A DNA stretch of 33,098 bases from Candidatus Saccharimonadota bacterium (GCA_003164595.1 PLTT01000016.1:1-33098); one strand, 5' to 3'. Shown: positions 1 to 33,098, numbered from the stretch's first letter. Numbers and translations are program-made. Notes: a model not told the origin generated them from the sequence alone.

Positions 1-11
1 CTTGCTGTCAT
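1..11 (-). CDS. 5' end of a divergent gene (partial)
   Basis: On the minus strand an ATG at 11-9 is followed by two further complete codons (Met-Thr-Ala) before the window edge. An AAGGAG Shine-Dalgarno match sits at 25-20 with an 8-nt spacer, which is close to ideal. Nothing can be said about the product. The placement implies a gene divergent from the GNAT operon that shares its upstream DNA. Confidence 0.45.
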
Positions 12-34
12 GGGATAGTCTCCTTTATATTAAC

Positions 35-63
35 TTGACAACCAAGTCACAATTTAGTATAAT
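35..63 (+). promoter_or_regulatory. Consensus sigma-70-type promoter of the GNAT operon
   Basis: TTGACA (35-40), a 17-nt spacer and TATAAT (58-63) match the housekeeping consensus exactly. The start point should lie near 70, giving a leader of about 90 nt. The -35 box is part of an inverted element TTGAC-N6-GTCA (35-49) that also occurs in the promoter at 5874-5902. Confidence 0.85.
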
Positions 64-89
64 ATAAAAGTAATTTCGTACATTAGCAG

Positions 90-151
90 AACAAACACCC
101 AGTGGATAGGTTTTTAGCTTGTTCGCAGGGTGTTTGTTTTATTTAATACCC
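90..151 (+). promoter_or_regulatory. Structured leader with two competing hairpins
   Basis: Positions 90-100 and 128-138 form a perfect 11-bp stem around a 27-nt loop, followed by the T-rich stretch 137-144. The 3' arm can instead pair its first 7 nt (128-134) with 145-151, with one G-U pair. The two folds are mutually exclusive. This is the layout of an attenuator or riboswitch expression platform between a strong promoter and the GNAT gene. A simple terminator-like hairpin or small RNA is the alternative. I do not recognise a known riboswitch class. Confidence 0.5.
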
Positions 152-159
152 AATTAACT

Positions 160-1593
160 ATGACAGATAACAAATTACCAGAACACAACATAAATTACTC
201 AGTTCATGAAGATGAACTTGATATTTCAGGTCTGCCTGATGCGCAACGATATGCAAGTCAAGAAGAGCCAACTTCGTTACTAGATCCTAGATTAAGTACT
301 CAGCCCAATGTTGCAGAACAGTCAAAGCCACGTAATGTCAAAAAATATATTACGAGGTCAGGATTGGGCTTATTAGCAGTTGGTGGTATTTTCGCTCTAG
401 CTACACAACCAGAGAATGTATTACACGAAGCAGAAAAGGCCGCACCTATAACGCTTCCTGGGATAGTTGCTTCAGAGGTACTGTGGGATGTGGGAGCGGG
501 CTTAATGGTAGTCGGTGCCGGGAAGAACATAGGCAACCCATTAACATTGAGAAATAGATGGGCTGAAGTTGGTAACCAAGCTGCAAATAGCTCATTAACC
601 AAAGCTGGACTTACGATAAATACAGTTGGAGCCTTGGCTTTTACTGGTTTTCTTGTTTATGGCGGAACCAAATTATCTCCTGATTTATGGCCTGGTGTTG
701 GGGGCGTAGCTGGCGTAGACCTAGCCTCGACTATAGCCATAAGGGCACCAATAGTACTTGCTATTAAAAATGCATCTGAAAGGCAATCAAGCTCGGCAAA
801 CATTGATCTAAAATCTGAGAAAAAGCGAATAACTTCGGTTAAGGTTCGCCACGCAAAACTAGATGATATAAACAGACTGGCAGAGATCGATCTTCAACTT
901 TTCAAAAAGGCATATGGTCAAGAGACCCCATCACATCAAGAAGTGGCCGATATGCTTGAGAAACGTTATCTCAATAATCCAGACTGGATGTTTGTATCTG
1001 AGATTGATGGCAAAGTCGAAGGATTCGTTTCTGCTTTCAGGACTAATGTCCCATCAGAGGACTTTGTATCTTGGGAACAGTCCACAGCAGATGGAACGCT
1101 AGATGGCAGGGTAGACCCTAAGGGTAAATATGCTTATGTTACTAATATGACAATTAAATCAGAAGCAGTTAGATTGGGGGCAGAGGGAATGCTACTCGCT
1201 AATCTATTTGCTAATGGCATAGAAGAGGGCCTTGAGTACGGTTATTTTATTAGCAGAGTACCTTATTTTAAACGTTGGCTAAAAAGAAGTGGAATGGAGC
1301 CAAGCAATGCCGAGGAATTTCAGCTTGCAGCTGAGGCATATGTGAACGCTCGTAGACGAGACGGGACTAGAAGAGATCCAGAGTTAAGAATATATGAAAA
1401 ACTGGGTTATAGCCTCGAGAGGACAGTCTCGGACGCATTCCAAGACGATGCATCATTAAATTTTGGTGTAATATGTAAGGCAGAGGTACCCCCAACAAAC
1501 AAGTTAAAAAACATAAAACCAGTCCGATTAGCTTATGCTACAGCCCTTCGTCAATTAGCAAAACATCCTAAGATATTAGAAAAAGTATTATAA
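160..1593 (+). CDS. Membrane-anchored GNAT-family acyltransferase
   Basis: The 477-aa protein has a polar N-tail of about 65 residues, then four weakly hydrophobic Gly/Ala-rich segments (about 68-84, 104-123, 149-171, 176-204), then a GNAT-like domain from about residue 228. The domain shows the opening VRHAKLDD, the strand FVSEIDGKVEGFVSAF, a beta4/alpha3-like stretch near 326 (YVTNMTIKS, then RLGAEGMLL) and a late ELRIYEKLGY. The acyl-CoA loop does not match the usual Q/RxxGxG/A cleanly, so donor and substrate are unknown. I prefer the ATG at 160 over an in-frame GTG at 130 because the GTG lies inside the leader hairpin. There is no clear Shine-Dalgarno. It is probably co-transcribed with the next gene, which begins 2 nt after the stop. 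Confidence 0.7.
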   Translation: MTDNKLPEHNINYSVHEDELDISGLPDAQRYASQEEPTSLLDPRLSTQPNVAEQSKPRNVKKYITRSGLGLLAVGGIFALATQPENVLHEAEKAAPITLPGIVASEVLWDVGAGLMVVGAGKNIGNPLTLRNRWAEVGNQAANSSLTKAGLTINTVGALAFTGFLVYGGTKLSPDLWPGVGGVAGVDLASTIAIRAPIVLAIKNASERQSSSANIDLKSEKKRITSVKVRHAKLDDINRLAEIDLQLFKKAYGQETPSHQEVADMLEKRYLNNPDWMFVSEIDGKVEGFVSAFRTNVPSEDFVSWEQSTADGTLDGRVDPKGKYAYVTNMTIKSEAVRLGAEGMLLANLFANGIEEGLEYGYFISRVPYFKRWLKRSGMEPSNAEEFQLAAEAYVNARRRDGTRRDPELRIYEKLGYSLERTVSDAFQDDASLNFGVICKAEVPPTNKLKNIKPVRLAYATALRQLAKHPKILEKVL

Positions 1594-1595
1594 CA

Positions 1596-2222
1596 ATGCA
1601 ATTTATAACGGACATTAGTCAACTAGATACAGCAACAAAACATTTTTCCTCACACGAGGAATATAGCGTTGAGTTTTTCCATATATATAGCGATGAAAAT
1701 ATATCGGAGCGGCACATAAAAAGCCTTGAATATCTAGGTGAATTACAGAAAACCTGGTCTTTCCCCTATTCGAGAATTGTATTAATTGATGATTATAACC
1801 CTGACGAGAAGATTATTGGCGTGGAAGAGATAATTGCATACCTGGATGCTAACTCCATGCATCCAGATTATTTTGCATATGAAAGTGATCTTATTAATAA
1901 TGCAAACATCTTATTAGAATCTATAAGAGATGCAAAAACCTACAGAAGCTATACGAAATATATACAACATCATAATAAATATCCATGCTCACTACTGACG
2001 GCTTCCTGGTATTTGACAAGGCTTGGATATCTAGACTCAACTACAGTGATAAGAACTACGCACAAATCGGATAACCCATATACTGCCTCAAAAAGATTGA
2101 TCAATATTTTACCAGATTACTATCAGCCGATAGAGAAGCTTGCTAACCAGTTGATACTTAAAAGTAGCTATTCGGCTGCATCAGATAGAATTGAAGACCT
2201 GTTTTACTCCGTAGATCACTAG
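1596..2222 (+). CDS. Uncharacterised 208-aa protein coupled to the GNAT gene
   Basis: I do not recognise this family. The start codon lies 2 nt after the stop of the GNAT gene and has no Shine-Dalgarno site, which points to translational coupling and joint function. The protein is soluble-looking, rich in Tyr, Asp and Ile, without a signal peptide or convincing membrane segment. A central SRIVLIDDYNPDEK and a later block YPCSLLTASWYLTRLGYLD look like conserved-core material. The N-terminal half alternates strand-like and helix-like stretches; the C-terminal half looks helical. A weak AT-rich hairpin (2223-2229 with 2243-2249) follows the stop. Confidence 0.75.
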   Translation: MQFITDISQLDTATKHFSSHEEYSVEFFHIYSDENISERHIKSLEYLGELQKTWSFPYSRIVLIDDYNPDEKIIGVEEIIAYLDANSMHPDYFAYESDLINNANILLESIRDAKTYRSYTKYIQHHNKYPCSLLTASWYLTRLGYLDSTTVIRTTHKSDNPYTASKRLINILPDYYQPIEKLANQLILKSSYSAASDRIEDLFYSVDH

Positions 2223-2260
2223 AGATATTAGTGTCTTCTTAAAATATCTATCCATTTAGT

Positions 2261-2289
2261 TTGTTAACTATAGTGGAGACGCTTAGAAT
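2261..2289 (+). promoter_or_regulatory. Promoter of the histidine kinase gene
   Basis: TTGTTA (2261-2266), a 17-nt spacer and TAGAAT (2284-2289) fit a sigma-70-type promoter. Six nucleotides separate the -10 box from the ATG at 2296, so the predicted start point is the start codon itself. Confidence 0.5.
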
Positions 2290-2295
2290 ATATTC

Positions 2296-4458
2296 ATGCT
2301 CATGTTTCTAAGTGTGCTTATATCTATAATTTCTGCTGGTATTGTTCTCGCTGGTCTTATGGCATTACTTCGTGGTCCAAAAAGGGCCCAGAATAGGTGG
2401 TTCTTCATCTTCACGATTTTTCTTGCTGTCTGGATAGTATCTAATTTCTTGGACAGTAATTTTGTTAACTCGACAACTGATATTTTACTGAAAATAGATT
2501 TTAGCTCAATCCTGTTTACGGCCTGGGCTTTACTCCAATTCACTTTAGTTTTCTTAATAAGAAATGCTGACAAAAAGCGTCTAATCCATACGCCGACCTT
2601 TACTATTACCAGTTTTTTGCTAAATGTAATGTTCAGTTTGCTGATTTTTTTGAATCTAGTGGTAACAGGGGATATTAGTACTGGGAAATTAATCGTAGAC
2701 TATATGTCATTATCCTGGGCATACATATTTGTGTTTCTGGCTTATTTCGTTATTGTCTTTATCATTCTTACGCTTAAAAGTCGACGATCTAAGGGTCTAG
2801 AGAAATCTGCCGTTAAAATTATTTATATCGGGTTACTAATAGCTCTTTTAACAAATATATTTACGAATCTAATTTTTCCTGAATTATTTAGCGTAAGGTC
2901 TACTGTCAAAGAATTGAATATTATTGGATATGGCGGGTTGTTGTTCATGACCTTAATGATCTATATAGCCATTACAACCCAGAAACTATTTGATATTCGT
3001 ATAGTCATAGCCAGGTCTGTTGGTTACGTTTTATCCTTTGCAGTAATAGTAGTGATTTATGTTACTCCTACTATTCTAATATCAACCCACCTACTAAACT
3101 ACAGGCTATCTGTAGCTAAAATCCTATACTTAGTCGCTGTTACGTGCATAGTGGCAATATTATTCCAGCCACTGAGAAGCTTCTTTAACAAACTTACAAA
3201 TAAAGTGTTCTACCGTAATTACTATGAGATCCAAGATGTGATTGATAAACTCGGCAATCTATTGGTGGGTAGTGTTGACCCCGAAGAGATCAAACATAAA
3301 ACCCTTGAACTGCTTACGGGCGTGCTAAAACCAAGTTATGCCAAATACTTACTGCTAGTTAATGCTAGGGAGGGCGACGAACAAATTATTCATGGGTTAT
3401 CAATGACAAATAAAGAGTTAATTGATACTGACGAATTATCTAGTTCTGCTAGTAGGCATCTCTATGAGGCTATGGTAAGTAACAATATCGCTCTAGCATT
3501 ACGTTTACGCACAAAACATGATGTCCTCGGCTATATTATCTTTGGATACCAAAAATCTGGTAGCTCGTACTCTGATGTAGATAAGCGATTGCTAAGCATA
3601 GCTGCTGCCGAGATAGCGATCAGCCTACAAAATGCACTTCGTTTTGAAGAGATTCAGCGGTTCAACGTAACGCTACAAGCTAAGGTTGATGAGGCAACTA
3701 AAGAGCTTAAGAAGACTAATGAAAAGTTAAGGGCAATAGATGAGACCAAAGACGATTTTATTAGCTTGGCTTCTCATCAATTACGAACACCCCTGTCTAT
3801 TATAAAGGGTTACGTTAACATGGTTATCCATGGTGATGCAGGAAAGATAAATGAACAGCAAAAAGATTTTCTTGAGTTAGCTATGTTAAGTTCTGAGAAC
3901 ATGGTGAGTCTAGTCACTGAATTACTCAACATATCACGAATAACCTCGGGGAAGTTTAGCCTAGACGTCGGTCCAGTCAATCTAGCAGATGTCGTTGACG
4001 CAGAAGTTAAAAAATTAGCGAATATGGCAGATTCAAGGAAAGTAGCTTTAACATTCCACAAGCCTCATGATTTCCCGACACTTCTTCTAGACGAGGAGAA
4101 GATTAGACAAGTAATCGCTAATTTTATAGATAACGCCATATATTACTCCAAACATAAAAACGCTAAAATTGACGTTCAGCTGACAAGTGAAGATGATGAT
4201 ATTGTCTTTAAGGTCATAGATAACGGTATTGGCGTGCCTCTTCAAGAGAGAGATCACCTATTTACTAAATTCTACAGAGCGAAAAATGCTAAATTCGTTC
4301 GTCCTAATGGCACGGGCGTAGGTTTATATCTGGCTAAGGTAGTTATCAACGAAGAAGGTGGTAATTTAATTTTTGAAAGCAAGGAAGGTGAGGGCAGTAC
4401 GTTTGGATTTAAATTCAATAAGAATAAAATTATCCAAAATACCAATAAAGCTCAGTAG
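2296..4458 (+). CDS. Multi-TM, GAF-type sensor histidine kinase
   Basis: The 720-aa protein begins with about seven to eight hydrophobic segments (residues 1-300), resembling the 7TM sensor region of some histidine kinases. A GAF-like domain (about 315-450), a short coiled coil (about 455-490) and a complete kinase core follow. The H-box carries the phospho-acceptor His494 (SHQLRTPL). The N-box has Asn613 (NFIDNAI), the G1 box Asp642 (DNGIG), the F-box FTKFYRA and the G2 box GTGVGLYLA from 672. All catalytic boxes are intact. The input may be a membrane-embedded or small-molecule signal, but the ligand is unknown. A response regulator gene follows after 82 nt and is the natural partner. A second ATG 6 nt downstream is an alternative start. 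Confidence 0.92.
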   Translation: MLMFLSVLISIISAGIVLAGLMALLRGPKRAQNRWFFIFTIFLAVWIVSNFLDSNFVNSTTDILLKIDFSSILFTAWALLQFTLVFLIRNADKKRLIHTPTFTITSFLLNVMFSLLIFLNLVVTGDISTGKLIVDYMSLSWAYIFVFLAYFVIVFIILTLKSRRSKGLEKSAVKIIYIGLLIALLTNIFTNLIFPELFSVRSTVKELNIIGYGGLLFMTLMIYIAITTQKLFDIRIVIARSVGYVLSFAVIVVIYVTPTILISTHLLNYRLSVAKILYLVAVTCIVAILFQPLRSFFNKLTNKVFYRNYYEIQDVIDKLGNLLVGSVDPEEIKHKTLELLTGVLKPSYAKYLLLVNAREGDEQIIHGLSMTNKELIDTDELSSSASRHLYEAMVSNNIALALRLRTKHDVLGYIIFGYQKSGSSYSDVDKRLLSIAAAEIAISLQNALRFEEIQRFNVTLQAKVDEATKELKKTNEKLRAIDETKDDFISLASHQLRTPLSIIKGYVNMVIHGDAGKINEQQKDFLELAMLSSENMVSLVTELLNISRITSGKFSLDVGPVNLADVVDAEVKKLANMADSRKVALTFHKPHDFPTLLLDEEKIRQVIANFIDNAIYYSKHKNAKIDVQLTSEDDDIVFKVIDNGIGVPLQERDHLFTKFYRAKNAKFVRPNGTGVGLYLAKVVINEEGGNLIFESKEGEGSTFGFKFNKNKIIQNTNKAQ

Positions 4459-4540
4459 TTGGCTATTTATATAATGACTTAAGTGGTAAAATCGAAAATA
4501 TGGGATGTATAAACTTAATAATTAGATAGGTTTTCAATAA

Positions 4541-4921
4541 ATGGATGACAAGAAACGCATACTTATAGTCGATGATGATGACCAGATATCAAAAATGTAT
4601 ACCACGCTTTTGAATATCAAAGGGTTTACAACCGAAAGGGTTAACAATGGCGAAGATGCTATCGCCGCAACGCTAGAGTTTAAACCTGATTTAATTCTTC
4701 TAGATATTATGATGCCTGAAATAAGTGGTTTTGATGTAGCGGATATTCTACACAATACCGAAAAGACAAAAGACATACCAATAATAGTACTCACTGCATT
4801 AGGCGGCAAAGAATATAGAGATAAAGCCACTGCTGCTGGAGTAGCATATTATTTCGTAAAAAGTGAAGTCGATCTCGATTTGATTGCTGAAAAAATTCAA
4901 GAACTCCTTAAGTCATCCTGA
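4541..4921 (+). CDS. Single-domain CheY-like response regulator
   Basis: The 126-aa protein is one receiver domain with no output domain. It has the acidic cluster DDDD (11-14), phospho-acceptor Asp55 in LLLDIMMPE, the switch Thr85 in VLTA and Lys107 in FVKSE, so phosphorylation chemistry should be intact. It lies just downstream of the histidine kinase and is probably phosphorylated by it. Lacking a DNA-binding domain, it must signal by protein contact or pass phosphate on. A TATAAT (4470-4475) in the gap could give a separate transcript, but no -35 box supports it. Confidence 0.92.
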   Translation: MDDKKRILIVDDDDQISKMYTTLLNIKGFTTERVNNGEDAIAATLEFKPDLILLDIMMPEISGFDVADILHNTEKTKDIPIIVLTALGGKEYRDKATAAGVAYYFVKSEVDLDLIAEKIQELLKSS

Positions 4922-4993
4922 CATTACTCTAATAGAGTGAATATTCAAACAATGAGGTTCGATTCGAGTAGCATAGAAGACTTTAAACTGGTA

Positions 4994-5776
4994 TTAGCTA
5001 GCTAACCGGGGTAATGATTCGTAATAGGGCATTGCTTTTAGGCATGAATCTAACAAGTGCCATATCTGCAAAAACGAACCGGCTATTAGCGGGTTTGAAA
5101 TAGTAAGGGCATAGGGCTCTGATCCGTATAGAACTATCAAGAGTGAAGATTTGGTAACGCTCCATTCTACGGGCATGTCATAGTCTTCGCTTTTGACCCA
5201 AGTTGTTTTCAGATTAGACTGTTTATCCCCTTCATAATTTACCGGACCTTTTATACCATCGGGCAAGATACCGAATCTTTTTAACCCATGCCTACTTGGT
5301 AGAGTTCGGAGTTCATGCATAATATCAAAGCCCATGGAGGTTACATCTCGCAGTGAACGAACAAAATATATATCTTCTCCCAAAGCTATCTGATTTCTAA
5401 ACGAATTCGCAACTGAGGTGTTACCGGTAACTATTTCGACACCCGGCTGTTCAGTATGGGAATAGTATTTAGAAACCAGTTCTTTCATCACCAAAGTAAC
5501 GGCATTCTCTCTTGCTGTTGCTTCGGCTCTTAGGTTAGCGGCCAGCGAGGCAAGGGCGGTTGGGTTGCTGATTTGATATGAAGTTTTGTTTCCTGAACTT
5601 CTGGCAGCCAGTTTAAGTTCAACTAACTTGTCCAATAATTTATAGGCGTTGGTTCGGCTTAATTTGAGCTTAATAGCTGCCTCGGGCGGTGTTATCTCAC
5701 CCTTCTCGATGAGAAGAGCATACATAGCTGCCTGTGTTTTTGATAGCCCGGTGGCGATTAAACCATTTAGTTCCAT
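4994..5776 (-). CDS. TrmB-like transcriptional regulator
   Basis: The 260-aa protein opens with a winged helix-turn-helix (about 1-72: GLSKTQAAMYALL, then the recognition-helix region LSRTNAYKLLDKL), as in the TrmB family. A short helical linker (75-105) leads to a C-terminal domain of about 150 residues likely to be the effector or dimerisation part. The frame stays open upstream to 5911, but the extension crosses promoter DNA and encodes an unlikely hydrophobic leader, so I place the start at the ATG at 5776. An extended -10 box ends 6 nt before that ATG. It is divergent from the 335-aa gene, and the 17-bp palindrome in its predicted -35 region suggests autoregulation. The effector is unknown. 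Confidence 0.8.
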   Translation of the reverse strand: MELNGLIATGLSKTQAAMYALLIEKGEITPPEAAIKLKLSRTNAYKLLDKLVELKLAARSSGNKTSYQISNPTALASLAANLRAEATARENAVTLVMKELVSKYYSHTEQPGVEIVTGNTSVANSFRNQIALGEDIYFVRSLRDVTSMGFDIMHELRTLPSRHGLKRFGILPDGIKGPVNYEGDKQSNLKTTWVKSEDYDMPVEWSVTKSSLLIVLYGSEPYALTISNPLIAGSFLQIWHLLDSCLKAMPYYESLPRLAS

Positions 5777-5782
5777 AACAAC

Positions 5783-5791
5783 ATCGTAGCA
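5783..5791 (-). promoter_or_regulatory. Extended -10 promoter of the TrmB-like gene
   Basis: Read on the minus strand, TGC-TACGAT (5791 to 5783) is an extended -10 element 6 nt from the ATG at 5776, which predicts a leaderless mRNA. A weak -35 match TTCACT (5811-5806) overlaps the palindrome at 5807-5823. Confidence 0.4.
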
Positions 5792-5806
5792 TAATAATAT
5801 TAATAA

Positions 5807-5823
5807 GTGAATACCGTATTCAC
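5807..5823 (+). promoter_or_regulatory. 17-bp palindromic operator candidate
   Basis: GTGAATACCGTATTCAC is a perfect 8-bp inverted repeat around a single central C. It lies 31 bp upstream of the TrmB-like start codon, over the predicted -35 region of that gene, and about 50 bp upstream of the -35 box of the divergent 335-aa gene. Size, symmetry and position fit the binding site of a dimeric winged-helix regulator, most simply the adjacent gene product. Confidence 0.6.
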
Positions 5824-5873
5824 ATAATATGTAAAATAGTATAGTATATAATACTAGAAATGTCATATAACTA

Positions 5874-5902
5874 TTGACAATATAGTCAAACATTGGTATA
5901 AT
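5874..5902 (+). promoter_or_regulatory. Consensus promoter of the 335-aa gene with inverted element
   Basis: TTGACA (5874-5879), a 17-nt spacer and TATAAT (5897-5902) are a perfect sigma-70 match. The start point is expected near 5909, about 4 nt before the ATG at 5913. The inverted element TTGAC-N6-GTCAA (5874-5889) overlaps the -35 box, and the whole promoter closely resembles that at 35-63. Confidence 0.85.
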
Positions 5903-5912
5903 CTTTACCATT

Positions 5913-6920
5913 ATGAATAAACCAGAACTGAATAATAATTATGACCCTCGACAATTTGCGTTCGAGGTATTAGAACGATCTAATAACGTTCTAAGATCTG
6001 CGGTTGCTATAGTTTCTCCCGAATCACCAGACGCTAATCCTTTAGATGTATTTCTTGCGCCAGGTGAGGTTCGAGCCAATGACCCAAGTTTTAAGGGCAC
6101 GGCAGACCAAGAAGAAAAATTACGTGATTCTGCTGCAGAACTTGGCTTTGGCAGTGAAACGGACAGAACTATGAGCGAACTTGGTCTTCAGGGTGGAGCT
6201 GTTATCTTAGAAGGCGGACAAGCCCATAAAATACAGGCCGAAGCCTTAGTTGTAGCCGAAGACGAATCAGCTAATCCATCATCTATTATATTTTCAGCTT
6301 CCCCGAATCGTAAGATTAGTAATGACGAACAGCAATTTATGGCTGAATTTCTCGGTACTGATAAGTTGAGCGTCGGGGCTACTGAGTACGAAATAGCGGC
6401 TCAAATCGCTAGTAAAATTACTGGATTCGAAAAATCAGAGACCGATGTACAAATCCCCTATAACTACAATATAGACAATAAATTTATTGTAACTAGCGGC
6501 TCAAATAATCAGCTAACAATTATTGGAAAAGTTGGAGCTGCACCGGTCATACTCTTAAGAGTAGACCGCGAGAACTATACTGGTGAAAATGGAAAAACTA
6601 AGTATAGAAACCAGCCGGACAGCGCAGATATTATCAGGATTGTCGATACCTTGCTAAGAATTGATAATGACGAATCAACTCCCATAGCTTTCGTAACGAG
6701 CGGGACCTATCGGCCCTCTCGTGAAGTTGACGGTGCTAGAGCGGCATTAGCTATTGCTAATCGTAAGGTTGGCGTGCCAACTTATGGTACGGCACTTATG
6801 GCCCGAGTTAAGGGTAATCCATTATTGGCAACTGGGGGACCAATTAATCAATTACCTGGCGAGCTTCACATGATGGCGGTTAAAGTTCAGAAATTGAAAG
6901 AAGAAATAGAAAACCTTTAG
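5913..6920 (+). CDS. Uncharacterised 335-aa cytoplasmic protein
   Basis: I do not recognise the family. The protein is acidic, has no signal peptide or membrane segment, and looks like a mixed alpha/beta enzyme or binding protein. The C-terminal half holds the most motif-like material: a strand IAFVTSGTYRPSREVDGAR followed by a helix and KVGVPTYGTALMARVKGNPL. This recalls, without proving, a Rossmann-like layout in which an SG-loop precedes a helix. A Glu/Lys-rich helix closes the protein. It has a consensus promoter with almost no leader, so expression is probably strong. It is divergent from the TrmB-like regulator and may be its target. Confidence 0.75.
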   Translation: MNKPELNNNYDPRQFAFEVLERSNNVLRSAVAIVSPESPDANPLDVFLAPGEVRANDPSFKGTADQEEKLRDSAAELGFGSETDRTMSELGLQGGAVILEGGQAHKIQAEALVVAEDESANPSSIIFSASPNRKISNDEQQFMAEFLGTDKLSVGATEYEIAAQIASKITGFEKSETDVQIPYNYNIDNKFIVTSGSNNQLTIIGKVGAAPVILLRVDRENYTGENGKTKYRNQPDSADIIRIVDTLLRIDNDESTPIAFVTSGTYRPSREVDGARAALAIANRKVGVPTYGTALMARVKGNPLLATGGPINQLPGELHMMAVKVQKLKEEIENL

Positions 6921-7114
6921 GGCGGTAATAACCTAGCGACAATTAAGCAGGCGTACTCATGAAATACGAAATCCTGTCCGCTCGGGATAATAACCCTTGA
7001 TCTTACGTGAGACTCGCGGGTCGGCTAAGTGACTCTTTTAATCCAAGTGCTCATATAGTAATAATTGTTCAACACTGCGATAATAGACATAAGGGTTATA
7101 ATTTACTAAATCTT
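6921..7114 (+). other. Intergenic stretch before the ATPase
   Basis: No gene is supported in these 194 bases. A reading frame in phase with the ATPase is open from 7007, but it crosses the TATAAT at 7097-7102 and looks non-coding. That box lies 12 nt before the ATPase ATG and is the only promoter-like signal; no good -35 box sits at the right distance. No intrinsic terminator for the preceding gene is visible. Confidence 0.4.
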
Positions 7115-9616
7115 ATGTCAACCAAATCAGATATACAAAAGCTAACTACTGACGAGCTATTTAATAATCTCAAGACCTCAAAAGATGGTTTATCTGCTGG
7201 TGAAGCGAAGTTGCGTCTAGATAAGTATGGATCCAATATACTAAAGAACGAATCGAAGGCAACAATCCTCAAATTACTTCTCGGGCAATTTAAGAGTGCC
7301 CTTATATATTTGCTCGTTCTCGCATCATTGTTGTCATTCATATTGGGTGATTTGAGCGATGCATTCATAATTTTAGCGATTCTAATAATCAATACGAGCC
7401 TTGGTTTCTATCAACAATATCGGTCTGAGAACGCTGTGGCTAAGCTCCAGAAACTGGTTAGTAAGGAAGCCCTAGTAAAGAGAGACGGCAAAGAAACTCT
7501 TATAGTCGAACATCTTATCGTACCTGGAGATATTGTTATATTGCGAGAAGGGGATGTGGTACCGGCAGATGTTAAACTCATCCATACTGATGATTTAAGT
7601 GTTAATGAGTCTCAATTAACTGGTGAGTCGGCTCCGGTCGGAAAGTCAATCAGCGGGGCTAACTCTCTTGTTTATGCGGGGAGTATTGTTGAGCGCGGGG
7701 AGGGAGAGGGCGTAGTCTATGCTACCGCAAAGAATACGGAAATTGGCAAAATAGCTCACTTATCTTCTAGTACCATAAGAACTACTCAATATGAAAAGTC
7801 CTTGTCGGCATTTAGCTCTTTTCTTGTTAAAGTAACTTTCCTAACTCTAATAATTGTATTCGTCTTGAAGCTAATCATTACGCATGACGCTTCACACATA
7901 ACTACTCTTGGTCTGTTTGTGGTTGCGCTAGCAATTACTGTTGTTCCAGAGGCTATGCCGGTTATCGTAACCGTAACACTATCGTCAGGTGCCATGCGTC
8001 TTACAAAACAACACGTCATCGCCAAAACTCTAACAGCGGTAGAGGATCTCGGAAATATTACTCTTTTATGCAGCGATAAGACTGGTACCTTAACCGAGAA
8101 CCGCCTGACGGTTAAAAACCTGATAGCCGATGATAAGATATTATTTCAGAAATTAGCAATTGCCAGCCTAGAGTCACTAGATGAAAAAAGAAAGAAGTTT
8201 CAATCATCTTTCGATAAAGCTTTTATTGACTATGTACCCGAAGATGTTCAGTCAGGAACCCGAGGTTATGAACGTCTCCAGGAGCTGCCTTTCGATCCAG
8301 CCGCCCGTCGAAGAAGGGTTGTATATAAGGATGGCAACAAAACATATTTGGTTGAAGTGGGCTCAGCTGAAACTCTTTTATCTATTTCTAACGAGCCAAA
8401 AACAGAGCAATATCTAAAAATTATCAGGGAAGATGGCAAGAGTGGATTAAGACACCTTGGGATAGCTTACAAAGAACTTAAATATACTTCATCTGATGAG
8501 TTTGACATCATGAAGCACGAGCAAAACTTACATTTTGTTGGTTTTGTTGCGCTCGAAGATCCTCTGCGACCAACCACAAAGCACACCATCGCATTTGCTG
8601 AAAAGTTGGGGGTTGCTATTAAAATTCTTTCTGGCGACAGCAAAGAAGTCACTGAGTACGTAGCTAGGGAAGTTGGATTAATAGATTCTAAACAGACGGT
8701 CTATACGGGCGATGAACTTGAGAAAATGTCCGATAGCGAATTCAGTCGGGCTGTGCAGGATAACAATGCGTTTGCGCGCTTAAATCCTGAACAGAAATAT
8801 CACATCATTGAAATTCTTAAACTAAACAATATCGTTGGTTATCAAGGGGATGGTATAAATGATGCTCCGGCACTGAAGTTGGCTGACGTGGCTATTGCTG
8901 TCAATAACGCCACTGATGTAGCCCAAGACAGTGCAGATATTCTGCTACTCCGAAACGATCTAGGTGTAATTATAAATGGAATCAGTTCCGGTCGGGCAAT
9001 ATTTACCAACATAAATAAATATATTCGTTTTAGCATGGTATCAAATTTTGGGAACTTTTTTGCTATATCGGCTCTCTATCTTATCTCTAGTGCAAGTTTG
9101 CCCTTACTGCCAATACAACTGGTTTTAATTAGTCTACTAACCGACCTGCCTTGTATTACGATCGCGACAGACAATGTTAGCCCGGATGAGCTGATACGAC
9201 CCAATAAATTTAATGTCCATTCACTAATGTTTATTTCAATGTTTCTGGGTACGATAACGGCTTTGTTTGAAATCATGTACTTTGCAATCATAAAAGGCCA
9301 GCCCACTGGCATAGCTCAGACTGGACTATATCTATTCTTAATATTGACGGCACTGATAGTTATCTTCTCAATACGCAACAAAGATCATTTTTGGCGAGCC
9401 CAACGATTATCCAAAGCCATGGCATTATCTTTCGCCATAATAACTCTTATTTCTGTAGTTACTATATATATTGGTCTGACAAAAAGACTGTTCTCATTCA
9501 GCTCATTACCTATGGGCATATTGGGAATGACAGTTGTCATAACCCTTTTTTACGTTCTGGTATTGGATACCGTTAAAATCTGGTTTTATAAGTCTAGTAT
9601 TGGCGCGAATTTATAA
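7115..9616 (+). CDS. P-type cation-transporting ATPase (P2/P3B-like)
   Basis: The 833-aa membrane pump has an N-terminal cation-ATPase domain, M1-M2 (about 61-98), the actuator TGES at 169-172, M4 with PEAMP at 278-282, phosphorylated Asp321 in DKTGTLTEN, the hinge GDGINDAP from 578 and a six-helix C-terminal block from about 644. The PEAMP motif and the NFGNFF stretch at M5 resemble MgtA-type (P3B) pumps more than heavy-metal P1B pumps, so Mg2+ or another divalent ion is the best guess; Ca2+-type P2 is the alternative. The nucleotide-domain KGAPE motif reads VGSAE (415-419), lacking the usual Lys. The ATG at 7115 is chosen over upstream in-frame codons. It converges on the CHAP gene with 22 nt between stops. 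Confidence 0.9.
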   Translation: MSTKSDIQKLTTDELFNNLKTSKDGLSAGEAKLRLDKYGSNILKNESKATILKLLLGQFKSALIYLLVLASLLSFILGDLSDAFIILAILIINTSLGFYQQYRSENAVAKLQKLVSKEALVKRDGKETLIVEHLIVPGDIVILREGDVVPADVKLIHTDDLSVNESQLTGESAPVGKSISGANSLVYAGSIVERGEGEGVVYATAKNTEIGKIAHLSSSTIRTTQYEKSLSAFSSFLVKVTFLTLIIVFVLKLIITHDASHITTLGLFVVALAITVVPEAMPVIVTVTLSSGAMRLTKQHVIAKTLTAVEDLGNITLLCSDKTGTLTENRLTVKNLIADDKILFQKLAIASLESLDEKRKKFQSSFDKAFIDYVPEDVQSGTRGYERLQELPFDPAARRRRVVYKDGNKTYLVEVGSAETLLSISNEPKTEQYLKIIREDGKSGLRHLGIAYKELKYTSSDEFDIMKHEQNLHFVGFVALEDPLRPTTKHTIAFAEKLGVAIKILSGDSKEVTEYVAREVGLIDSKQTVYTGDELEKMSDSEFSRAVQDNNAFARLNPEQKYHIIEILKLNNIVGYQGDGINDAPALKLADVAIAVNNATDVAQDSADILLLRNDLGVIINGISSGRAIFTNINKYIRFSMVSNFGNFFAISALYLISSASLPLLPIQLVLISLLTDLPCITIATDNVSPDELIRPNKFNVHSLMFISMFLGTITALFEIMYFAIIKGQPTGIAQTGLYLFLILTALIVIFSIRNKDHFWRAQRLSKAMALSFAIITLISVVTIYIGLTKRLFSFSSLPMGILGMTVVITLFYVLVLDTVKIWFYKSSIGANL

Positions 9617-9638
9617 GTCGGGTTGGCCGCTAAAGAGT

Positions 9639-10664
9639 CTAATTTGGCGAAAGATAATATATAAGTTGACCGGCTGTGCCGTCATTGGTAATTGTATTAT
9701 CGGCCATATCACCGTTACCAGTAGTCTTATCTGTAGTTCCAGAATCACCATAAATAAAGATTGGTTTTGAACCGCCAACTGCAACTATCTCGACGTGTCC
9801 GCCATTGTAGTCGAAGAATGCCACATCACCCGCCTTGGGAGTGTAGTCATAGGCCGAGTGATAGGTAAATCCTTGGTTCTCAATATAAGGAGCATAATAT
9901 TCATCCCAACCATCTCGCTCACCATTTTCAAAAGGGTATCCGGCCTGCTTATAAACATAGCTGACAAAATCTGCACACCACTCCTCATAGCTATTACCGT
10001 CGGAATAAGTATTGAGCAGGGTATTGTGGCTGACAGTGCCTGATTGCCATAGAATCCATTGCTGTGCAGCAACACAGGCAATTTTATCTCCCTGAGAGCC
10101 TCTGCAGCCCAAAAAGGCCCCGCTAGTGGATTGGCTGCTATATGTTGCGGGCATCCAGGCTTCAAGTGGCTGTGTAAGGTGCGTGCAGCGACCGAGGATT
10201 AGCTGCTCGTTTGTTTGATCATTGGGTATCTCTAAACAGTCGGTACTGGCCGGATTTTCATAACCATCAATGGCAGCGACCCAAACCTGTCCCGGCTTAC
10301 CGCTGCACGGATTGGACACTACTTTGTCGTTGACAGTCGTCCCATTATTTAAAACTGATAAACAAGACTTCTTGTCGTGAACTAAGCTGCTACCGGTTGC
10401 TATCCAATTCTGGGCGTCTGTTCCATTGCACTGCCAGCTATCAACTACGGCATTCACGGCCGAACTGTCTTGATGGGCGTCCAGGCAATACCCGTCTATA
10501 CCAGATTTAATTTCGGGTATTGATGAGGAAATATTAAAAGTTGCAATCTTAAATGTTAAGAATGCGGCGACTATCACTGCCAGGTATATTATAAATTTCC
10601 TGAAACGGTGTTTATTTGGCTTCTTCGTTGGGGCGCTGTATCTTCTTTGGGTTGTTGAATTCAT
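9639..10664 (-). CDS. Secreted ricin-lectin/CHAP peptidoglycan hydrolase
   Basis: The 341-aa protein has a basic N-tail, one membrane or signal-anchor helix (about 23-40), a ricin-B-type beta-trefoil (about 52-172, with QNW and QVW motifs and paired cysteines) and a C-terminal CHAP amidase/endopeptidase domain. The CHAP catalytic Cys230 lies in EEWCADFVSYVYKQAGY and His290 in GGHVEIVAV. The trefoil should bind carbohydrate and the CHAP domain should cut peptide or amide bonds in peptidoglycan outside the cell. Whether the target is its own wall, a competitor or a host cell cannot be read from sequence. No AxA-type cleavage site is obvious, so it may stay anchored. It is divergent from the LCP gene. 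Confidence 0.87.
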   Translation of the reverse strand: MNSTTQRRYSAPTKKPNKHRFRKFIIYLAVIVAAFLTFKIATFNISSSIPEIKSGIDGYCLDAHQDSSAVNAVVDSWQCNGTDAQNWIATGSSLVHDKKSCLSVLNNGTTVNDKVVSNPCSGKPGQVWVAAIDGYENPASTDCLEIPNDQTNEQLILGRCTHLTQPLEAWMPATYSSQSTSGAFLGCRGSQGDKIACVAAQQWILWQSGTVSHNTLLNTYSDGNSYEEWCADFVSYVYKQAGYPFENGERDGWDEYYAPYIENQGFTYHSAYDYTPKAGDVAFFDYNGGHVEIVAVGGSKPIFIYGDSGTTDKTTGNGDMADNTITNDGTAGQLIYYLSPN

Positions 10665-11003
10665 AATGATCGGCTAATCGATGAAACTTATTTGTTTAAA
10701 ATAACGTAGGTAAAATTATAACCCATATTAACCCCCAATACTGAATATCTGATGCGAGAATATCTAAAATGATTACTAGATAGCCCGGCAATATTTCAGG
10801 CAAACTTAAGCTAAGATCGGGTATACTATCCACATGCTCATTTGTTGTGAGCATTTTTTGTTTAGCGGTAATTTCTTTTAGCCAGTGATACGAAGCAAAG
10901 TTGCAGAAAATTTATGCAATATAATTGTTATCCCAATAACTCGAGCATAAACCGAATAATAATTTTTTATTCAGCCAAGCCTATTATAAAATGGAGTAAC
11001 AGA
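10665..11003 (+). other. Divergent regulatory region between CHAP and LCP genes
   Basis: No protein gene of usual size fits in these 339 bases. They hold a minus-strand TATAAT (10720-10715) that could serve the CHAP gene; two direct copies of GAATATCT (10743-10750 and 10758-10765); a plus-strand TATACT (10822-10827) followed at once by an intrinsic terminator; another plus-strand TATAAT (10920-10925); a small GTTAT/ATAAC hairpin (10927-10940); and an AT-rich -10-like stretch (10982-10990) just before the leader ORF. Confidence 0.55.
10834..10859 (+). terminator. Orphan intrinsic terminator upstream of the LCP gene
   Basis: ATGCTCA (10834-10840) and TGAGCAT (10848-10854) form a perfect 7-bp stem with a 7-nt loop, followed directly by an unbroken T-run (10855-10859). 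No gene ends here: the flanking genes both start on either side and point away. A TATACT box at 10822-10827 would place a start point at the base of the hairpin. It may end a small RNA, attenuate LCP transcription, or insulate the divergent units. Confidence 0.7.
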
Positions 11004-11033
11004 ATGACTCAAATTAAGATAATTTATGGATAG
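11004..11033 (+). CDS. Nine-codon leader ORF overlapping the LCP start
   Basis: An ATG at 11004 preceded by GGAG (10993-10996, 7-nt spacer) opens a frame MTQIKIIYG whose TAG (11031-11033) overlaps the LCP start codon at 11026 by 8 nt. The Shine-Dalgarno site belongs to this small frame, not to the LCP start, so ribosomes ending here would be placed to restart on the LCP gene. Short size makes this tentative. Confidence 0.45.
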   Translation: MTQIKIIYG

Positions 11034-12624
11034 AAGTGGTCAGCCACGGCGTGCTAGGCAGCAGCAAAGCATGGATGGTTTTTCTGCGCCCCGAGTTCGC
11101 AGCAAGCCTGTTTTGCATCACCCAATTACGAGACCCCAGCTAGCTCCCGTAGCCCCAACCATTGCTCTTCCTGAAATGCCTGCCGCAGCCAAACTACCTA
11201 GGAATGCGGCCAGGGTAGATAGTAAAAAAAGAAAAATAAAAAGAAAATGGTCTCGTCGTAAAAAGGTATTAATTACCATATTAATTATTGTTGTGGCGCT
11301 ACTTGGCGTTGGTGGATACTACGGATCACGTATCATCGGTAATATCGATAAAGTTTTCCACGGCAATATATTTTCTGACACTAAGGCTCTTTTTAGTACA
11401 ACTACACTAAATGGTGAGAACCAGGGCAGGATTAATATACTACTGGCCGGTGATTCTGCCGATGATATAGGGCACAGCGGGGCAGACCTAACAGACTCTA
11501 TTCTCATTGCCAGCATAAACACCAAGAACCACACCGTCTTTTTGTTAAGTGTCCCAAGAGACCTATGGGTCTATGTCCCAGGCATGAACTCATACGAGAA
11601 AATTAACGCCGCCAACACCGTGACTGATTTCAGCCAAACTGGCTATCCAAGCGGTGGAATGGGCCAACTTCAGCAGATTATTGAAACTCAACTAGGTATC
11701 CCCATCGATTATTATGCACTTATGGATTATGGCGCATTTCGCGATAGCGTAAATGCAGTTGGTGGTGTGACGATTAATATTCAGAGTTCCGATCCAAGAG
11801 GCCTTTACGACTGTAGTATTGATTATAGTAATAATAAACCTCTCGTGGACTACACGAATGGCTTGCATACACTGGACGGCGAACAAGCCTTGGATTTGGC
11901 TCGAGCTAGAGGGGATTGTTATGATTCGTATGGTTTTGCAGACTCAGATTTTCAGCGCACTAAAGACCAGCGCGAAATGTTTATAGCCATTTCCGAAAAA
12001 GCTAAGACATTAGGTATCATCAGTAATCCTGCAAAAGTTAGTGATCTATTTAGTGCCCTTGGGAATAATGTAGAAACAAACCTGAGCCTCCCAGATTTAC
12101 TGGCGCTTATAGGACTAACTAAGGATATTAATCCTGCAACAGCACAGTCATATTCCTTTAGCTCAACTCTTACGGGTGGTTCCAGCCCAGTATTAACCGA
12201 TTATACAGATCCAAGCTCAGGTGAAGAAGCTCTCATACCAACTGCTGGTATAGGTAACTACTCAGCCTTGACACAATACTATCAACAGCTAGCTTCGAAT
12301 AACCCGGTCGTTAAAGAAGGCGCAAGTGTAGTTATTCTAAATGGCAGTAATGTAGTTGGATTAGCTGCAAAAGAGAAGACAGCGCTAGAAGCAAAGGGCT
12401 TTAATGTTGCGTCCGTTGCTGATGCATCAACAGAGTATCCGTCGACGATGATTGTTGATAATTCAAACGGTGCCGATCCTAACTCCCTTAAATTACTCAA
12501 GCAATTATTCCCGGGTACTACCGTAACAACTGACACTTCGCCAACCGAGGCCACCGAGGCTCAGGGCTATAGTGATACTTTCGTAGTTATTCTTGGTGAA
12601 AACTGGAATCCAACCACACAATAA
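11026..12624 (+). CDS. LytR-CpsA-Psr (LCP) family wall-polymer ligase
   Basis: The 532-aa protein has a long basic, Pro-rich cytoplasmic tail (1-80), one membrane helix (about 80-100), an extracellular LCP domain (about 133-345) and a C-terminal LytR_C domain (about 433-530, starting VVILNGSNVVG). The LCP core keeps its phosphate- and metal-binding residues: Asp154 and Asp157 in GADLTDSILI, Arg178-Asp179 in VPRDLWV, and a later block ARGDCYDSYGFADSDFQRTKDQ. LCP proteins transfer lipid-linked glycopolymers to peptidoglycan or cell-surface proteins. A later in-frame ATG at 11071 is possible, but overlap with the leader ORF favours 11026. A weak CTTATG/CATAAG hairpin after the stop has no T-run. 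Confidence 0.92.
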   Translation: MDRSGQPRRARQQQSMDGFSAPRVRSKPVLHHPITRPQLAPVAPTIALPEMPAAAKLPRNAARVDSKKRKIKRKWSRRKKVLITILIIVVALLGVGGYYGSRIIGNIDKVFHGNIFSDTKALFSTTTLNGENQGRINILLAGDSADDIGHSGADLTDSILIASINTKNHTVFLLSVPRDLWVYVPGMNSYEKINAANTVTDFSQTGYPSGGMGQLQQIIETQLGIPIDYYALMDYGAFRDSVNAVGGVTINIQSSDPRGLYDCSIDYSNNKPLVDYTNGLHTLDGEQALDLARARGDCYDSYGFADSDFQRTKDQREMFIAISEKAKTLGIISNPAKVSDLFSALGNNVETNLSLPDLLALIGLTKDINPATAQSYSFSSTLTGGSSPVLTDYTDPSSGEEALIPTAGIGNYSALTQYYQQLASNNPVVKEGASVVILNGSNVVGLAAKEKTALEAKGFNVASVADASTEYPSTMIVDNSNGADPNSLKLLKQLFPGTTVTTDTSPTEATEAQGYSDTFVVILGENWNPTTQ

Positions 12625-12755
12625 GATCTATAAATATGACCTTTTAGCCGTATCAACGATGGGGCTTATGGTCTTGGCATAAGGTTGGGTCGAAGAAATT
12701 TACACCATGTTAATAGTTTTTTCACTGTAATGGTAGCGCTTATGTTATTATAAGT

Positions 12756-12761
12756 TATAAT
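12756..12761 (+). promoter_or_regulatory. Candidate -10 box at the head of the pilus locus
   Basis: TATAAT at 12756-12761, with a second TGT-TATTAT extended -10 just upstream (12743-12751), lies 17 nt before the first gene of the pilus locus. No consensus -35 box is visible, so the call rests on the -10 region alone. Confidence 0.4.
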
Positions 12762-12778
12762 AAAATCGTGGAAATCAG

Positions 12779-13723
12779 ATGGAAGAAAAACCCGATAATA
12801 ATCTAAAAAGTCCCACTATCGTATCTTTGAAAAAGGCTTTTAACAAAAGACCAGCTTTAGTCTATTCTGGCCTAGTCATTATTATTATAGTTGTTGTTAT
12901 CTTAGTGAGGCATAATAGTAAGACTGTCTTCACTATCGACGGGACAGCCTATAATCAATCATACGTAAACCCAATTGCTGTTTTTCCGACGGTTTTTCTA
13001 CACGGATCAAATAACACTGCATATAGATCTATTCTCAACATGATCGAATACAAGACCGTAGCCAACAATCTGCATATAACTACTACTGCTAGTCAATTGA
13101 ATACCCAGCAACAAGTACTTAACGGTGAATACGGAGCATTTACTAAGATACCAAGCTACAAAACATGGTCAAACCTCGTTGCGCAATACAAAGCAATACA
13201 GTATAAACTGAGCACCCAATACCAAAATAACGCGTATCAAGGATATAGTTTTATTTTTTGGTTTGGTAACACGATCGATGGAGGTCCGACATATACACCG
13301 CCAAATGCGGACAATACGACAATATATAACCAGGCTAAAACTTACGCTCTAGGCAGGGCTAATTACTATTATGGGCAGCTAAAGACTAATAAGATGACTC
13401 TAGCTAAGGCTTACGGCGCGGTCGTCTCAGACCCGAAATTGTTAGTCAACTCTATCAGCAACCCAAGCGTGAATTTCGGAACCTACATCTACTTACCCTG
13501 GACTACTCAGGTGTATTATCAAGATGTGATTAATTATATACAAGCTCAGAAAACAACAGGACTAAGTTCCGTAAAAACCGGTACGATCTATGCCGGTTCA
13601 CCGAATTACCAGAAAAAAGACGCATATTATTACTTTGTTAATATCAATAAAATTAACGTTTCACCAATAGACTTTAACCAGGCCCTTAAGTCACTCAAAG
13701 TTAGTTACCGAGGAGCAAATTAA
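12779..13723 (+). CDS. Membrane-anchored SurA-N-like protein, putative chaperone
   Basis: The 314-aa protein has a charged N-tail, one strong membrane helix (about 26-44, Ile/Val-rich) and an extracytoplasmic part beginning VFTIDGTAYNQSYVNPI. This is the strand-helix opening typical of SurA/PrsA-type N-domains, followed by helical Tyr/Asn/Gln-rich sequence. No parvulin active-site region is evident, so it would be a chaperone rather than a prolyl isomerase. Its stop codon overlaps the start of the 1107-aa surface protein (TAATG), so the two are translated together, and a dedicated export or folding role for that protein is the simplest reading. The family call is tentative; the membrane topology is clear. 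Confidence 0.6.
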   Translation: MEEKPDNNLKSPTIVSLKKAFNKRPALVYSGLVIIIIVVVILVRHNSKTVFTIDGTAYNQSYVNPIAVFPTVFLHGSNNTAYRSILNMIEYKTVANNLHITTTASQLNTQQQVLNGEYGAFTKIPSYKTWSNLVAQYKAIQYKLSTQYQNNAYQGYSFIFWFGNTIDGGPTYTPPNADNTTIYNQAKTYALGRANYYYGQLKTNKMTLAKAYGAVVSDPKLLVNSISNPSVNFGTYIYLPWTTQVYYQDVINYIQAQKTTGLSSVKTGTIYAGSPNYQKKDAYYYFVNINKINVSPIDFNQALKSLKVSYRGAN

Positions 13724-16700
13724 TGGCAGAAAGAAAACTTTTAACTTTCGGGACTCATAAATCAAATAACCACAAGGGCTTCCTGTTCGTATTATATTTT
13801 AGTTTCATATTAACAGCAGCATTGATAATGTTGAATAGCGGAGCAAACAGGGTATTTGCGGCATCCCCAGTAACTTGTGGTATTAATACTGGTAATAGCA
13901 CAGATTACGCAGCGGCTGTTATTGAACTACAGGTACAATCATCTGACTCTTCTGTCGCTCCGGTTACGGCACAGGGCGCTAGTGCTACGATAACCGACAA
14001 AGTCGAATACCCAAATGGCAGGAGTAATATCCTGAGTTATGACGTGACTACACAGAAAATTGTTTCAGGACCCCAAGATTCCGTCACTTTAAGCCAGCAT
14101 TCAGGTATAACATGCCAAAATCCTAATAATGGCAACACCTATGTGAACCCCGTAGTACTAGCCTATACAACTGGGGCTACTAGCAGTATTGGTGGCTATG
14201 CTAGCCCGGGGTCGTATGTGCTTGATTGTGATGAACTCGCGAGCGGTGGTGCTTTAGCTACGTTTAGCATAACTGGTAGCGGTACTCCAACTAACGCTAC
14301 TGCTGGAGGAACTTGGGATACGCAAACAATTCAGCCCGCAAACGGCGGCACTGCGTATACTATAGTCACATATAAGGAGAAGCAGGCTCTAGTGCCGTTG
14401 ACCGGTGAAGTTGATGAGAATTATGCTCATAATGGATTACCTGGCGCCGAGGTATGGTTGACTGACTCAACAACCCCCAAATATACCGGCCCATTATATA
14501 CTGTACAGACTGGTCCTACAGAGGGTATCTATTCTACCTCCATACTCACGGGTGATCATTTTCAAATTGATATGACTCATTTTACTAATCCTAGCGGTTA
14601 TTCTGGAGCATACACTGACCCTAATTTATCATCGACGGCTTCAAGGTATAACTGCAACTCTTCGGAATACCCAAATCAGGTGGCTGGATCAAGCCCGAGT
14701 AATTCGTCTTGCACGGACATACGCAGCGTTACCAACGACGCATACAATTTTATTTATAATTCTTCTTCGACATCTAGTTGTGGCGGCCTGTCATCGTCGG
14801 GTTCTGGTTCAACGTATACGGTGTCTGCTTCCTATACCACGGCTAATGGAGTCAGCTATAAGAGCGTAAGCTTCAACTGGGGCGATGGCACCACGATTTC
14901 TGGGGGAACGAATTCCAATGGTGTAGTAAGGTCAGCTCCACATACTTATAGCGGCTCCGGAACCTACGCAGTAATAGCCACGCTTAGCTTTAACAGTTCC
15001 TCAACTTCAACATGCCAGACTACTATTATCGTAGGTGGCGGGGGGAACCCTACCGCACCTATACTTGCATGTACTGCTGGAGGTGGTGCATATAACATAA
15101 CGCTTAATACCAATCCGACACCGACTGGGGGTTATATTGGCGCAGGCTATCCTTCTCCCACACTTTGGTTCACTTCAAGTGGTGGGTTTGACTCTGATGC
15201 CAATCACGGATTGAGCCTAGCCCCTTACTCGGATCAAACATCTCAACTTATTGTTGATGGAAATTCCAGCCTAGGCCTCCCGTCATCTGGCCCAACTGAT
15301 TTTACTGGGTCTAATTCGAATATAGGTGGCCTTACATACCCAATAAATAATTCCGCTGGCGTATACAATGTAAATTATGAGGCAAATATAGTATCTGTCA
15401 TATCTAACCCAGCCTATCCTAACGACCCAGTTATTACCCAACAGACACCAACTCCCCCAGTGGTCTATCAGACGGAAACGCAGAACCCCGTCCCAGTATT
15501 TACGACCACAGCTGACATAGGAAGTCCAACGAGCGCATACTACACGAAAGAAGTTGTCACCACTACGTACATCTATACCAACACAGTTACCGGGCCTAAC
15601 ACTTCGGAGGGGACAGTCACTGGTTCGAGTAGGCCTACTCTTGGATCTAATGAAACGTCGGCAGGTCCTATAGCTCTTGCTTCGTCTACTACTAGTTCGC
15701 AACCAATAACTTCATCCACCGTAGGCACAGACCCAACCATTCAGACAATCACCTATGAAAATTCAACTACAAATACATATACCGAGCCAACCACGATTAC
15801 TACGCCGGGTACTACTACTTCGGGTACTACTACCTATTCTTGTTCGCCTGGTTGGTCAGGACCCAGTGGAGGTAGGTGTTCTAGGGTGGAAAAGAACGGC
15901 ACGACGACTTATACTGGTGAGACTGCTACTACCTCACCATCAACTACCAGCCCCTCAACGACTACTCCTAGCTCGGAATCGTCTCAAACCGTAACTGATA
16001 ATTATCAATATATCGTAACCATCACTACAACCACCACCACAAACACCAACACCACTAACTGGATAACCTATGCGACCAATCCGACAGTTTCATGTCCTGC
16101 TGCTACGATCCAAATTGCCGATCAACCATACATGAAGGTTTACGGCGGTGATGTGGTAGCGGGCAGTGGTTTTGCATCAGGATCAGGCACTAGTTGTACT
16201 GAGCCAACATCTTCAAGTATCATTGGCTGGAATTGGCCTCAGCCACCCAAATATAGCGGCGCGGGTGATGAGTTTGCGGCATATGCCTTAGGAAATATTA
16301 ATGGTTTTGCTACTAATCAGGCTTCGGCTAACGGGGGAGTCACGGCCCTATCATTCGCCAATAATAACCCCAATAATAATAACCCGTCATCTGGACTTTT
16401 CGGTGGATACTTTGTCCCAGTAAATTGTGCTCCTGATTTCTTCGGTACCATGCCAACGAGCACTATCTCACCCGTACCATCAAGTCCAAACAATTTAACA
16501 ACCCAGTCTTACTACAGTGGAAGTGGTGTAACAATCAACGGTGGAAACGTTCAGGACAGTCAACATCCGACAATTTATGTAGCCGGAAATGCGTATATTA
16601 CTGGAAACATTAACTTAGGCACTAACCCTGGCGGAAATTGGAGTAGCATCAGTGCTATCCCGTCTTTTGAGCTTATAGTTAAGGGCAACATATATATTGA

Positions 16701-17046
16701 TCCTGGCGTAACTAATCTAGATGGCATCTATGTTGCTCAAGGCGGCACTATTTATGATTGCGCAACAGCCTCTGGCCCAGTTAGCATTAATGACTCTTCG
16801 TTCTATGACACCTGCAACAATAAACTAACAGTAAACGGGTCTTTCATTGGCACCAACGTAGATCTAATGAGGACTAACAATACGCTTTACCAGAGTAGTT
16901 CTGATAGCTCTAATGCCGGCGGTGGTTCATCTAGCAACGCTGCTGAAGTCTTTAATTATAATCCGGTAATTTGGCTTGGTCTAACTACCAATAATACAAA
17001 TTTGAATAACTACGATTCTGTCACCAGTCTTCCGCCCGTCTTATAG
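13723..17046 (+). CDS. Giant secreted PKD-containing surface protein of the pilus locus
   Basis: The 1107-aa protein has a basic start, a signal-type helix (about 20-45) and a likely AxA cleavage site before ASPVTCG. The mature part is rich in Ser, Thr, Asn and Gly with several Cys pairs. A PKD-like domain lies at about 348-435 (SFNWGDGTTISGG, then HTYSGSGTYAV). A Thr/Ser-rich linker spans about 620-775. The last ~170 residues form a Gly/Asn-rich region with VAGNAYITGNI and LIVKGNIYIDPGV, resembling beta-helical passages of pilus-associated proteins. AGGAG before the ATG supports the start. It sits directly upstream of pilM, so a pilus-tip adhesin or PilY1-like role is plausible, but no PilY1 propeller is recognised. 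Confidence 0.72.
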   Translation: MAERKLLTFGTHKSNNHKGFLFVLYFSFILTAALIMLNSGANRVFAASPVTCGINTGNSTDYAAAVIELQVQSSDSSVAPVTAQGASATITDKVEYPNGRSNILSYDVTTQKIVSGPQDSVTLSQHSGITCQNPNNGNTYVNPVVLAYTTGATSSIGGYASPGSYVLDCDELASGGALATFSITGSGTPTNATAGGTWDTQTIQPANGGTAYTIVTYKEKQALVPLTGEVDENYAHNGLPGAEVWLTDSTTPKYTGPLYTVQTGPTEGIYSTSILTGDHFQIDMTHFTNPSGYSGAYTDPNLSSTASRYNCNSSEYPNQVAGSSPSNSSCTDIRSVTNDAYNFIYNSSSTSSCGGLSSSGSGSTYTVSASYTTANGVSYKSVSFNWGDGTTISGGTNSNGVVRSAPHTYSGSGTYAVIATLSFNSSSTSTCQTTIIVGGGGNPTAPILACTAGGGAYNITLNTNPTPTGGYIGAGYPSPTLWFTSSGGFDSDANHGLSLAPYSDQTSQLIVDGNSSLGLPSSGPTDFTGSNSNIGGLTYPINNSAGVYNVNYEANIVSVISNPAYPNDPVITQQTPTPPVVYQTETQNPVPVFTTTADIGSPTSAYYTKEVVTTTYIYTNTVTGPNTSEGTVTGSSRPTLGSNETSAGPIALASSTTSSQPITSSTVGTDPTIQTITYENSTTNTYTEPTTITTPGTTTSGTTTYSCSPGWSGPSGGRCSRVEKNGTTTYTGETATTSPSTTSPSTTTPSSESSQTVTDNYQYIVTITTTTTTNTNTTNWITYATNPTVSCPAATIQIADQPYMKVYGGDVVAGSGFASGSGTSCTEPTSSSIIGWNWPQPPKYSGAGDEFAAYALGNINGFATNQASANGGVTALSFANNNPNNNNPSSGLFGGYFVPVNCAPDFFGTMPTSTISPVPSSPNNLTTQSYYSGSGVTINGGNVQDSQHPTIYVAGNAYITGNINLGTNPGGNWSSISAIPSFELIVKGNIYIDPGVTNLDGIYVAQGGTIYDCATASGPVSINDSSFYDTCNNKLTVNGSFIGTNVDLMRTNNTLYQSSSDSSNAGGGSSSNAAEVFNYNPVIWLGLTTNNTNLNNYDSVTSLPPVL

Positions 17047-17080
17047 AATTTATTTTTTGTCTAAACTTACGTAACGCTTA

Positions 17081-17089
17081 TGATATAAT
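17081..17089 (+). promoter_or_regulatory. Extended -10 promoter of pilM
   Basis: TGA-TATAAT (17081-17089) is an extended -10 element 9 nt before the pilM ATG, predicting a leader of about 3 nt. No proper -35 hexamer is seen, as expected for extended -10 promoters. It would let the core machinery be expressed independently of the giant surface protein. Confidence 0.6.
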
Positions 17090-17098
17090 TTTATTAAT

Positions 17099-18139
17099 AT
17101 GAGTATTTTGAGTGGGGTATCAGACTTTTTCGGACTCGATATCGACGATACGGCTATACGTATAGTCCAGTTGCACGGCTCTTCGAACCCCAAGACACTG
17201 GTTAAATACGCTTATCAACCAATAGATACGAGGTTAGTTATAAGTGATGCCCCAGCAGACCAAGAGAAGCTCTTAAAGGCCATTAGTGGTTTGTTAGCCC
17301 AAGCAAATATGTCAACAAATAATGTTGCTGTCGCCATATCATCTCAAAAGGTATTTACGACAGTCGTTGATATTGATAGACTACCCGCCAACGAACTGGC
17401 AAAATCGATTCGTTATCAGGCCGATTCGCTCATACCAACTCCCGTGGCTGAATCAAAAATTGACTGGGCGCTGCTCGGAGATTCACCAGTCGATAAGAGC
17501 AAATTGGAGATTCTTTTGTCTAGCGTTGCCAATAACTATGTTGAGCGCCAATTGGAGATGCTGGAATCGATAGGTCTTAATGTTATAGCTTTTGAACCGG
17601 ACAGCATGGCTGTCGCCCGAGCGCTTATTGCTCCCGATAGTAAAGAGGGGCAAATAATACTAGATATGGGGGCTATAGGTACCAATATAATTATCTATGC
17701 AAATGGTTCTCCGCATCTAACACGAAATATTACGACTGGCTCACAAGCAATATTCCGTGCAGCAACTGAGAATCTAAACGTCGACAATGATCAGGCCAAT
17801 CAGTACGTCATGAAATTCGGGCTTAGCGAGGATAAACTTGAGGGGCAAGTATATAAAGCCCTGATAAATATCGTAGATACATTATGTGCAGAAATTGAGA
17901 AATCCATCAAATTCTTTACTTCCAGGTACCCAAACATAAAACTTGAACGGATAATAGTCACAGGCTCAGCCGCCACATTACCAGAATTTCCGCTATACAT
18001 TGCTAATAGATTCGGCATAAATGTTGAAATAGGAAATAGTTGGCGCAATGTATCATATTCTCCATCCAGACAAAATGAATTATTAGCTCTATCGAACCTG
18101 TTTAGTACGGCCGTTGGCCTAGCAGAGAGGTTAGAATGA
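17099..18139 (+). CDS. pilM: Type IV pilus inner-membrane platform ATPase-like protein PilM
   Basis: The 346-aa protein is actin-like. It opens with FFGLDIDDTAIRIVQL (phosphate-1 loop), has DRLPANELAKSIRYQAD and IPTPVAESKIDWALLG typical of PilM, then ILDMGAIGTNIIIYANG (phosphate-2) and IIVTGSAATLPEF (adenosine loop). PilM is a cytoplasmic ring component that binds the N-terminal tail of PilN and links the platform to the motors. The matching PilN tail is present in the next gene, which overlaps by 4 nt (ATGA). Length and motif order match the family. Confidence 0.93.
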   Translation: MSILSGVSDFFGLDIDDTAIRIVQLHGSSNPKTLVKYAYQPIDTRLVISDAPADQEKLLKAISGLLAQANMSTNNVAVAISSQKVFTTVVDIDRLPANELAKSIRYQADSLIPTPVAESKIDWALLGDSPVDKSKLEILLSSVANNYVERQLEMLESIGLNVIAFEPDSMAVARALIAPDSKEGQIILDMGAIGTNIIIYANGSPHLTRNITTGSQAIFRAATENLNVDNDQANQYVMKFGLSEDKLEGQVYKALINIVDTLCAEIEKSIKFFTSRYPNIKLERIIVTGSAATLPEFPLYIANRFGINVEIGNSWRNVSYSPSRQNELLALSNLFSTAVGLAERLE

Positions 18140-18816
18140 TTCAGTTTAATCTATTACCAGACGTAAAGCTACAATATGTAAAAGCTAAGCGAGCTCAAGA
18201 CATCGTAATATTGGTTTCAACAGTACTAATTGCTGTTTTCTTAGCAATCTTTGTGATCCTCTATGTGTATGTTTCGATTATCCAAAAGAACCATATCAAG
18301 AACCTGTCCAACCAGATAACCTCCAGCACGCAACAAATAACCAGTAATTCAAATCTTAACAAAATCTTAACAATTCAGAATCAGCTGGAATCATTGCCGT
18401 CTTTATACAACGGGCGACCGGCGACTACTCAACTACTACCGTTCGTAAATCAGCTAACTCCCTCCAAGGCAACGATATCGACGTTAGCGGTAAACTTCGT
18501 ACAAGATAGCGGATCGATCGCAGGCAATGCTGATAGTCTAGCTACAGTTAATACTTTCGTGGATACTCTTAAATTTACGACATTCACGGCGGGAAGTATT
18601 AAAGGGACCAATGCCTTTAGTGGTGTAGTTCTAACAAGTTTCGCCCAAACAACAACACCGGTTGGGTTTAGTTACTCAATAGCATTCTCTTATAATCCAG
18701 AGATATTTAATGAATCAGCGCAAGCCACACTTTCTGTGCCAAATCAAATAACTACACGGTCAATAACGCAGCAACCAACAGATCTATTCTTAGGTACATC
18801 GTCGGGGAATAAATAA
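18136..18816 (+). CDS. pilN: Type IV pilus platform protein PilN
   Basis: The 226-aa bitopic protein starts MIQFNLLPDVKLQYVKAKR, the short cytoplasmic (I)NLLP tail by which PilN docks to PilM. One membrane helix (about 25-48) and an extracytoplasmic coiled-coil plus ferredoxin-like domain follow. The start overlaps the pilM stop, so the pair is translationally coupled. The C-terminus has a Thr/Gln-rich extension of about 40 residues. Family assignment is strong from tail, topology and position. Confidence 0.88.
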   Translation: MIQFNLLPDVKLQYVKAKRAQDIVILVSTVLIAVFLAIFVILYVYVSIIQKNHIKNLSNQITSSTQQITSNSNLNKILTIQNQLESLPSLYNGRPATTQLLPFVNQLTPSKATISTLAVNFVQDSGSIAGNADSLATVNTFVDTLKFTTFTAGSIKGTNAFSGVVLTSFAQTTTPVGFSYSIAFSYNPEIFNESAQATLSVPNQITTRSITQQPTDLFLGTSSGNK

Positions 18817-18817
18817 T

Positions 18818-19507
18818 ATGGCAAAGAAATTACCAATTACTAAACGGAATTTAATAGATAAAGCCGATAGAAGGATGCTTACATTCGCCGGGATCGCTGC
18901 GTTTGTAGTTATTTTCTCAATAATATCCAGTAAGTCATTATTGTCACAACTAACTTATCAAAACCGATTGGCTAGTGCCAACCAGACTGCTCTTGACCAG
19001 CTAATAACTGATACTTCTTCTGAGCATTCACTAGTTAGTTCATACCAGTTATTTACGAGCTCGCCAACAAACATTATTGATGGAACCTCAACTGCTCAGG
19101 GACTGAATGATGGTAATAATGGGCAAATAATTCTTGATGCCCTGCCTAGTAAATATGATTTTCCGGCCATGATTACAAGTGTTGACAATCTGTTGTCAAC
19201 TTCTGGCGTAGAGGTTACCGGCATCAGCGGCCTTGATGAACAAATTGCCCAACAAGCTGACCAGACTAGCTCAAGCCCATCGCCGGTGCCGATGACATTT
19301 CAATTTACCGTAAGTGGTTCATACCAGAATATCCAGAGTCTGTTTGATACGTTCCAGCGATCTATTCGACCTTTTCAGTTTCAAAATGTATCATTTCAAG
19401 CAAGCACGAGCTCAACCAATCAGACAAATCTTACGCTAACTGCCACAGCTCAAACTTTTTATCAGCCTGAAAAAATATTTAATATCACTACTGAGGTTGT
19501 CCAATGA
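18818..19507 (+). CDS. pilO: Type IV pilus platform protein PilO-like
   Basis: The 229-aa protein has a basic cytoplasmic tail, one membrane helix (about 22-42), a coiled-coil stretch (about 45-75) and a globular domain including MTFQFTVSGSYQNIQSLFDTFQRSIRPFQFQNVSF, the strand-helix-strand pattern of PilO. PilO pairs with PilN outside the membrane to connect pilin and motor. It starts 1 nt after the pilN stop and overlaps the next gene by 4 nt. Confidence 0.82.
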   Translation: MAKKLPITKRNLIDKADRRMLTFAGIAAFVVIFSIISSKSLLSQLTYQNRLASANQTALDQLITDTSSEHSLVSSYQLFTSSPTNIIDGTSTAQGLNDGNNGQIILDALPSKYDFPAMITSVDNLLSTSGVEVTGISGLDEQIAQQADQTSSSPSPVPMTFQFTVSGSYQNIQSLFDTFQRSIRPFQFQNVSFQASTSSTNQTNLTLTATAQTFYQPEKIFNITTEVVQ

Positions 19508-19755
19508 AACAGAAAAATATAGTCACACTAGTTATTATCGTGTTTTTTGCCGGCATTGTTTCTATGCTGGCTTCAAAATATATTTTTGCTACATCCTCAG
19601 ACAGACAACAAACTGCAGAAGTTATACCGGCTATCACGTCAGACTTTCCAACTCCAAGTTCAACATACTTTAATTCTCAGTCAGTCGACCCAACTCAGTT
19701 AATTCAAATTGGGACATCAACTAATAGTACCCCTTTCAGCACCCCCACGCAGTAG
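19504..19755 (+). CDS. Small bitopic protein in the PilP position
   Basis: The 83-aa protein has a short basic start, one membrane helix (about 7-29) and a low-complexity Ser/Thr/Pro/Gln tail outside. It overlaps the pilO-like stop by 4 nt (ATGA) and precedes pilB. In classical loci this slot holds the PilP lipoprotein, which contacts the PilQ secretin. Here there is no lipobox, no HR domain and no secretin, so calling it PilP would be positional only. It may be a reduced platform part. Confidence 0.7.
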   Translation: MKQKNIVTLVIIVFFAGIVSMLASKYIFATSSDRQQTAEVIPAITSDFPTPSSTYFNSQSVDPTQLIQIGTSTNSTPFSTPTQ

Positions 19756-19775
19756 ATATGGAATAGGCTACTAAG

Positions 19776-21587
19776 ATGAGCGTATTATCTGCAACTTTAC
19801 AAAATCAGATCAGTGACAATCTTCTTCAAGATGGTTTATTATCTAAAACTTCACTTGATCAGATACAGATCGACTCCAAGAACAAACACATTCCATTACT
19901 GAGCCTTTTGGTTAGTGAAGGCCACATATCTAGTGAAGACCTAACTAAATATACTGCCAGGGCTAACAAGCTGCCTTACGTTAACTTGAGTTCCGCAGTA
20001 ATCGATCCAACCATACTTGAACTCTTACCTAAAGATATAGCAGAACACTACATGGCAATCCCGCTCGGTGAAATCGATGAGCATCTCGTAGTCGCCATGC
20101 TAGATGCTGATAACATTCAAGCCATAGACTTCCTGTCAAAAAGAATCGGGCGGTCACTTAGAGTTTATGCCGCGAGCGAAGAGGGCATCAGGCAGGTCAT
20201 GAAACAATATAAGGTTAAACTTGATGCATCTGTTACTAATGAAGTAAATGAGGAGCTGGGTGAATTAGATCAACCACCCAATGGCAATAATGCGAACGCC
20301 CCACAGACAGTTAAGCCCGCTAGCAAGAATATTAAAACTATTGTTCAAGATTCGCCAATTAGCAAAGCCCTCTCGACGATATTAGAGTACGCTGCCACTA
20401 ATAGGGCCAGTGACGTTCATATCGAGCCTTATGCTGACTCTTTGGTTATTCGCTGCAGGATAGACGGTATTCTAAAAGAAATCATGAAATTACCTAAAAG
20501 TCTCGAGCCTCCATTAATATCTAGAATAAAAATATTGTCCAACTTGAAAATTGATGAGCACCGCATCCCACAGGACGGAGAGTTCACTATAATAGTTGCC
20601 AAGCGCGAAATTGATCTAAGAATCGCTATAGCGCCTGTTATTTGGGGTGAACAAGTCGTAATTCGGTTGTTAGATAAAACTGGAACTAGCTTAAAGCTTG
20701 AGGATATGGGCTATAGTGGCAGGTCTCTGAGAGTTATCAGACACGGTATCGCGCAGACAAATGGAATGGTACTGACTAGCGGGCCTACGGGTTCGGGTAA
20801 ATCTACAACTTTATATGCTTTGCTCCAAGAACTTAAAAACGAGACGGTGAATATTGTTACGCTGGAAGACCCAGTAGAATACAAAATGGATGGCATTAAT
20901 CAAATACAGGTCAATCCTGATGTAGGTCTTACTTTTGCGACTGGTTTACGATCGATCTTACGCCAAGATCCTAACATAATCATGGTAGGGGAAATTCGTG
21001 ATCATGAGACCGCTGAACTAGCAGTCCAAGCGGCTTTGACCGGTCACTTGGTATTCAGTACTCTCCACACTAATTCTGCGGCAGGTATCTTGCCTCGTCT
21101 TCTAGACATGAATATAGAACCATTCCTAATTGCCAGTACGGTAAGAACTGTTATCGGCCAACGACTAGTCAGAACACTTGGAGAAAAAACACAAACCTAC
21201 CAATCGAGTCCGGTTGAAACGGCTGCCATTAATGCTACGATTGGCCACTTGCTGCCGCCCACTGAAGCCGATATACAAAGAGTAAGTGAAGATCTTGGCT
21301 TTCCAAACTTGCCAGTTCGTAATGAAAATGCTTATACTTTAACTAAGGGTGCAGGAAAAATTAATGCATCTCAGGGGTACAAAGGGCGGATGGGTATCTA
21401 TGAAGCCTTTGAGGTAAGCCCGAAAATCCAGGACTTAATCTTAAAACGGGCAACTAGCGCTCAAATACAGGCTGTGGCCCAGGAAGAAGGTATGGTTTTA
21501 ATGCGTGAAGATGGGTATCTGAAAGCATTGAGTGGCCGTACAACCATAGATGAAATTAACAGAGTGGCTTCTGCGGATGCCGAATAG
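19776..21587 (+). CDS. pilB: Type IV pilus assembly ATPase PilB
   Basis: The 603-aa protein has a GspE/PilB N-domain (about 1-150, with ISSEDLTKYTARANKLPYVNL), a Gly/Asn linker, then the secretion-ATPase core. SDVHIEPY begins the N2 domain. Walker A GPTGSGKST is at 336-344, the Asp box is VTLEDPVEYKMDG, Walker B has Glu406 in MVGEIRDHETAE, and the His box is TGHLVFSTLHTN. It powers pilus extension. The tetra-cysteine zinc motif usual before GYKGRMGIYE is absent: this stretch (about 470-540) has no cysteine and carries an insertion. It is separate from pilT, giving both motors. Confidence 0.95.
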   Translation: MSVLSATLQNQISDNLLQDGLLSKTSLDQIQIDSKNKHIPLLSLLVSEGHISSEDLTKYTARANKLPYVNLSSAVIDPTILELLPKDIAEHYMAIPLGEIDEHLVVAMLDADNIQAIDFLSKRIGRSLRVYAASEEGIRQVMKQYKVKLDASVTNEVNEELGELDQPPNGNNANAPQTVKPASKNIKTIVQDSPISKALSTILEYAATNRASDVHIEPYADSLVIRCRIDGILKEIMKLPKSLEPPLISRIKILSNLKIDEHRIPQDGEFTIIVAKREIDLRIAIAPVIWGEQVVIRLLDKTGTSLKLEDMGYSGRSLRVIRHGIAQTNGMVLTSGPTGSGKSTTLYALLQELKNETVNIVTLEDPVEYKMDGINQIQVNPDVGLTFATGLRSILRQDPNIIMVGEIRDHETAELAVQAALTGHLVFSTLHTNSAAGILPRLLDMNIEPFLIASTVRTVIGQRLVRTLGEKTQTYQSSPVETAAINATIGHLLPPTEADIQRVSEDLGFPNLPVRNENAYTLTKGAGKINASQGYKGRMGIYEAFEVSPKIQDLILKRATSAQIQAVAQEEGMVLMREDGYLKALSGRTTIDEINRVASADAE

Positions 21588-21601
21588 AAATAAGGTGGAC
21601 A

Positions 21602-22669
21602 ATGCAAGAACAACCTAAGATTGAAGTTCTACTAGAAGAAGTTCTAAGACGAAAAGCTTCCGATTTACATATTCAAGTTGGCATGCCACCAATGCTTCGT
21701 GTTGATGGAGCTTTACTACCAGTGGCGGGTTCACCGGCGATCACCGAAGAAGCGATTGAAGCTCTTATTTTCTCTGTACTTGATGAGGAACAAAAACAAA
21801 TTCTCATAAAAGATAAAGAGTTTGATTTTAGTTTTGCTTTCGGTGACTTGGGTCGTTTTCGTGCTAATGTTTTCCATGAACGGGGTAATTTAGCAATTGC
21901 ACTGCGTTTAATACCAAACGAAATATTGACTATCGAGCAGCTTGGATTACCTTCAGTTGTTAATAATTTTGCAAATTATCCCCGAGGTTTAGTATTGGTC
22001 ACTGGCCCAACTGGCTCAGGTAAATCAACTACATTGGCGGCAATGATCCATAAAATAAATCAGGAGCAAGCAAGACACATTATTACCGTTGAAGACCCGA
22101 TCGAATATACCCATAAATCATTAAAGTCTATAGTCGTTCAAAGAGAAGTACACTATGACACTTTCTCTTTCAGCGGAGCACTTCGTTCGGCGCTTAGAGA
22201 AGACCCTGACGTTGTCCTGATTGGTGAGATGAGGGATCTTGAAACGATAGCAAGTGCTATAACTATCGCCGAGACAGGTCACCTGGTTTTTGCAACACTC
22301 CATACAAATTCAGCTAGCCAATCCGTAGATAGAATGATAGATGTATTCCCGCCACATCAGCAACAACAGGTTCGTTCGGAGTTATCCAATATATTAATGG
22401 CTATATGTTCTCAGACTTTGATTCCGGTTATTGGTGGAGGCAGAATTGCCGCAGCCGAAATACTCATCGTTACACCAGCGGTACGCAATATAATTCGGGA
22501 AGGGAAAAGCCACCAGCTTGAGGCGGTGATCCAAACTGGCGGGGAATTTGGCATGCAATCCATGGACAATACTCTAGTCGGCTTGATAAAAGCCGGTACA
22601 ATAACTTATGACGAGGCGCGTACTCATGCTGTTGATTTAAATGAACTAGACAGGCTAATGAGAGCTTAG
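21602..22669 (+). CDS. pilT: Type IV pilus retraction ATPase PilT
   Basis: The 355-aa hexameric motor ATPase opens with LRRKASDLHIQVGMPPMLRVDG. It has Walker A GPTGSGKST (135-143), an Asp box ITVEDPIEYTH, Walker B Glu209 in LIGEMRDLETI, and a His box TGHLVFATLHTN. The PilT-specific AIRNLIRE motif appears as AVRNIIREGK, and GMQTMD as GMQSMDNTL, which separates it from PilB. It drives pilus depolymerisation and thus twitching and DNA uptake where those occur. AAGGTGG upstream serves as Shine-Dalgarno. It is 14 nt from pilB and 2 nt from pilC. Confidence 0.96.
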   Translation: MQEQPKIEVLLEEVLRRKASDLHIQVGMPPMLRVDGALLPVAGSPAITEEAIEALIFSVLDEEQKQILIKDKEFDFSFAFGDLGRFRANVFHERGNLAIALRLIPNEILTIEQLGLPSVVNNFANYPRGLVLVTGPTGSGKSTTLAAMIHKINQEQARHIITVEDPIEYTHKSLKSIVVQREVHYDTFSFSGALRSALREDPDVVLIGEMRDLETIASAITIAETGHLVFATLHTNSASQSVDRMIDVFPPHQQQQVRSELSNILMAICSQTLIPVIGGGRIAAAEILIVTPAVRNIIREGKSHQLEAVIQTGGEFGMQSMDNTLVGLIKAGTITYDEARTHAVDLNELDRLMRA

Positions 22670-22671
22670 CT

Positions 22672-23898
22672 ATGTTTTTATATCAATATACTGCGCGTAA
22701 TGCAACTAGTGGCGAGAGTGTAAAATCTACTGTTGAAGCTGAAAATGAGAATGAGGCGGCCAAGTTATTGCAAAAACAGGGCTTGGTTCCTATTGACATT
22801 AAACTAGACCGGGGCTCAAATTTGGGGGTTTTAGGGAAATACTTCAATCGGGTACGGACCAAAGATCGGATACTTTTTTCGCGACAATTAAGTACGCTAA
22901 TTAACGCTGGATTACCGCTCATACAGTCAATGCGCAACGTTGCCGATCAGACTACTAGCAAGTCACTAAAAACAGTCATTGAAGGGTTGATTACAAGCGT
23001 TGAAGGCGGTTCATCACTCTCCGCGGCTGCGGCAAAATATCCCGAGGTATTCAATAAACTGTTTATAAGTTTGGTGGCCGCTGGTGAAGTGTCAGGCACG
23101 CTAGATAAGGCATTGGAGCGATTGGCTGATCAACAAGAGAAGGACGCGGATATAATTAGTAAGATTCGCGGGGCAATGATGTACCCAATTATTGTCCTGA
23201 TAGTCATGTTTGGCGTAATTGCATTTATGGTAATTAAGTTATTGCCAGCTGTCCAAAATCTTTATAGTACTTTCCCAGGCGCGCAGTTACCGCTTATAAC
23301 TAGGATATTACTCAGCATGGTGCATGCCTTTACGCACTACTGGTGGCTAGTTACTATAATTTTGGCAGTCTTGATATTCCTGTTTCTGAGATGGCGGAAA
23401 AGCTCAGGTGGTAGAAGCGTGATAGACAGAGTTAAAATGCGCGCAGGGCCGATTGGGAAGCTGTTTATGAAAATATATATGTCTAGATTCTCGCGTACTG
23501 CTTGTACATTAGTAGGTAGCGGAGTTCCACTACTCCAAGTGCTTGATATTACCGGCGACGCGGTGTCCAATGTTCACATTCAGAATTCTTTGAAAAAGGC
23601 TGCTGATAAGATTAAAGGCGGTGCTGCTTTATCTGATGTATTAAGCAAAGATCCTAATTTTCTCCCACTGGTGCCAAGTATGATCCGTATAGGAGAACAA
23701 TCAGGTACGCTGGAACAGATGCTAGATAAAGTGGCAACTTATTACGAAAAGGAAGTAGACCAAGAGGTTAACAATATTAACTCCTTAATTGAACCAATAT
23801 TGATGGTTATATTAGGAGTTGCCGCGATTCTTATTGTTGTTGCAGTTTTACTCCCCATTTATGGTCTGGCAAACCAGTCAAGCCTATCTGGTGGTTAG
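22672..23898 (+). CDS. pilC: Type IV pilus polytopic core protein PilC
   Basis: The 408-aa membrane protein begins MFLYQYTARNATSGE, the usual opening of PilC/GspF, and has two T2SF domains (about 68-190 and 270-392). Three hydrophobic segments (about 168-192, 220-238, 372-398) match the family topology. The repeated motif GxPLLQ/GLPLIQ at domain starts is present in both halves. PilC turns in response to PilB and PilT and inserts or removes pilins. The length is normal. Confidence 0.95.
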   Translation: MFLYQYTARNATSGESVKSTVEAENENEAAKLLQKQGLVPIDIKLDRGSNLGVLGKYFNRVRTKDRILFSRQLSTLINAGLPLIQSMRNVADQTTSKSLKTVIEGLITSVEGGSSLSAAAAKYPEVFNKLFISLVAAGEVSGTLDKALERLADQQEKDADIISKIRGAMMYPIIVLIVMFGVIAFMVIKLLPAVQNLYSTFPGAQLPLITRILLSMVHAFTHYWWLVTIILAVLIFLFLRWRKSSGGRSVIDRVKMRAGPIGKLFMKIYMSRFSRTACTLVGSGVPLLQVLDITGDAVSNVHIQNSLKKAADKIKGGAALSDVLSKDPNFLPLVPSMIRIGEQSGTLEQMLDKVATYYEKEVDQEVNNINSLIEPILMVILGVAAILIVVAVLLPIYGLANQSSLSGG

Positions 23899-23913
23899 GC
23901 CAGTTTACGGCTA

Positions 23914-23942
23914 TTGCATTTATTAATACTATCAACTACTAT
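23914..23942 (+). promoter_or_regulatory. Promoter of the major pilin gene
   Basis: TTGCAT (23914-23919), 17-nt spacer and TACTAT (23937-23942) predict a start point near 23949. This gives a 36-nt leader that carries AGGGG as Shine-Dalgarno. With the terminator after the gene it makes the pilin a separate unit. Confidence 0.5.
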
Positions 23943-23984
23943 GTACAGCATAAGCATAATAATAAGCAAAGGGGCACTTGCAAA

Positions 23985-24524
23985 ATGAAATCTAAGCAAA
24001 TTAATAAATCTCAAGGCTTCACAATAATTGAAACCTTGATAGTCCTTGCTATAGCAGCAACTATTTTCCTAGTTGTTTTTCTGGCAGTCTCGGCACTAAA
24101 TCGGAGCAGTCGCAACACGCAGCGTAAAGACGATGCAGCTGCAGTTATTGCAGCATTTAGTGATTATGCATCAAATAATAACGGGGCCTTACCAGGTAAA
24201 TTAGCATTTGTGGCTCCTAACCTGGATCTTTGCGCAGCCATAGACTCAAGCTGTACTGCAACCACGAATACCGATATTGTAGCCACCGCTAAACTTGGTT
24301 ATTACAGCGGTACGGGGACAACCGCTGGTACGGCAGGTGATGTCAATCTAATCAGTGCAGGATCAGGTGCAACCGCACCAGCAACTACTACAGATAGTCT
24401 TAATATATATGTTGGCGCAACCTGCAATGGTAATGCTCTTACGGCAGGAAGTACACGTTCTTTAGCGGCTTTGTATGGCACTGAGCTATCAAGTGGTTTT
24501 TCTTGGCAGTGTGAAGCGTCCTAG
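23985..24524 (+). CDS. pilA: Major type IV pilin (PilA-like)
   Basis: The 179-aa prepilin has a short basic leader ending in Gly, then FTIIETLIVLAIAATIFLV: class III cleavage between Gly15 and Phe16, with Glu5 of the mature protein kept. The N-terminal helix continues to about 55, where LPG marks the start of the globular domain. That domain is Ala/Thr/Gly-rich and has four cysteines (LDLCAAIDSSC, ATCNG, SWQC), enough for two disulfides. It alone in the locus has a separate promoter, a good Shine-Dalgarno (AAAGGGG) and a strong terminator, which is why I call it the major subunit. Confidence 0.88.
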   Translation: MKSKQINKSQGFTIIETLIVLAIAATIFLVVFLAVSALNRSSRNTQRKDDAAAVIAAFSDYASNNNGALPGKLAFVAPNLDLCAAIDSSCTATTNTDIVATAKLGYYSGTGTTAGTAGDVNLISAGSGATAPATTTDSLNIYVGATCNGNALTAGSTRSLAALYGTELSSGFSWQCEAS

Positions 24525-24554
24525 TAAGAACTATCTTTCCTAGGCTTCTAGCTT

Positions 24555-24584
24555 AATACATCCCTTAGATAAAAGGGATGTATT
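24555..24584 (+). terminator. Intrinsic terminator after the major pilin
   Basis: Positions 24555-24566 and 24573-24584 form a perfect 12-bp stem with a 6-nt loop, followed by an A/T stretch with six consecutive T. It lies 31 nt after the pilin stop and just upstream of the peptidase promoter. Confidence 0.88.
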
Positions 24585-24600
24585 AATTATTTTTTATATC

Positions 24601-24609
24601 TGTTAGTAT
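24601..24609 (+). promoter_or_regulatory. Extended -10 promoter of the prepilin peptidase gene
   Basis: TGT-TAGTAT (24601-24609) is an extended -10 element with 6 nt between it and the ATG at 24616, predicting a leaderless mRNA. It directly follows the pilin terminator. Confidence 0.45.
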
Positions 24610-24615
24610 CAGTAA

Positions 24616-25395
24616 ATGATAATAATTATGTTTATGTTTGGTATGCTATTCGGCAGTAGTGTCTATGCTTTTGTATTACGTTACCACGAACACAAAAGTT
24701 GGTTGAAGGGCCGCTCGGAATGCGATTATTGCCACCACGTACTTCAACCATTAGATTTAATCCCTATCTTTAGTTGGTTGGCTCTAGGGGGCAAGTGTAG
24801 ATACTGTAGTAAACGTCTTAGTTGGCAATACCCACTGGTCGAACTTGTCGCTGCCATCCTTTTTGCTCTATCCTATATTTTTTGGCCTTTATCGTTTAAC
24901 AGTCTGGGTGTGTTTCAGTTCATATGTTGGCTAATTCTTATCACGGGTTTTATGATCTTATCTATATATGATTTGAAATGGTATACACTACCTGATAAGA
25001 TAGTTTTTCCCTTAGTTAGTCTGTCGTTTCTCCAATTAGTAGTTGTCAGTACAGGGTCGGGGAGTGTTAAGTATTTTCTCGGAGGGATTATTGGCGCCGC
25101 TCTTATATCCGGAATATTCTATATGTTATTTCAGCTATCTGGGGGCAAGTGGATTGGCGGAGGCGATGTTAAGCTAGGTATTTGTCTTGGTATGATAGTT
25201 GGCGGACCAGTTAATTCCGTTCTCTTAATATTCATCGCTTCCCTGATCGGAACTATTTTAGCCATTCCTTTTGCCCTCAAGAATAAAACTATCAAAGCCC
25301 ATATTCCATTCGGTCCATTGCTGATGGTGGCTACAGTAATAGTCTTCTTCTTCGGAAGCGATTTAATATCTTGGTATACCCATTTATTAACATAA
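24616..25395 (+). CDS. pilD: Prepilin peptidase / N-methyltransferase PilD
   Basis: The 259-aa polytopic enzyme cleaves the leader of all prepilins here and, in bifunctional forms, methylates the new N-terminus. The cytoplasmic loop has the four zinc cysteines Cys36, Cys39, Cys61 and Cys64 (CDYC and CRYC), with SWLALGGKCRYC characteristic of bifunctional enzymes. The two catalytic aspartates of the aspartyl protease are Asp119 (SIYDLKWYTLPD) and Asp184 (GGGDVKLG). About seven to eight membrane helices are visible. It is placed between the major pilin and the minor pilins. Confidence 0.95.
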   Translation: MIIIMFMFGMLFGSSVYAFVLRYHEHKSWLKGRSECDYCHHVLQPLDLIPIFSWLALGGKCRYCSKRLSWQYPLVELVAAILFALSYIFWPLSFNSLGVFQFICWLILITGFMILSIYDLKWYTLPDKIVFPLVSLSFLQLVVVSTGSGSVKYFLGGIIGAALISGIFYMLFQLSGGKWIGGGDVKLGICLGMIVGGPVNSVLLIFIASLIGTILAIPFALKNKTIKAHIPFGPLLMVATVIVFFFGSDLISWYTHLLT

Positions 25396-25412
25396 GCTTG
25401 ACGCAGCATTTA

Positions 25413-25421
25413 TGTTATACT
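25413..25421 (+). promoter_or_regulatory. Extended -10 promoter of the minor pilin cluster
   Basis: TGT-TATACT (25413-25421) is followed after 7 nt by the ATG at 25429, predicting a leaderless mRNA for the four-gene minor-pilin cluster. A TTGACG upstream is only 12 nt away and so is not a proper -35 box. Confidence 0.55.
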
Positions 25422-25428
25422 TTAAGTC

Positions 25429-26304
25429 ATGAATGGTGGATTTAACACCTCCGGTTTCACAATAATCGAGACTTTGATAGTTCTAGGTGTAACGGCGGCT
25501 TTATTGTTTAGTGTAATGCTTCTGATCGGTGGCAAAACATCTCAAGCACAGTTCACGTCAGCCATTAATGGCGTTAAGACAAACTTGCAACAAATAATTA
25601 ACTTGGCTTCAGATGGATCATATCCCAACGAAGGTAAATTTCAGTGCAGTTTGTCTAGTAATACTATCACTATAAATTCCGCCACCTCTAACCAGCAAGG
25701 TGCTAATTACGGATGTACGTTCCTTGGAAGTCTAATCCGTTTTGGTAGTTTTGCTCAGCCAACTGCTTTGAACCAACAATATGAGGTATACACGATAGTG
25801 GGACAGCAATGTATCTCTGATACAGCTTTTTCAAGTTGTGAAGTCCCGACTTCTTGGACTACTACTGATCCATATATTTTGCCCGCCTCAACTAAAACCA
25901 CATCAACTCAGAGCATTTTAAGTGGGCTTAGTTTAGTTTCAACCACTCTAATTGACAGCAACAGCCATTCGCTAGGAACGTCTACTATTGGCTTTTCTCC
26001 CAGCATCGCCTTCTTGGTAAATCCAGCCCAATTAGCATCGGCAACAACAACATCATCGACCGCTACCACGTTAAGCCCCGGTGCTCTACAGCTTAGTCTA
26101 TTCACTTATACCAGCGCTTGTGACCCAGCTTCAGAACAAGGATCTCCGCTCATGTCTGCTAACTGTTCGATTACGCCAATAGATGAGGCTGACCTTTGTT
26201 TCGCTAGTGCTACAACTGACCAGTCTGGCCTTATTACAATAGGTGGTGGCGGGGCACAGGACACGGTAAGCTTGAAAATATTTGGGGGGAATAACTGTGC
26301 TTAG
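25429..26304 (+). CDS. Minor type IV pilin 1
   Basis: The 291-aa prepilin has a leader of 9 residues ending in Gly and a mature start FTIIETLIVLGVTAALLFSVML with Glu5. Eleven residues across the cleavage site (GFTIIETLIVL) are identical to the major pilin. A long globular domain rich in Ser/Thr and six or more Cys follows. No FimU or PilE family feature can be pinned down. It is the first gene of a cluster with overlapping starts, as in initiating minor pilin sets. Confidence 0.85.
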   Translation: MNGGFNTSGFTIIETLIVLGVTAALLFSVMLLIGGKTSQAQFTSAINGVKTNLQQIINLASDGSYPNEGKFQCSLSSNTITINSATSNQQGANYGCTFLGSLIRFGSFAQPTALNQQYEVYTIVGQQCISDTAFSSCEVPTSWTTTDPYILPASTKTTSTQSILSGLSLVSTTLIDSNSHSLGTSTIGFSPSIAFLVNPAQLASATTTSSTATTLSPGALQLSLFTYTSACDPASEQGSPLMSANCSITPIDEADLCFASATTDQSGLITIGGGGAQDTVSLKIFGGNNCA

Positions 26305-26791
26305 ATACCTAAAATCGCTAAAAGATGGGGGTGACACGATTGTGGAAGTTTTATTTGCCGTAGTGGTCATAGGTATAGTTCTCACAGGGGCTTATGCAGT
26401 AGTAACCCACAGTCTCCTCGACGAACAAGACGCACAGGAACACAGCTATGCGCTTGGGTTAGCTCAGAGTCAAGTGGAAGAACTAAGAGCCTATATATTG
26501 TCTAACTCACCAGCCACTCTACCTTTCAATAATCAGAGCGGATGCATGTATTCTCCATATAGCCCAACTATCTCCTCTTTAAGCGTAGAGTTGAACGCTG
26601 GGGGTACGCCGTCGACTGATTGTGTCGTCTCGGGTAGTTCCAGTTCTGGCCCTAGCTATATTCTCAGTATAGCGCTGAAACCTGGTAGTAATCCAAATAG
26701 TAATCCGGTCTATCAAGTGAGTGCCCAGTGGCCTAGTCTTATATCTGGCGTTACAACTGACAGAATAATGATTCCTTATGAAGTTAACTAA
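26297..26791 (+). CDS. Minor type IV pilin 2 (PilV-like)
   Basis: Starting at the GTG at 26297 gives a 164-aa protein with GGGGGGA as Shine-Dalgarno 6 nt upstream and an 8-nt overlap with the previous gene; a TTG at 26282 would lie inside that Shine-Dalgarno. The leader ends GG and the mature start reads DTIVEVLFAVVVIGIVLTG: Glu5 is kept, but position 1 is Asp rather than Phe or Met. The helix then runs into LAQSQVEELRAYI, a PilV/GspI-like pattern. It has one cysteine pair. Confidence 0.78.
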   Translation: MLRYLKSLKDGGDTIVEVLFAVVVIGIVLTGAYAVVTHSLLDEQDAQEHSYALGLAQSQVEELRAYILSNSPATLPFNNQSGCMYSPYSPTISSLSVELNAGGTPSTDCVVSGSSSSGPSYILSIALKPGSNPNSNPVYQVSAQWPSLISGVTTDRIMIPYEVN

Positions 26792-27485
26792 AATGATAGA
26801 TAAATACACTTACCCCAAAACTCCATCCGACGATAAAGGTTTCACGATACTTGAATTACTCATCGCAACGGCAATATCCTCTGGGGCCATCCTCTTGCTT
26901 ATGTTTGGGTTTTTATCTATGTCAGTGACCTACACTAAAGGGCTGACTGTCGCTGAGACTCAGAACACAGCGCGTGATGTTCTCAATACAGTATCCCAAT
27001 CAATTGAATTTGCTGATCCCGCCACAATTAATCCTGCGTATATAAACACGCCCTCAGCGACTTCAGCCTCAGGTTGGTTCTGCGCTAACAATAGTATCTT
27101 CGTATATACTCTCGGTGTTAAAGTTACGAGTACGACCCACGCTTTAGTAGAAAACTCAATACTAGGGGACAGTGGTTGTCCGAATTCTGGCATAACAACA
27201 GCTACGGATTACATAAATAGTAATACTACTGCCCAGGAACTTTTAGGTCCAAATATGCGGCTAACAGCATTTAACGTCAGGGCTGGGGCAGATAACACAT
27301 ACACGATCAATATTAAAGTTGCTTATGGCGAAGACGCCGTTCTCCAAGGTTCCACTATATATGATGAAAATCCACTTTATTATGATATTGGTTCAAATCA
27401 AGTCAAATGTAATGGACAAATCGGTCAAGATTTTTGCGCAACATCAGCCCTTCAAACAGTAGTGGAGTCGCGCCTTGCTAACTAA
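26778..27485 (+). CDS. Minor type IV pilin 3 (PilW/GspJ-like)
   Basis: The 235-aa prepilin has a leader of 21 residues ending DDKG and mature FTILELLIATAISSGAILLLMFGFL with Glu5. A helix follows with ETQNTARDVLNTVSQSIEFA, resembling PilW/GspJ. The first ATG overlaps the previous gene by 14 nt; an in-frame ATG at 26793 right after that stop is equally possible. Neither has a Shine-Dalgarno, so coupling is likely. Confidence 0.82.
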   Translation: MKLTKMIDKYTYPKTPSDDKGFTILELLIATAISSGAILLLMFGFLSMSVTYTKGLTVAETQNTARDVLNTVSQSIEFADPATINPAYINTPSATSASGWFCANNSIFVYTLGVKVTSTTHALVENSILGDSGCPNSGITTATDYINSNTTAQELLGPNMRLTAFNVRAGADNTYTINIKVAYGEDAVLQGSTIYDENPLYYDIGSNQVKCNGQIGQDFCATSALQTVVESRLAN

Positions 27486-27515
27486 GATATACTGTGACAT
27501 AGTGGAGACTAAAGC

Positions 27516-28682
27516 ATGAGAAGAATACATCATCAATCACTGGATCAGGCAAGACTCAATCAAAAGGGCATGGCCTCTATTCTCGTAGTCCTTATAATGT
27601 CCGTAGTCATCTCATTGATAGTGGTAGGTTTCTCCCAAGTATCTACTCGCGAACAGACAAACGCATTGAGGAATCAACTTAGTACAACTGCGTATTATGC
27701 GGCTGAATCAGGCATTAATGACGCCATAAACATAATCAAAAGCCCTAATCTTAACAATTTTAGCTATGCTAAAAATAATTGTGGTTATAGTGCTTCAGAC
27801 CCGCTGTATACGTCACTTTATAACTCGACCAATACCAGTCAAACAAACTTTCAGTATGACAATAGCAGTGTTGGTAACGCAACCTACACGTGCTTACTGG
27901 TTAATCCAACTCCGAATGAGTTAATCACCGATGTTAGTTCTAACTCACAAGTTATTCCAATTAATGCCGGTAGCCCCTCGTTAATTAGCAACATAAATCT
28001 TCTCTGGAATAACCCAAACGCTAGCAGCAGCAGCGCATCGGCATGGAGCTCAACCAATAGTGACTGTTCGCTAAGTACTTCTAATCCTCAATTCCCACCC
28101 AATGCTTCATGGAACTGTGGGTTGGGTGTTCTTCGCGTAGATCTTGTGCCAATTACGAGCTCACTATCCGAGACTAACTTATTAACCGGCACAATGTCGG
28201 CATTTATCGTTCCAAATAATAGTGCGGCTTCCGCGACCTTTACTAATAACAGCTCTCCCTCCAATGTACCGGTTTATGGGTCAACCTGTACGTCAGCCAC
28301 CGGCTGTAAGGTCTCAATAACTGGTCTACCCACACAAGATCATGGTGTTCCTGTCTTGGAATACTATATGCGCGTCAGCTTGATTTATAGCGGGTCGAAT
28401 GTACTGGTCATAACTGCTACAAACTCTGCGGGTAAGTCTTTACCTCTCTCAGGTGCCGAATACATTATAGATTCTACTGGTCTAGCGCAGGGTGTATCCA
28501 GAAGGATTCAGGTGGCTGTACCAATTGTTCAGGCTACGGATATCCCAGGATATTCGATCCAAACAACTACTGACATATGCAAGCGCTTTTATATAATTCC
28601 TTCTGGCAGCGGTGGTACTGGTGATCCAGTTGCATCAATTGTCGGATCGGGTTCGGGAGATTGTACGGCTAGTGGTTTTTAG
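27516..28682 (+). CDS. PilX-like pilus assembly protein
   Basis: The 388-aa protein has a basic leader of 18 residues ending KG, then MASILVVLIMSVVISLIVVGF with no Glu5, as is common in PilX/GspK-type subunits. The helix continues with AYYAAESGINDAINIIK, the AAESG motif of PilX N-domains. The rest is a Ser/Asn-rich globular domain with several Cys. GGAG 8 nt before the ATG supports the start. Its stop overlaps that of the convergent recombinase gene, so no intergenic terminator exists. Confidence 0.82.
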   Translation: MRRIHHQSLDQARLNQKGMASILVVLIMSVVISLIVVGFSQVSTREQTNALRNQLSTTAYYAAESGINDAINIIKSPNLNNFSYAKNNCGYSASDPLYTSLYNSTNTSQTNFQYDNSSVGNATYTCLLVNPTPNELITDVSSNSQVIPINAGSPSLISNINLLWNNPNASSSSASAWSSTNSDCSLSTSNPQFPPNASWNCGLGVLRVDLVPITSSLSETNLLTGTMSAFIVPNNSAASATFTNNSSPSNVPVYGSTCTSATGCKVSITGLPTQDHGVPVLEYYMRVSLIYSGSNVLVITATNSAGKSLPLSGAEYIIDSTGLAQGVSRRIQVAVPIVQATDIPGYSIQTTTDICKRFYIIPSGSGGTGDPVASIVGSGSGDCTASGF

Positions 28683-29596
28683 GCTTTAATTTTGTGGTGG
28701 AATCGTTCGTGGATACTCTTTAGGTGTGGATCTGTAACGTGAGTATAGATTTGGGTGGTGGCAATGTTGCTGTGACCAAGCATGGCTTGTACGCTGCGTA
28801 AATCAGCGCCGTTCATTAGCAGATCAGTCGCAAAACTGTGGCGAAGGGTATGGGGACTAACATGCTTTGTAATGCCTGCCATGAGAGCATAACGAGCAAC
28901 TAGCCGTTGAACACTTCGTGCCGTTAGTCTATGGAAGTTGCCGCTCAAATCGACAGTCTTTTTACCGCTATACCTGATGAATAAGGGCTTAGTATTATCT
29001 TTGCGTTGCTGCAAGTACTTATCAATCCACTCTGCCGCCTCGAGGCTAATAAATATTGGTCTATCTTTTTGTCCCTTACCACGCACCATAAACTCTCGAC
29101 GTTTTAGGTTTATATGATCACGATTTAGACCAATAAGCTCCGAAACCCTTAGGCCGCTACTAAAAAGCAATTCAAGTATCGCTCGATCTCTTAGCCCGGT
29201 AATTTTCGAAGTATCTGGTTCAGCAAAAAGTCGGTCTAGTTCTTCTTCTGACAGGAAAGTAACTTGTTTACGGACGGTTCGAGCCAGTTCAATCTTATCA
29301 GCGCTAAGGGCAGGGATATCACGCTTAGCACAGTATTTTAAAAAACTTCTCAGGGCTATAAGGTGATAGTTTTGAGTTGATTTGCCTAACTCATCTGATA
29401 CATTGCTACCCAGTCGGTTGAGCCAGAGACGCCATTTTCTGATAAGTTCTGGGTCTATATCAGTAACTTTAATATCCCCCGCAAAATCTAGTAGACGGGT
29501 TAGGTAATGGTCGTAATTGGCAATAGTCTTCTGAGAACGGTTTTGCTCAATCTCGAGGTATTCCAGAAAATCAGTTTTTGCTTTTGAAAACTGCAT
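28679..29596 (-). CDS. Tyrosine recombinase XerC/XerD
   Basis: The 305-aa protein has an N-terminal SAM-like core-binding domain (about 1-90) and a catalytic domain with all six residues: Arg150 (SGLRVSEL), Lys174 (RGKGQKDR), His249 and Arg252 (HTLRHSFATDLL), His275 (LGHSN) and nucleophile Tyr284 (QIYTHV). Length and motif spacing match the chromosomal dimer-resolution recombinases rather than phage integrases. Only one copy is in the window, so XerC and XerD cannot be told apart. No dif-like site was found nearby. Confidence 0.93.
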   Translation of the reverse strand: MQFSKAKTDFLEYLEIEQNRSQKTIANYDHYLTRLLDFAGDIKVTDIDPELIRKWRLWLNRLGSNVSDELGKSTQNYHLIALRSFLKYCAKRDIPALSADKIELARTVRKQVTFLSEEELDRLFAEPDTSKITGLRDRAILELLFSSGLRVSELIGLNRDHINLKRREFMVRGKGQKDRPIFISLEAAEWIDKYLQQRKDNTKPLFIRYSGKKTVDLSGNFHRLTARSVQRLVARYALMAGITKHVSPHTLRHSFATDLLMNGADLRSVQAMLGHSNIATTQIYTHVTDPHLKSIHERFHHKIKA

Positions 29597-29602
29597 ATGT
29601 TT

Positions 29603-29611
29603 ATTATAACA
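29603..29611 (-). promoter_or_regulatory. Extended -10 promoter of the xer gene
   Basis: On the minus strand TGT-TATAAT (29611 to 29603) lies 6 nt before the ATG at 29596, predicting a leaderless transcript. No -35 match at 16-18 nt. Confidence 0.6.
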
Positions 29612-29651
29612 TTGTGCGACATCAAATCAGGTAGCCATAAGCTCCAGCATC

Positions 29652-29660
29652 TGTTAAAAT
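29652..29660 (+). promoter_or_regulatory. Extended -10 promoter of the ndk gene
   Basis: TGT-TAAAAT (29652-29660) predicts a start near 29667. Here a normal leader with AAAAGGA Shine-Dalgarno follows. AGTTTA-AA-TAAACT (29663-29676), a perfect 6-bp inverted repeat, straddles the predicted start point. Confidence 0.5.
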
Positions 29661-29689
29661 AGAGTTTAAATAAACTGAAAAGGAATTAC

Positions 29690-30202
29690 ATGGAACGAAC
29701 CTTGGTAGTTTTTAAACCGGATGCCGTGCAACGGGGTATAGTTGGCGAGATTTTAAGTCGCTTTGAAAAAGTTGGGCTCAAGATCGTAGCCGTAAAGATG
29801 TTAAGTCCAGATTCTGCACACTTCTACCATCACTATGAGACGATTGGTAAGATGGTCTCAAGGCGAGGCAAGGACACTTTTGATATTACTGTTGAAGCAA
29901 TGGGTGAAGGCCCTGTAATCGCAATCGTTCTTGAAGGCATTGAGGCCGTATCACTCGTGCGAAAAATGGTCGGAACGACAGAGCCAAAAGCTGCTTCGCC
30001 GGGAACTATCAGAGGGGACTACTCCCACATTAGCTTCGCATTCGCTAACTCGGAAGGGTTGGCCGTTCCAAATATTGTTCACGCATCTGGTGATGTGGAA
30101 GAAGCTAAGGAAGAAATTGCTCACTGGTTTAAGGACAATGAACTTTTTGAATATACGGCAACTCACGAGAAGTTTACTCAGGCAAAAAGGCGTAAACCTT
30201 AA
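29690..30202 (+). CDS. ndk: Nucleoside diphosphate kinase
   Basis: The 170-aa enzyme transfers phosphate from NTPs to NDPs through a phospho-histidine. It has the opening ERTLVVFKPDAVQRG with Lys9, the MVGTTEP..ASPGTIRGD loop (about 93-110) and catalytic His131 in NIVHASGD. It is about 20-30 residues longer than the common bacterial form. The extra length lies around 52-74 (between HHYETIG and GEGPVIAIVLEG) and at the C-terminus (THEKFTQAKRRKP). AAAAGGA lies 5 nt before the ATG. Confidence 0.95.
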   Translation: MERTLVVFKPDAVQRGIVGEILSRFEKVGLKIVAVKMLSPDSAHFYHHYETIGKMVSRRGKDTFDITVEAMGEGPVIAIVLEGIEAVSLVRKMVGTTEPKAASPGTIRGDYSHISFAFANSEGLAVPNIVHASGDVEEAKEEIAHWFKDNELFEYTATHEKFTQAKRRKP

Positions 30203-30224
30203 AGTCGTGTATCAAGACTTGATT

Positions 30225-30300
30225 GGTCCGGTAGTTCAATGGATAGAACACCACCGTCCTAAGGTGGGTGTTGGGGGTTCGATTCCCTCCCGGGCCACCA
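30225..30300 (+). tRNA. tRNA-Arg (anticodon CCT)
   Basis: A full 76-nt cloverleaf can be drawn: a 7-bp acceptor stem with one G-U pair, a D arm GTTC/GAAC, an anticodon stem CCACC/GGTGG enclosing loop GTCCTAA (anticodon 30258-30260), a 5-nt variable loop and a T arm with loop TTCGATT. CCA is encoded. It reads the AGG codon. Confidence 0.95.
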
Positions 30301-30332
30301 AAGTATGCTAGTGATAATTTACACTAAAAAGG

Positions 30333-30338
30333 TACAAT
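30333..30338 (+). promoter_or_regulatory. -10 box before the PH-domain gene
   Basis: TACAAT at 30333-30338 lies 8 nt before the ATG at 30347, again predicting almost no leader. The -35 region is weak. Confidence 0.4.
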
Positions 30339-30346
30339 AGTAGGGT

Positions 30347-30922
30347 ATGGCCCACAAGTATTTTGCTGACCAAATGGATAATGAAGAGGTTTTATATGTT
30401 TTTCGTAAACATCCTATAGTCATGCGCAAAGGACTGGTAGTAGGAATGCTGCTAATTCTTCTAAGCACTATACCGGTAGCCATAAAACCAACACTTGGTT
30501 TCGGTTGGTTTTTTGGTAGTATAGGCATCGGCCTAGTGGTTGCTTTGTTGTTTTTTGCCCCATTCTGGATCAGCTGGTATTACAGTATTTTTATTCTTAC
30601 TGACCAGCGCTTGATTCAAATCACCCAAAAAGGACTATTTAACAGGGCGGTAGTCGATATGCAGCTTAATCAGATACAGATGGTTAATTACCAAATTGCT
30701 GGGCTCCAAGAAACAATGCTGGGATACGGTACGATTGTAATGCAGACATATATGGGTGACTTAGTAATTCACGACGTGCACCATCCGGCTAAAACCCAGA
30801 AAAAAATACTTGAGGTTTTGAGAGACAATGGAGTCACCGCGACAAGTTATGGTAGTGAAGAACTCGGGGCACGATCAAACTCAACTATGGATCTTGAAAC
30901 AGAGGAGGACAATGAAGAATAA
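30347..30922 (+). CDS. Bacterial PH-domain membrane protein
   Basis: The 191-aa protein has a short N-tail with EEVLYVFRKHPIVM, two membrane helices (about 31-48 and 54-79) and a bacterial pleckstrin-homology-like domain (about 80-165: FILTDQRLIQITQKGLFNRAVVDMQLNQIQ, then DLVIHDVHHP), typical of the YdbS/YdbT-type bPH group. An acidic tail (DLETEEDNEE) closes it. The molecular role of such proteins is mostly unknown. The next gene starts within its last codons, so the two are coupled. Confidence 0.82.
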   Translation: MAHKYFADQMDNEEVLYVFRKHPIVMRKGLVVGMLLILLSTIPVAIKPTLGFGWFFGSIGIGLVVALLFFAPFWISWYYSIFILTDQRLIQITQKGLFNRAVVDMQLNQIQMVNYQIAGLQETMLGYGTIVMQTYMGDLVIHDVHHPAKTQKKILEVLRDNGVTATSYGSEELGARSNSTMDLETEEDNEE

Positions 30923-31994
30923 ATTAAAGAAGTTGGCGCCTAAACGACCAAAGTTTCTAATTAAGAAAAAAAACGTGGCCGAACGGTTTAACGATGCCAT
31001 GAAAACCTTGCCAAAGATTACTGACGATACGCTGGCCGAACATCGCGAGGACGTACTTTCTAGGGCTCGAAAATATATCTATCCCTTGCAGCACTCAAAG
31101 CATCGTATAGTGCTTATATCAAGCGGCCTATTTACTGTGTTGGTAGTTGTTTTCTTTGTCTACTGTGGACTAGCGCTGTATAAGTTCCAGTCAAATAACA
31201 GTTTCTTATATGGTGTTACTAGAGTAATACCTTTCCCAGTCGCCAAAGTAGGCCCAAGCTACGTATCTTATGAAAATTATTTATTCCAACTACGGCACTA
31301 TATGCATTATTATGAATCTCAGCAACAGGTAGACTTTAGCTCGGCGTCCGGCAAAGAGCAACTAGCCAACTACAAGAAGGAGGCTCTCCAACAAATTATT
31401 ACAGACGCCTATGTAAAGCAATTGGCTTCTAAGAATCATGTTAGCGTTTCTGGCCAAGACATAACAAATGAAATCGCTCTAGTTCGCAGCGAAGATAGAC
31501 TGGGTAGTAATAACAAAGAATTAACAACAGTATTAAATCAGTTCTGGGGTTGGTCTATGAATGATTTCCAGACCGAGCTTAAACAAGAATTACTAGCTCA
31601 GAAGGTAGTATTTACCCTGGACACAGCCACTCATGTTCGTGCTCAAGCAGCCCTCAGCGCATTGCAACACGGCGCGACCTTTAGTGCGGTCGCCAGTCAG
31701 TATTCTGACGATTCTGCTACGAAAAATAACGGCGGGCAATTTGGATTTACGATAACTGCCGACACGACGACTCTTGCTCCACAAACATTACAAACATTAC
31801 TATCTCTTAAAGCAGGCCAGGTATCGGGGATTATTAATCTTGGTAATGCTCTTGAGATAGACGAGGTTATATCAAACGATAATGGTCAGATCCAAGCTGC
31901 GCATATTCTGTTTAACTTCCAGAGTATCAATACATATACTCAACCTCTTGTCCAAAAGGAGAAGCCACACATTTACATAAATCAGAAAATCTAG
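30912..31994 (+). CDS. Membrane-anchored parvulin-like foldase (PrsA/SurA type)
   Basis: The 360-aa protein has a very basic tail (KNKLKKLAPKRPKFLIKKK), one membrane helix (about 63-87), a SurA-type N-domain (VAKVGPSYVSYENYLFQLR, helices to about 230) and a parvulin-like core (about 240-325: HGATFSAVASQYSDDSATKNNGGQFGF, then LKAGQVSGII). The strand that normally opens a parvulin domain (rAxHIL) is missing from the front, and IQAAHILFNF appears at the end (about 326-337). It should assist folding of exported proteins, perhaps as a prolyl isomerase. Start: the ATG at 30912 follows GAGGAGG closely and overlaps the previous gene by 11 nt; the frame is open further upstream but inside that gene. 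Confidence 0.82.
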   Translation: MKNKLKKLAPKRPKFLIKKKNVAERFNDAMKTLPKITDDTLAEHREDVLSRARKYIYPLQHSKHRIVLISSGLFTVLVVVFFVYCGLALYKFQSNNSFLYGVTRVIPFPVAKVGPSYVSYENYLFQLRHYMHYYESQQQVDFSSASGKEQLANYKKEALQQIITDAYVKQLASKNHVSVSGQDITNEIALVRSEDRLGSNNKELTTVLNQFWGWSMNDFQTELKQELLAQKVVFTLDTATHVRAQAALSALQHGATFSAVASQYSDDSATKNNGGQFGFTITADTTTLAPQTLQTLLSLKAGQVSGIINLGNALEIDEVISNDNGQIQAAHILFNFQSINTYTQPLVQKEKPHIYINQKI

Positions 31995-32065
31995 CTAGGT
32001 TATCGTTGCTTTTTGACCAATAGACTGCTATTATGACCTCTGTTCTAGGTAAATAAAGGTCATAT

Positions 32066-32143
32066 GGGCTCGTAGTGAAGTTGGCCTATCACGCCTCCCT
32101 GTCACGGAGGAGATCGCCGGTTCGAATCCGGTCGGGCCCGCCA
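32066..32143 (+). tRNA. tRNA-Asp (anticodon GTC)
   Basis: A full 78-nt cloverleaf: a 7-bp acceptor stem GGGCTCG/CGGGCCC with one G-U pair, D arm GTGA/TCAC, an anticodon stem CCTCC/GGAGG with loop CTGTCAC (anticodon 32101-32103), T arm GCCGG/CCGGT with loop TTCGAAT, discriminator G and an encoded CCA. Confidence 0.95.
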
Positions 32144-32148
32144 GTACA

Positions 32149-32177
32149 TTGACAAATATTCAAGCTTATGCTATCAT
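32149..32177 (+). promoter_or_regulatory. Promoter of the 131-aa gene
   Basis: TTGACA (32149-32154), 17-nt spacer and TATCAT (32172-32177), with an additional TGC extension just upstream of the -10 box. Start point near 32184; the 37-nt leader contains AAGGA. The promoter begins 6 nt after the tRNA-Asp CCA. Confidence 0.75.
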
Positions 32178-32220
32178 AAATATTAGTGTAAAAAAATAAA
32201 ATTATATAAGGAAATCACTA

Positions 32221-32616
32221 ATGGAACTTAAGCTAAAAAATCCTACGAAAACAACTCTCGAATTTGAAAATTCGTATGACCGTAGTGGAGTAGGCAAAAT
32301 AGTCAGCCCCCATATTGGCAAAGTTGCTAGACTAGGTTTTGCTTTTAATAGAACTAGAGTTGAAGTCACTAACCCGTTTGGTCTATTTGGATATCCATTA
32401 CGTGTTAACATACCTAATTCTGAGTTACCAGGCGTAATGGAAGACGCTAAGGAACGTGGAGAGGTTGTTGCAGGAGAAATTCGTTCAGTCCAGGAACAAG
32501 ATAATTCTTACAGGGATGAACATAGTCCCCGACTAATTTTATTGAATAGAGAACTTAGCAATCTTTCTGAACTCAGTCAAAAGATTCATAGTACATTAGA
32601 TGCCGAAACGAAGTAG
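32221..32616 (+). CDS. Uncharacterised 131-aa protein
   Basis: I do not recognise the family. It is soluble, without signal or membrane segment. The first half looks beta-rich (GKVARLGFAFNRTRVEVTNPFGLFGYPLRVNIP), the second half helical and acidic, with LLNRELSNLSELSQKIHSTL capable of forming a coiled coil. A strong promoter, AAGGA Shine-Dalgarno and clean start indicate a real, well-expressed gene. Confidence 0.75.
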   Translation: MELKLKNPTKTTLEFENSYDRSGVGKIVSPHIGKVARLGFAFNRTRVEVTNPFGLFGYPLRVNIPNSELPGVMEDAKERGEVVAGEIRSVQEQDNSYRDEHSPRLILLNRELSNLSELSQKIHSTLDAETK

Positions 32617-32686
32617 AATAAAAACTAATTAACGTATGAATGGATACAACTCTATTCGAGTATTAAGTAACAGATTTGCTGTAACT

Positions 32687-32709
32687 AATAGTATCTTTTA
32701 GATACTATT
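32687..32709 (+). repeat. Perfect 10-bp palindrome before the last gene
   Basis: AATAGTATCT (32687-32696) and AGATACTATT (32700-32709) are exact inverted copies around TTT. No T-run follows, so it is not a standard terminator. It overlaps the promoter region of the next gene and contains a -10-like TACTAT (32703-32708). Operator or hairpin are both possible. Confidence 0.55.
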
Positions 32710-32716
32710 CTCGGCA

Positions 32717-33028
32717 TTGTATAATAGTTCCAAACTTCCTCCGCCAAGGCCTGCCAAGCATAAACGTTTTGTGAGTAATGCCTACTTTTCGTATACTTTA
32801 CTGGTGCGACAACGAAAACGTCTAACATTTACGATAGTTACATGCTTACTGATTTTGGCTATCGGTGCTATTTTACTGAGCCTACATTCTAATAGAGACT
32901 ATAGTAATCCTAGCTTCCTAGGCTACAAGAACAATGTCATTTCCTGCGCATCATTTTATGGAGGGAATCACGAAACTGATGCTCAAATTTATGATCAATG
33001 GAAAAAGCACGAACCAATAGGCTGTTAG
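32717..33028 (+). CDS. Small single-pass membrane protein
   Basis: The frame encodes up to 103 aa: a Pro/Lys/Arg-rich cytoplasmic tail (KLPPPRPAKHKRF), one membrane helix (about 34-55) and a short outside part with two Cys (VISCASFYGG and the terminal GC). I do not recognise it. The start is uncertain: the TTG at 32717 overlaps a TATAAT (32720-32725), and no ATG is available. GTG at 32771 would remove the proline/lysine tail, which resembles tails of other membrane proteins here. With TTG, the -10-like TACTAT at 32703-32708 would make it leaderless. Confidence 0.5.
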   Translation: MYNSSKLPPPRPAKHKRFVSNAYFSYTLLVRQRKRLTFTIVTCLLILAIGAILLSLHSNRDYSNPSFLGYKNNVISCASFYGGNHETDAQIYDQWKKHEPIGC

Positions 33029-33098
33029 ATACAGTTCGAAAATCCGACTCTATGTCCCGTTATCAAGCTTATGCCGTATTAACTCAACACCTTTGCAA

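Follow-up and report, generated by a model that had tools for sequence, protein, structure and literature searches.

How Saccharibacteria and other Patescibacteria recognize their host bacteria is the question at stake at this locus, and pili are among the leading suspects. The locus raises it in a specific form: what do two coupled genes do that stand directly before pilM? The window, that is, the whole stretch of 33,098 nucleotides analyzed (contig 11 of an 868-kb Candidatus Saccharimonadota genome, G000), contains a gene for a 314-aa protein, here called the partner (12779-13723), and one for a 1107-aa protein, here called the giant (13723-17046); these, their parts, and the pilus genes listed below lie on the + strand. 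The original prediction described two coupled ORFs sharing TAATG just before pilM. Both ORFs were found, overlapping by 1 nt in a TAATG stop/start (13721-13725), with GGAG just 5' of the giant start codon, and pilM (17099-18139; PilM_2, 2e-38) begins 52 bp after the giant ends. From there a complete type IV pilus operon runs to a PilX-like protein: pilN-like (18136-18816; assigned by position and a weak PilN match), pilO (18818-19507; PilO, 2.6e-7), an 83-aa ORF kept in the operon of relatives (19504-19755), pilB (19776-21587) and pilT (21602-22669), both assigned by sequence and conserved order, pilC (22672-23898; by sequence), a pilin with an N_methyl match (23985-24524), the prepilin peptidase gene pilD (24616-25395), two minor pilins (26282-26791 and 26778-27485; N_methyl, 0.0018 and 0.0012), and the PilX-like minor pilin (27516-28682; PilX_N, 9.6e-5). 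The genome contains one strong PilM match. A weak promoter-like site was seen 5' of pilM; in the promoter and terminator scans, the signal was not clearly above that of shuffled sequence. Chaperone-usher pili were also considered and rejected, since the locus showed neither an usher nor an Ig-like chaperone.

The giant is rich in Thr, Ser, Gly, and Asn (Thr 15.2%, Ser 13.4%) and begins with a signal-peptide-like stretch recognized by sequence and hydropathy (aa 1-46; 13723-13860; aa 19-46 with the sequence ...RVFA/AS), on which its predicted export by Sec rests. It had been described as an exported PKD/Thr-rich protein. The Thr content and the N-terminus agree with this, but the PKD part held only in reduced form: a single PKD-like domain (14794-15018) with the motif WGDGT...HTYSGSGTY, which in a Pfam search of the isolated segment (aa ~358-432) matched PKD_4 at 22.1 bits against a cut-off of 27 (E 1.6e-4). 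With the whole 1107-aa sequence, no Pfam family was matched at E up to 0.1, PKD and PilY1/PilC included, nor was N_methyl, the pilin-type N-terminus. Pfam and NCBIfam searches with both members of the pair, and PDB sequence searches with both families, gave nothing significant.

The part of the giant that is conserved is its C-terminal domain (aa 780-1107; 16060-17043), delimited by homologue matches and ending in LPPVL, an end that the PilX-like minor pilin lacks. When the giant was compared with 60 relatives, 41 matched, nearly all over the last ~330 aa. A structure model of this C-domain was built from 22 sequences (pLDDT 63.5), its core being well modeled as a beta-solenoid (16423-16899). 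In the fold search, the top match was the pilus-tip pilin ComZ of Thermus thermophilus (PDB 6qvi; prob 0.95, E 0.19), followed by ice-binding solenoids; no match fell below E 0.001, so that these fold matches are weak. The Pfam family DUF7305 was matched below the cut-off by 8 of 33 C-domain members (best 3.5e-4; in L217, 23.2 against 27 bits), the window member giving no match.

A C-domain profile matched 263 of the 295 genomes of the order (228 of the 248 of high quality, and 126 of 137 genera), and PilM_2 matched 294 of the 295; the window's genome has a single C-domain copy. Among 39 fetched loci, pilM was directly downstream in 35, one of the remaining four ending at a contig end. When 74 genomes were compared by match position, pilM was downstream and co-oriented in 63, mostly 78-223 nt away. 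The same gene order was found in named Saccharibacteria genomes, which were scanned with a closer seven-row C-domain alignment because the full 33-row alignment was too diverse; the closest named relatives by C-domain are Candidatus Saccharibacteria genomes. These results indicated that the arrangement of the pair is not due to chance and recurs across the order. Across the phylum, 108 of 332 genomes matched the C-domain, order members in the sample included, and outside the class the solenoid core matched more weakly. In the few loci checked from other classes, a ~620-aa exported C-domain protein was found directly before pilM (L213 and L214), and another exported C-domain protein just before pilN/pilO-like genes (L216). 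A 25,343-aa open frame with a C-domain match in G387 proved to be an artefact, produced by 72 kb of masked N. The pair is not strictly bound to the pilM site, since in genus g90 (family f35) it is located elsewhere; some pair copies in f35 still adjoin pilin-like genes. Co-occurrence with pilM, which the original prediction had proposed as its check, was thus mostly borne out, the pair being found in the main at the pilus locus.

The partner comprises a basic N-terminus, exactly one hydrophobic helix (aa 25-43; 12851-12907), as expected of the predicted membrane protein, and a PrsA/SurA-like part predicted to be exported. Its structure model was built from 3 sequences only (pLDDT 66.5). In it, aa 49-146 (12923-13216) form a SurA/PrsA N-type domain, mostly with pLDDT >90, and the fold search agreed. 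The SurA-N likeness claimed from the sequence was supported by model and fold search but not by Pfam, which gave no SurA_N match in the window protein and only sub-threshold ones in 3 of 11 homologues. Profile-profile comparison of the partner with the SurA/PPIase of this genome matched no more than 33 columns of the N-domain (probability 8%). An ordinary SurA_N+Rotamase protein is encoded elsewhere in the genome (30828-31994).

Downstream of the N-domain, the prediction had seen no isomerase region, which is probably wrong. The model places a strand at 153-161, helices at 180-202, 208-217, and 248-256, and strands at 266-271 and 279-291, and the parvulin order is strand-helix-helix-helix-strand-strand. 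The five best PDB fold matches of the partner were four Lactococcus PrsA chains, aligned over the full length, and one PPIase, at modest E values (5e-3 to 3e-2), and one of the 11 homologues (L063) matched Rotamase at E 0.003. These data suggest that the partner is PrsA-like and that aa 153-291 (13235-13651), modeled with low confidence, are probably a degenerate parvulin-like domain. Visual inspection of the strand in which parvulins have their catalytic histidine revealed no apparent counterpart, so the partner is likely inactive as an isomerase. It thus resembles the PrsA/SurA foldases in its best full-length fold match and, as far as the model shows, in a chaperone-type N-domain and a parvulin-like topology, and differs from them in lacking a recognizable isomerase site and in being gene-paired with one likely client.

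The slot upstream of the giant is filled by proteins of two kinds. The upstream ORF lies within 10 nt of the giant in 30 of 36 homologous pairs and has exactly one membrane helix in 32 of 36. Its commonest occupant is a TPR-type protein, mostly of 150-240 aa (16 of 27 members had a match at E 0.01 to the most frequent of the TPR models). The 314-aa partner matched 3 of 60 relatives, the window's own included, and a profile of SurA-like partners matched 17 of the order's 295 genomes, with good matches in about 11. A SurA-N chaperone, as described in the prediction for this locus, is therefore not the general rule: the SurA-like type is the minority, and most genomes have a TPR protein instead. 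Three loci (L038, L053, and L066) carry a joint duplication of partner and giant.

The elements of the locus diverge to very different degrees. Mean pairwise identity was 62% for pilM, 34% for the C-domain, 14.5% for the partner, and 14% for the N-part of the giant (10% when shuffled); the N-terminal 187-896 aa of the giants could hardly be aligned. When the SurA-like label was mapped onto a pilM tree (46 loci), 8 changes were required, at least 4 of them forced by well-supported branches, and the label clustered no more than shuffled labels did. SurA-partnered giants have in common an N-proximal domain of ~170 aa, here called the head (13870-14382 in the window), found only in giants with a SurA-like partner. 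A head model from three seeds recovered three more giants, each with a SurA-like partner, and gave no match among 38 TPR-partnered giants (Fisher p 0.0015 without the seeds). Across the order, the head was detected in 6 of 295 genomes, each time directly downstream of a SurA-like partner; this search used a model of the six known heads and so shows absence elsewhere, not independent recovery. The pattern also emerged from all-vs-all BLAST, which uses no head model: the best N-proximal matches of SurA-partnered giants were SurA-partnered in all 8 with a match, and their best C-domain matches were TPR- or other-partnered in 8 of 9. When partner labels were permuted across the full set of N-part matches, p was 0.03; the signal became clear once the comparison was restricted to the N-proximal part. 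The mirror test for a TPR-type head outside its seeds was not significant (0 of 9 vs. 8 of 32, p 0.16). Since the SurA-like type is scattered, the head is partner-specific, and the C-domains are common to both types, partner and putative adhesin head appear to be exchanged together, as a cassette, while the pilus-linked base stays fixed.

It has to be considered whether this association reflects linkage only: recombination in the variable region would carry the neighboring gene along, with no functional matching. Because the end of the partner gene overlaps the start of the giant, any upstream exchange would move both. This explanation is somewhat unlikely in our judgment, as SurA-type heads were absent from all the TPR-partnered giants and from genomes without a SurA-like partner. 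The lack of mixed pairs argues for functional matching of partner and head, although it falls short of proof. A further alternative, which we hold to be unlikely, casts the partner not as a chaperone but as a structural part of the pilus machine on which the giant docks, with a function in alignment or docking comparable to that of TPR pilotins or PilP. Such a role would suit a single-pass membrane protein that has a constant place close to pilM and carries a domain for protein binding, whether TPR or PrsA-like. A machine part should, however, follow the tree of the machine, whereas partner types are spread over the pilM tree and go with the type of head, and mean identity among partners is far below that of pilM.

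The reading that we favor, with some confidence, is that the giant is a pilus-tip or pilus-associated adhesin with a PilY1-like role and the small membrane protein its matched chaperone. The locus has the layout of a pilus tip adhesin, because a fixed, tip-solenoid-like C-domain beside pilM is combined with a variable head predicted to be exported. The partner is most plausibly a factor dedicated to folding or escort, because it is PrsA-like or of TPR type, membrane-anchored, and tracks the head type. We infer tip location, adhesion, chaperone action, and the host as target from these features. After export by Sec, the giant would act as an adhesin at the pilus tip or on the pilus; the C-terminal beta-solenoid would link it to minor pilins or to the PilMNO machinery, and contact with the outside would fall to the variable N-terminal part. 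That the giant binds the host bacterium is a reasonable guess. The partner would remain membrane-anchored, its C-terminal domain facing outward, and would receive, fold, or hold the emerging N-terminal head until pilus loading, the two unrelated kinds (TPR and PrsA/SurA-like) matching the head type. The folding partner plus pilus adhesin originally proposed is thus kept as far as the pair is conserved at the pilus locus and the giant is modular (fixed C-domain, hypervariable N-part), but a SurA-N chaperone is not a general part of it. Extended to the Patescibacteria, a picture of a fixed pilus-docking C-domain and exchangeable heads, each with its own membrane-anchored TPR or PrsA-like chaperone, can be put forward as a tentative possibility; if it is true, host specificity would change by swapping a two-gene cassette before pilM.

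Two other roles for the giant were weighed against the adhesin reading; along with the alternatives above, they overlap with it in part, so that the likelihoods given do not sum to one. ComZ has been argued to be tip-located, it binds DNA, and it has been proposed as a tip DNA receptor; its authors reported ice-binding solenoids as the nearest fold of its solenoid (PMC6561018). Being the best fold match of the C-domain, it would lend itself to a ComZ-like giant capturing DNA for uptake at the pilus tip, in bacteria with natural competence and a need for external nucleotides. We find this improbable: only the solenoid core is common to both, the fold match is weak, and the long hypervariable N-part is as for partner recognition, not sequence-independent DNA binding. 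In architecture the two proteins differ, the solenoid being inserted in a pilin N-domain in ComZ and terminating a non-pilin giant, predicted to be exported by Sec, here. Similarly doubtful is a stand-alone surface protein on the cell wall or S-layer, with its own promoter and merely neighboring the pilus operon. In its favor, the g90 pair lies far from pilM, and pilM itself has a weak promoter-like site before it. Against it, numerous genera and families of the order retain the giant next to pilM, as do the few loci checked from other classes (L213 and L214), and the C-domain resembles a pilus-tip pilin domain.

Returning to the adhesin reading, the closest known counterpart is PilY1, the type IVa tip adhesin of Pseudomonas and Myxococcus, likewise large, Sec-exported, and encoded with pilus genes, with a variable N-part and a conserved C-part, and with a tip location together with minor pilins proposed. 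The C-part of PilY1 is a beta-propeller (PF05567), whereas the giant has no Pfam match and its conserved C-part models as a solenoid; in the absence of the PF05567 domain, the giant is not a member of the PilY1 family. To our knowledge, PilY1 systems include no matched membrane partner.

The giants form a near-universal, fast-varying, putatively exported family with a fixed place at the order's main pilus locus, and the accessible published map begins at pilM. In Nanosynbacter lyticus TM7x, pilus locus one has been given as TM7x_00415-00475 (PMC12206443), and TM7x_00415 has been listed among pilM/pilC/pilT genes (PMC10768705). The published locus therefore appears to start at pilM, and the pair appears to lie outside the map. 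A literature search of freely accessible main texts found no paper describing the pair, and the text of a CPR-wide family survey, in the part available, lists pili components with no such protein among them. The proposal of a pair belonging to the pilus locus beyond the textbook set agrees with its conservation across the order and its absence from the accessible published Saccharibacteria maps. Another pilus adhesin has also been proposed for a Saccharibacterium: PilX2 of TM7x, which, unlike the giant, is a minor pilin with an RCC1 beta-propeller and is encoded at another locus (PMC12206443).

Besides the pair formed by the giant exported protein and its PrsA/SurA-like membrane partner, the window codes for a membrane protein of the ordinary SurA_N plus Rotamase type (30828-31994). 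Proteins of this ordinary type were found in 39 of 40 relatives, and the partner of the giant is therefore an additional, specialised one. A gene for a LytR-CpsA-Psr protein (11026-12624) lies immediately 5' of the partner gene, and locus comparison revealed that such a neighbor also adjoins the SurA-like gene in L129, a locus from another genome. Near the pair, a protein combining a Ricin-B-type lectin and a CHAP peptidase is encoded on the minus strand (9639-10664); judging by these domains, it could possibly bind and cut the host cell wall.

Alignment of the pilus-linked C-terminal domain of the giant (C-domain, 16060-17043) showed conserved cysteines at segment positions 46, 123, 234, and 252, which suggests the presence of disulfides. 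The giants of five other loci (L057, L058, L059, L061, and L063) carry an additional insert of ~100-180 aa in this domain, right before the final AEVF...LPPVL motif. In family f35 (L179-L188, mostly genus g90), the giants that carry the C-domain have APRY-like motifs at their C-terminus in place of LPPVL; they adjoin ruvC/ruvA or pilin clusters, the upstream ORF being mostly a single-TM protein of ~170 aa.

In L214, the position directly 5' of the C-domain protein is occupied by a cupredoxin-like protein of 154 aa (8798-9262). L217, a locus from another taxonomic class, contains a giant-like protein with a Hint (intein-like) domain (5513-8151), which has a single-TM partner with a 4-nt overlap. 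The PKD-like domain of the giant has a counterpart at a second place in the same genome (G000:C6:15178-15456), with 46% identity.
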